Below are positions 1 to 64,000 of a stretch of DNA of 64,000 nt, piece by piece. Positions within the stretch are counted from its first letter, which is position 1. Each line of letters starts with the position of its first letter. Below the pieces are notes generated by a model, which was given only the letters and a program-made list of their open reading frames with translations, did no database searches and was not told the DNA's origin. The position numbers were made by a program, and so were the translations under genes. This DNA comes from Cheilinus undulatus (lineage: Eukaryota > Chordata > Actinopteri > Labriformes > Labridae): NCBI RefSeq assembly GCF_018320785.1, contig NC_054878.1, positions 43,747,023 through 43,811,022 on the forward strand, in the 5' to 3' direction.

Positions 1-121
1 GGGGAGAGAGTAATTGACAAATGCCGTGGTGGGGGGCACATGGGGACGGATCCAGCAATGTTTTCAAGTATTCTTCACTATTGGGAGATAGGGCTAATGG
101 TGGAGGTCTGCGCTCTCCGAG

Positions 122-713
122 TGCTTTTCTAGTTTAATGAATGTTTGTCATCATAGTTAAGAGAATTCAGTGATACAACAAGGTTTGAAAATTACAGAAC
201 ATGTCAGAAGCATACTTAAGGTACCAAACACACTGAGTTGAAAATCTATTAATAAAACTTTATTTAGCATTTTTCAAACAAAACAATGTAGCACCAAGTG
301 CTTTACAAACAGATAAATAGAAACATGACCCTTACCAAACCATTAAGTTGTTTGAGGGGAAGTTCCTGGAACTAAAAGTTCCTGGGACTTTTGGTCAAAA
401 AGTGTCTCAGGTGGCCGCTGGAGGTGGCAGCATGACTCACAGGCTGTTGGTCTTCACTTCACCATCATGATTTCAACGTTAAACTGATGTATTTCAGCTG
501 ACAGGATTACAACCTCCACATGGTGAAACAGAAGGTTCTAGAAGAACCACAGAGCTTCTCTGAAACTGCACAGTGTGGACTTTACTGAACACAAGAGAAA
601 TCTTCACATTTTCATTTGTATGTTAGAATTTGGTCGTCAAAATTCTTCTGGTAGTCTTTAGGTAGATAGCATAATGTTTGTTTCTCAACTTACTAAGCAC
701 AGTTTTCTCTCAG
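122..713 (+). other. Conserved intron before vWA exon 4 of copy 1
   Basis: From about 122 the sequence matches the introns before vWA exon 4 in copies 2 (23690-24319), 4 (48060-48718) and 5 (61545-63162). In copies 2 and 5 vWA exon 3 ends only about 15-20 bases before this block. In copy 1 bases 1-120 are unrelated sequence, so the neighbouring exon has been replaced or displaced. Confidence 0.6.
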
Positions 714-1277
714 GTGTGGGTGATGCTGATCTGAATGAGTTGAAATCCATCGCCTCTGACCCACATTACACTCAGGTGTACATCGTCAGTGACTTTATTC
801 TTCTGCAGAACATCACCAACAGTCTCACTGACAACCTGTGTGACAGCATCAAGGGTCCAGGTAAGGAGGGAGACTCAACATGACCCACTTATGAAAATCT
901 ACAACAAACTTGTAGACTTCAGTGATGCAGGAGTGTTTTTCCTGACAGTGGCTCTTTGACTTTTTGAATAGTTCAAAGTAATCATATGTAAAACATTAAT
1001 GCTGCTATTTACTTCCAGGTAACATCAAACCTCCGTGTAAAGAAACCAGCGTGATTTTAAACTAACTCCTACCATGTGTGACATTTCTTCTGACTGATGA
1101 AACCTCTGAGACGATGGACTCTGCAGAGTTTGCTCTGTTGACTCTTGTTGTTTTGAATCTCATGTGTTGTGTTGTATTTCACAGATGCATGAGGATGTCA
1201 TTGAAGCCGAATATGAAAATGATGAAGCATTTGGTGCTGCTTCCATCGAACTGCAACAACTTCCAGATCAAGATTAA
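714..1277 (+). pseudogene. Copy 1, 3' part: vWA exon 4 joined to tail exons, no Ig pair B or TM
   Basis: Three exons are visible: vWA exon 4 (714-860), tail exon 1 (1019-1050) and tail exon 2 (1185-1277, TAA at 1275). The vWA part reads [16 protein letters not shown] and ends in LCDSIKGP, the normal C-terminal helix of the domain. In other copies about 1.5 kb with Ig-V, Ig-C and transmembrane exons separates vWA exon 4 from the tail. Here the intron is cut at about 959 and joined to the intron just before the tail. Splicing 860 to 1019 stays in frame (phase 1), so a soluble product is possible but would lack the membrane anchor. The tail-exon donor is the weak GTGATT instead of GTGAGT. The tail has a tyrosine (AEYENDEAF) that the other copies lack. 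Exons upstream are outside the window or destroyed. Probably a pseudogene. Confidence 0.75.
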
Positions 1278-3111
1278 GTCAAGAGAAAGTCACATATGAT
1301 TTTCTGTTTCTTTTCATTGTGATTAGTCTCCTTTTTATGTTGAAGCTTGAAATTCCACTATTTTGTTTCTATTGCCGAGCAACCAGGCCAGTTGGCAGCA
1401 AGAAAGATGCACCCTTGAGTTATATCTTGGAATTGTAGTGTTATTTCACAATTAAGTTAACAGGAAATGTTGAAACTTATGGCAACAAAGAAAATGGACA
1501 GTCCAGGACGTGTCCATCATGTTTCCATCAGGAAAACGACGACAAAGAAGAACTCAATCCCAACAAGGAGATTTGGCACTTTTTTCATGGGCGCAACCCA
1601 CATACTCAGCTCTATGGCTCATCCCACAAATGCATGATCCTTACAAATGTGGCATCATTTAAAAGGGTAATAAACAGGCTTTCCAACGGTAAAACATTTA
1701 TTACCAAGAAGCATTGTTACATCAAAGAAATAATCTACCAAACACACATTTCCTTACTTTTTGTTCTAAGTTCATTTACCTTATCATGTGACTACCAGTG
1801 ATCATGTGACCTGATGTAATCTTTCAAGGAAACAACTTGGTGGTCATTTTTGTAATTTTGTCCATTTTTTTACTTCCATATTTTTGCTTCATATATAATA
1901 AAATACTTTCTAAAGACTCTTGTAGCACTTTATTTTAGTTTGCCCTAATTTCCTGATAATTTTGTAGCAATAAGGTGGTAATGACTTAGTAATAAATTAC
2001 CATTTGACCTAGTGATAACAGACTATTTACCTGGTAATAGTGCATTATTATCAAGTAATTCCTCATTGTGGCAGTTCTCTGGTAATTAGGTGTTATTTTA
2101 TTTCAACCCTAACACCCTAACCTTACTCCTAAACCTAATACATCTATCAAAAAATCCAGGACATAGACTGGTCCTTGTTGGAAACCGAATTCTGCTGTTC
2201 ATAACCTAACCCTATCCTAATTGCTACCCTAACCCCCAAACCAGGGGTGTCAAACTCAAGGCTTGTGGGCCAAATCCCGCCAATGATACCATTATACCCG
2301 GCCCGCAAGATCATACCATAATTTTAATTTAACTGGCCCACTAGAATGAGGTCTGCATATCATGAATAGTATAAATGTGTAAACTTAACCATGATGATTT
2401 AAAATATCCTTGGTAAATCATGAAAATATGAAAAGTAAAGAGTAAAAAATATTAGATTAAAATGTGGGAAAAGATATTAATTTGTGTTTATACTTTTTAT
2501 ATCATATTTTGACCTTTTGGATTCAAAATTTAAATTCAAGGTCATATTTTGACCTTTTAAACTCATTTTTTTGACTTTTTAATCCCATATTTGACTATTA
2601 AACTCATTATTTTGGTTTTTCAAGCCCATATGTTGACCCTAAAAGTCACCTGAAAATTTTTCAGGAAGAAATCACGTTAATTTAAAGGGTCAAAATAAAG
2701 AAATGATCAAGAAACTTATATAATATATATCTTATTACTGAGAAATTACCTGGTAAAATACCACCTGATTACCAGAAAATGTCCAAAATTAGGGTTAGGG
2801 TTAAATGTCATGTAATTACCAGAGAGTTGCCACAGTATCACCAGGAATTCAAACTAATAACATGAGAACAGACACAATAATACAAGGGTAAGATTTGGGC
2901 TTGAAGGGTGGCAGTTAGGGTTAAATAATTACCAGAGAATTGCCACAGTATTATGAGAGTTTGGGTAAGGAAGAGGGTTAGGATAACAGCAAAATACCAT
3001 CTAATTACCAGAGAATTACAACAATATTACAGAGAGTAAGGGCAAAACACCACCTCATTATCAGAGACTTACCTTTACTGTCAACAGTATGTGCCATATG
3101 TCCTCTCACAC

Positions 3112-3138
3112 TACACACACACACACACACACACACAC
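3112..3138. repeat. (CA)n microsatellite
   Basis: Uninterrupted CA dinucleotide run of about 13 units. Confidence 0.95.
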
Positions 3139-5816
3139 CTGAAACAGACTGAATCATGTGCCAGGAGTGAAATATGCAACCCATCAGATATGATGTTTGT
3201 TGTTGTCATGATCTGGAGACTTTCAACTGAGAAAATGATGTTGATAAAGTCAAGAACATTGAAGATCAGCCTCTTTATGTTTTAACCCTTTGACTGCTAT
3301 ATTCAGGCTGTTTAGAGAGATCACAGGATGTGCTGCCTGCAAAGAGCAACCTTATTTAGTCCAAAAGTCCGCAAACTCAAAGAATCCTTGATAAACGTAC
3401 TATGCAGACAAAGCCTAAAGGTCTGGTTAGCTCAGGGATCAGAACCCGCAGCTCCAAAGCCCTGCAGCGAGAACCAGTACGGTCCTGTCCTGAGAAGGAG
3501 GGGCCAGGCTGTAGGAGTTTTGTGCACATACCAAGAAGAGCTAAGTTGTTATCATCTGAGCTTTGCTTTTGTACAACAAGAGGGGAGAAGGGAAACGTGA
3601 CACTAGATCAGGGTTATTCAACCAAAGAGCCAAATTGTTGAAAAATACCTTTGCAAGAGCAACAATCTAAGTGGTGAAAACTGGCAAAAACAGCTTGAAG
3701 TAGCAATAACAATAAGTTAAAGGTGAAAAAAATGGTCAAAAAGCAACAAAAATGGGTGAAAATGGGAGGAAAAGCTTAAGAAAGTAGCAAAAATAGGTGA
3801 GAAGTGACAAAGAATGAGTTACAGGGAGTAAAAAATGGTCCAAAAGTGGCAAAGACGAGGCGAAAAATGAGTGAGAAGTGCCTACAATGGGCAAAAAGCA
3901 GTCAAGAGCGGCAAAAATGGGCAAAAAAATAGGAAACAAGTGGTATTTCATGGTAAAATGTAGCTTAAACTGGTCATAAGTGGTGGAAAAAAATGGTGAA
4001 AAGAGAAAAAATGGGATAAAAGTGGCAAAAAAAGTGGTTGATATGGGCAAAACTAGGAAAACAGTGGTATTTATTGGAATTTGTAAATTAGGTGGGTGAA
4101 AACAGAGAGAAAAAACTGTGACATTAGTGACATTACAACGCCCTCTGCTGGCAGTAAGGGGTATATTGCATCACTTCTGCCCTCTCGTCAGTCTGCTCAG
4201 AGCTCGACTGAGAGAGGCGTGTTGTGAAAATAGAACCATGTTGACAGCGTTTTGCTCTTTCTGAATTCATTCAGATTAAAATCAAGCTCCATGAGACCAG
4301 CCTGTGTCCTTGTTTCCTTTGAGCACCTGAACACAATGCAGCGTAGCTGGAATGGGCAGCTCTGTTCAGGCTACAGTAGCATCAAACAAGTAAAGGAAGA
4401 GGGAAAGGAGGCAAAGGGATCATCAGTCATGGGCTGCTTGTGCCAAAAGAACAGGTAAGATCACATTTTATTGTTCTCAGCTGTTCTGTGACATCTGAAT
4501 AATTAATTAGAAGATTGCTGAGTTTAATGGTGAAAAAGTGAATTAGAGTGGTCCTGCTACATTTGCTGGTAGATGTATTGTTGTTAAAAGCTTTTGGCTT
4601 CTAGATATTTGGGCTAAATGAGTGTAGATGTGGAGCTGTCCTTGGTGCTGAAGACTGAGACTAACAGTTGTCAGAGAGAGAGGCAGAGCTAGGCTCACTG
4701 TGAACAGCTGATTCTGAGCTTCTCTCCTGTGTTTATTTTGAGTGGTTATTGAGTTGGAAATATATTTTTTTGGACAGCTTTAGAAAGGTTTTCGGTGGAT
4801 AACATGATAAAAAAAGAAAATAAAGAGTTTGATGTCTGTGTGTAATTTTGCCATGCTGTAATGTACTGTAGAGATTACTTTGTACGTTGTTTGGTTGTTC
4901 TGTGTTGCTCATTTATCGACCAACTCAGTCTCCAAGGTTCCAGATGATTTAATGCTGGTTTGGATTTAAAAAGGGACGGTCTTTTGAAGATACCGGGGTG
5001 ATTTTTCGATGATTTAATTAAAGAAAAGAAAGAAACAGTCGACAAACGCATCTTTATACGCAGTAAACCAGAATTGTCAAACTTAATCACAGCAGGAGCC
5101 GAATTTTGAATTTGGGTCCAACCTAAGGGCCAAACAAGGTCAACACCTAATCATAAACTGTCAACCTCATTTTCACCAGCAATGAATTATGGGAGAAAAA
5201 AACCTTTGCACTGATGATAAATGATTTTGGGATTTAAACAGTAAAAGTTTAAAGGCTCAAAATTGGAGATAAAAATTCAAACTTTTTCGCTCAAAAGGCA
5301 TTTCAAGTCAAAATTCTGTTTTTAAAAGGCAAATATACAAGAAAGTTTAAACCATGAATTTTCATGGTCAAAATATGAGATAAACTTCCAAATCATCAGT
5401 TAAAAATGTCAAAAGCTTAGAAAAAAAGTACATTTTGAGTTTTACAGGTCAAGATATTACTTAAACTTGGGGCGCTAGAGAGCCACTAATGGAGTAAGTT
5501 ACACTTTTCAGAGCTCCTGCAGAACCTTTATTAATTTAGAAATTATTCGGTGTGTACATCTCAAATGACATACAAATATCGAAAATATAAAACTACAAGC
5601 TAAACACTAGCAAAGTCCAAGAAAATCGATGTGGATGGTATCGGGTCTTTGAAAATTTAGGTACGATGGCCCAACCTGCACAAGGCCTAAAACATCCTCG
5701 GGGAAAAGTGAGAGGCATCTGGCTGCAGCCCTCGGGCAAACCTCTACGCTGGGGCGTGACATATATTACCCGCAACGAAATTTCAGCTCTATCCGCTTGC
5801 CGACAGGCTGACCCTA

Positions 5817-5955
5817 AATCTAACCAGTCGGGTTTTAATGCCTAAACCTAACCAGTCGGATTTTAATGCCTAAACCTAACCAGTCGGATTTTAATGCCTA
5901 AATCTAACCAGTCGGATTTAAACGCCTAAACCAAACCAGTCGGATTTTAATAGCG
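5817..5955. repeat. 28-bp tandem repeat, about five units
   Basis: The motif CCAGTCGG recurs at 5824, 5852, 5880, 5908 and 5936, exactly 28 bases apart. The unit is roughly CTAAACCTAACCAGTCGGAT followed by TTTAATGC. Confidence 0.9.
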
Positions 5956-6064
5956 TAGACCCATATGCCCCAGCGTACGGGGCTATGCTAATGTGTCATA
6001 AGCACTGCAGTGTAGTCATGCTAAGCACACTCTCACATCCACAAACCACACAAGAAAAATCCCC

Positions 6065-6175
6065 CAGAGAGATCCTCTCCATCTCTCTGATGGTGAGATA
6101 ATGTGCCACCACAGAGTGTTGCAAGAGTTTCTCTAAGCTAAAAAAAGAAAAGAAGACACGCACATCAGTAAATGG
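6065..6175 (+). other. Relic of the intron upstream of vWA exon 1
   Basis: This block (GAGATCCTCTCCATCTCTCTG through ACGCACATCAGTAAATGG) matches the intron segments before vWA exon 1 in copies 2 (18835-18945), 4 (46180-46290) and 5 (58815-58925). No vWA exon follows; the match stops and a minisatellite begins. It is either a leftover of a further array copy or a misplaced partial duplication. Confidence 0.6.
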
Positions 6176-6199
6176 CTACTGGATATTGAGCTATTATTG

Positions 6200-6335
6200 T
6201 TGCAAAAGTATTTGCAAATGCGTAAAAAATTTGTGCACAAATCTGCAAATGCAAAGGCAAATTTGAAAATGCATACACAAATCCACAAATGTATGCACAT
6301 ATCTGCAAATACGTGTTTAGACCTGCAAATGTGTG
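6200..6335. repeat. Degenerate 20-bp-type minisatellite
   Basis: Imperfect units built on CAAATCTGCAAATGC / CACAAATCCACAAATG. They are the reverse complement of the repeat at 40770-41030. Confidence 0.65.
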
Positions 6336-6900
6336 TAATTCATTCATTCATTCATTCAACCTTTATTTAATCTTGAGATGCCATTAAGAGCGTGCTCTCA
6401 TTTGCAATGACGTGGAGAGTGCATTAAAAAATAAATGCAAGACAATAAGTAAGGAGAAAGAAACACAAATGCAAATAGACATAGATACTTGAGAATAAGT
6501 GGAGCACAGTTTAAAAACAGTTACAAACATATACATAGTAGTTCCTTATCATGTTTTGAAACTGTCCTATGTTAATAACTGAGCTTAATTTTTGTGTTTG
6601 CTGTACAGTATTCCAGCTGTGGGCTGCACAAAAGCTGAAAGATATTTCTCCAGTTTTAGTGGTTACTCTAGGAACTTTAAGCATTATCTAGTCACTTAAA
6701 CAGGTTTGATAATGGCTAGTGGACACGTTTAATAAAGAGATGAAGTATAACAGCAGATGTCCAGACAGAGCTTTATAAATAAAAAGTAACCAGTGCCTGT
6801 CTCATCTAACTGATAATGAGGGCCTGCCCACTTTATCAAACAGGATGCAGTGGTGAGTTGAGTAACTGTCGCAGTAATGAATCTTAGGGAGGAATGATAC
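6336..6900 (-). mobile_element. Possible LINE 3' end, ATTC-tailed
   Basis: Begins with (ATTC)n followed by AACCTTTATTTAATCTTGAGATGCC. This is the style of reverse-complemented 3' ends of teleost LINE/SINE elements. No coding sequence is preserved, so assignment is tentative. A TTAACCCTTT motif at about 6917 opens another unassigned stretch to about 7760, in which I see no gene. Confidence 0.35.
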
Positions 6901-7759
6901 ACTGAGTCTAGTGGTTTAACCCTTTACCTACTGAGTCTAAAAATGGAGATTTGGACATATTTTGTTATTATGGCTGTAAAATAGTCAGGAAATGCCCTAA
7001 GTCTGAGAGCTTTGGTCCCTTTTCCCAGGAGTACTTGAACTTGACTTTTCAACATCTGGTTAATGATTATTGCACATTATATGGAATTGTCAGCAGTTTA
7101 AAAGAAGAAAAACACAAAAACAGATTTGTTTTTCATGGCTTTTATGAGAAGAAATTTTGTTATTGCTCATGAAGTTTTGATTTGACATTTGAAATGTGAA
7201 CCTATACATGTTTAGAACAATCAACAGTCATTTTTGGAGTCTAGGACTCTGGGTGTGCAAAACATGGTGCAAAAGATAATATACTATATACATAGGCCAC
7301 AATTAGTGCAAATAAAGGTGGAAAAATGCATTCTCAACATTCTCAAGTAACATATTGTTATTGCACATGACAGACACGCACAAATGCCACTATCTAACGC
7401 TATTTTTTGAAAACAAAACACCACTCTTGCTCGCTCTCCTTTTACTCTCTTCCTTCACTCTCCTTTCTCACTCGTAATCTGCCATAGCTGCCGTTTTCGC
7501 GTTGCTGTTTGACATTACTGTAATATATTTACCACACATCATATATTGCCCGAAAGCACAGATTCTCAACACTGTCAGCATTGGAATTTTTTACATTGAG
7601 CAAACTTTCGAGGAGTTACAGTGTTGCGGTCTCGTGATACTTCTGGTGTTTTGCTATGAATGCCAACGTCATATGGTTGCGAGTACTATAATGAACCATA
7701 TATGTGCGCATGCCCACAATTCTCAGCTTTCCAACGCCTTGGAATTTTTCTGATCGGAC

Positions 7760-8611
7760 AATCTTTGACAGAGTTACGGTAGGTGATACCTCAGAGTGAT
7801 TACAGCTCCTGTGTTATTAGCTACCAACAACACTGTGTTTGAGTCCTAATATCTGCTCGGTTATCTGCTGTTTGAGGGATGTGTGTGTGTGAAGAGTGAG
7901 AGGACAAATGTGAAAATGCCTCTCATTCAAGTGTTGTTGACTTTCACATTAAAAGCACTCAGGCAGAATAAGAACTACAGACTTGTTCTAAAGGATTTGT
8001 TAGAAGTAGCGTGTTTCTCATTGATGCAGCTTAGCTTTGGTAGTGGTGTTGCTACCATGTTTACAGCTGCTTCTCCAACCTCATTTAAAGCGACAGCACG
8101 CTGCTTTGAGTCATCATGGCCTTAGATGAAAGAGTCAACACACCTTTAGACAGAGGTTTAGGCTGTTTTTTAACGACTCACTGCAGCGCTCGGCTCAAGA
8201 CAAACCGAGTTGATCAGCTTGTGTTAAAGCCTCAAACAGGCCGACAGAGATGCTCTGCATGCTCTGCTCTGCATGTTGCTGTTATTACAGACATCAGACT
8301 TGGAGAGGAGAGAACACTCTCCCAAAAAACATCAAATTAAAAACTGAGATGAACTAATTTCATTTATGTTCACTGCACCTGAAAAGATTATATTTGCTGC
8401 ATTGATGTAAAATTCTCTGATGTTCACTCTGAAATAACCCACCACCCTAAAGGTTTCTGGGTATTTTTGGTTGACATGTCTGATGCTGTGTTAAGACAAG
8501 CTTATCTCAGAAACTTAACTACATTAAAGGAAATTGCACAACCAGTTCAACTTCAGTTCAAACAAGAAAAAGCCTCGAGAACTTTGCCAGTTTCCTCAGA
8601 CCAGATGGAGG
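7760..8611 (+). promoter_or_regulatory. Conserved 5' flank / putative promoter and 5' UTR, copy 2
   Basis: About 850 bp upstream of the signal-peptide ATG is repeated before copy 3 (31950-32975, with a SINE inserted), copy 4 (truncated, 41045-41377) and copy 5 (52740-55005, with SINE and foldback insertions). The last 230 bp, from TTCACTGCACCTGAAAAG to the ATG, are the best preserved. No TATA box is obvious. GGAAATTGCACAA is conserved in copies 2, 4 and 5 and reads GGAAATTCCACAA, closer to an NF-kB site, in copy 3. The promoter role is inferred from position and conservation. Confidence 0.5.
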
Positions 8612-8657
8612 ATGGCTCCGCTGGGGTTGATCTTCATTTTTGTGCTCCACTTTGGGG
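8612..8657 (+). CDS. Copy 2 signal-peptide exon
   Basis: ATG GCT CCG begins [15 protein letters not shown], a hydrophobic leader, and the exon ends G|GTAACT in phase 1. An ATG seven bases upstream is in another frame and reaches a stop after the donor. The ATG at 8612 is chosen because the same leader with the same donor occurs in copies 3, 4 and 5 and joins the Ig exon in frame. Confidence 0.8.
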
Positions 8658-11600
8658 GTAACTACCCTTTTTCTATTATTTATCTTTACATGTGTTAAAG
8701 TGTGTCATGGTATAGATGTGCAGATGTATGCTGATGATTGTGTTTAATATAAACATGTAAAATCAGCTGAGCTAGCAGCTAAGGAGTTAGTGGTCAGTCA
8801 TGTCTGAGGTCTAATATGAGCAGAACTAAAGGTTTGTTCTTCTGCTGTCAAAGCTCTTACATGTTTAGAGGATTAGTGTGTTGACGGGCTGCAGAGCGGT
8901 GAAGGGTTAGCACTGTCTCCTCACAGCATGAAGGTTCCTGGTTCTCCACCCGTGAATGTGTCTGTTCTCTCTGGCACTCTGGCTTCCTGCCACCACCAAA
9001 AACATGCTCCTTAGGCTAATTAGTAACTCTAAATCGGTTGTAGGTGTGGGTGTGAGGGTTCCTGGTTGTTTGTCTGTACGTGTCAGCTCTGTTACCGACT
9101 GGTGACCTGTCCAGTCCAGGATGTACCCCAGTTCTCGCCCAGTGACAGCTGGGATAGGCTCCAGCCCCCTGTGAACCTGAACGAGATAAGTGTTGTAGAA
9201 AATGGATGGATGCATAGCTGAGTTTCCGTTAGCCGGTAATTACCGGTCATTGGCTGGTAAAAAGGGCGGAAGTCCGGCAGATAAAAATATAACCGGTCAA
9301 AATGTCCGGCAGAAAACATGCAAATGACCAGATGAGTAAATACTGAATACTTGCATATTATATTTTGTGTGACCTAGAAGATATGTTGCGAGAATGCGTT
9401 AATATAAACTAAAAGTTGCCTAATCTTACTACATCTACTGTCCTGCGGTGCTGGGGTTGTTTATCTCCTCAGACGGCAAGCACATGGCTAATTATGTATG
9501 CACGATGACGTCAAAGCGAATCTATCTCTCTACTGCGCCTGCTCATTACTGCTGGAGACTCTGCAACAGTCTATGCTCTGCAGGGAAAGTTTGACCAGAG
9601 CTTTCGCATGAAGCAGAATTTTAATCTAAGTGAGGTTTTCCTGGTTAACCAAAGGCTTAATATCATCAGCGGTATGGAGGGATTTTTTTTTTATTTTTTT
9701 TTTTAACTTTTTATTTACAAGAACAAAGAACATTAGTTCATCATGGGTGATACAGTTAAAATCAAAATGTTCTGTTACACATACATACATACGTACACAT
9801 ACATCTTAACATAAAGTCTCACTATACAATGTGCATATACATGATCCATTTTTCCCAGCGTTCCACACACTTTTCCAACTGGAGTCTTAAAACAAAAGTA
9901 AGTCTCTCCATACTGTAAATTTCTTTAATGAGCCCGTACCACTGGACCAATGTTGGGGGGTCTGGTTGCAACCACCTTCTGGTTATAGCTTTCCTGGCAC
10001 TTGCCAAAAGGATCTTCAATAGGTACCTGTCCTTATGAAGGACTGTTTCCGGAATTTTACCAAGATATAAAATAACAAAAGAAAAATCTAGATCCACCCC
10101 AATTATTTTATTTATCTCGGTTGACACCTCCCTCCAAAATAATTGGATTTTGGGGCAGGCCCAAAAAACATGAAAGTGGTTAGCCATAGGGGTTCCACAC
10201 TGCCTCCAGCAGAAGCCTCGGCTCTGTGTGCCTGTTTGCAGTGCTGTTAATTTAGGGGTTATGAAAAATCTCACTACATTCTTCCAGCCAAACTCTCTTA
10301 AAGATCTTGAATTTGCGGTGGTCGCTTGTGTCTCACATATTTCTATCCAGGTCTCTTCTGATATTTGTATCCCTGATTCCTTCTCCCATTTTTGTTTAAT
10401 GGATAACGTAGAATGATTTTTAGAGGCTTGTATACTTCCATATATTCTAGAGACCAACTTTTTATTATCTTTTTTTTTATATGCCTCATGAAATATAGAA
10501 ATTAAATTGTATTCCTTCTCCTCCGTGATTTGTAATTTTTTATTATAATAATCTCTGACTTGCAGGTATCTATGGAAGTCCTGCTTCCCCAGTCCAAATG
10601 TGTCTGAAATGAACTCATAACTCTGAAATTTATTGTTTGAGATGAGGGAACAAAAGGATGTGATACCTCTCCTGACCCACTGTTTAAAGCCCCCGTCCAA
10701 TCTAGCAGGTTCAAATTCAGGATCATATGCTATCCAATTCAAGACTCTGACCTGTTTTTCTATTTGTAACTTCCTCAAAACTTTAAACCATAGTTTAAGA
10801 GTGAATACAGTCCATTGATTCAAGCTGTTATAATATCTTTCAGCTTGTTTTTTATTTCCTATTATAGATTGTATTGGAATTTTTAACTGTGTAGTTTCCA
10901 AGCATTTCCATTTAGATTCATAATTTGGAGAGCACCAGTATACTAAGGGTTTCAATTGTGCAGCATAATAGTAATCCTCTAAACATGGTAAAGCTCTTCC
11001 TCCCTTCTCTTTTTTCAGCTGTAGAGTCTTGAACTGAACCCTAGGTCTTCTACTGTTCCAAACGAACCTTGAGATCCAGGCATTCCACTCATCAAATTGT
11101 TCTTTGGGTACCTCTAGAGGCAGAGACTGGAAGAGATAAAGAAGATGTGGCAACACATTCATTTTAATGATTTCTATTCTATTACTCATATCCAGTGGGA
11201 GGAGGGTCCATCTAGAAATATCAGATTTGATCTCTTTATTAATGGGGCCGTAGTTGTTTTCAAAAAGTTTTAACATATCTTTAGTAAGGTTTATTCCTAA
11301 ATATTTTATTTTAGGCGAGTCCCATTTAAAATTATATTTACCTTTAATATCTGGGTGGGGAATATAGTTAAATGTAAGGGTTTGGGTTTTTTGAATATTA
11401 AGCTTATACCCAGAGAATAGATTATAGTTTTTTAGCAGGGACATCAATTTAGGGATGCTTGAATCTGGGCTTGTAATAAAAAGCAAAACATCATCCGCAA
11501 ACATACAAATCTTATGTTCTTCTCCTCTAATCATAGTCCCCTTTATCTCAGAGTCCTCTCTAATTGCTTGAGCTAGGGGTTCAATAAATAATGCGAATAA

Positions 11601-14600
11601 GGTCGGACTCAGGGGACAGCCTTGGCGTGTCCCTCTTTCCAAATGAATAGTTTGCGACAGGTGTCCATTAACCCTAATCCTAGCTGTTGGAGAAAAATAT
11701 ATCGCTCTAATACAATTGATAAAACCTTCTTTGAAGCCGAATCTTGCAAGTGCCCTGTATAAATATTCCCAACCCACCGAGTCAAATGCCTTTTCGGCAT
11801 CTAGGCTGACTAACATTGCACTGATGTTTTCTGATGTAATATGACTCACCACCTGTAGTGTTCTCCTTAAATTATCCTGTGTCTGTCTGTTTAATACAAA
11901 GCCTGTTTGGTCTAAATCTACCAGCTGCGGAACAATGGATTCAAGTCTCTTAGATAGGATTGAAGCAAATAATTTATAATCTACATTCAAGACGGATATT
12001 GGTCTGTATGAGCTGCATTCCTTTTTATCTTTTCCTTCTTTCAGGATTATAGAGATAACTGCTTCCTTCCATGATTGGGGGGCTTCCCCTGTTCTCAGTG
12101 TATAGTTGAAACAGTTAAGCAGGACAGGTGTTATCTGTGGTTTAAATGTTTTATACCACTCGGACGGATAACCGTCTGAACCTGGAGCCTTATTAGCTTT
12201 CAATCTTGAAATGGCTTCATTCAGTTCTTCTGCTGTTATCTCAGCCATAATTTCTTTATTTTGTTGTTCTCCTATAGATGGTAAAGCTAGAGAGCTTAAA
12301 AAAGCCTCTATTGTTGTAATATCTGCCATGGCCGGTTGGGTATATAGTTCTTAATAATATAGTTCAAAGGCATGTTGAATGTCCTTTGTTTCGCTGCAAA
12401 CCTTTTGTGTCTTGGGGTTTCTAATCTTATAAATCGTATTTTTCCCACGTTGTTTTTGAATCCTCCAAGAAAGTAGTTTCATCGCCCTATGCCCCATCTC
12501 ATAATGCCTTTGTTTGGTAAATTTAAGTTGTTTTTCAATTTCTTCATCATATATACCATTTATATCCTGTTTAATTTTGTTTATTTCATTTAATATCTGA
12601 GGATCTTTTTGTTCCATGTGTCTAATTTCTAATGACTTCATTTTCTCTTGTAACTCAACAAGTCTTTTCTGTTTTTCCTTTTTACGAAAAGCCGTGAGGG
12701 CAATAATTTTGCCTCGCACAACTGCCTTTGCTGCGTCCCATAATGTATTTGGAGACACTTCTCCATTATCATTATTTTGTAAATATGTTTCAACTTCCTG
12801 TTGAATCTGTTTCTGTACTGTTTTGTCATTTAAAATGCTCGTATTAAGTCTCCAAAGTGTGTTTTTCCGTTGTTTAGTTAGATGCAGGGTTAGGTACACC
12901 CCTGAATGATCAGATACATCCCTTATCCCTATTTTACAGTCCCTGACTCTGTGCCAATCTGATTTGTACATAAACAAGTAGTCAATTCGTGAATATACAG
13001 AGTGATATGGGGAATAATAGGTGAATTGTTTTTCTCCTGGATGAGACTCTCTCCACACGTCAATCAGACCAAGCTCTGCAAGCATCCGCTGGACTAAAAT
13101 GGCATTTGGACTTTTCTTTTGGCGCTGATTAGATGTATCTAATTTTGGTTGAAGTTGGACATTAAGATCACCACCACAAATTAAAATTCCTTGTGTTTCC
13201 AATACTATCAATTCGAATAGTTTCTTAAAAAACACTTTTTTGCTCCCTGGGGGGGCGTATACATTAAGTAAAGTTACTTCTTCATTGTCTAATTTACCCT
13301 TTACTAGAACAAATCTCCCTTCCTTGTCTTTCACTTCTGAAATAAATTCAAAATTTACTACATTAGGGATCAGTATAGCCACTCCCCTCCTACGGCCTGA
13401 CTTATGAGATGAGTAATAGGTATTTTGAAATCCAAGTTTTTTAAATTTTTCATGTTCTAAAGAAGACAGATGAGTCTCTTGCCAAAAAACTACCTGCAGC
13501 TTTTCTCGTTTCATTTTAGCTATAATCTTGCTCCTTTTGATTGGATTATGCAGCCCATTGACATTTAGTGTGACGATCCTATATTCCTGATGATGCATAT
13601 ACTCTTTTCAACCTGTGTACACCTGTGTAACATTACCCATGATGACCCGAACAAGAACAGTGAACAAAAAAACAGAAAAGCCAAAGACTTCCAAGTCCGA
13701 AGTTCAAATAAAACCTCAAGTTGAGAGGAGATCCTCGCATCCGTCAAGGGCCTCTCATCAGTATCAGAGGGGATACTGTGCACCGGTGACATTCTTTTCA
13801 AGTCAGTTTCTCCATAACCGGTATAAAGTTCCATCTTGTCAAGTACAGAAAATAATAACATTTATTCTCTTTGTAAACTGACAGAGAGTTGAGAAACACA
13901 GGAATTATCTTCAAGTAAAAGGATGTAATGGAAATTATTAGTAAATAAAAATCTAATTCCTTAGTCAACTGAAAATTAAACTGTAAAAGCATTTTCTTTT
14001 GGGTATAAAAATTCAATGTAGGTAAGTTTGGGAAATTTCTTGAGCTCTCCTTGTAAAGAAACAAAAATTAAAGGCTCAGAAGCCCCGGCGTTATCAACTT
14101 AGGTAGGCTGTGTAATTTCAATTTAGGTCAATTTAATTTAAACAAGTCTCGGTAATGATAGTATAAGCCTAACTCTCCTGGTAAACTGGCTAATGATAAA
14201 TCATCCACTTTACATGAGGGTTAATAACACTTTTCCTGCAATGTATGGAGATGTTTACCCTCAGGTGTTTCACTCGCCGCCAGCAGATGCTCCAGGTGGA
14301 GCACGCTGAAAGCTCCGTAGTCTCTCTCTTATCCGCCCTTGGTCCACAATCTGTCTGCGGCGGTCAGCTCCTGCCTTCTCCCACGTTGCCAGTCTCCGCT
14401 GCTTCAGCGCTGCAGTGTCAGGCTCCTTAACATTCTCCATAGGGAATCCTCTCCTCTTCAGGTCTTTAGCCGCCTCTGCCGCGCTCTCGTAGATCTGTGT
14501 ACCGCTGTCAAAGAACACCCTCAGCTTAGCTGGATGTGGCGTTTGGAAGCGGATTCCTTTGGCTTTAAGCTCTCTCAATATCCCCACGTATGCCTTTCTC

Positions 14601-17600
14601 TTCTTCAGTATTTCGGGGGGGTAATCTTGATCAAAATAAATCCTTTTCCCCTCGTAACGCACGTCTTTCTTTCTCCACGCCGTACGCAGTACCTGTTCTT
14701 TCACTCTGAACTCGAGGAAGCAGATCACCAGTGATCTAGGCGGTGCGTCTTGGGGAGGTTTTGGGGCTAGCGCCCGGTGGCAGCGCTGTATTCCGAGATC
14801 CATATCCGCGACCGGCGGGCCGACTTCTGACTTTATTAGTTTTGTTACAAACTCCGAGAGATTGGACCCCTCTGATTCCTCCGGTACTCCGTATATACGG
14901 AGATTGTTCCGGCGCGAGCGTGCTTCTAGCTCGGTCAGCTTAGCTTGCAGTAATTCTTGGCTCGCTAGCGCCTGGGTGAGAGCCTCCTTCGCTGCCGTGT
15001 TCCAGTCTTCAATGTCGGATATGCGCTGTTCGGCCTCCCCCACTCTTGCTGTGGTGGCTTGTAGCTCACCTGTAGCTTCCTGGAGTTTCCGGTTGATTTC
15101 TTCTCTAAACTCGTTCAACTCCTTCTTCATGTCGTTACGAAAGGAAAGTCGAAATTCACTCATTTCACTTTTAACATCCGACCTGAGCGCACGAATCTCG
15201 TTGTATATGGCTTGCATGACAGGGTTAGCTTCTTTCTCGTTAGCGCCGCCATTGTTCTCATAGCTTTCCTCGTCGCTGTAGTATATTTCTTCGACAGTCT
15301 CTCCTTTATCACGTCTTGAACCTTGTTTATATTTAATCTTTTTTTGCTTATCCCCTTCCATGCTCAATTTCCAGGCAGTTTTTTAAATTTAATGTTCTTC
15401 AAAGGGGATAAATATCCGACCGGTTAGGAGCGGGGTGTTTAGGCTGCCATTTGCTTCAAGGTCACCACCGGAAGTGGTATGGAGGGATTTTGAGTATGTC
15501 ATCGCTGTGAGTAATGAAGAGGCTGAATCAAAGGGAAAGGTACAACTGAGCATCTGAAACACCGATGCAGCAGCAGAGAGAGAGAGGCCTACGCCGGCTA
15601 ATTAGCAGAAGTAGTCTTGGATAAGCTGTCAATGAGAGGAGGTTTGGACCGGACTATCTGCTTTGCAGCTTTTATCTTTTCGGGACTAGTCCAAATAAAC
15701 CAGGATGGTTGGATTTACTGCTTTATTGAAGGTTACAGTGATATCATCATGGGGACTGGTATTAGCAACTGACGGTAGCGGCCAATGAGCTAACAGGCTA
15801 ACGGTGCTAATGTGAAGCTAACTGTTGTTTATGAGTTTAACGTGGGTGTAAATTGTGTATCTGACTGCGTGTGTAAGGAAAAGCGCGCAGTCTTTATTTT
15901 GATACTTTAAACCATTTACCCAAGAAAAATAAAAGAAAGTCTTTGTGCAGTCGTTTCTAGGGTCTAATCACGTGTTAACCAGTTTTTAATAACGGGGTAA
16001 TAATTAGTCAAGTTTACTGTTGGCTTGGTTTCTGCTGTCTCGGTTTTGGGTCAGGTCTGGAAATAAAAAGGTGTCCTCTCTCCCGTTTAGCGCAGACTTG
16101 TGTATCAATGTTATCACAGAATATCAGATTCATGCGTTTTGCTGCTGTTAATGCAGCAAAATAATGTTAAAGCAAATGTCCGGTAGTTGTTCTAAATGGC
16201 CGGAATTCTTGAGGACTGCCGGTCATCTTGACCGGGGACAAAAAAGTCTGGCGGAAACGCTGATGCATAGTGTGTTAAAACATGGCAAGGTTCATTTTGT
16301 CAGCTATTTTGAATTTAGTTTTAATCCTTGTTGTTGATTGAAATGTTCTAGAGTTTTATTGTCTCACTCTTGCTTTGGAACTTTTCTTATTTCCATTGTA
16401 TTATTTCTATAAATCTCTCTTACATGTGCCAGAATCTCTGGAATATCATTCAGCTCATTTGTCTCCTCCATAGGTCTATAGTGGTGTGATTATTGACTCT
16501 GTCCCATGTAAAGATGTCCCTCTCACCTCTTCTTGATTTAATACAGAAGTTTGGACAGCTCTCAGGGTTTAGGATTAACTGGGATAAGAGCATTCTTTAG
16601 CCCCTTTCTGATGGCTTTGGCCTCAAACAGCTTCCTAACCTACACTTTAGAATTTCCACTGAGAGATTTAAATATCTGGGACTAAATATTAGATGAAGCA
16701 AAACACTTCAGACCTAAATTATCTTAACTTAGCACAATAAGGAAGGAAATTGGTGTGTAATAGATTGTTTCTTTGTACTGTTTCAATTACATTGTACACA
16801 GTGTCCCAACTTCTTTGGAATTGGGGTTATAATTTTTCACCCCCTAATACAACACAGATTGCACAAGCCACAGGTTAAAAATCAGTCAGAGTCCCGCCAT
16901 CAGTTGGAGCAAAACTAAAGTGCACACGAACACAGCAGAGTATGTGGAATTATTGGGTAAAGACATTATGCACCTAATCTGTAGATTTATTTTCATCTTT
17001 GTCAGCTCTTCAGAGATCAGATGTTAATGTCCAGAGAGATTCTGTGAAGTTTGATGTGAGGTTGGTTTCTGACACTTCTTCTCTTTGTGTCTTTCAAGTG
17101 GTCCACAGTCAAGAGAAGATTTATCGCATCTTCCAACCTGTACAAAACGCCACCCTGCCCTGTGGCTCTCTGTCATCCTCTGGACCTCTGCAGTGCTCTG
17201 ATATTTCATGGCTTTATAACAGAGATCCATCAGAGACCGTTATGGAGGCAAGCAGTGGGGAGGTGAAGCAGACGTCGTCCCGAGCTGACCGGCTGAGTTT
17301 GGACTCCAACTGTTCTTTGGTCATTAAACGTGTCACTGCTGAGGATGTTGGTCTCTACACGTGTCGACAGAATGGTTCTGATCCTTACGATGTAAATGTG
17401 TATCTCAGTGTTTTTACAGGTAAGTCTCATTTCCATGATTACCATGAAGGACATTTATGGAACAAAAGATTGCATTGTGTCCAACCTTCCATCTGCTGGT
17501 TTTGGTTTATCACCAGTACTATTATCAGACCTTATACCACTCTAGTCACGATTGTTTGGTCAAAAATAGAAAAAGTAGAAACTTTTCAGGGTCTTGTTTG

Positions 17601-20600
17601 GGTGTCACAAACATTCCAGCAGATATCAGAGCTTTTCCAACTAAATTTTGATCTTTTTCTTTCAGTCTTTCCGACACTGACTGACTCTGATACGAGGAGC
17701 ACCAATGATCCCACATTAGAGTGTTCTCTGCTGAGATACAGAGGTTTGAGTTCCTGTCAACCAAACAGTCTCCTCTGGGTGGATGAGACAGGAGCTGTGA
17801 TTACTGACGGTGTTACAGAGAGTTCCAGAGACGCAGACTGTTTCTCTGACCTGAATGTGACGCATCACATCTGCAAAAACAGGAAATTCACCTGCCAGTC
17901 TGTTAACGAGGAGAACAATGTGGAGCTACAGGCCGACTACACACCTTTCCAAAACTGTAAGATCACCTGATAAATCAAATTAGAAAAAGCTGAAAGTTCC
18001 ACTTTGACCCAAACATGGCTGTCAGACCCACTGTACATTTTAAAAAATCCCCCATTTGGACCCCCTCACTTTGACTGGGTCACAACTGTCTGTGCTATTT
18101 TCAATAAAATCTAATCCTCAATAGAACGATTAAACTAATGAAACTCCCCACCACACTTTTACTGCTACCCTGTAATCTTTCTGCTTTCTCACTGAGAGAA
18201 CGTCTGCTTTAGAGAAACTCCACGTCCTGTTTTCACTGCAACCTGTAGTCTGCCTGTGTAACGAGCCGCCTCAACACAGACAGCAGAACCACATAGAGCA
18301 TGAATCACCTAAACTGTCACTACAAGTCTGACATTTATTTAAATGTTGGTATTAAACTCACCTGTTGCTTCTAACCTTGTTTTTGATCACTTACAAGCAG
18401 CCACATTGTTTGGTGAGCAAAGCACTAATGCTAGAAAACAGAGTAACTGTGACTGTTGGGTGGTCTTCATGGTGGCTCCATCGTTGGGTGGTTGTGCAAT
18501 TTTTCTTCATGTATGAACACAGAAATGCTTTTCTTGCTCAGTCTTGTTGTATCTAAGATATCTGCAGAGAAAAATTTATTTCCCACGGACAGATGTAGCC
18601 CCTACAGCCTTGAATTTCTCATGTACTAGTTCATATAGCCCAAAGCGTCCTGCGGGAAAAACAAGAGCCTTTTTTTTCCATTTCCCTTTACCACATTTAT
18701 CTGCTTCTTGAAAATGATTCAATCGTTTGTTTTTTTTTCTCAGAAAATTTATCCTGTTAACACTCCTGTCTCATCCATCAGCTGTACATTTAAGATGATG
18801 GCTTGATTTTAGCTTCAGTGGCTCAGTTCAGACTCCAGAGAGATGCTCTCCTTATCTCTGATGTTATGATAAAGAGTCAGTACAGAGTGTTGCGAGAGTT
18901 TCTATGAGCTAAAACATAATATAAGACACGCACATCAGTAAATGAATTCTATGGAAAAGCAGAGAGAAAACTAAGTGGTCTGGAAGAAAGCTCATGTTTT
19001 TCAAGCATTTATTTGCAAGAAGTGATGTTTGGAACCAACGTGTTCTTCCTCAGACTGGTGAATGTTTCTTAGTCCCCATCTTAATAACCATGGGTAAGCT
19101 GGAGTCAGCAGTCTGTGGTGTACCAGCTGTGTTTCTAACTCCTCATCGTCTCTCTACAGGGACTCGGTGTAAGACGACCGCTAAAGCCGACATCGTGCTG
19201 CTGGTGGATGATTCTGGGAGTATCTCCTCTAGAGACTTCAGAACCATCCTCCACTTCATCGCTTACATAGTTGGAATGTTTGACATCGGCCCTGACAGAG
19301 TTCAGATCGGTAAAACGTTCACCTTAGTCAGACCAAACTTGTCTCAACATTCCTGTTTTAGCTGTAGAACAGATGAGATCACATGATCTTCACCTTTTTC
19401 ATCCATAGTTTTGACTGTTTAATACTGTTTTTTGAAAACTGTGCTATGGCTGAAACAGGTTTTCTCTATGTTGGTGCATCAGTGTCACTTTTCAGTTCCT
19501 GTGGTTTTTTATACCCCTCAGTGTGTCCTCTTTGCAGGTCTGACTCAGTACAGTTTTGAGCCAAGGACCCAGTGGCACCTGAACACCCACAGAACCAAGA
19601 AATCTCTGCTGAATGATGTTAACAAGCTGCAGCAAATGGGAGGCTACACCATGACAGGTAAAAAGAGCACTGTGGGATCACATGATCAATCTAGTGTTGT
19701 CAGGATACCAGATTTTTTATTCTGATCTGACTCTAGTAAAAGTCAATATCAGTACATGTTTAAATACCACAGTAACAAATGTAGAAGTCAAATCTTCCAG
19801 ACAAACTCCTGTGCACAGTCTACAGTGCACAAATTTGCATTCATGGGATTTTTGGTGTAACTGGGAAGTCCCACCACCAGATCCTCGCTGTCAAGCTCCC
19901 CTATCATGTCTGGGTCCAGCGGGGTGCCATGGTTGCCCATGTTCAGGGAGGTGTGTATTTGTATCTGTAATTTTTAGACCCTCTCAACTTTCACATCCAG
20001 AGACTTTTAAAAAACAGCACAGAGAAGTGGAGAACAGAGAGAGGAAGCTAACTGAGACTAACTTTGCTGTTGTGTCTGCTTCTTCCTTTTCTTCGTTGGT
20101 TGTTCATAGCAGTTGGGTTGTATTTTTTTTTTAATAAAACTAATAATTAAAAGAACAGAAAAGAGTTGACCTTCTGAGTAAACCTCTGACCTCCTCTCTT
20201 ACAGGACGGGCTCTGACACACATCCTGGAGAATGACTTCCAACCCAACGTTGGGATGCGAGAGGACTCACGAAAACTTGGCATCCTCTTTACAGATGGAC
20301 AAGCCCAGGACGACATTATCATGTCGTCACAACACTTGAGGGATAATGGCATCGAGCTGTACGCCATTGGTGAGATTTTTTACTGAGTGTTTGTCATCAT
20401 CCATCCATCCATCCATTTTCTTCCACTTTTCCTGGTCGCAGGGGCAGCAGTCTCAGCAGAGAAGCCCAGACACTCCTCTCCCAGGCCAGTTCCACCAGCT
20501 CCTTTGGGAGTATGCCGAGGCATTCCCAGGCCTGCCTAGAGATGTAACTTCTCCATGGGTCTCCTGGGTCTGCCCTGGGGTCTCCTCCCAGATGGACATG

Positions 20601-23600
20601 CCCGAAACACCTTCCCAGGGAGATGTCCGGCAGGCATCCTTACAAGATGCCCGAACCACCTCATCTGGATCCTCTTAATGCGGAGGAGCAGCGGCTCTCC
20701 CAGATGTCTGAGTTCCTGACCCTATCTCTGAGGGTGAGCCCAGACACTCTGCAGAGAAAGCTCATTTCGGCCGCTTGTATTCGCGATCTTGTTCTTTCGG
20801 TCAGTATCCACAGCTCGTGACCATAGGTGAAGGTTGGAACGTAGATTGACCGGTAAATTGAGAGCTTTGCCTTCTGGCTCAGCTCTCTCTTCATCACAAC
20901 GGACCAGTGTAACGCCTGCATTACTGCAGATGCCGGACTGATCCGTCTGTCAATCTCGCGCTCTATCTTTCCCTCACTTATGAACAAGACCCCGAGATAC
21001 TTGAACTACTCCACTTGGGGCAGAGACTCTCCTCTGACCCGGAGTGGGCAGTCCTACCTTTTCCAGCTGAGAACCATGGCCTCAGACTTAGAGGTGCTAA
21101 TCCCCATCCCAACCACTTCACACTCGGCTGCAAACCATCCCAGAGTGAGCTTGAGGTCAGTGTTCAATGAGGCCAACAGGACCACATCATCTGCAAAAAG
21201 CAGAGACAGAATCCTAAGGCTACTGAACCTGACACCTCCACCACTTCACTAAGCCTAGAAATTCTGTCCATAAAAGTTATGAACGGAACCGGTGACAAAG
21301 GGCAGCCCTGACAGAGTCCAACCCTAACTGGGAATGAGTTCAACGGGCGGGGCCACTCTACAGAAACTGCACTTTTGTCTGTAACGGAATCACTGCGCTT
21401 GGCTAGAGCAGCTGGTCAGTCTTCAGTTCTCTTACTGCTGGATCTGTCTGCTGCCTTTGACACAGTTAACCACCAGATCCTCCTCTCCACACTCTCTTCA
21501 CTTGGTATCTCAGGATCTGCCCTCCAGTGGTTTAAGTCCTACCCCATGGGGAGATCTTTGAGAGTATCATGGAAGGGAGGAGTGTCCAAACTGCATGGTT
21601 TATCAACAGGGGTGCCTCAAGGGTCTGTGCTTGGTCCCCTACTTTTCTCAATATACACCACCTCACTTGGTGCAATCATCCGCTCCCATGGCTTTTCTTA
21701 TCACTGCTATGCAGATGATACACAGCTATTCCTGCCCTTTCCACTAGACGATACAACTGTCTCAGTTCGAATCTCATCCTGCCTTGCAAATATTTATAAA
21801 TGGATGAGGGAACATCACTTTCAGCTCAACCTGTCCGAGACTGAGCTTATTATCATCCCAGCCAGTCCCACTGTGGAACCACGGATCAGTATCTAGCTTG
21901 GATCAAATAATCTCTTGCCCACTAAGTCAGCCCGAAATCTGGGTGTCATGATTGATGACCAGCTAACCTTCAAGGTTCATGTGGCCTCGATTGCTTTGTC
22001 CTGTCGATTCGCCCTCTATAACATCAAGAGGATCAGACCCTACTTGACAGAGCATGTGCCTAAACCCACAAATGCATTTAATTAACACACTGCAGCCGAA
22101 AAAACACGCTAGTTTGATGTCTTCATAATAAACAATCTTCCGGTTGTTATGGTTGAGGGCGAAGGCATCAATGATTCTGCTTGGTCCAGGGCTCGGGTTC
22201 TGTCTGAGTTTAGTGCTAGCAGTAGGCTACCAGGGTGCTGGTCTGAGAGTCTCTGCTGCTGTTCCTCAACCCATTCTTTAAATGACGCAGACATCACAGC
22301 TCACTAATGTGGCAGGAAGGGTCAAAGATATGGATAGGAGTTTAAATAAGTCTATAAAGGCATCCAGAGGTTTTTGCCTTGTAAAACCAAACTTCTCCTG
22401 AGTGGGATTAAAACAGCTGAGCTCGGGATGACAAATGTTTTCCCTGCGTATATTGTGACGCGAACATCGTATCTCGCTTTTGAGAGCGACTCAATTCAAT
22501 CTCTTGTCTGATTTAATCCCTGATTATTACAATCTATAATGCCAAAGTAATATCAACTAATTTTATTTAACATATGTTTTAACTTTATGTCAACAAGAAG
22601 TGACATTATGGTCTTGATCACTTAAGTTTAAACGGGACATGGTTTATAAATTCTGTGGCATATTTAACTCCAGTTCTCATCAAATAGTAAAAATTCCTCT
22701 CATAACGACAAAAACAAAACTTTATAACTGAATATTTAATCCTAATCTGGACACAGGCATGAAACATGAGGCATGAGAGGTCGGCATGTTTGATCTTGAT
22801 GCAGTGCTAAATTACGCACGGAGATGCCCCAGTGCATGACGCGTGCAGGGACGTCAGTTGGATTCAGATAGAGTGGACATGCAGAAGAAGGACTGTAGGG
22901 CTCATACGTGTGTTTAAAAGTCAAGTTTTCACTCAGCAGGTGAGGGTTTGCAGCTTTATAAACAGTAACAGGGCAGCAGTGCGCAAATCTCCACAAGAAA
23001 GAGCAAGAGGCTCTCTCTCTGTCGCTCTCTCTCTCTCTCCCTCCCTCCTTTCTCTCTCTCTTTCTCCTCTTTCTGGACTCTGTGTAGGCAGGCCCAGGCC
23101 AGGTTAAACAGGGCTCATATCAGGTTTTGTGAATAGGTTGCTGTTTTAAAGTCATAAACAGTCATATTGAACGATATTCCAGTCTTGTAAATTCATCATC
23201 TGTGGATTCTAAAAACGTCAAAATCTGTCAAACTTGTCACATATAACAAGGTCAGCATATTTTTGTCTGACCTGTTTAGATTACTTGCAAATAAATTCTC
23301 CTTCTAAGGTAGCTAATTAACCCTTTAGTGTGCAAACATGCAGCACTCATTAAATGGTACCTACATCTAATATTGGATCATTTCTCTTTATAAACAGGCT
23401 GGGCCTGTCCAGGCCCCATGGGTAAAGGCCACCAGGCACTTGCCTGCAGGCCCTGACCCCAGGCCTTGCTCCAGGGTGGGACCCCGGTACCCCTCCGGCC
23501 AGGGTGATCATGTTTGTGTTGGGACTTGTCATGTGGGATCTATGGCTGCGCTTTGTCTGATCTCTCACCTAGGACCAATTTGCCATGGGAGACCCTACCA

Positions 23601-26292
23601 GGAGCAATTGCCCCTGACAACACAGCTCCTAAGATCATTGAGGCACTCAAACCGCCCCACCACAGAAAAGTGGCAACCATCATCATAATTAAGATAATTC
23701 AGTGATACAACCAGGTTTGAAAATTACAGAACATGTCAGAAGCATACTTAAGGTACCAAACACACTGAGTTTAAAAAACATTCAATCGATAAAACTTTAT
23801 TTAGCATTTTTCAAACAAAACAATGTTTTACAAACAGACAAATAAATAAAAGGAAACATGACCCTTACTAAACCCTCAAGTTGTTTGGAGTAAAGTTCCT
23901 GGAACTAAAAGTTCCTGGGACTTTTGGTCAAAAAGTGTCTCAGGTGGACGGTGGAGGTGGCAGCATGACTCACAGGCTGTTGGTCTTCACTTCACCATCA
24001 AGAGTTAAACTGACGTATTTCAGCTGACAGGATTACAACCTCCACATGGTGAAACAGAAGGTTCTAGAAGAACCACAGAGCTTCTCTGAAACTGCACAGT
24101 GTGGACTTTACTGAACACAAGAGAAATCTTCACAAAGGCTTGTGTTGTGTATGTTCTATTGTAAATAGATCTTTGGTTAATAATGAGATATTGGGAAGAC
24201 TACTTTAAACAGTTTGTTCATTTGTATGTTAGAATTTGGTCGTCAAAATTCTTCTGGTAGTCTTTAGGTAGATAGCATAATGTTTGTTTCTCAACTTACA
24301 AACCACAGTTTTCTCTCAGGTGTGGGTGATGCTGATCTGAGACAATTGAAGTCCATCGCCTCTGACCCACACAACACTCACCTGTACCTTATCAAAAACT
24401 TTGCTCTTCTGCCGCACATCATCACCAGTCTCACTGACAACCTGTGTGACAGCATCAAGGGTCCAGGTAAGGAGGGAGACTCAACATGACCCAGTTATGA
24501 AAATCTACAACAAACTTGTTGACTTCAGTGATGCAGGAGTGTTTTTCCTGACAGTGGCTCTTTGACTCCTAAGAGTTAAAACTCTTCAATGTTAGGATTA
24601 AATGTTTGTGATTTTGCTCTCTTTATTTATATTTCACAATCATTTCTGATTCAAATGGAGCTCAGCCCCTGATGTTTTCAGCCTCTTCTTTCTTTTTTTT
24701 TCCAGTACGCAGCAGTCAGAAAGACATCTATCACTTCTCCCTACCTGAACAAGTCGTCACCCTGCCCTGTGGTACTCCGTCCCCCTCTGGACCTCTCCCA
24801 TGCTCTGACATGTCCTGGCTTTATAGCAGAGCTTCATCAGAGGCTTTTACTGAGGCCAATGAAGGAAAGGTTAATCCCAGGTCCCTCCGAGCTGGTCGGC
24901 TGACTTTGGACTCCGACTGTTCTTTGGTCATCAAACGTGTCACTGATGAGGATGTTGGTCTCTACACGTGTGGCCGTAATTATGATGATCGTTACAGCGT
25001 CAGAGTGTATCTCAGTCTGTTTTTAAGTAAGTCTCATTTCATTATCATCAGTTTAAAGTATTGCACAGCGCTCAACCTCAGAAACATCAGTTATCATCTG
25101 ACAGACAAAACTTTAGACTTCCAGTGTAGCCAGCAGATATCTGATATGTGGGCTTAACCTTCCTCTTCTGTCTAATGGTCACTTTCTAAATTAGCATTCA
25201 TTACCAGATCTTATTCCTACTTCAGTCCTGGCTGTTGTACTAAAAAGTACAAAGATGAGAAGAAACTTTTCAGGGTCATGTACGGAAGTCACTTAAATTC
25301 AGATGTCAAATATTTTTAAACTGAGATTTTGATCTTTTTCCTTCAGTCTCTCCAAAACCGACAGACTCTGATCCAACGAGCAACAATGAACTCCAGTTAG
25401 AGTGTTCTCTGTTCAGATTCAGAGATCTTCATCTTTGTCCACCATACCGTCTCCTCTGGGTGAATGAGACAGGAGCTGAGATCACTGACGGTGTTACAGA
25501 GACTTTCAGAGATGAAGGCTGTTTCTCTGACCTGACTGTGACTCGTCAGAGCGGACACAACAAGACATTCACCTGCCAGGTTGTTGATGAGGAGAACAGT
25601 GTGGAGATACAGGCCAACTACACACCTGTCTTCACAGGTAGGACCATTATTTATGCTTCAACAAGATCTGTGGAACAAAACAGATGACAAGACAAATAGA
25701 AGTGTAGGGTAGAAGATGTTTTCTAAAGAGCTGCCACTGTGGTGACCAGAATGCCAGGGTTAATAATTCAATCAGAGCCTTCTTAACTAACAGATATCCT
25801 TACATGTTCAGTTACAGTTTTTCACTTATGAATGTTTTTCTCATAAAACTTCAACAGACTGGTCTCCTCTGAGCTCCATCATGCTGGTTCTGCGTATTTC
25901 AGCTCTTGTTTTGATGATCGTGAGCACTGTTTTGGTCTTCACCCTCAGAGGTGAGGAAATAAACACCATCAATGTGGCAGAAATAGTTCAAACTAATCAT
26001 ATGTAAAACATTAATGCTGCTATTTACTTCCAGGTAACATCAAACCACGGCGTAAAGAAACCAGCGTGAGTTTAAACTAACTCCTACCATGTGTGACATT
26101 TCTTCTGACTGATGAAACCTCTGAGACGATGGACTCTGCAGGATTTGCTCCGTTGACTCTTGTTGTTTTGAATCTCATGTGTTGTGTTGTATTTCACAGA
26201 TGCATGAGGATGTCATTGAAGCCGACGATGAAATTGATGAAGCATTTGGTGCTGCTTCCATCGAACTGCAACAACTTCCAGATCAAGATTAA
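8612..26292 (+). CDS. Copy 2: Ig-Ig-vWA-Ig-Ig type I membrane receptor (12 exons)
   Basis: Exons by GT/AG and frame: 8612-8657, 17099-17419, 17666-17956, 19160-19309, 19538-19657, 20205-20369, 24320-24466, 24706-25026, 25347-25637, 25858-25950, 26034-26065, 26200-26292. They total 2070 nt and about 689 residues with no internal stop. Order: signal peptide 1-16, Ig-V 16-122, Ig-C 123-219, vWA 220-413, Ig-V 414-520, Ig-C 521-617, transmembrane exon 618-648, tail 649-689. All junctions are phase 1 except the last (phase 0). The MIDAS set is present: DxSxS near 236-240, Thr near 307, Asp in TDG near 340. It probably acts at the cell surface, with the vWA binding ligand through a metal ion. Intron 1 is swollen to 8.4 kb by a LINE inside a hAT element. 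The first Ig acceptor reads TTTCAAG rather than TTTCCAG. I know no named gene with this architecture; expression is unproven. Confidence 0.8.
8886..9217 (+). mobile_element. tRNA-derived SINE with GGATG tail, intron 1 of copy 2
   Basis: The head GGGCTGCAGAGCGGTG..GGTTAGCACTG and AAGGTTCCTGGTTC resemble pol III A and B boxes. The body (CTTCCTGCCACCACCAAAAAC; CAGCTGGGATAGGCTCCAGC) and the tail AAAATGGATGGATG are those of a widespread teleost SINE family. Orthologous insertions lie in copies 3 (broken at 33262), 4 (42287-43373, headless) and 5 (55280-55609), so it predates the duplications. Confidence 0.75.
9822..13598 (-). pseudogene. LINE ORF2: endonuclease and reverse transcriptase, one in-frame stop
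   Basis: Two open stretches, 13598-12351 (415 aa) and 12329-9822 (835 aa), are in the same frame and separated only by a TAA at 12351-12353. The first is an APE-type endonuclease ([33 protein letters not shown]). The second is a reverse transcriptase with the [12 protein letters not shown] block typical of the Tx1 group, [10 protein letters not shown] and the catalytic FADDVLLF. A Cys/His-rich segment ([20 protein letters not shown]) lies near the C-terminus. Total length is about 1258 codons, normal for the family, so the element is otherwise intact. Confidence 0.9.
14270..15367 (-). CDS. LINE ORF1 protein (L1 ORF1p-like RNA-binding chaperone)
   Basis: 365 residues. A charged N-terminus is followed by a long coiled coil (about 60-150, heptad-like with many Glu/Arg) and the hallmark [14 protein letters not shown] that opens the RRM of L1-type ORF1 proteins. 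A C-terminal domain follows with [17 protein letters not shown]. Such proteins form trimers that coat LINE RNA and are needed for retrotransposition. No stop or frameshift is seen. ORF2 begins about 670 bp downstream. Confidence 0.88.
   Translation of the reverse strand: MSMEGDKQKKIKYKQGSRRDKGETVEEIYYSDEESYENNGGANEKEANPVMQAIYNEIRALRSDVKSEMSEFRLSFRNDMKKELNEFREEINRKLQEATGELQATTARVGEAEQRISDIEDWNTAAKEALTQALASQELLQAKLTELEARSRRNNLRIYGVPEESEGSNLSEFVTKLIKSEVGPPVADMDLGIQRCHRALAPKPPQDAPPRSLVICFLEFRVKEQVLRTAWRKKDVRYEGKRIYFDQDYPPEILKKRKAYVGILRELKAKGIRFQTPHPAKLRVFFDSGTQIYESAAEAAKDLKRRGFPMENVKEPDTAALKQRRLATWEKAGADRRRQIVDQGRIRERLRSFQRAPPGASAGGE
16480..16740 (+). mobile_element. Old L1/Tx1 reverse-transcriptase fragment
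   Basis: Decayed coding similarity to LINE ORF2 just after the FADD region: a block like [16 protein letters not shown], then [13 protein letters not shown]. The same fragment lies in intron 1 of copy 4 (43600-43855, still open) and shortened in copy 5 (55785-55910). It therefore inserted before the array expanded and is unrelated to the young LINE at 9687-15475. Confidence 0.6.
17099..17956 (+). CDS. Copy 2 Ig pair A (Ig-V exon 17099-17419, Ig-C exon 17666-17956)
   Basis: The Ig-V exon has [12 protein letters not shown] and the J-side DVGLYTCRQ motif with paired cysteines. The Ig-C exon has [14 protein letters not shown] and FTCQSV, with extra cysteines (SSCQP, DADCF) likely forming a second bridge. 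The CDR3-like loop carries an N-glycosylation sequon (NGS). Exon lengths are 321 and 291 nt, identical to pair B downstream. Both exons are phase 1-1. The open frame runs through the intron between them, but clean GTAAGT and TTTCAG sites bound it. Confidence 0.85.
19160..20369 (+). CDS. Copy 2 vWA exons 1-3
   Basis: Exons 19160-19309, 19538-19657 and 20205-20369. Exon 1 has [20 protein letters not shown] (MIDAS DxSxS) and [11 protein letters not shown]. Exon 2 has [15 protein letters not shown] and GGYTMTG (MIDAS threonine). Exon 3 has LTHILENDF and [13 protein letters not shown] (MIDAS aspartate), then IELYAIG. The strand order and motifs match the vWA of FACIT collagens more closely than integrin I domains, judged from family knowledge. 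Exon 3 has no ATG-initiated ORF of its own and is easily missed. Confidence 0.87.
20395..21340 (-). mobile_element. Rex3-like (RTE clade) LINE 3' fragment
   Basis: On the minus strand, degraded LCQGCPLSP-type RT sequence (about 21290) leads to [20 protein letters not shown] and [16 protein letters not shown]. The (GGAT)n tail lies at 20396-20414. This C-terminal block is characteristic of teleost Rex3/RTE elements. It interrupts the intron just after vWA exon 3. Confidence 0.7.
21345..22070 (+). mobile_element. L2-type LINE reverse-transcriptase fragment
   Basis: Open reading 21375-21896 carries [37 protein letters not shown] and CYADDTQLF (YADD catalytic box). It continues past a stop with [13 protein letters not shown] and [16 protein letters not shown]. 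This is the RT core of an L2-clade element lacking both ends, in opposite orientation to the adjoining Rex3-like piece. Confidence 0.75.
22071..23690. other. Repeat-like intron sequence without a gene
   Basis: No supportable coding region. Holds a TC-rich microsatellite (23011-23076) and a TTAACCCTTT motif at 23319. A GC-rich block (23395-23690) looks like a fragment of an unidentified dispersed repeat; its short ORFs on both strands show no domain. Confidence 0.4.
24320..24466 (+). CDS. Copy 2 vWA exon 4
   Basis: Reads [33 protein letters not shown] then LCDSIKGP. It completes the YAIG|VGDA strand-helix junction of the vWA. It lies almost 4 kb from exon 3 because of the inserted LINE pieces. 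It differs from copy 1 at 14 codons by replacement and 2 silently. Confidence 0.87.
24706..25637 (+). CDS. Copy 2 Ig pair B (Ig-V exon 24706-25026, Ig-C exon 25347-25637)
   Basis: The Ig-V exon reads [27 protein letters not shown] and [16 protein letters not shown]. The Ig-C exon reads [30 protein letters not shown] and [10 protein letters not shown]. Same exon lengths (321 and 291 nt) and phases as pair A, so the two pairs are an internal duplication. NET and NKT sequons are present in the Ig-C. The donor after the Ig-V exon is TTA A|GTAAGT. Confidence 0.87.
25858..26292 (+). CDS. Copy 2 transmembrane and cytoplasmic exons
   Basis: The TM exon 25858-25950 encodes [20 protein letters not shown] and continues hydrophobically to VLVFTLRG. 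A single arginine (about residue 630) sits inside the hydrophobic span. Tail exon 26034-26065 gives [10 protein letters not shown]; last exon 26200-26292 gives [17 protein letters not shown] and ends LPDQD. The tail is about 41 residues, acidic, tyrosine-free, without ITIM or ITAM. The intramembrane arginine suggests pairing with an acidic-TM adaptor (inference). Confidence 0.83.
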
Positions 26293-26639
26293 GTCAAGAG
26301 GAAGTCACAGCTTTCCTTCTGGCCTCCAGAAGATTATTGAATTCAGAAAATGTGAAGAAAATGTGTAATGGTATTTACAGTGTCTTTTCATTTTCAAAAA
26401 TTCCTAAAGGAACCCTGAAATTAACTGAGGTTAAGCCATTTTGTTCTGGATTTTCTTGGTGTTTGAACCGTTTCTCAAAAATCCACCTGTCAGCCATTAT
26501 TAGTAAATAAGAAGCATGATAAACACACTCATCAGTCCATTCTTGATTAGAACTGTTGATTACGGTGTCAACCTCCCAATTTCCCTGCCTGGATATCAAA
26601 AACAAAAGAGCTGTTTACTGCCTGTGTTTTTCACCTCTC

Positions 26640-27575
26640 AGGACTAGACATATTTAACTTAAATTCAGTGATGAACAACATGACAGCCCTAGAAATATGT
26701 GGCTAAAATATCTCAGTTGCCCCCTTGTGGCTGGCTGTGGTATAGGTGGACTGAATTTGCTGCTGATGTCTCTTGTGCTCTTTTTCATGAGCTCTTTGAA
26801 AGTCTGTACCGCTCTCTCACCTAGGCTGTTAGATGAAGGATGATCAGGAACCGCTGTGTCTGATTCCATGTGTTGTTATAAACTCTTTCATTTGTTCACT
26901 GACAAAACACTGGGCGTTGTCAGACACGATCGTCTCTGGTGTGCCATGTGTGCTGAAACTGATTCTAAGGTGGTTTACAGTCATTTCTGATGTAGCAGAG
27001 CTCACTGGGTTTACCTACAGCCACTTTGAGTGTGCATCAACAGTTTCCAAGAACATTTTACCCAGAAAAGATCCTCAATAATCAATGTGGAGTCTTTTCC
27101 AATGCTTCTCAGGCCACTCCAAAGTAGTCCACATAGTGGAGCCTCTCTGTGCTCCTGACGTGTGCTGCATGACTTTACCTTGTTTTCCATGTGGCTGTAC
27201 ATTTGAGGCCATGCGGCTCATCCCAGGATGCGCTTAATGCAGCTGCTCCATCAAAGATACTCGTCCTGTCTCTGGTGGGACAATGCCGGCTCCCCACAGC
27301 ACACATCCATCCTGAACACTCAGGTCATGCTGTCTCTGTAAGGCAGAAAGTCTGTCCAGGTTATTCTGCCAGCCTCTCAAGATAAACTCACGTACCCTCC
27401 AGAGTTTTGGATCTTTTGTTGTTTGCAGCTGGTCTGATGTCATCAGTGGGCTTTGCTCCTGATCCAACATTAGCACCATTTCATCAGATGATGGACCATT
27501 AGGTGTCTCTGAAAGTGGGAGACGACTGGTAGAGTCAGCATTATCTTTGTCTTTTCCTCCTCTGTACATGATAAC
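26640..27575 (-). mobile_element. Ty3/gypsy retrotransposon pol fragment, 3' flank of copy 2
   Basis: Minus-strand decayed integrase-region sequence: GKDKDNADS..SRLPLSETP (RNase H to integrase linker), a HDLSVQDGC-like block, IVSDNAQCF around an integrase catalytic Asp, and ERAVQTFKELM. Frames are broken by stops and shifts, so it is non-functional. The same fragment follows copy 3 (39000-39915) but not copy 4. Confidence 0.7.
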
Positions 27576-28158
27576 ATGTTGATATGCTCAGCAGTACAGC
27601 CCACCTCACTGCTTTCATCTCATTGGTTCTTTGTTGATGATGTCATGCATAGAGAAACGTCACCAAAAAGGCCATGTTTTTGAGCTGTTAACGACCAGGC
27701 CAAGCATTCAAAGTGCACAAATATAACATTCTTATTTCTTTAGCTACTTTAGCATCCTGAAAGTAGTGACAAAATTAGTATTATATGCTAACGGGGCTCA
27801 GCTAGCCACTTAGCTCAGTACAAGACTCCTCTAGACTCTTGTCTTCCTTCATCTGGATAGATGATATGAGAGGTTAGGAGGTCGTATGAGGTTGTACACT
27901 TCTCCTGAGCTGACAGGTTACCGCTGCTGTAGCTGTGAATGGTTGAACTTCTCTGTCAATAAAATTGATACCAAGGCCGGTCAGGAGGCGTGCAAATACA
28001 CCTCCTGGCAAAGAACCTGTAGCTCGAACACAGCCATGCACGGTAAAGAATAGTTGTGCAGACTCACATTTTGAGGACTTTTGAAATGTTACTTTTATTG
28101 GAGTGTAAATCTCACCAAATGACCATGTTTTCATTTTGCACTTAACTAATTCTATGTA

Positions 28159-28931
28159 CAGTGGTGTTAAAAAGTGTTTGCCCCCTTTCTGATTCCTGAG
28201 TTTTTTGCGTATTTATCACACTTAAATGTTTCAGATCATCAAACCAATTTTTATATTTCACAAAGACAACCCAAGTTTTTGGAAAGCTGAGTTCAGTTTC
28301 ACTGGCCACACCCAGGCCTGATTACCGCCAGATTTGTTGAATAAAAAAGTCACTTAATAGAAACTGTCAGACAAAAAGATGTAGACTACAAGATCTCAAA
28401 AAGAAACACATCATGCCGCGAGCCAAAGAAATACAAGAACAAATGAAAAAACAAGGTGATTGGAATCTATCAGTCTGGAAATGGCTACAAAGCCATTTCC
28501 AAGGCTTTGGGACTCCAGCGAACCACAGTCAGAGCCATTATCCACAAATAGAGAAAACTGGGAACAGTAGTGAACCTTCCCAGGGGTGGTCCGTCAATAC
28601 TGCTGAGTTACAGCAATTCTGTGAAGAAGAGTGGGTCAAAATTCCTCCACAGTGATGAGAAACACTCATCACCTGTTATCACAAACGCTTGATTTCAGTT
28701 ATTGCTGCTAAGGGTGGAACAACCAGTTATTAGATTCAGGGGGACAATCACTTTTTCACACAGGGCCAGATAGGTTTGGATTTTTTCCCCCCTTAAAAAA
28801 TTAAATAATCTTTCAAACACTGCATTTTCTGTTCTTCTTTGTGAAATATAAAAATTTGATGATCTGAAACATTTAAGTGTGTTAAATATGTAAAAATCAG
28901 AAAAGGGGGCAAGCGCTTTTTCACATCACTG
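28159..28931. mobile_element. Non-autonomous Tc1-like transposon (773 bp)
   Basis: TA duplications at 28157-28158 and 28932-28933. Ends CAGTGGTGTTAAAAAGTGTT and its inverted partner ending AAGCGCTTTTTCACATCACTG. Inside, MPRAKEIQEQMKKQGDW (28413) is the start of a Tc1-type transposase that soon loses frame, so this is a deleted derivative. Confidence 0.85.
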
Positions 28932-28959
28932 TATATACTTTTATAAAAATGGGAAAAAT

Positions 28960-29520
28960 GTACCTCTCAGTGTCTCGTGATACCCAAAGAGGGTCCTTTG
29001 AGCTAAACTGCTTCAGACAGGACAGGCAGTTTAGAGCTAGGCCTGAAGTTGGAGAGCACAGAGAGGTCAGGAGAATATTTAAAATTCAGTCAGAGAGGCA
29101 GATAGATAAAACAGCTCTACAAAGAGTCATTTTAGATATAAACATTAAAAACAGCTCAATTTCCTGGTCTAAATGTGGGACTGGACTTCTCTATTCTTAA
29201 CTTCAGAAGAGCATTCCTCCATGCTAACTCTGTGAATTGTAAATATATATTTCTTTTATTATTGTTTCATTACTTTGATATCATGTGCAGATTTAACCGT
29301 TGCTTTAACAGTTACTATTTAGCTGATCATGTGACTAGCAGTGATCATGTGACCTGATGTGAATCCTTAAAGGAAGCAGCTTGGTGGTCATTTTTTACTT
29401 ACCCTACTGAAGGCCTGAAACATGTTGTCATGTTTGTATGAGTCTGTAGTCCTGATGAAATAAAGGCTTTTATTAACAATCCCTCTGAGTGTCTCAGATC
29501 TCTTCAATCATTCAGAGCAG
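28960..29520 (+). other. Distal 3' UTR-like block with poly(A) signal, copy 2
   Basis: Matches 51480-51920, which directly follows the stop codon of copy 4. Holds AATAAA at 29459-29464 in the context GATGAAATAAAGGC. In copy 2 it is pushed 2.7 kb from the stop by gypsy and Tc1 insertions, so it may no longer be used. Confidence 0.5.
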
Positions 29521-30190
29521 CCTTTCCCAGACTTCAGCATGCTGTGGCCCTCAGTGAAACCTGCAAATCTTCAGGGGTCCACCAAAACCCTCAGACAACC
29601 AAAACATGACTATCAAAGTATTTACCTCCATCATTGACTTCATATACAGAGAAACACTTTCAGAGACATTGTTGATAGGAAAGCCTCTGCAGAGTCACAA
29701 AGTCCACATAGACATAGACCATAGTGTTTATGTTTGATCAGGCATCTGCAAAGTCACCTTTATTTTCTTCTTTAATATTTATCTCTTTAAACACTGTGAC
29801 CCTACAAATGCTTTCTGAGAAACTGTGATGTCTCCAAAGGCACTGATGATTTCTTCTAATTGTGATGTGCCACAGTAGAATATTTAACAGTGTCACCAGT
29901 TAATCCAACACCAGTTAAACCATGACACCAGTTTGCACATCAAACAAAATAAAAAGTTGATTATGCACCATTTAGTTATTGTATTATATTTTGCACATCA
30001 AACACAGTATAAAGCTGATTCAGGAACTTAAGTTCATGTTTTATATTTTAACCATTATTTGAATTTTTATAATAGGTTTATGTTTTTTATTTGTAGCAAA
30101 TGTCCTCTTATGACCTGCAGTTCCTCTGGAGCCCTCAGACTTTGGGAAGCACTGATTTAGAGGATTGATGATTCAGAGTGGTAGCAGCAC

Positions 30191-30191
<1 letters not shown>

Positions 30192-30241
<50 letters not shown>
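30192..30241. repeat. (TC)n microsatellite
   Basis: Pure TC run of about 25 units; the paralogous place after copy 4 (52552-52580) has a shorter run. Confidence 0.95.
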
Positions 30242-30243
<2 letters not shown>

Positions 30244-30400
30244 TTGTTAGAAATAGCAGTGACTTTTACCTCAGATGTCCTGCAGGGGGCGTACACTCAT
30301 TATTAACAGTCTGGTGGGTGTCTGGCAGTGTTAGAACCTCCAGCAAATCTGGTAATGAAACTCCAAAGTATCATGGTAAATCTGTTTGGGATAGACTATA

Positions 30401-31946
30401 CACCGCATTCCACATTATTATGCAAATGATATTTTTCTCTGATTTTCCTAAATATTAATGCAAATGACAGAATATTTTTCAAGTCATCAGCCATTAGAGC
30501 ATAATTCAAATGTTTTTGAACAAACTTCATAAAGACAAAAATTATTTTTTTAAAAATAAAAACCTCAAAATGCACTGTTCCACATTATTAAGCACAACAG
30601 CTTTTTAAAACATTTTATAGCTTGTAAAGAACTGAAAATGGTCATTTGTAGAAATTGCAGCATCAGGGGGTCATATTTACTGAAATCAAAGCTATTTCAA
30701 TCAAAAACATCTTAACAGGACAAGTTCCATGTTAACATAGGAGCCCTTCTTATCACCTTCACTATTCCTGCATCCATTGAACTTGTGAGTTTTTGGAGAG
30801 TTTCTGCTTGAATTTCTTTGCAGGATGTCAGAATATCCTCCCAGAGCTGCTGTTTTGATGTGAACTGCCTCCCACCCTCATAGATCTTTAGCTTGAGGAT
30901 GCTCCAAAGGTTCTCAACAGGGTTGAGGTCAGGAGGGGATGGAGGCCACACCATGAGTTTCTCTCCTTTTATGCCCATAGCAGCCAATGACACAGAGCTG
31001 GTGAGATGGTGCATTGTCATGCTTGAAGAAAATTTTGCTACAGAAGGCACGATTCTCTTTTTGTACCATGGAAGAAAGTGGTCAGTCAGAAACTCTATAT
31101 ACTTTGCCGAGGTCATTTTCACACCTTCAGGGACCCTAAAGGGGCCTATCAGCTCTCTCCTCATGATTCCAGCCCAAACATGACTCCGCCCCCTCCTTGT
31201 TGACGTCCCGGCCTCATGGGACATGGTGGCCATCCACCAACCATCCACTACTCCTCCATCTAGACCATCCAGGGTTGCATGGCACTCATCAGTAAACAAG
31301 ACTGTTTGAAAATGAGTCTTCATGTATTTCTGGGCCCACTGCAACCATTTCTGCTTGTGAGCATTGGTTAGGGGTGGCTGAATAGTAGGTTTATACACGA
31401 CTGCAAGCCTCTGGAGGATCCTACACCTTGAGGTTGGTGGGACTCCAGAGGCACCAGCAGCTTCAAATACTTGTTTGCTGCTTTGTAATGGCATTTTAGC
31501 ATCTGCTCTCTTAATCTGATGTATTTGTCTGTCAGAAACCTTCCTCATTATGTCTTTATCTGCACAAATCCGTCTGTGCTCTGAATCAGCCACAAATTTC
31601 TTCACAGTATGATGATCATGCTTAGTTTTTCCTGAAATATCAAATGTTTTCATTCCTTGTCCAAGGCATTACACTATTTGACACTTTTCAGCAGCAGAGA
31701 GATCCTTTTTCTTTCCCATATTGCTTGAAACTTGTGGCCTGCTTAATAATGTGGAACATGTGGAAAAGTGCATTTTGAGGTTTTTATTTTTTAAAAAAAT
31801 AATAGTTATCATTATGAGGTTTGTTCAAAAACATTTGAATTATACTCTAACTGTTGATGACTTGAAAAATATTATGACTGTCATTTGCATTGATATTTAG
31901 AAAATCAGAGAAAAACGTTGTTTGCATAATAATGTGGAACGCGGTG
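30401..31946 (-). mobile_element. Tc1-like transposon, 1546 bp, decayed transposase
   Basis: Terminal inverted repeats CACCGCATTCCACATTATTA / CACCGCGTTCCACATTATTA with TA duplications at 30399-30400 and 31947-31948. The paralogous empty site after copy 4 reads GGGATAGACTATAGTTGATAC (52728-52748), giving exact boundaries. The transposase ORF lies at 30712-31653. Confidence 0.93.
30712..31653 (-). pseudogene. Tc1-family transposase, degraded
   Basis: 313 codons. The first catalytic Asp lies in VLFTDECHATLDGLDG, and SPPDLNPVENLWSILK carries the third acidic position. The second catalytic block, normally a QDNAPCH-like motif, reads SMTMHHLTSS, so it is frame-shifted or mutated. The N-terminal paired-type DNA-binding domain is shortened. 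Probably inactive. Confidence 0.8.
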
Positions 31947-31949
31947 TAG

Positions 31950-32975
31950 TTGATACCTCAGAGTGAATACAGCTCCTGTATTATTAGCTACAACTCCAAC
32001 AACAGTGTTTGAGTCCTAATATCTGCTAGGTCACATGGCACATTCCTGACACATCATTTGGTCTGTTTGAGGGATGTATGTGTGTGAAGTGTGAGATGAC
32101 AAATGACAAAAAGGATATGCCTCTCATTCAAGTGTTGTTGGCATTCACATTAAAAGCACTCAGGCAGAATAAGAACTACAGACTTGTTCTAAAGGATTTG
32201 TTAGAAGTAGAGTCTATAGGGGAGTCGATGGCCTAGTGGTTTAAGGCGAGCCCCATGTACGTGGACGGCGTGGGATCGAATCCAGCCTGAGGCCCTTTAC
32301 TGCATGACTCTCCCCCGCTCTCATCCCTGTTTATGACTCTGTCCACTGTCCTCCTCTATCGTAACAAAGGCACAAAAGTGCCCTCAAAAAAAAAAAAAAA
32401 CAACACCAAAAAAAGAAGTCACGTGTCTCTCCTTGATCCAGCTTAGTTTTAGCAGCAGTGCTGCTACCATGTTTACAGCTGCTTCTCTGACCTCATATAA
32501 CACGACAGCGCGCTTCTTTGAGTCGTAATGGCCTTAGAATCATCAGGTAGAACACACCTTTAGACAGACGTTTAGGCTGATTTTAATGAGTTGCTGTTGA
32601 GTTGATCCGTTGCAGCTCACAGCTTGTGTTAAAGCCTCAAACAGGCCGACAGAGATGCTCTGCATGCTCTGCTCTGCATGTTGCTGTTATTACAGACATC
32701 AGATTGGAGAGGAGAGAACTGAGAAATGAGATGAACTAATTTCACTTATGTTCACTGCACCTGAAAAGATTACGATATTTATTGCATTGATGTAAAATTC
32801 TCTGAACTAACCCTTCGCCCTAAAGCTTTCTGGGTATTTTTGGTTGACATGTTTGTTGCTGTATTAAAATGAGCTTATATCAGAAACTAAACTACATTAA
32901 AGGAAATTCCACAACCAGTTCAACTTCAGTTCAAACAAGGAAACGCCTCCAACAATGCCTGTTTCCTCAGACCAG
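31950..32975 (+). promoter_or_regulatory. Conserved 5' flank / putative promoter, copy 3
   Basis: Paralogous to 7760-8611. Differs by a SINE at about 32217-32418. GGAAATTCCA at about 32899 is a better NF-kB-like match than in the other copies. The signal-peptide ATG follows at 32976. Confidence 0.45.
32217..32418 (+). mobile_element. tRNA-derived SINE with A-rich tail
   Basis: A-box-like TGGCCTAGTGG and B-box-like GGGATCGAATCC, a C/T-rich body, and an A-rich tail. Copy 2 has the empty site at about 8010. Copy 5 has the same SINE split by another element (53000-53050 and 54288-54440). Confidence 0.8.
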
Positions 32976-35900
32976 ATGGCTCTGCTGGGGTCGGTCTTCA
33001 TTTTTGTGCTCCAGTTTGGGGGTAACTACTCTCTTTCTATTATTTATCTTGTGTTAAAAGTGTGTCATGGTGTAGATGTGCAAATGCATGCTGATGAATA
33101 TGTTTAATATAAAACATGTAAAATCAGCTGAGCTAGTAGATAAGGAGTTAGTGGTCAGCCATGTCTGAGGTCTAATCTGAGCAGGACTAAAGGTTTGTTC
33201 TTCTGCTGTCAAAGCTCTGGGATTAGTGTGTTGAAGGGCTGCAGAGCAGTGAAGGGTTAGCGCGAAAAGACGATCTCAGATAGTGACGAAATAGAATGGA
33301 TCCGTGATCTGCTAATGCTGTTTCATCGTGGAATCGGCTCTATTTCTTCTCGCTCTTTGCTCCCTCTCTCCCTGCCCTCCTGCCTCCTGATGCAGCGGAG
33401 TCTCACGCTGCAAGTGAAAGTGAAACTCAAGCTTTAGTTCTTTCCAGCTGTCTTATGCCAAGCCGTGTCTTGGTTTTCTGACCCATTCATGTGCAAAAAA
33501 TATTTCTTTGCACAATCTGCACAAAGCTTCTAACGTTTTTTGATGAGCTCTTAAGACGGCGTGGTTCGAAAAGGGAAGAGAGATGGAGCATACCGCAGTC
33601 AGCAGAGTAAAGCATGGCAGAAGGAGATCGCCTACAGCATGGATTGTTTTCCATTGTTTTCCCGTTTTATTTACAACCCTTTCCACCTGACAGGTAACAG
33701 AATCATGAGTGAAACTTTATAATATCAGCGTCGGAGAGGGCGGCGATGTCCACGAGGTCCAGACATGGTTCATTCTTAGAAAATGTTTTAACAGGGTTGC
33801 CAACTTTGGGTTGCTGGCTGGAGTGAGATTTTGTTCATTATACATGCCCGCACTCAATGATGGCGACGTATTCAGACTCATTTCACCATTAGGGTTTAAA
33901 AAGTATGTGTCTTACACAGGCCCTAACACACACACACACACACACACACACATAATAGCAGCAATTATTGAAGTATATGAGTGTGATAAACAACAATTTA
34001 CTGTGCTTCGTTATTTGCTAGCAAACCTTGAATAAAATAGATATGGACCGCAGAGGCCATGCTCACAATGCCATAAATTTAATTGGGGATAAAAACTTGT
34101 TGGGTCGGCCACTTATGAAATCTTAGATGGTGCTGTGAGCTTGGTTCACCTGCGATGGTCTCATTTCTGAAGACTGTACCTGAGTCTCATCATCTTTATT
34201 CTCCCTCTCTTCTGACGATGTCCCATTCCTGCTGCCTCTGTCTGCTAGCGCCAGTCCCTCGTCTCTTCCTCTCTCTCTCCTTCTTAAAGTATCTCAGTAT
34301 GCTCATCTGCAGTAACACAGTTGGTAAGTCTTTCTTCAAAACATACATGGTTGCTACATTATCAATTGCACAGAAAAACTCACTACTACCGGAGCAAAAG
34401 AGGACGTTTGGTCACATTAACGTAAGCTAGCTAGTGGTTAACTGTTAGCCCATTCAGCTGTTATCCTTTGTGCCTTACAGAGCATTTATTCCAGCAGTAC
34501 TCAACCTTCATCCACCCAGGAGCCACATTGTCTTAAAAATACTATTGCAAGAGCCCCAATCCAAAACATTTGATGATCAATCTATCCATAGTTGAAATAA
34601 AACAGTGAATTGGTGGATTATTATGTTGTTCAATGGGATGAAATACAGAAAAATGTTTGTATAGTGTCAGAAGAAAAGATATTTCACTGATAATAAGCAT
34701 ATGTTTGTATTTATATAAGCTCCACCTGGACTAAAGTCTTTATAAAATGTCAGAACGTGCTGACTCAGAGCTATAAGGAGCTTTTCAAAGAGCTGATGAA
34801 TCATGGGAGTCTGTTTGGGTATTTATATTCCATATTTTGACATTCACTGTAGTTCTGTGACTCTGTTAACTTAAAGTTATGCTTTCTATTTTTCTCCTCT
34901 CATTATTATCGGTTTTAGCTAAAGGGGGAGGGTCCCCATAGTGGTCTTTGCCCTGGGCCTCCAGATGGATAAAACCGGCCCTGCCTCAGACCTGCAGCTC
35001 CCCTCACAGATCCTTCTGTCCTGCCAGTTTGTTGCTTTCATTTTTATGTGTCTGCCCTTTTGACAGTATTTATCATTAGTACGTTTAAGATCAAATTTGG
35101 ACAAGTTTTACTCAGTCTGTTGCCTGGTCTTCATTCTGTGTGTCTGTGTCACCGCCCCCTTCCTTAATAAATGCATCCAGAGAAATCAATTAGATTTTGT
35201 TTTAATCTAAACAACTAAAAAGCTTAGGTGTGTTATTTATTTCATTTAAGATTTGCGTTATCAATATATATAACCACTTGTTTTAACAAACAGCAACTAC
35301 CAAGCAAAATGCATGAGGTTACACAGGTAATGCAAAAACAACAAAAAAAAACATGTAAAATAACACATAAGCATACATTTTTAGTTCTAAACTGAGAATA
35401 GTGTCAGCTGGAATGGCTATCTTATACTTTAAATGTTCTTACCTCTCCATTCATCTGTACCACCTCTGTTGTTACCTTCATGAATACCATATACTTGGCA
35501 TCACTGTCATCCAGAAAAGCCACGTCTTTAAAACGAGGATCAAGTGCTAAAGCACAGTGGAGAAGGTTTTGAAGATATGTATGGCGACCATCAAAGTCCT
35601 GTCTAAATCTTTCCTTCATCTGGGAAGGAACTTGTAGATCACTCTCATCTGGTTGGAAAGGGCTCTGCAGTTTGGCTTGGATTGGAGAGATCATGGAGAT
35701 GGTGGGATTTTTTTTTACCTCACTGAGGAGTGTGGTTGCCACTTTCAGAGGGGACATCAATTTGATGATCCCTGGGATCAGTGTCATGTCATCTTCTGTC
35801 AAACTGACCATAGCTTCTCCCCTCTTTATCTTCCTTGACAGCGGGGTGTTCAGCACAGCAGGCTGCTGCTCCCAGAAACACTCCATCATATCAAGGGTAC

Positions 35901-38675
35901 TATTCCATCTTGTGGAAACATCATGGATGAGCTTGTGGATGGGCAGGTGTAACTGGGTCTGTATTTCATGCAGAACTTCAGATGCTTTGGGGCTTTTGTG
36001 GAAAAAGGAGACAAGCCTCCTAACTTTCACCACCAGCTCTGACACACTGTCCACCTTCAAGGCTTTTTTAAAGGGGCCAAGTTCAGTGTGTGAGCGATGC
36101 ATTCCACATGTTGGTCCATCTTACCACCAGCACCAGCCAGGATCATTTTTCTGGCATTATCCATGGCTAATGCAGGGCTCCTCTCTTCAATCTTCCACTA
36201 GCGGCAAATATCCTGAAGTAAAACTGCAAGATTGTTCCCTGCGTGAGCCTCATTAAACACTCTGGTCTGCAGAACGTGTTTTTTTAAAACTCATCCGTCA
36301 TCTATGTAGTGTGCTGTGACCGTTACATATGATGCTGAGGCGCAGGATGTCCAGCCATCCACTGTTACAGCAACTCTTTGGGCTTTGCTCAGTGACTGCG
36401 CTATCTCTCTTCTAACTTTATCGTACAGGGCAGGGATCTGTTTTTCAGAGAATAGCTTTCGGTTTGGTATTTTATAATGAGACTCCAAGACATGGAGGAG
36501 GTGTTTGAAACCTCCGTTATCTGTGACACTGTAAGGCTGAATATCTTTGCAGATGAAGAAAGCTATAGCATCAGTTATTGCCATTGCACACGTGGAATTG
36601 TTAGCAAGCGGGGCATGGAAAAAACTTAGAATACTTTGCTCGCCACTTTTGAAGCTAGCAGCTGCAGGCGAATCCAAGCTGGAGGCAGGGGAGGCGGGGG
36701 CGCTAGCAGACGCCTCCACGACACAAAATCTATGCTACTTTCAGTCAAATCTGATCCTCAATAGAATCATTAAACTAATGAAACTCCCCACCACACTTTT
36801 ACTGCTACCCTGTAATCCTTCAGCTTTCTCACTGAGAGAGTGTCTGCTTTAGAGAAACTCCACATCCTGGTTTCACTGCAACCTGTAGTCTGCCTGTGTA
36901 ACGAGCCGCCTCAACACAGGCAGCAGAAATACATAGAACATTGAGCAAAGCATGAATGCTATCAGAGTGTCTCTGTGACGGTTGAGTGGTCATCAGAGTG
37001 ACTCTCTGGCCTCTTCTTTCTTTTCTTCCAGTACGCAGCAGTCAGAAAGACTTTTATCACTTCTCCCTACCTGAACAAGACGTCACCCTGCCCTGTGGTA
37101 CTCCTTTCCCCTTTGGACCTCTCCCATGCTCTGGCATGTCCTGGTTTTATAGCAGAGCTTCATCAGAGGCTTTTACTGAGGCCAACGAAGGAAAGGTTAA
37201 TCCCAGGTCCCTCCGAGCTGGTCGGCTGAGTTTGGACTCTGACTGTTCTTTGGTCATCAAACGTGTCACTGATGAGGATGTTGGTCTCTACACGTGTGGC
37301 CGTAATTATGATGATGGTTACAGCGTCAGAGTGTATCTAAGTCTGTTTTTAAGTAAGTCTCATTTCATTATCATCAGTTTAAAGTATTGCACAGCGCTCA
37401 ACCTCAGAAACATCAGTTATCATCTGACAGACAATACTTTGGACTTCCAGTGTAGCCAGCAGATATCTGATATGTGGGCTTAACCTTCCTCTTCTATCTA
37501 ATGGTCACTTTCTAATTTAGCATTTATTACCAGAGCTTATTTCTACTTCAGTCCTAGTTGTTATGCTACAAAGGACAACGATCTGAGATGAAATTTTTCA
37601 GGTTGTGTATGGAAGTCACAAAGTTAAATTCAGATGTCAAATATTTTTAACCTCAGATTTTGATCTCTTTCCTTCAGTCTCTCCAAAACCGACAGACTCT
37701 GATCCAATGAGCATCAATGAACTCCAGTTAGAGTGTTCTCTGTTCAGATTCAGAGATCTTCATCTTTGTCCACCATACCGTCTCCTCTGGGTGAATGAGA
37801 CAGGAGCTGAGATTACTGACGGTGTTACAGAGACTTTTAGAGATGAAGGCTGTTTCTCTGACCTGACTGTGACTCGTCAGAGCGGACACAACAAGACATT
37901 CACCTGCCAGGTTGTTGATGAGGAGAACAATGTGAAGATACAGGCCGACTACACACCTGTCTTCACAGGTAGGACCATTATTTATGCTTCAACAAGATCT
38001 GTGGAACAAAACAGATGACAAGACAAATAGAAGTGTAGGGTAGAAGATGTTTTCTAAAGAGCTGCCACTGTGGTGACCAGAATGCCAGGGTTAATAATTC
38101 AATCAGAGCCTTCTTAACTAACAGATATCCTTACATGTTCAGTTACAGTTATTCACTTATGAATGTTTCTTTTTCTCATAAAACTTCAACAGACTGGTCT
38201 CCTCTGAGCTCCATCATGCTCGTTCTGCGTATTTCAGCTCTTGTTTTGATGATCGTGAGCACTGTTTTGGTCTTCACCCGCAGAGGTGAGGAAATAAACA
38301 CCATCAATGTGGCAGAAATAGTTCAAACTAATCATATGTAAAACATTAATGCTGCTATTTACTTCCAGGTAACATCAAACCACGGCGTAAAGAAACCAGC
38401 GTGAGTTTAAACTAACTCCTACGATGTGTGACATTTCTTCTGACTGATGAAACCTCTGAGACGATGGACTCTGCAGAGTTTGCTCTGTTGACTCTTGTTG
38501 TTTTGAATCTCATGTGTTGTGTTGTATTTCACAGATGCATGAGGATGTCATTGAAGCCAACGATGAAAATGATGAAGCATTTGGTGCTGCTTCCATTGAA
38601 CTGCAACAACTTCCAGATCAAGATTTAGTCAGAAGAAAGTCACAGCTTCCCTTCTGGCCCCCAGAAGATTATTGA
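32976..38675 (+). CDS. Copy 3: compact receptor, signal peptide plus Ig pair B, TM and tail
   Basis: Exons 32976-33021, 37032-37352, 37678-37968, 38193-38285, 38369-38400, 38535-38675; 924 nt, about 307 residues, all in frame. Ig pair A and the four vWA exons are gone. The intron that normally follows pair A (36725-36960) is fused directly to the polypyrimidine tract of Ig-V B. The Ig-V reads [16 protein letters not shown] and [16 protein letters not shown]; the TM keeps the arginine ([10 protein letters not shown]). The usual stop TAA is TTA here, adding 16 residues (LVRRKSQLPFWPPEDY) before TGA. All splice sites look sound, so it may encode a two-Ig receptor, or be a dead copy if intron 1 (4 kb, with a hAT remnant) is mis-spliced. 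Confidence 0.7.
33262..35420. other. Sequence unique to copy 3 replacing intron and Ig pair A
   Basis: Starts abruptly inside the SINE shared with other copies (break at GGGTTAGCGCG, 33262). No coding domain recognised. Contains an ISRE-like motif (33413-33427), a (CA)n run (33926-33952) and a dispersed-repeat stretch near 34485-34600. It ends beside the hAT transposase remnant. Confidence 0.45.
33413..33427 (+). promoter_or_regulatory. ISRE-like motif AGTGAAAGTGAAACT
   Basis: Exact match to GAAANNGAAACT, the interferon-stimulated response element core, about 440 bp downstream of the copy 3 ATG. It lies within the insert unique to this copy. Function is inferred from motif only. Confidence 0.35.
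35422..36719 (-). pseudogene. ZBED1-like hAT transposase remnant
   Basis: The N-terminal part (36719-36291) has KDIQPYSVTDNGGFKHLL and VAVTVDGWTS; a second part (36102-35422) has HDVSTRWNSTLDM and LALDPRFKDVAFL. These are hallmarks of ZBED1-type hAT proteins. The BED zinc finger and C-terminal dimerisation region are missing, and the frame breaks between 36290 and 36103. Its right edge abuts the copy 3 intron, so it marks the breakpoint that removed Ig pair A. Confidence 0.75.
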
Positions 38676-40500
38676 CTTCTGAAAATGTGAGGAAAATGTG
38701 TAATGGTATTTACAGTGTCTTTTCATTTTCAAACATTCCTAAAGAAACCCTAAAAGAAACTGAGATTAAGTCATTTTGTCCTGGATTTGTTTGATATTTG
38801 AACAGTTTCTCAAAAATCCACCTGTCAGCCATTATTAGTAAATAAGAAGCATGATAAACACACTCATCAGTCCATTCTTGATTAGAACTGTTGATTACGG
38901 CATCAACCTACCAATTTCCCTGCCTGGATATCAAAAACAAAAGAGCTGTTTACTGCCTGTGTTTTTTCACCAATCAGGATTAGACATATTTAACTCAAAC
39001 CCAGTGATGAACAACATGACAGCCCTAGAAATATGTGGCTAAAATATCTCATTTGCCCCCTTGTGGCTGGCTGTGGTATAGGTGGAAGGGACTGAATTTT
39101 CTGCTGATGTCTCTTGTTCCCTTTTTCATGAGCTCTTTGAAAGTCTGTACCGCTCTCTCACCTAGACCGTTAGATGAAGGATGATCAGGAACCGCTGTGT
39201 CTGATTCCATGTGTTGTTATAAACGCTTTCATTTGTTCACTGACAAAACACTGGGCGTTGTCAGACACGATCGTCTCTGGTGTGCCATGTGTGCTGAAAC
39301 TGATTCTAAGGTGGTTTACAGTCATTTCTGATGTAGCAGAGCTCACTGGGTTTACCTACAGCCACTTTGAGTGTGCATCAACAGTTACCAAGAACATTTT
39401 ACCCAGAAAAGATCCTCAATAATCAATGTGGAGTCTTCTCCAAGTCTTCTCAGGACACTCCAAAGTAGTCCACATAGTGGAGCCTCTCTGTGCTCCTGGC
39501 ATGTGCTGCATGACTTTACCTTGTTTTCCATGTGGCTGTACATTTGAGGCCATGCGGCTCATCCCAGGATGCGCTTAATGCAGCTGCTCCATCAAAGACA
39601 CTCGTCCTTTCTCTGGTGGGACAATGCCGGCTCCCCACAGCACACATCCATCCTGAACACTCAGGTCATGCTGTCTCTGTAAGGCAGAAAGTCTGTCAGG
39701 TTATTCTGCCAGCCTCTCAAAATAAACTCACGTACCCTCCAGAGTTTTGGATCTTTTGTTGTTTGCAGCTGGTCTGATGTCATTAGTGGGCTTTGCTCCT
39801 GATCTAACATTAGCACCATTTCATCAGATGATGGACCATTAGGTGTCTCTGAAAGTGGGAGATGACTGACAGAGTCAGCATTATCTTTGTCTTTTCCTCC
39901 TCTGTACATGATAACATGTTGATCTGCTCAGCAGTACAGCCCACCTCACTGCTTTCATCTCATTGGTTCTTTGTTAATTGATGCCAAGGCCGGTCAGGAG
40001 GCGTGCAAAAAACACCTCCCAGGAAAGAACCTGTACCTGCAGATGGTCGAAGCATAGCCGAACACAGCCATTCACAGTCAAGAACAGTGGTGCAGACTCA
40101 TATTTTCAGAATTTTTTAAATGTTTCTCTTATTGGAGCGTAAATCTCACCAAATGATCATGTTTTCATTTTGCATTGAACACATTCTATGCATATAGAAA
40201 TATACCTCTCAGTGTCTGATGACCCCCAGGAGTATCCCGACCCCCAGGTTGGAGACCACTGCTTCAGACAGGACAGGCAGTTTAGAGCTAGGCCTGAAGT
40301 TGGAGAGCACAGAGAGGTCAGGAGAATATTTAAAATTCAGAGTCATTTTAGATATAAACATTAAAAACAGCTCAATTTCCTGGTCTAAATGTGGGACTGG
40401 ACTTCTCTGTTCTTAACTTCAGAAGAGCATTTCTCCATGCTAACTCTGTGAGTTGTAAATATATATTTCTGTTATTATTGTTTCATTACTTTGACATTTC
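38676..40500. other. 3' flank of copy 3 with gypsy pol fragment
   Basis: 38676-38990 continues the copy 2-like 3' UTR. 39000-39915 on the minus strand repeats the gypsy integrase fragment seen after copy 2, with its own disabling changes (SVSHLPLSETP). 40260-40500 is the distal 3' UTR-like block, shortened and lacking the AATAAA segment. Confidence 0.55.
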
Positions 40501-40769
40501 TCATTTCTCATTGACGATAAATAGAGCCGTTACTAAGTCTTAACTGCTGCCTCCTGTGTGAAGCCTATCTGATGACATAGGCAGCCTTGCCTGTGAGCCT
40601 TCACTGAGGGCAGAAACCCAGGCTCTACGCTTACAGATCCAAGCACACGCTTACGGATCTCAGTACAAATCATGTGTGGTATAAGTGTTGCAAAAGTCAC
40701 GTGTGTATGACAGCCAACTGAGAGGCAGATTCTGAACCAAAATGAACTAAGTCCACAATTACAAATTGG

Positions 40770-41030
40770 TCTACATATTTGCAGATTAGTGCATGCATTT
40801 GTGGATTTTTGAACAAATTTTCAAAACTTTGCACACATTTGCAAATCTTTACATGGATTTGCAGATCTATACACGCATTTGTGAATTTGTGCACGCATTT
40901 GTTGATTTGTGCATGCATTTGCAGATCTGTGCACGCATTTGTGGATTCGTGCACATATTTGCAGATCTGTGCACGCATTTGTGGATTTGTGCGCAGATCT
41001 TTGTACACATTTGCAAATACTTTTGCAACA
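40770..41030. repeat. 20-bp minisatellite
   Basis: Alternating GTGCACGCATTTGTGGATTT and GTGCATGCATTTGCAGATCT units; GCAGATCTGT recurs exactly 40 bases apart (40921, 40961). Because 20 is not a multiple of 3, repetitive ORFs open in several frames on both strands; they are not genes. Confidence 0.9.
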
Positions 41031-41044
41031 AATATAGCTCCATA

Positions 41045-41377
41045 TTATTGCAGACATCAGACTTGGAGAGGAGAGAACACTCCTGCAAAAAACATCAAAT
41101 CAAAAAGTGTGATGAACTAATTTCATTTATGTTCACTGCACCTAAAAAGATTCCGATATTTCCTGCATTGATGTAAAATTCCTTGATGTTCATTCTGAAA
41201 TAATCTACCGCCTTAAAGCTTTCTGGGTATTTTTGGTTGATGTGTCTGATGCTGTGTTAAGATTAGCTTATCTCATAAACTTAACTACATTAAAGGAAAT
41301 TGCACAATCATCTCAACTTCAGTTCAAACAAGGAAAAGCCGCGAGAACTTTGCCAGTTACCTAAGACCAGACGGAGG
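41045..41377 (+). promoter_or_regulatory. Truncated conserved 5' flank, copy 4
   Basis: Only the last 330 bp of the shared flank remain; the minisatellite replaces the rest. The proximal block to the ATG (TTCACTGCACC.. to AGACCAGACGGAGG) is intact. Confidence 0.45.
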
Positions 41378-44300
41378 ATGGCTCTGCTGGGGTTGGTCTT
41401 CATTTTTGTGCTTCAGTTTGGGGGTAACTACTCTTTTTCTATGATTTATCTTTACATGTGTTGAAAGTGTGCAAATGCATGCTGATGATTGTGTTTAATA
41501 TAAACATGTAAAATCAGCTGAGCTAGCAGCTAAGGAGTTAGTGGTCAGTCATGTCTGAGGTCTAATATATAGGCTTATATGTAGGCTTGGACCACTCCTC
41601 AGTCCAGCGATTGCAGCTGGTCCAAAATGCAGCTGATCGCCTCCTAACAGGCCAAAAGACGAGGGACCACATTACCCCGGTGTTGCTCTCTCTGCATTGG
41701 CTTCCTGTCCACTGTCCAGGGTTGAATTTAAAATTCTTCTATTAGCTTACAAAGCTCTTCATGGTCTTGCACCAGCATATTTATGTGAACTGCTTCATGT
41801 TCACACCCCAGCCAGAGCTCTGAGGTCTGCCAATCAGCTCCTCATGGATGTGCCCAAAACAAGGCTAAAAAAAGAGGAGAGATCGAGCTTTTGCAGTAGC
41901 ATCCCCAAAACTGTGGAATAGCCAACCCCTTAATGTGAGATCTGCTGAAACTGTAGAACATTTTAAATCATTTTAAAAAACTTATCTTTTCTCGTTGGCT
42001 TTAAATTCAGGATGAGATTATTTTATCCCAACAGATTTTAGATTTTAGATGTTACTGTAACTTTTACTACTACTGTATAATGTTCTATTTTTTTAAATTA
42101 ATTTTACTAATTAATAGTGGTATATTCTTGTTTTATGTTTTGCTTATATACTGTGAAGCACTTTGGTCAGCTGTGGTTTTTTTAAATGTGCTATATAAAT
42201 AAAGTTGAATTGAATTGAATTGGATTAATATGATCAGAACTAAAGGTTTGTTCTTCTGCTGTCAGAGCTCTTACATGTTTATAGGATGTGTCTGTTCTCT
42301 CTGGCACTCTGGCTTCCTCCCACCACCAAAAACATGCTTGTTAGGCTAATTAGTGACTCTAAATGGGCCATAAGTGTGAGTTTGAGAGTGCCTGGTTGTT
42401 TGTCTCTATATGTCAGCTCTGTTACTGACTGATGACCCAGTCAGTCCAGGGCAGGGGCCAAATCCCTCCCGTGGAACAGTTAAATCTGGCCCGCAACATT
42501 ATCTCATATTTCTGTTATAACTGACCCATCACTGTGAGGTCTGAAGATTTCCTCCAGTATAAAAATTCAAATTTATCCTTTATGATTTAAGATATCCTTG
42601 GTAAGTCATAAAATCTGAAAAAGTAAGGAGAAAAAATATTTAGATAAGAATTCAGGAATGTTGGAAAAGAAATTAATTAGTGTTTTAATTTCACATTTTC
42701 AATTTTGCATCTCACAATTAGGACTCAAACTTAGGATTTTGACTTTTTATTTTGTACTTTGAGCATTTCAATTCATAATTTTGACTTCTTATACTTTGAG
42801 CTTTAGGATTCATAATTTTACATTTTAATTCATGTTTTAACCTTTTAAACTAATTATTTTGTATTTCACAATAATAATCCCATAGTTCATAATCCCATAG
42901 TTTGACCTTTTAGATGCTCCATTTAAAATTTTGAATCATATTTTGACTTTTGATTTTATGCTTACAAATTCTATAACATATTTTTACCTTCTAAACTCAA
43001 GTTTTTGATTTTCTAATACAGTTACCATTACAAATATTTTTCAATTTTATGTTTTGACCTTTTTGAACTAATGAATTTACTTTTCTCAGATTGTGAGCCT
43101 TTAAACTTTTTCTTTTTTAAAATTTCAATATCATCAATACTAAGTTTTTTTTTTCATTTTTTATTACTGGTGAAATGATGTTGACAGTTTTTGGTTAAAA
43201 AAGTGACCCTGTTAGGCCCTCAGGTTAGACCTGAATCCGGCCCCTGCTGTGATTGAGTTTGACACCTCTGGACCGGGGTGTACCCCAGCTCTTGCCTAGT
43301 GAAAGCTGGGATAGGCTCCAGTCCCTGTGACCCCGAATGGGATAAGTGGTGTAGAATTTAGATGGATGCATAGTGTTTTAAAAAATTTGAGGGTTCATTT
43401 TGTCAGCTATTTTAGATTTAGCTTTAGTCCCAGTCATTAGATTAAATGTTCTATATTTTCAGGGTTATAGTCTCTCGCTCTGGCTTCAAAACCTCTTGCT
43501 TTCTACTTATTTTTATTATATTATTTCCATAAATCTCTTTTACATGTCCCAAGATCTCTGGAATATCATTCAGCTCATTTGTCTCCACCATAGGTCTGTA
43601 GTGGTGTGATTATTGACTCTGTCCCATGTAAAGACGTCCCTCTCACCTCTTATTGATTTAATACAGAAGTTTGGACAGCTCTCAGGGTTTAGGATTAACT
43701 GGGATAAGAGCATTATTTTGCCCCTTTCTGATGGCCTTGACCTCAAATATCTTAATAACCTACCCTTTAGAATTTCCACTGAGAGATTTAAATATCTGGG
43801 AATAAATATTAGAAGAAGTCAAAATCTTCTAGCCCTAATTATCTTAACTTAGCACAAATAGTAAGGAAATTTGTGTTTAATAGATTGCTTCTTTGTTGTA
43901 GCAATGCTGCTTGGCTATAAATATTATACTGTTGGAAAGCCTGTTTATTTCCCTTTTTTGTAATGGTGCCACATTTGTAAGGAACATGCATTTGTGGGAT
44001 GAGCAGCAGTGCCATTGTGGTTAAAATATGGGATTATGAGATTTGACCATCAGTGACTTCTGTTTCATTTATATTGTACACAGTGTCCCAACTTTTTGGA
44101 ATTGGGGTTATAATTTTCACCCCCTAATAAAACGAAGGTTGTACAAGCCACAGGTTTTTCAATCAGTCAGAATCCCGCCATCATTTGTAGCAAAACTACA
44201 GCGCGCATGAACACAGCAGAGTATGTGGAATTATTGGGTAAAGACATTATCCACCAAATCTGTAGATTTATTTTCATCTTTGTCAGCTCTTCAGAGATCA

Positions 44301-47300
44301 GATGTTAATGTCCAGAGAGATTCTGTGAAGTTTGATGTGAGGTTGGTTTCTGACACTTCTTCTTCTCTTTGTGTCTTTCCAGTGGTCAACAGTCAAGAGA
44401 AGATTTATCACATCTTCCAACCTGAACAAGACGCCACCCTGCCCTGTGGCTCTCCGTCATCCTCTGGACCTCTGCAGTGCTCTGATATTTCATGGCTTTA
44501 TAACAGAGATCCATCAGAGACCGTTATGGAGGCAAGCAGTGGGGAGGTGAAGCAGACGTCGTCCCGAGCTGACCGGCTGAGTTTGGACTCCAACTGTTCT
44601 TTGGTCATTAAACGTGTCACTGCTGAGGATGTTGGTCTCTACACGTGTCGACGGGGTGATTCTGATCCTTACGATATAAATGTGTATCTCAGTGTTTTTA
44701 CAGGTAAGTCTCATTTCATGATTATCATAAGGGACTTTAATGGAACAAAAGATTGCATTGTGTCCAACCTTCCATCTGCTGGTTTTGGTTTATCACCAGT
44801 ACTATTATCAGACCTTATAACACTCTAGTCACGATTGTTTGGCCAAACAAAAGGAAAGTGTAAACAAGGTCTTGTTTGGGTTTCATTAACAATCCAGCAG
44901 ATGTCAGAGATTTTCCAACTAAATTTTGATCTTTTTCTTTCAGTCTTTCCGACACTGACTCGCTCTGATCCATGGAGCCCCACTGAAGTCAGATTAGAGT
45001 GTTCTCTGCTGAGATACAGAAGTTTGAGTTCCTGTCAACCAAACAGTCTCCGCTGGGTGAATGAGACAGGAGCTGTGATTACTGACGGTGTTACAGAGAG
45101 TTCCAGAGACGCAGACTGTTTCTCTGACCTGAATGTGACGCATCAGATCAGCAACAACGGGAAATTCAGCTGCAAGGCTGTTAACGAGGAGAACAACGTG
45201 GAGATACAGGCCGACTACACACCTTTCCAAACAGGTAAGATCACATGATAAATCTAATTAGAAAAAGCCGAACGTTCCACTTTGACCCAAACATGGCTGT
45301 CACACTATTAAAAAATTCACCCATTTGGACCCCTCACTTTGGGTCACAACTGTCTGTGCTATTTTCAGTCAAATCTAATCCTGAATAGAACGATTAAACT
45401 AATGAAACTCCCCACCACACGTTTACTTCTACCCTGTAATCCTTCTGCTTTCTCACTGAGAGAACGTCTGCTTTAGAGAAACTGCATGTCCTGTTTTCAC
45501 TGCAACCTGTAGTCTGCCTGTGTAACAAGCTATTCAATTACAAATTCAACTGGGCCAAATTTTAAAATCATAAAAAGTAGCTGGGCCGGACATGTTCAGC
45601 TCCCAGTAAGCAGCTGGCAATGTCAAATTTGGCCTCAACACAGACAGCAGAACCACATAGAGCATTAATCACCTAAACTGTCACTACAAGTCTGACATTT
45701 ATTTAAATGTTGGTATTAAACTCACCTGTTGCTTCTAACCTTGTTGTTGATCACTTCCAAGCAGCCACATTGTTTGTTGAGCAACGATCTAATGCTAGAA
45801 AACAGAGTAACTGTGACTGTTGGGTGGTCTTCATGGTGGCTCCATCATTGGGTGGTTGTGCAATTTCTCTTCACGTATGAACACAGACATGCTTTTCTCA
45901 CTCAGTCTTGTTGTATCTAAGATATCTGCAGAGAAAAATTAATTTACCATAAACAAATCTAGCTCCAACAGCCTTGAATTTCTCATGTACAAGTTCATAT
46001 AGCACCACGCGTCCTGCAGGACAAATAAGAGCCATTCTTCTGCTTCTTGGAAATGATTACATTTATTTTTTTTAGTTTTCACTCAGAAACTTCATCCTGT
46101 TAACACTCATGTCTCATCCATCAGCTGTGCATTTAAGATGATGGCTTGATTTGAGCTGCAGCGACTCAGTTCAGACTCCAGAGAGATGCTCTCCTTATCT
46201 CTGATGTTATGATGAAGAGTCAGCACAGAGTGTTGCAAGAGTTTCTGTTAGCTAAGAAAATAAGAAAAAACACGTCATCAGTAAATGGGTGCTGGATTCT
46301 AAAGAAAACCTGAGAGAAAACTAAGTGGTCTGGAAGGAAGCTCACGTTTTCAAGCATTTATTTGCAAGAAGTGATGTTTGGAACCAACGTGTTCTTCCTC
46401 AGACTGGTGAATGTTTCTGAGTCTCCATCTTAATAACCATGGGTAAGCTCGAGTCAGCAGTCTGTGGTGTACCAGCTGTGTTTCTCGCTCCTCATCATCT
46501 CTACAGGAACTCGGTGTAAGACGACCGCTAAAGCTGACATCGTGCTGCTGGTGGACGATTCCAACAGTATCTTCAATGAAAACTTCAGGATCATCCTCTG
46601 CTTCATCGCTGACATAGTTGGAATGTTTGACATCGGCCCTAACAGAGTTCAGATCGGTAAATTTTCACCTTAGTCAGACCAAACTGGTCTCAACATTCCT
46701 GTTTTAGCCGTAGAACAGATGGGATCACATGATCTTCACCTTCTTCATCCATAGTTTTGACTGTTTTATAACTGGTTTTGAAAACTGTGCTATGGCTGAA
46801 ACAGGTTTTCTCTATGTTGGTGCATCAGTGTCACTTTTTTGTTCCTGTGGTTTTTACCCCTCACTGTGTCTTTTCTGCAGGTCTGACTCAGTACAGTGAT
46901 GAGCCAAGGACCCAGTGGCACCTGAACACCCAGAGGACCAAGGAATCCCTGCTGAATGATGTTAATGAGCTGCAGCCAATAGGAGGCATAACCACTAGGA
47001 CAGGTAAGAAGAGCACTGTAGGATCACATGATCTTTCTAGTGTTGTCAGGATACCAGATTTTTAAATTCTGATATGATTCTAGTAAAAATCAACATTAGT
47101 ACATGTTTAAATACCACAGAAACAAATGTAGAAGTCAAATCTTTCAGACAAACTCCTGTGCACAGTCTACAGTACACAAATTTGTATTTATGGGATTTTG
47201 GTGTAACTGGGAAGTCCCACCACCAGATCCTTGCTGTCAAGCTCCCCTATCATGTCTGGGTCCAGCGGGGTGCCCTGGTTGCCCACGTTCGGGGAGGTGT

Positions 47301-50300
47301 GTATTTGTATCTGTAATTTTTAGACCCTCTCTACTTTCACATCCAGAGATGTGTCTGCTTCTTCCTCTTCTTCGTTGGTTGTTCATAGTGTAATGGGATT
47401 AAAGCTTCTTTGTCTCTCACCTCTTTTCCCCAACACCCCCCACTGTTCTTTTTTTTATGGAGCCTCTCACAGACATGGGAAAACGATAGGGCTAGGAAGG
47501 TGTCGACTTTACTACATATTTAAACACAAAGCAACAAGGATGACTGTGCTAGTCCCTGAATAGGTGTTAAACCTGGAGCCCATGACTGAATCAAAAGGTC
47601 CTTTTGTATTTTAAATTGAGATGTTCAGACCGCCTGGTAACAAAGCCCTGTGCTGGTGTGGATTCTTCCCAGACAGAGGGGTGTCAAGCATACCTTAGAT
47701 GTGAGTGTTTCTCAAGCATAAATGCTTGAGTCTCCCCAGGTTCTGGGTCATTCTGCATACTGACCGCTTTTGTTGGCAAGCAGGAGCCCGTATTTCATTT
47801 GTTCACCCGCAGCAGAGAAAAAAATGCCATAACAATAGCAGTTGGGTTGTATTTGTATAAAACAAATATTAAAAGAACAGAAAAGAGTTGACCATCTGAG
47901 TAAACATGACCTCCTCTACTAAACCATTAAGTTGTTTGGACACACATCCTGGAACTAAAAGTTCCTGGGAACGAGGATTCAAAAAGTGTCTCAGGTGGAG
48001 GTGGAGCATGACTCACAGGCTGTTGGTCATTCACTTCACCATCATGAGTTCAATGGCATCTTAATGAGTGTTTGTCATCATAGTTAAGAGAATTCAGTGA
48101 TACAACAAGGTTTGAAAATTACAGAACATGTCAGAAGCATACTTAAGGTAGCAAACACACTGAGTTGAAAATCAATCAATAAAACTTTATTTAGCATTTT
48201 TCAAACAAAACAATGCAGCACAAAGTGCTTTACAAACGGACAAATAAAAGGAAAACATGACCCTTACCAAACCATTTAGCTGTTTGGAGTGAAGTTCTTG
48301 CAACTAAAAGTTCCTGAGACTTTTGGTGAAAAAGTCTCTCAGGTGGCCGGTGGAGGTGGCAGCATGACTCACAGGCTGTTGGTCTTCACTTCACCATCAT
48401 GAGTTCAAAGTTAAACTGATGTATTTCAGCTGACAGGATTACAACCTCCACATGGTGAAACAGAAGGTTCTAGAAGAACCACAGAGCTTCTCTGAAACTG
48501 CACAGTGTGGACTTTACTGAACACAAGAGAAATCTTCACAAAGGCTTGTGTTGTGTATGTTCTACTGTAAATAGATCTTTGTTTAATAATGAGATATTGG
48601 GAAGGCTTTACTTTAAACATTTTTATTTTAGAATTTGGTCGTCAAAATTCTTCTGGTAGTCTTTAGGTAGATAGCATAATGTTTGTTTCTCAACTTACTA
48701 ACCACAGTTTTCTCTCAGGTGTGGATGGTGCTTTTGCGAATGAGCTGAAGTCCATCTCCTCTGACCCACATGACACTCACATGTACATCATCAAAAACTT
48801 TGCTCTTCTGACTTACATCATCACCAGTCTCACTGACAACGTGTGTGACAGCATCAAGGGTCCAGGTAAGGAGGGAGACTCAACATGACCCACTTATGAA
48901 AATCTACAACAAACTTGTAGACTTCAGTGATGCAGGAGTGTTTTTCCTGACAGTGGCTCTTTGACTCCTAAGAGTTAAAATTCTTCAATGTTAGGATTAA
49001 ATGTTTGTGATTTTGCTGTCTTGATTTATATTTCAGACTCATTTCTGACTCTAATGGAGCTCAGCCCCTGATGTTTTCAGCCTCTGCTTTCTTTTTTTTT
49101 TCCAGTACGCAGCAGTCAAACAGACTTCTATCACTTCTCCCTACCTGAACAAGACGTCACCCTGCCCTGTGGTACTCCGTCCCCCTCTGGACCTCTCCCA
49201 TGCTCTGACATGTCCTGGTTTTATAGCAGAGCTTCATCAGAGGCTTTTACTGAGGCCAACGAAGGAAAGGTTAATCCCAGGTCCCTCCGAGCTGGTCGGC
49301 TGAGTTTGGACTCCGACTGTTCTTTGGTCATCAGACGTGTCACTGATGAGGATGTTGGTCTCTACACGTGTGGCCGTAATTATGATGATCGTTACAGCGT
49401 CAGAGTGTATCTCAGTCTGTTTTTAAGTAAGTCTTATTTCATTATCATCAGTTTAAAGTGTTGCACAGCGCTCAACCTCAGAAACATCAGTTATCATCTG
49501 ACAGACAAGACTTTAGACTTCCAGTGTAGCCAGCAGATATCTGATATGTGGGCTTAACCTTCCTCTTCTATCTAATGGTCACTTTCTAAATTAGCATTTA
49601 TTACCAGATCTTATTCCTACTTCAGTCCTGGTTGTTATGCTAAAAAGGACAAAGATGAGAAGAAACTTGTCAGGGTCATGTTTTTAAACTGAGATTTTGA
49701 TCTTTTTCCTTCAGTCTCTCCAAAACCGACAGACTCTGATCCAGTGAGCAACAATGAACTCCAGTTAGAGTGTTCTCTGTTCAGATTCAGAGGTCTTCAT
49801 CTTTGTCCACCATACCGTCTCCTCTGGGTGAATGAGACAGGAGCTGAGATTACTGACGGTGTTACAGAGACTTTCAGAGATGAAGGCTGTTTCTCTGACC
49901 TGACTGTGACTCGTCAGAGCGGACACAACAAGACATTCACCTGCCAGGTTGTTGATGAGGAGAACAATGTGGAGATACAGGCCGACTACACACCTGTCTT
50001 CACAGGTAGGACCATTATTTATGCTTCAACAAGATCTGTGGAACAAAACAGATGACAAGACAGATAGAAGTGTAGGGTAGAAGATGTTTTCTAAAGAGCT
50101 GCCACTGTGGTGACCAGAATGCCAGGGTTAATAATTCAATCAGAGATTTCTTAACTAACAGATATCCTTACATGTTCAGTTACAGTTTTTGTTACGACCC
50201 AGCTCATGGGGAAAAAGGTAAATAACAAAACCAGATGGAATTGGTTAAACCAAAAGTTATTTAATTACAAAAGAGGTAAAATTGTTTTACAAAATGTGGA

Positions 50301-51438
50301 AAACAAGAGGTAACTGAAAGGACCAGTGGATGCTGATCCTACCTATAAAAGAATATAAGGGGGACTATAACTAAAGGTTAGCATCTAGCTCACTAGTTTG
50401 TGAAAATAAATAAAAATAAACCTAACTGCCCACTCTATCTACCCAAATCTAACATCAAAAAGGAACAGCACCCCTAAATCCTAGTGAGACTAAACAATAA
50501 AAGCAACGTGATGTGTATGTGTGTGTGAACTAAACTAAAATAAATTCCTGGCCCATTCTTAAGTGAACGAGTACCTCATAAACAATAGCAAGTTCTAATT
50601 AAAAACAATTTACAAAGATAACCAGTTGTAGTTAACAAAGCAAACACTAAAGTCCTAGCTAGAACAATTCAAGGTTAACTTCAATGGCTATCGGAGGAGA
50701 GGCACAGGGAAAAGCTGATTCTGAACCAAGCTGCCGCAGACTCGTGTTTCAGGAGTTTTTGTAGGTGCAGGTTTTCCCTGATTGGCTAATTGCTTCAGCT
50801 CAGCTGCACCCCAATCAAGCTTCTCAGCTGGCAGCACAGGTGTATGACTTTACCTGAAGATCATAGCACACTCACACAAACACACCCACATGCACACACA
50901 GAACACTCCACAGAGGTTAATCTCACACATAGGAGAGGGGATGCTGCTGGGGCCGTAACAGTTATTCACTTATGAATGTTTTTTTCTCATAAAGCTTCAA
51001 CAGACTGGTCTCCTCTGAGCTCCATCATGCTCGCTCTGCGTATTTCATCTCTTGTTTTGATGAACGTGAGCACTGTTTTGGTCTTCACCCTCAGAGGTGA
51101 GGAAATAAACACCATCAATGTGGCAGAAATAGTTCAAACTAATCATATGTAAAACATTAACGCTGCTATTTACTTCCAGGTAACATCAAACCACGGCGTA
51201 AAGAAACCAGCGTGAGTTTAAACTTACTCCTACCATGTGTGACATTTCTTCTGACTGATGAAACCTCTGAGACGATGGACTCTGCAGAGTTTGCTCTGTT
51301 GACTCTTGTTGTTTTGAATCTCATGTGTTGTGTTGTATTTCACAGATGCATGAGGATGTCATTGAAGCCAACGATGAAAATGATGAAGCATTTGGTGCTG
51401 CTTCCATCGAACTGCAACAACTTCCAGATCAAGATTAA
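41378..51438 (+). CDS. Copy 4: Ig-Ig-vWA-Ig-Ig receptor lacking vWA exon 3
   Basis: Exons 41378-41423, 44383-44703, 44944-45234, 46507-46656, 46881-47003, 48719-48865, 49106-49426, 49715-50005, 51004-51096, 51180-51211, 51346-51438. They join in frame to about 635 residues. The leader is [15 protein letters not shown]. The MIDAS loop is DDSNSIFNENF and the threonine motif IGGITTRTG (one codon longer than copy 2). At 47905-48060, where exon 3 should lie, only scraps remain, so the MIDAS aspartate (TDG) and a core strand are missing and the vWA should not fold normally. The TM reads IMLALRISSLVLMNVSTVL, keeping Arg but gaining Asn. Either a decaying gene or an assembly error at exon 3. Confidence 0.72.
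41580..42232 (+). mobile_element. L2-type LINE 3' end
   Basis: Coding remnant LQLVQNAADRLLTGQKTRDH, ITPVLLSLHWLPV, YKALHGLAPAYL and a broken KKRRDRAFAVA.. segment. Then a 3' UTR ending GCTATATAAATAAAGTTGAA with a (TTGAA)n tail. Typical teleost L2 3' terminus; only in copy 4. Confidence 0.75.
42452..43270. mobile_element. hAT-type non-autonomous element inside the intronic SINE
   Basis: The right end, reverse-complemented, is CAGAGGTGTCAAACTCAATC, the common teleost hAT terminus; the left starts CAGGGGCCAAATCC. Imperfect 8-bp duplications flank it (GTCCAGGG / GACCGGGG). AT-rich interior with no ORF. Confidence 0.6.
44383..45234 (+). CDS. Copy 4 Ig pair A
   Basis: Ig-V 44383-44703 ([35 protein letters not shown]) and Ig-C 44944-45234 ([21 protein letters not shown]). 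The CDR3-like loop is RRGDSDPYD and lacks the sequon found in copies 2 and 5. Nearly identical to copy 5 elsewhere. Confidence 0.85.
46507..47003 (+). CDS. Copy 4 vWA exons 1 and 2
   Basis: 46507-46656 ([31 protein letters not shown]) and 46881-47003 ([26 protein letters not shown]). DxSxS and the MIDAS threonine are kept. Exon 2 is 123 nt rather than 120, and both remain phase 1-1. Confidence 0.83.
47389..47834 (+). mobile_element. Solo-LTR-like insertion, intron after vWA exon 2 of copy 4
   Basis: 446 bp starting TGTAATGGGATT and ending CCATAACA, flanked by ATAG on both sides; copies 2 and 5 have an uninterrupted GTTCATAGCAGTTGGG there. TG..CA ends and a short duplication suggest an LTR, but the class is uncertain. 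Confidence 0.5.
47905..48060 (+). pseudogene. Destroyed vWA exon 3 of copy 4 (mosaic sequence)
   Basis: Short pieces of vWA exon 3 (CACACATCCTGGA, GAGGATTCA, AATGGCATC) alternate with pieces of the downstream intron (ACTAAACCATTAAGTTGTTTGGA, ACTAAAAGTTCCTGGGA, AAAAGTGTCTCAGGTGG). The complete intron copy follows at 48255-48420. No splice acceptor or open frame survives. Confidence 0.7.
48719..50005 (+). CDS. Copy 4 vWA exon 4 and Ig pair B
   Basis: vWA exon 4 48719-48865 (VDGAFANELKSISSDP; MYIIKNFALLTYIITSL), Ig-V 49106-49426 and Ig-C 49715-50005. The vWA segment differs from copies 2 and 5 at many residues, while the Ig-V is nearly the same as copies 2, 3 and 5. Splice sites are intact. Confidence 0.84.
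50190..50960. mobile_element. Solo LTR-like insertion in the intron before the TM exon of copy 4
   Basis: 771 bp beginning TGTTACGACCCAG and ending GGGGCCGTAACA (inverted ends TGTTACG), flanked by GTTTT / GTTAT (5 bp, one mismatch). Copies 2 and 3 show the empty site. TG..CA ends and a 5-bp duplication fit a gypsy-type solo LTR. Confidence 0.6.
51004..51438 (+). CDS. Copy 4 transmembrane and cytoplasmic exons
   Basis: 51004-51096, 51180-51211 and 51346-51438. TM Arg conserved; tail [10 protein letters not shown] then HEDVIEANDENDEAFG and LPDQD, stop TAA at 51436. No tyrosine motif. Confidence 0.82.
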
Positions 51439-51900
51439 GTCAAGAGAAAGTCACAGCGTCCCTTCTGGGAAGCTGTTTAGAGTTAGGCCTGAAGGTGGAG
51501 AGCACAGAGAGGTCAGGAGAATATTTAAAATTCAATCAGAGTCATTTTAGATATAAACATTAAAAACAGCTCAGTTTCCTGGTCTAAATGTGGGACTGGA
51601 CTTCTCTATTCTTAACTTCAGAAGAGCATTCCTCCATGCTAACTCTGTGAATTGTAAATATATATTTCTTTTATTATTGTTTCATTACTTTGACATCTTG
51701 TGCAGATTTAACTGTTTGCTTTAACAGAGTTACTATTTAGCTGATCATGTGACTACCAGTGATCATGTGACCTGATGTGAATCTTAAAAGAAGCAGCTTG
51801 GTGGTCATTTTGTACTTACCCTACTGAAGGCCTGAAACATGTTGTCATGTTTGTATGAGTCTGTAGTCCTGATGAAATAAAGGCTTTTATTAACAATCCC
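51439..51900 (+). other. 3' UTR of copy 4 with poly(A) signal
   Basis: Follows the stop directly and ends with AATAAA at 51876-51881 (GATGAAATAAAGGC). The same block occurs after copies 2 and 3 but displaced by insertions, so copy 4 shows the uninterrupted arrangement. Confidence 0.55.
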
Positions 51901-52551
51901 TCTGAGTGTCTCAGATCTCTTTAATCATTCAGAGCAGCCTTTCCCAGACTTCAGCATGCTGTGGCCCTCAGTGAAACCTGCAAATCTTCAGGGGTCCACC
52001 AAAACCCTCAGACAACCAAAACATGACTATCAAAGTATTTACCTCCATCATTGACTTCATATACAGAGAAACACTTTCAGAGACATTGTTGATAGGAAAG
52101 CCTCTGCAGAGTCACAAAGTCCACATAGACATAGACCATAGTGTTTATGTTTGATCAGGCATCTGCAAAGTCACCTTTATTTTCTTCTTTAATATTTATC
52201 TCTTTAAACACTGTGACCCTACAAATGCTTTCTGAGAAATCAGGATGTCTCCAAAGGCACTGATCATGTCTTCTCATTGTGATGTGCCACAGTAGAATAT
52301 TTAACAGTGTCACCAGTTAATCCAACACCAGTTAAACCATGACACCGGTTTGCACATCAAACATGGTATAAAGTTGATTCAGGAAATGAAGTTATTGTTT
52401 TATATTTTAACCATCATTTTAAATTTTTCATAATAGGTTTATGTTTTTTATTTGTAGAAAATGTCCTCTTATGACCTGCAGTTCCTCTGGAGCCCTCAGA
52501 CTTTGGGAAGCACTGATTTAGAGGATTGATGATTCAGAGTGGTAGCAGCAC

Positions 52552-52582
<31 letters not shown>

Positions 52583-53050
52583 TTGTTAGAAATAGCAGTG
52601 ACTTTTACCTCAGATGTCCTGCAGGGGGCGTACACTCATTATTAACAGTCTGGTGTGTGTCTAGCAGTGTTAGAGCCTCCAGCAAACGGGGTAATGAAAC
52701 TACAAAGTGTCATGGTAAATCTGTTTGGGATAGACTATAGTTGATACGTCAGAGTGAATACAGCTCCTGTATTATTAGCTACAACTCCAACAACACTGTG
52801 TTTGAGTCCTAATATCTGCTAGGTCACATGGCACATTCCTGACACACCATTTTGTCTGTTTGAGGGATGTCTGTGTGTGAAGTGAGAGAGGACAAATGAG
52901 AAAATGCCTCTCATTCAAGTGTTGTTGACTTTCACAATAAAAGCACTCAGGCAGAATAAGAACTACAGACTTGTTCTTAAGGATTTGTTAGAAGTAGAGT
53001 CTATAGAGGAGTAGGTGGCCTAGTGGTTTAAGGCGCGCCCCATTTACGTG

Positions 53051-54287
53051 AGAGGGATATGGCTGCAGCCCGGAGACCTCTGAAATACAGACCTCTGAAG
53101 TACGGACTTCTGGCTTTCGGTTGATCTATCTCAGCGCATACGCGGGTATTCACAACGGCAAGTCTAATGGGTCAGAAGTGATCTGGGATTCATTTTTATT
53201 TATTCATTTTTAGAATTGTGGTAGGAATTTTGTATGTTTTGTATATTTTAACCTCTGATTTAGTTAGTCTGTAGATTTAGCTGTGCATCTGTCTTATTGA
53301 CCAAGGAATGACCTGGTGAATCCTTTTGTTCCAACTCCGCTGTAAATCACATCATGATCACCACAGGGCAGTAAGTCATGAGCTGAGCAGCTATATGTTG
53401 TAAAAGGTCATAAAGACCACTTTTTAGGGAAGTGACCATCTGTTTTATTGCAACCCAACTGATTTACCCTTCTGCTTAAGAAGTTCTTTGAAGTTGGTCA
53501 AAAGCTCATGTGTTTGGTCAACTGCTCAAAGGCATGCTTTAGCAGATATATAAAGGGGGTCCTCCAGTTGCTCAGTGGGCAAGCCTCATACTGCTAACTG
53601 CCGTGTGGCTGTGTGGGTTTGCTCCCTCTGTACAGAGTGAATTAAATTCTTGATGCATGTATCTTACCAGTCTTGGTTTTTGACTCTCTATAGGTAATCG
53701 AGAAATTTCATTAACAGAATAAATAAAAAACATGGGCTGACCATTAATAAAAACAGAGAAGAAGAAGGGAAAAAGAGCAGTTCTTTTGAAAAATGGAGTC
53801 TGAGGTCAGTAAGTAGCTTCAAATTATTTTTTCATGGAAACAGATCAAACAATGCATCTCCTGTCACACAAACAGGCAATCTGTACCAGTTTATTCTCAA
53901 ACTTGGGGTTGGGAAACCCATGAGGGTCACCGGATGTCTTAAAAAATTAGATTAAAAAAATTTTACACTGCATTTTCCCCATTTTTATGAAAATAAATAT
54001 AAATATAAACAAAATAGACGACCAGACCAAAATAGACGACCTGACCAGTAGTGATCTGTTATATCCAATATGGAAAATATATATGAACAAAGAACAAAGT
54101 AATAGAGGTATCTCCTCTCCATTTGATATGAAAAAAATATATATACAACGTGTGACTTCTCGTGGTCTTTTATTTTGAAAATTACAGCACGGAGGTGGGA
54201 CATCCGGTCTGTATTTCAGAGGTCTGTATTTCAGAGGTCTGTATTTCAGAGGTCTCCGGGCTGCAGCCATACACTCTTACACTCTTG
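53051..54287. mobile_element. Foldback-type DNA transposon (1237 bp) inserted in a SINE
   Basis: 9-bp target duplication ATTTACGTG at 53042-53050 and 54288-54296, splitting the tRNA-derived SINE. The ends share an inverted repeat (ATGGCTGCAGCCCGGAGACC) extended by AAATACAGACCTCTG-type direct subrepeats, three of them on the right. A 9-bp duplication with long repeat-built ends resembles MULE-type elements; class uncertain. No transposase; the ORF at 53947-54270 is only the translated repeats. Confidence 0.75.
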
Positions 54288-54449
54288 ATTTACGTGGATG
54301 GCCAGGGATCAAATCTGGCCTGAGGCCCTTTACTGCATGTCTCTCCCCCACTCTCGTCCCTGTTTATGACTCTATCCACTGTCCTCTATCGTAATAAAGG
54401 CACAAAAGTGCCCTCAAAAAATCTCAAAAAAGAAGAAGTAGCATGTCTC

Positions 54450-55005
54450 AGCAGTGCTGCCATCATGTTTACAGCTGCTTCTCTGACCACATTTAAAGCG
54501 ACAGCGCACTTCTTTGAGTCATCATGGCCTTAGACGAGAGAATCATCAGGTAGAACACACCTTTAGACAGACGTTTAGGCTGATTTTAATGAGGCGTTGT
54601 CGAGTTGATCCGTTCACAGCTCACAGCTTGTGTTAAAGCGTCTAACAGGTCGACAGAGATGCTCTGCATGCTCTGCTCTGCATGTTGCTGTTATTACAGA
54701 CATCAGATTGGAGAGGAGAGAACACTCCTCCATAAAACATCAAATTAGAAAAAAGAGATGAACTAATTTCATTCATGTTCACTGCACCTGAAAAGATTAC
54801 GCTATTTCCTGCATTGATGTAAAATTCTCTGAACTAACCCTCCGCCCTAAAGCTTTCTGGGTATTTTTTCCTTGACGTGTCCGATGCTGTATTAAAATGA
54901 GCTTATCTCAGAAACGTAACCACATTAAAGGAAATTGCACAACCATTTCAAGTTTTGTTCAAACAAGGAAACACCTCGAGAACTTTGCCAGTTTCCTCAG
55001 ACCAG
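54450..55005 (+). promoter_or_regulatory. Conserved proximal 5' flank, copy 5
   Basis: Continuation of the shared 5' flank after the SINE, ending at the ATG at 55006. Contains the GGAAATTGCACAACC block common to copies 2 and 4. Confidence 0.45.
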
Positions 55006-58000
55006 ATGGCTCTGTTGGGGTTGATCTTCATTTTTGTGCTCCAGTTTGGGGGTAACTACTCTTTTTCTATGATTTATCTTTACATGTGTTAAAGTGTGTC
55101 ATGGTATAGATGTGCAAATGTATGCTGATGATTGTGTTTAATATAAACATGTAAAATCAGCTGAGCTAGCAGCTAAGGAGTTAGTGGTCAGTCATGTCTG
55201 AGGTCTAATCTGAGCAGGACTAAAGGTTTGTTCTTCTGCTGTCAAAGCTCTTACATGTTTATAGGATTATTGTATTGACGGGCTGCAGAGCAGTGAAGGG
55301 TTAAGACTTTTGCCTCACAGCATGAAGGTTCCTGGTTCTTCACTCGTGTATGTGTGGGTTCTCTCTGACACTCTGGCTTCCTTCCACCACAAAAACATGC
55401 TTGTTAGGCTAATTAGTGACTCTAAATTGGCTGTAGGTGTGAGTGTGAGAGTGCCTGGTTGTTTGTGTTTGCATGTCAGCTCTGTTTCTGACTGGTGATC
55501 CATCCAGTCCAGGTTGTACCCCAGTTCTTGCCCAGTGACAGCTGGGATAGGCTCCAGCCCCCTGTGAACCTGAAGGGGATAAGTGGTGTACAAAATGGAT
55601 GAATGCATCGTGTTTTAAAACATGGGAGGGTTCATTTTGTCAGCTATTTTAAATTTAGTTTAAGTCTTAGTTGTAAGGTTAAATGTTCTAGAGTTTCATT
55701 AAAGGTTTTAGTTTCTCGCTCTTGCTTTGGAACTTCTAGCAGTTTCTACTTTTTGTATTGTATTATTTCTATAAGTCTCTCCTTTAGCCCCTTTCTGATG
55801 GCCTTGACCTCAAATATCTTAATAACCTACGCTTTAGAATTTACACTGAGAGATTAAAATATCTGGGAATAAATATTAGAAGAAGCCAAAATCTTCTGAC
55901 CTAAATGATCTTAACTTCGCACAATAAGTCAGGAAATGTTTAATCGATTGTTTCTTTGTTGTAGCAATGCTGCTTGGCTATAAATATTATACTGTTGGAA
56001 AGCCTGTTTATTTCCCTTTTTTAAATGGTGCCACATTTGTAAAGAACATGCATTTGTGGGATGAGCAGCAGTGCCATTGTGATTAAAATATCGGTTTATG
56101 AGATTTGGCTATCATTGACTTCTGTTTATATTTAAATTGTACACAGTGTCCCAACTTTTTTGGAATTGGGATTATAATTTTTCACCCCCTAATAAAACGA
56201 AGGTTGTACAAGCCACAGGTTAAAAATCAGTTAGAGCAAAACTACAGTGTGCATGAACACAGCAGAGTATGTGGAATTATTGGGTAAAGACATTATCCAC
56301 CAAATCTGTAGATTTATTTTCATCTTTGTCAGCTCTTCAGAGATCAGATGTTAATGTCCAGAGAGATTCTGTGAAGTTTGATGTGAGGTTGGTTTCTGAC
56401 ACTTCTTCTTCTCTTTGTGTCTTTCCAGTGGTCAACAGTCAAGAGAAGATTTATCGCATCCTCCAACCTGAACAAGACGCCACCCTGCCCTGTGGCTCTC
56501 CGTCATCCTCTGGACCTCTGCAGTGCTCTGGTATTTCATGGCTTTATAACAGAGATCCATCAGAGACCGTTATGGAGGCAAGCAGTGGGGAGGTGAAGCA
56601 GACGTCGTCCCGAGCCGACCGGCTGAGTTTGGACTCCAACTGTTCTTTGGTCATGAAACGTGTCACTGCTGAGGATGTTGGTCTCTACACGTGTCGACAG
56701 AATTATTCTGATCCTTACGATGTAAATGTGTATCTCAGTCTTTTTACTGGTAAGTCTCATTTCTGTGATGATCACAACGGATTTTACGCACACTTATGGA
56801 CCAAAAGATTGCATTGTGTCCAACCTTCCATCTGCTGGTTTTGGTTTATCACCAGTACTATTATCAGACCTTATACCACTCTAGTCACGATTGTTTGGTC
56901 ATAAATAGAAAAAGGAGAAACTTGTCAGGGTCTTGTTTGGGTGTCCCTAACATTCCATCAGATGTCAGAGCTTTTCCAACTAAATTTTGATCTTTTTCTT
57001 TCAGTCTTTCCGACACTGACTCGCTCTGATCCATGGAGCCCCATTGAAGTCAGATTAGAGTGTTCTCTGTTGAGATACAGAGGTTTGAGTTCCTGTCAAC
57101 CAAACAGTCTCCGCTGGGTGAATGAGACAGGAGCTGTGATTACTGACGGTGTTACAGAGAGTTCCAGACATGCAGACTGTTTCTCTGACCTGAATGTGAC
57201 GCAGCAGATCGGCAACATCGGGAAATTCAGGTGCCAGTCTGTTAACGAGGAGAACAATGTGGAGATACAGGCCGACTACACACCTTTCCAAACACGTAAG
57301 ATCACATGATAAATCTAATGAGAGAAAGCTGAGTTTCACTTTGACCCAAACATGGCTGTCAGACCCACTGTACACTTCAAAAAAATCCCCCATTTGGACC
57401 CCCTCACTTTGACTGGGTCACAACTGTCTGTGCTACTTTCAGTCAAATCTAATCCTCAATAGAACGATTAAACTAATGAAACTCCCCACCACACTTTTAC
57501 TGCTACCCTGTAATCCTTCTGCTTTCTCACTGAGAGAACGTCTGCTTTAGAGAAACTCCACGTCCCATTTTCACTGAAACCTGTAGTCTGCCTGTGTAAC
57601 GAGCTATTCAATTACAAATTCAACTGGGCCAAATTTTAAAATCATAAAAAGTAGCTGGGCCGGACATGTTCAGCTCCCAGTAAGCAGCTGGCAATGTCAA
57701 ATTTGGACCCAATACAGATCAATTTGATGAAAAATATGCACTTTTTATTCATCGTCTCCTTTTAAAACATGACAAAAGCCAATCAAAAAGAGCAAAAAAA
57801 CACAAAAAAAGAGCTGAACATCACCTTAGGTAGTGGAAATGTTTATACACTTGAATAAAAATAAAATAAGTTAAATGAAAACATGAAATGAAGTTCTGTA
57901 AAAAAATAATTTTGGTCACATCTTATAAACTACATAAAGGCTACATTTTCACAGTTGTCACTCCAGTTGAAAAGGACATGTTTTACACTCCGTACTATGA

Positions 58001-61000
58001 GGCTACTTCTGTGGATCTGAAATACTGGCATGACCACAGGCTGGGCCACTTGGGGGCTGGTTCTGTGTCGCATGTGGCCCCCAGGCCTCTAATTTAATAG
58101 GCCTGACTTTGACCATAAATCACCTAAACTGTCACCACAACTCTGACTTTTATCTAAATGTTGGCAATAAACTCACCTGTTGCTTCTAACCTTGTTTTTG
58201 TTCACTTACAATCAGCCACAATGTTTGGTGAGTGAAGCATGAATGCTAGAAAACAGAGTACCTCTGTGACTGTTGAGTGGTCTTCAGAGTGACTCTGTGA
58301 CTGTTGAGTGGTCTTCAGAGTGACTCTGTGACTGTTGAGTGGTCTTCAGAGTGACTCTGTGACTGTTGAGTGGTCTTCAGAGTGACTCTGTGACTGTTGA
58401 ATGGTCTTCAGAGTGACTCTGTGACTGTTGAGTGGTCTTCAAAGTGACTTCATGCTCATTTATAAGCTTTGCTTCCTCTGACATCATTATATCATATACA
58501 GTTGCAAAAGTGTGATGCATCACTAAATCCTCCTTGTCATCACCATTGTAGAGTGTTTGTGAAATTTCTCTTCATGTATGAACACAGAAATGCTTTTATG
58601 GCTCCTACAGCCCTGAATTTATTATGTACTAGCTCATAATGTGCCACACATCCTGGAGGATAACAAGAGCCTTTATCTTCTTCTTAGAAACGATTACATC
58701 TATTTTTTAGTTTTTACTCAGAAACTTCATCCTGTTAACACTCCTGTGTCATCCATCAGCTGTGCATTTCAGATGATGGCTTGATTTAGCTGCAGCGGCT
58801 CGGTTCAGACTCTAGAGAGATGCTCTCCTTATCTCTGATGTTATGATAAAGAGTCAGTACAGAGTTTTGCAAGAGTTTCTAAAAACTAAAAAATAAAAAA
58901 AAAAGACGTGCACATCAGTAAATGGGTGCTGGATTCGAAAGAAAAGCAGAGAGAAAACTAAGTGGTCTGGAAGGAAGCTCACGTTTTCAAGCATTTATTT
59001 GCAAGAAGTGATGTTTGAAACCAACGTGTTCTTCCTCAGACTGGTGAATGTTTCTGAGTCGCCATTTTAATAACCATGGGTAAGCTTGAGTCGGCAGTCT
59101 GTGGTGTACCAGCTGTGTTTCTCACTCCTCATCATCTCTCTGCAGGAACACGGTGTAAGACAACCACTAAAGTTGACATCGTCCTGCTAGTGGACGATTC
59201 CGCGAGTATCACCCATGAAAACTTCAGAACCATCCTCCGCTTCATCGCTGGCATAGCAGTAAAGTTTGACATCGGCCCTGACAGAGTTCAGATCGGTAAA
59301 ACTTTCACCTTAGTCAGACCAAACTGGTCTCAACATTCCTGTTTTAGCCGTAGAACAGATGAGATCACATGATCTTCACCTTCCTCATCCATAGTTTTGA
59401 CTGTTTTATAACTGGTTTTGAAAACTGTGCTATGGATGAAACAGGTTTTCTCTATGTTGGTGCATCAGAGTCACTTTTTATTTCCTGTGATTTTTTACCC
59501 CTCACTGTGTCTTTTCTGCAGGTCTGACTCAGTACAGTACTAGACCAAGGATCCAGTGGCACCTGAACACCCACAGAACCAAGGAATCCCTGCTGAATGG
59601 TGTTAACAAGCTGCAGCAAATAGGAGGCTACACCTACACAGGTAAGAAGAGCACTGTGGGATTACATGGTCAATCTAGTGTTGTCAGGGTACCAGATTGT
59701 AGAAAACTCCCAGTTCACTTTAAGAACTGCAGCTCCCAGCATCCCTTGCAGGTCATGTGACGCTCCTCACTCACCTCTGCAGTAAAGAGTAAAATGGCAG
59801 CAGCTCATGCAGACTAAGTTCACAACCGTCTTTTTTGCCTTCTGTGACAACTGGTGTACGTCTATATGAATAACCACACACACACACACACACACAAAAA
59901 AATACAAATCTCCATAGTCTTATGTTACCTTATTCATCATTACCTACTTGCTCCATGCTGTTTTCATCCACTCTAAAGTCTACTGTGCCATCCTGGTGAT
60001 TACAGAATTAAAGAACTGATTGAGTTACTCTCTGGACTACCGTATATTCCTTCTGACAGAGGAAGAACTCAGTGATGGCACTAACCTACCAGCTATCAGA
60101 TGCACCCTGTGCTTTACACCGATTTTTAAATTCTGATCTGATTCTGGTAAAAATCAATATCAGTACATGTTTAAATACCACAGAAACTAATGTAGAAGTC
60201 AGATCTTTCAGACAAACTCTTGTGCACAGTCTACAGTACACAACTTTGTTGTAATGGAGGTTTAAAGGACTGTAGGGATCTACTAGCTGTCTGGATCTCA
60301 AATCTCCAAACTTCGCTCCAGGTGTGTCTGTTAGCACACAGATGAGGACGACTTCTCTCCTTTTAGAGCTTTAATGAATCTTTGCAACAGTACAAACATG
60401 GGTCTGCAACATTTGTAAGTGTGAGTGGTTCTGCAAAGAAATACTATATTCAGTTCTAAAATATTAATGCATTAAACAGTGCATACCAGTATACATACAT
60501 TCAAAATATGTGCATTAAATAATAACGTATCCCAGAGCATGTAAATATAACATGTTAAAGTAAGTTGCAGCAATCTCTGCTGCATGTTTCAAGTATTTCA
60601 AACTTAAACTTTGAAATAATATGCTTAATAAACAAATAAAGACCCTTTGAGCTGTCATTTAACAAGTTTAGCTAAAGCTGACATGATGCTCAAACACGTG
60701 CTCAAAGTCGGCAAAGTTTATACACAAACATGAATCACAGCGTGAACATTATAACTTACAGGTCTCGTGGACGCACACACACTTGTATGGGAACTTAAGT
60801 CCATGAATCGTGCGTTCAATCATCGAAGCATAAGCCGCTGATCCCTTACGCTTCTCCACACTGCACTCACACTGCGCGCTCTCGCTCTAGCTATCCAGCA
60901 CGTGCTCCCAGAGTATACAGCGCTTGCACCCGCTCGCTCCCACTCACAGCCGCACACGTAACTGGATCATCAGGAGTCTTAACTGCCTTTTGTACATTTG

Positions 61001-63868
61001 TATTTATTGTTTTTTTTTGGTGTAATTGAGAAGTCCCACCACCAGATCCTTGGTGTCAAGCTCCTCTATCATGTCTGGGTCGAGCGGGGCGCCCTGGTTG
61101 CCCACGTTCAGGGAGGTGTGTATTTGTATCTGTATTTTTTAGACCCTCTCTACTTTCACATCCAGAGACTTTTTCAAATCAGCACAGAGAAGTGGAGAAC
61201 AGAGAGAGAAACTAACTGAAACTAACTTTTCTGTTGTGTCTGCTTCTTCCTCTTCTTTGTTGGTTGTTCATAGCAGTTGGGTTGTATTTGTATAAAAAAT
61301 AATAATTAAAAGAACAGAAACGAGTTGACCATCTGAGTAAACCTCTGACCTCCTCTCTTACAGGATGCGCTCTGACACACATCCTGGAGAATGACTTCCA
61401 ACCCAACGTTGGGATGCGAGAGGATTCACAAAAAATTGGTATCCTCTTTACGGATGGAATGTCCCAGGACGACGTTATCATGCCGTCACAAAACCTGAGG
61501 GATAATGGCATCGAGCTGTATGCCATCGGTGAGATTTTTTAATGAGTATTTGGTATCACAGTTAAGAGAATTCAGTGATACAACAAGGTTTGAAAATTAT
61601 ATAACACATCAGAAGCATACTTGAGGTACCAAACACACTGAGTTGAAATTTAATCAATCAATAAGACTTTATTTAGCATTTTTCAAACAAAAACAAAACA
61701 ATGTAGCACAAAGTGCTTTACAAACAGAAATATAAATAAAAGGAAACATGAACCTTACTAAACCATTAAGTTGTTTGGAGTGAAGTTCCTGGAGCTAAAA
61801 GTTCCTGGGACTTTTGGTCAAAAAGTGTCTCAGGTGGCCACTGGAGGTGGCAGCATGACTCACAGGCTGTTGGTCTTCACTTCACCATCATGAATTAAAA
61901 GTTAAACTGACATATTTCAGCTAACAGGGTTACAACCTCCCAGTGTTAATTTCGTCGACTAAAACTATGACTAAAAATGTTTGTCGACAGCCTTTTTTTC
62001 CATGACTAAAACTAGACTATAACTAACCAAAATAGATCTGTGATGACTAAAATTGACAAAAACTGAGTCTAGTTTTCGTCAAGATGAATAAAACTAGACT
62101 AAAATGTAATGTAGTTTTCGTCTGATGTTCTGAATCCGTTATATTTCCCCTCTGTGGGTAAATCTCTCAAACACAAAGCAGCAGTAGCTATTCTGCCTCT
62201 CAGCTGTAGAAAGCAGGGACCCCAGGTTTGACGGGGTGAATAGAACATACTACCGTGATTTGGTACCAGATTTAGGCAAGAGAATTTGAATGAAACACAA
62301 GAGACTTGTGCCCTATAAAGAGGATCAGCACTCAGTGAAGAAATCCCTAATCCATTACTATTTGCCTCCACAAGTCAACCGTGCAGGCTGATAGGTAGTA
62401 AGAAACCTGCACTTCACAGGGGTTGTCAAGTGTGAACCCTCTTTCGTCAGTGTTTCGTCCAGTTAGTCCCACAACACCTCCAGAGGGCTGAACAAGGATC
62501 TCAAGCGTCCCAGAGCCACCCCCCTCCATGCCAGCTCTCACCACCCACCATGCCAACGCGCAGACATCATCTTACAGATCTTACCACATGGCCCAAACAG
62601 CCTCAACAGCATGCCACCTTCAACAGACCCAGGCTCCATTTCAGCAGGGACCCCAGGTTTGACAGGACATACTTCCATGATTTGGTACCAGATTTAAGCA
62701 AGAGCATAAATGCTTGGATTAAAAGTAAAGACTAAATTGTAAGGACTTTCTATGGACTAAAACTAGACTAAAACTAAAAAGGACAGAAATAACTAAAATG
62801 TGACTAAATCTAAAATGCATTTCATTTAACGACTAAATCTAAAGCTAAAATTAAAAATACCTGCCAAAATTAACACTACAACCTCCACATGGTGAAACAG
62901 AAGGTTCTAGAAGAACCACAGAGCTTCTCTGAAACTGCACAGTGTGGACTTTACTGAACACAAGAGAAATCTTCACAAAGGCTTGTGTTGTTTGTTCTAT
63001 TGTAAATAGATCTTTGGTTAATAATGAGATATTGGGAAGGCTTTACTTTAAACAGTTTGTTCATTTGTATGTTAGAATTTGGTCGTCAAAATTCTTCTGG
63101 TAGTCTTTAGGTAGATAGCATAATGTTTGTTTCTCAACTTACTAACCACAGTTTTCTCTCAGGTGTGGGTGCTGCTTATCTGAGGGAGTTGAAGTCCATT
63201 GCCTCTGACCCACATGACACTCACGTGTACTACGTCAGTGACTTTGATGATCTGCTGCACATCTTCACCAATTTCACTGACAACCTGTGTGACAGCATCA
63301 AGGGTCCAGGTAAGGAGGGAGACTCAACATGACCCACTTATGAAAATCTACAACAAACTTGTAGACTTCAGTGATGCAGGAGTGTTTTTCCTGACAGTGG
63401 CTCTTTGACTCCTAAGAGTTAAAATTCTTCAATGTTAGGATTAAATGTTTGTGATTTTGCTCTCTTGATTTATATTTCAAAATCATTTCTGACTCAAATG
63501 GAGCTCAGCCCCTGAAGTTTTCAGCCTCCTCTTTCTTCTTTTTCCAGTACGCAGCAGTCAAACAGACTTCTATCACTTCTCCCTACCTGAACAAGACGTC
63601 ACCCTGCCCTGTGGTACTCCGTCCCCCTCTGGACCTCTCCCATGCTCTGACATGTCCTGGTTTTATAGCAGAGCTTCATCAGAGGCTTTTACTGAGGCCA
63701 ACGAAGGAAAGGTTAATCCCAGGTCCCTCCGAGCTGGTCGGCTGAGTTTGGACTCCGACTGTTCTTTGGTCATCAGATGTGTCACTGATGAGGATGTTGG
63801 TCTCTACACGTGTGGCCGTAATTATGATGATCGTTACAGCGTCAGAGTGTATCTCAGTCTGTTTTTAA
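55006..63868 (+). CDS. Copy 5: Ig-Ig-vWA-Ig receptor, 3' end beyond the window
   Basis: Exons 55006-55051, 56429-56749, 57005-57295, 59146-59295, 59522-59641, 61364-61528, 63163-63309, 63548-63868, all phase 1 and open. Leader [15 protein letters not shown]. vWA MIDAS is complete: [30 protein letters not shown]. vWA exon 3 starts GCALTH, with a Cys where copy 2 has Arg. Ig-V B has [11 protein letters not shown], an extra Cys replacing Arg. The Ig-C B, TM and tail exons should lie just right of 64000. Introns carry two LTR-like insertions, a hAT element and a 31-bp minisatellite. Confidence 0.8.
55280..55609 (+). mobile_element. tRNA-derived SINE, intron 1 of copy 5
   Basis: Same family and place as 8886-9217: head GGGCTGCAGAGCAGTG, body CAGCTGGGATAGGCTCCAGC, tail AAAATGGATGAATG. 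No hAT or LINE insertion follows it here. Confidence 0.7.
56429..57295 (+). CDS. Copy 5 Ig pair A
   Basis: Ig-V 56429-56749 ([27 protein letters not shown] with an NYS sequon) and Ig-C 57005-57295 ([21 protein letters not shown]). Its last codon pairs C with GA, giving Arg instead of Gly at the vWA junction. Confidence 0.85.
57602..58105. mobile_element. hAT-like non-autonomous insertion
   Basis: Starts CTATTCAATTACAAATTCAA and ends CTAATTTAATAGGCCTG; the ends are partly inverted. Copy 4 holds a shorter derivative (45530-45635) and copy 2 has none. Class inferred from terminus style only. Confidence 0.4.
58261..58450. repeat. 31-bp minisatellite, about six units
   Basis: GTGACTGTTG starts at 58266 and recurs every 31 bases; the unit contains GAGTGGTCTTCAGAGTGACTC. 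Copies 2 and 4 have a single related unit, and copy 3 carries about one and a half at its deletion junction (36965-37010). Confidence 0.9.
59146..61528 (+). CDS. Copy 5 vWA exons 1-3
   Basis: 59146-59295 ([20 protein letters not shown]), 59522-59641 ([25 protein letters not shown]) and 61364-61528 ([29 protein letters not shown]). All MIDAS residues are kept, with different surrounding loop residues from copies 2 and 4. Confidence 0.86.
59698..60119. mobile_element. Unclassified insertion, vWA intron of copy 5
   Basis: About 420 bp between GTACCAGATT and GATTTTTAAATTCTG, which are contiguous in copies 2 and 4. GATT may be the target duplication. Contains (CA)n at 59874-59896. No ORF. Confidence 0.45.
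60250..60996 (+). mobile_element. Solo LTR-like insertion, vWA intron of copy 5
   Basis: 747 bp from TGTAATGGAGG to TTTTGTACA, flanked by a perfect 5-bp duplication TTTGT (60245-60249, 60997-61001). Copies 2 and 4 show the empty site. TG..CA ends plus a 5-bp duplication fit an LTR retrotransposon. Confidence 0.65.
61941..62878. mobile_element. hAT non-autonomous transposon (938 bp)
   Basis: 8-bp duplication CAACCTCC at 61933-61940 and 62879-62886. Ends CAGTGTTAATTTCG and AAAATTAACACTA form inverted repeats. The empty site (TTACAACCTCCACATGG) is present in copies 1, 2 and 4. No transposase; an internal block (GACCCCAGGTTTGAC) occurs twice. Confidence 0.88.
63163..63868 (+). CDS. Copy 5 vWA exon 4 and Ig-V B
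   Basis: 63163-63309 ([33 protein letters not shown]) and 63548-63868 ([36 protein letters not shown]). vWA exon 4 shares VSDF with copy 1 but other residues with copy 2, a patchwork across copies. The sequence to 64000 is intron. Confidence 0.84.
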
Positions 63869-64000
63869 GTAAGTCTCATTTCATTATCATCAGTTTAAAG
63901 TATTGCACAGCGCTCAACCTCAGAAACATCAGTTATCATCTGACAGACAAGACTTTAGACTTCCAGTGTAGCCAGCAGATATCTGATATGTGGGCTTAAC

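Follow-up and report, generated by a model that had tools for sequence, protein, structure and literature searches.

A tandem array of predicted Ig-vWA-Ig receptor genes in the fish Cheilinus undulatus and the divergence of its vWA exons

The variable recognition surfaces known in vertebrates are built on Ig, LRR, lectin, SRCR and B30.2 domains. Integrins, through their I domains, and anthrax toxin receptors (ANTXR) are membrane proteins that bind ligands via the MIDAS of a vWA domain. The integrin I domain lies inside a beta-propeller, and ANTXR combine an N-terminal vWA with one Ig-like domain; to our knowledge, neither occurs as a diversified tandem array. Hemicentin, a secreted protein, likewise combines a vWA, placed at the N-terminus, with Ig domains (many of the I-set type), and collagen XII (a FACIT) carries its vWA module beside FN3 in a secreted matrix collagen. 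Among the clustered Ig families of fish, the NITRs are type I Ig receptors encoded in germline clusters, with a V domain, a second Ig domain and a very divergent recognition domain; members without an ITIM that have a positively charged transmembrane (TM) residue, such as Arg, are activating and pair with Dap12 (PMC2442602). The NILTs of salmonids carry CX3C, CX6C or CX7C in their V domains, of which there are one or two, and have an ITIM/ITAM tail (PMC3022915).

The window studied here, the whole stretch of 64,000 nucleotides at C14:43747023-43811022, lies on contig C14 of a 1.17 Gb C. undulatus genome in 46 contigs. Its receptor-like copies, numbered 1 to 5, share with NITRs the clustering, the type I Ig plan, a very divergent recognition domain and the TM Arg without ITIM, but the fast-changing part is the V domain in NITRs and the vWA here. 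The J or J-like FGXG motif that follows the V or I domain of NITRs (PMC2442602) was absent by eye from seven V and six C exons, and the six conserved cysteines of the NITR I domain compare with four that are invariant across six C exons here. NITRs are recognised by an ITIM or a charged TM segment, and only the latter, activating form was seen in the TM exons and spliced genes tested here. As in NILTs, the genes form a clustered multigene family; neither the NILT cysteine motifs nor an ITIM/ITAM tail was seen. The initial annotation had suggested an undescribed receptor family. No fish Ig-vWA-Ig receptor family was found among the literature matches listed, drawn from a collection with few subscription papers or preprints, and the suggestion stands within that scope and for one fish genome.

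Gene model and copies of the array

The initial annotation had joined twelve exons of copy 2 (8612-26292, plus strand) in frame, and this model held: the spliced product has 689 aa without an inner stop, in the order leader, Ig-V, Ig-C, four-exon vWA, Ig-V, Ig-C, TM and tail. All 11 introns are GT-AG, ten in phase 1 and the last in phase 0. The leader exon L (8612-8657), a signal peptide by eye, has its GT donor at 8657 in phase 1. It is followed by V1 (17099-17419; translation and Pfam) and C1 (17666-17956; translation and alignment with C2), and then by the vWA exons A1 (19160-19309), with the DxSxS of the MIDAS, A2 (19538-19657), with the MIDAS Thr, A3 (20205-20369), with the MIDAS Asp, and A4 (24320-24466), the most divergent exon. 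V2 (24706-25026; translation and Pfam), C2 (25347-25637; translation and alignment of the C exons), a TM exon with an Arg within the membrane segment (25858-25950) and the tail exons T1 (26034-26065) and T2 (26200-26292, including the stop), both from translation, complete the gene, the tail being about 41 residues long.

A Pfam scan of spliced copy 2 placed VWA over profile positions 1-172 of 174 (4.9e-47) and V-set on two stretches (6.9e-15), with a sub-threshold match to the herpes gE N-terminal family; FN3, collagen and propeller families gave no match. Among PDB entries, the vWA fell close to collagen VI alpha 3, PTMP1 and integrin alpha X; for the Ig parts, the searches gave just a broad placement. 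No best Pfam stretch falls on either C exon of copy 2, and these exons are named Ig-C because of their position, the four invariant cysteines and a tryptophan; in seven V exons, cysteines are invariant at 21, 32, 71 and 88. Copy 2 thus differs from integrin alpha I chains, since no propeller family was found in that scan, and from collagen XII, which combines FN3 repeats and a collagen helix in one product; here, the vWA lies between Ig pairs on a predicted membrane receptor. The earlier view that hemicentin is built differently was also upheld, a V-C pair preceding the vWA and a TM exon following it. The V1-C1 intron of copy 2 (17420-17665) is open in frame, within an ORF spanning 16978-17970, probably by chance because the corresponding intron of copy 4 differs.

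The same order had been claimed for copies 4 and 5, correctly for copy 5 (55006-63868, plus; L 55006, V1 56429, C1 57005, A1 59146, A2 59522, A3 61364, A4 63163, V2 63548), which leaves the window after V2, with C2, TM and tail beyond. The genome sequence supplies the rest of this copy, up to C14:43813701, and the complete copy was spliced and is open with one GC donor. For copy 4 (41378-51438, plus) the claim failed in one exon: a protein-level search of the window found A3 in no copy other than 2 and 5, besides a 7-residue chance match, so copy 4, otherwise in complete order, lacks the exon for the third MIDAS loop. The idea of a single receptor survives as one chimeric gene at the level of sequence, the loss of A3 from copy 4 having been overlooked. 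Copy 1 is a remnant (714-1277, plus; A4 714-860, T1 1019-1050, T2 1185-1277) without V2, C2 and TM, in which A4 is directly joined to the tail exons; A1 was not found, A3 is broken, and the product, if spliced, would be without a membrane segment. Copy 3 (32976-38627, plus; L 32976, V2 37032, C2 37678, TM 38193, T1 38369, T2 38535) is without the vWA and the first Ig pair, and its final stop is altered, adding 16 residues.

The stretches read on C14 (43596001-43856000, and 43.588-43.596, 43.856-43.866, 43.876-43.884 and 43.884-43.890 Mb) place these copies in an array at about 43.60-43.89 Mb that comprises 15 units and, in them, 17 vWA modules, whole or partial; the vWA-less copy 3 comes in addition. 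Copies 2 and 5 and units G1 and G3 are open throughout, and damage or missing parts affect most of the 15. G3 (C14:43651661-43659909) was spliced and is open. The diverged copy G1 (C14:43597844-43615489, minus) reads L-V-C-vWA-V-C-V-C-TM-T2, with one extra Ig pair; all its matches are open, with a one-codon gap in C1 (T1 lay outside this search). Every part is present in G5 (unspliced), which has five V2-C2 pairs and a TM segment two residues shorter with His in place of Arg. G14 (C14:43830619-43852855, minus) has a leader, V, C and three consecutive vWA modules, the third without A4, and no TM was found before the inversion edge where the unit ends. Module number is therefore fluid, as the triple vWA of G14 and the five pairs of G5 indicate. 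G15 has the complete order with the frame broken at the start of A3, G2 has no TM match and a stop in its tail match, V2 and C2 of G4 are disrupted, and G6, G7, G13, G16 and copies 1 and 4 are incomplete within the stretches read. An apparent inverted segmental duplication relates C14:43712000-43737600 to 43860000-43887500 (G6/G7 versus G15/G16, with G7/G16 aligned).

Origin of the Ig and vWA parts

The V domains of the array are akin to those of a large local cluster, in which its genes are thereby placed. Searches gave 86 V-domain matches at E<=0.001, one on contig C2, one on contig C5 and 84 on C14, the latter within 42.39-43.89 Mb; this single-contig, V-type Ig cluster of about 1.5 Mb has the vWA array as its far end. 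The Ig-only stretches read, L033 and L035, contain V-C pairs with no vWA match. No relatives of the Ig part were confirmed in viral contigs or prokaryote genomes.

The closest four-exon relatives of the vWA module found in the genome outside the array are L031 (C18:29.6456 Mb) and L032 (C14:46.591 Mb), whose exon edges and phases match those of the array. In a tree whose outside rows were 12 single-exon vWA stretches from eight loci of this genome, with other multi-exon vWA genes (contigs C3, C8, C16 and more) left out, 15 array modules, L031 and L032 form a clade apart from those 12 stretches with a support of 98/99, a bootstrap that is unsettled. Copy 1 (too gappy) was dropped from the tree and G6 (partial) from all vWA sets. 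The array module nearest to L031 and L032 is that of G1, at 73-76% identity. FN3 adjoins the L031 module (8.4e-08), with a second FN3 just below the cut-off; only L031 was scanned in this way. From their vWA sequence and this FN3 context, we take L031 and L032 to be collagen XII genes. Because the exon layout is common to both and the array modules group with collagen-XII-like ones, the vWA looks to have been captured from a collagen-XII-like gene by exon shuffling. We infer the direction, from collagen to receptor, from the age of collagen XII, which is taken to be the older. Zebrafish has two col12a1 paralogs, according to the available part of PMC5081208. On this account, receptors of an Ig cluster now contain a collagen-like symmetric exon module, and the same contig retains a gene of the donor type at a distance of 2.7 Mb, which would make the birth of this receptor family traceable. 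The collagen-type origin of the vWA goes beyond the initial annotation, as does the variable MIDAS face described below.

Divergence of the vWA exons and of the MIDAS face

Estimates of dN/dS among the window copies, based on few changes, were mixed (Ig1 1.1-4, V2 0.4-1.1), and divergence was therefore compared between each exon and its flanks. Across all young copies, in pairs that have copies in common so that the counts are non-independent, the median for A4 was 14.6% versus 3.6% in the flank (above it in 65 of 66 pairs, p<0.01 in 61), for A2 13.7% versus 5.6% (54 of 55 pairs, p<0.01 in 33) and for A1 10.9% versus 5.5% (62 of 66, p<0.01 in 25); A3 is a weak island, at 9.0% versus 6.0% (28 of 34, p<0.01 in 3). 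As controls, V1 (2.8% versus 4.9%), V2 (3.1% versus 3.8%) and C2 (1.7% versus 4.4%) exceeded their flanks in 2 of 21, 7 of 38 and 1 of 41 pairs, respectively. C1 (8.0% versus 6.5%, 22 of 36 pairs) and TM (3.3% versus 2.0%, 30 of 45) were slightly above. Within the window, A4 differed by 14-19% versus 0.4-3.3% in its flanks (p<=6.4e-06 in six of six pairs) and A1 by 12.7-16% versus 4-7.8% (three pairs, p 0.024 to 5e-05), and C1 reached p=0.0026 in one pair. A mosaic test of A4 had just 6 informative exon sites (4, 1 and 1) and was set aside. Since the vWA exons diverge more than their own introns and most Ig exons do not, the vWA would be the part that faces a changing partner.

Six MIDAS-face loops were set from the topology of integrin I domains after inspection of the window copies. 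In those copies, on which the loops were chosen, 23 of 49 loop sites vary versus 34 of 145 others (p=0.002). Nine array copies outside the loop choice gave 33 of 49 versus 55 of 144 (p=0.0004; entropy p=2e-06), a new test whose independence is incomplete, these copies being relatives of the window copies. For all 13 young copies the counts were 33 of 49 versus 67 of 144 (p=0.009). The bias is also present in G13 and in the young-copy pairs shown. It is absent between L031 and L032, the collagen pair (5 of 49 versus 23 of 144), and between the oldest copy, G1, and one collagen module (9 of 49 versus 37 of 144). The five MIDAS residues are kept in 15/15, 15/15, 14/15, 13/15 and 13/14 of the readable array copies, the last count being without copy 4, which has lost the exon.

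Among the 13 young copies, dN/dS was 1.52 on the face (bootstrap 0.99-2.60, which just includes 1), 0.81 off it (0.56-1.20) and 1.06 over the whole vWA; by exon, it was 0.61 for A1, 1.43 for A2, 0.73 for A3 and 2.05 for A4. The collagen pair gave about 0.06, with synonymous sites near saturation. Synonymous divergence on the face is also raised (0.206), so gene conversion or old alleles contribute. Broken or misframed sequence (A2 of G7, A3 of copy 1 and the first residues of G15 A3) was dropped from the face tests, tree and dN/dS, and dN/dS also went without the A4 of G2 and the final A2 codons of both G4 and copy 4; the older copies G1, G2 and G13 were excluded from the face tests and from the young-copy dN/dS.

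Competing readings and a possible role in recognition

The exons could belong to two interleaved families, or to pseudogene debris, with Ig and vWA parts in separate transcripts. The gene model is drawn from genomic DNA, parts are missing from copies 1, 3, 4 and several others, and AATAAA/ATTAAA signals occur inside copy 2 (three in the C1-A1 intron, one in the A4-V2 intron), with none within 1.3 kb past T2. When the C1-A1 and A4-V2 introns of copies 2, 4 and 5 were scanned for hydrophobic runs, a single marginal one turned up, in copy 2 only, under settings too strict to detect a leader, as a real one was missed. Homology searches, however, found no unit with more than one leader or more than one tail set, and leader homologues at unit starts only, and the A4-V2 intron of copy 2 measures just 239 bases, every junction before the tail being in the symmetric phase 1. 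Frames are kept, too. Copy 2 was aligned with copies 3, 4 and 5 in nine comparisons (non-independent, as copy 2 is shared, and with lost exons outside the count); frame-breaking indels numbered 41 over 7361 intron sites and zero over 4204 exon sites, against 23.4 expected in the exons, which had one in-frame indel. Of about 8 nonsense changes expected, none lay inside the translated exons. The diverged G1 retains the order; compared with copy 2, it has a dN/dS of 0.67 across eight exons, a set that excludes C1, leader and tail. A single chimeric gene is supported by the one leader and tail set, the short intron, the phase-1 junctions and the frames kept even in the diverged copy, and separate transcripts appear very improbable.

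For such a chimeric gene, a matrix or adhesion receptor that kept a collagen-XII-like role, its copies varying by relaxed constraint after duplication, would agree with the kinship of the vWA to collagen-type modules, with the near-neutral dN/dS off the loops and with the many damaged copies. Relaxation alone should not, however, make A4, A2 and A1 diverge about 2-4 fold more than the adjoining introns, nor leave the MIDAS residues mostly kept while the loops change, and we regard this account as unlikely. Gene conversion could also have spread divergent exons without selection for variety while introns were homogenised. The near-identical inverted duplicates G7 and G16 point that way: gaps apart, they differ by 0% in A1 and A4 and by 0.2-0.4% in the outer flanks, and yet by 18% in A2 and 15% in A3 (the G7 A2 looks damaged), which suggests that one of them has had its A2-A3 block exchanged; the synonymous divergence of the vWA exons likewise exceeds that of the flanks. 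Introns within that block differ by just 2-5%, however, V1, V2 and C2 of the same genes have no islands, and the bias towards the MIDAS-face loops needs a further cause. Conversion by itself is thus a rather poor candidate.

The reading we favour, with some confidence, is that these are chimeric type I receptors of a tandem family, germline-diversified and probably activating, in which the vWA is the variable recognition part. The gene model, kept frames, module kinship, divergence islands and MIDAS-face bias beneath it are properties of the sequence itself. An Ig V-C receptor gene of the large Ig cluster would have taken up the symmetric, phase-1, four-exon vWA module, with a collagen-XII-like gene as donor, and the chimera would then have multiplied in tandem. 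Its vWA may bind ligand via the metal site, like integrin I domains, on a scaffold of the more conserved Ig pairs, and diversification may be driven by a ligand that itself changes, either a microbial adhesin or a self molecule that is polymorphic, and aided by gene conversion of short tracts. An Arg is present in 10 of 11 TM exons, plus that of G1, and no ITIM pattern was found in the three spliced genes (G3, copy 2 and copy 5); the tail of copy 2 has no tyrosine, and some other tails have one. From the TM Arg and the tails without ITIM, the receptor is probably activating, and the Arg, the one TM residue that suggests such pairing, would by analogy with the NITRs engage an ITAM adaptor like DAP12 or FcR-gamma. 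More tentatively, the array may be a germline recognition system in which a metal-dependent vWA from a matrix collagen is the ligand-facing variable part, its exons individually diversified by selection together with gene conversion, and the Ig domains are a more conserved scaffold. If so, the vWA fold would join the known variable recognition surfaces of vertebrates, fish would have, in a diversified germline array, an I-domain-like surface that depends on metal and recognises something, and MIDAS mutants would allow a direct test of its ligand.

Transposable elements lie among these genes, as they do in the NILT cluster of salmonids (PMC3022915). By eye, an L1-like LINE occupies part of the first intron of copy 2 (9822-15382, minus), with an open ORF1-like frame at 14270-15382 and an endonuclease/RT frame with one in-frame stop. 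A long ORF resembling a Tc1/mariner-type transposase (30712-31668, minus) lies between copies 2 and 3, again by eye, and hAT-like transposase pieces (35422-36734, minus), likewise recognised by eye just upstream of the Ig exons of copy 3, may mark the deletion of its first Ig pair and vWA.
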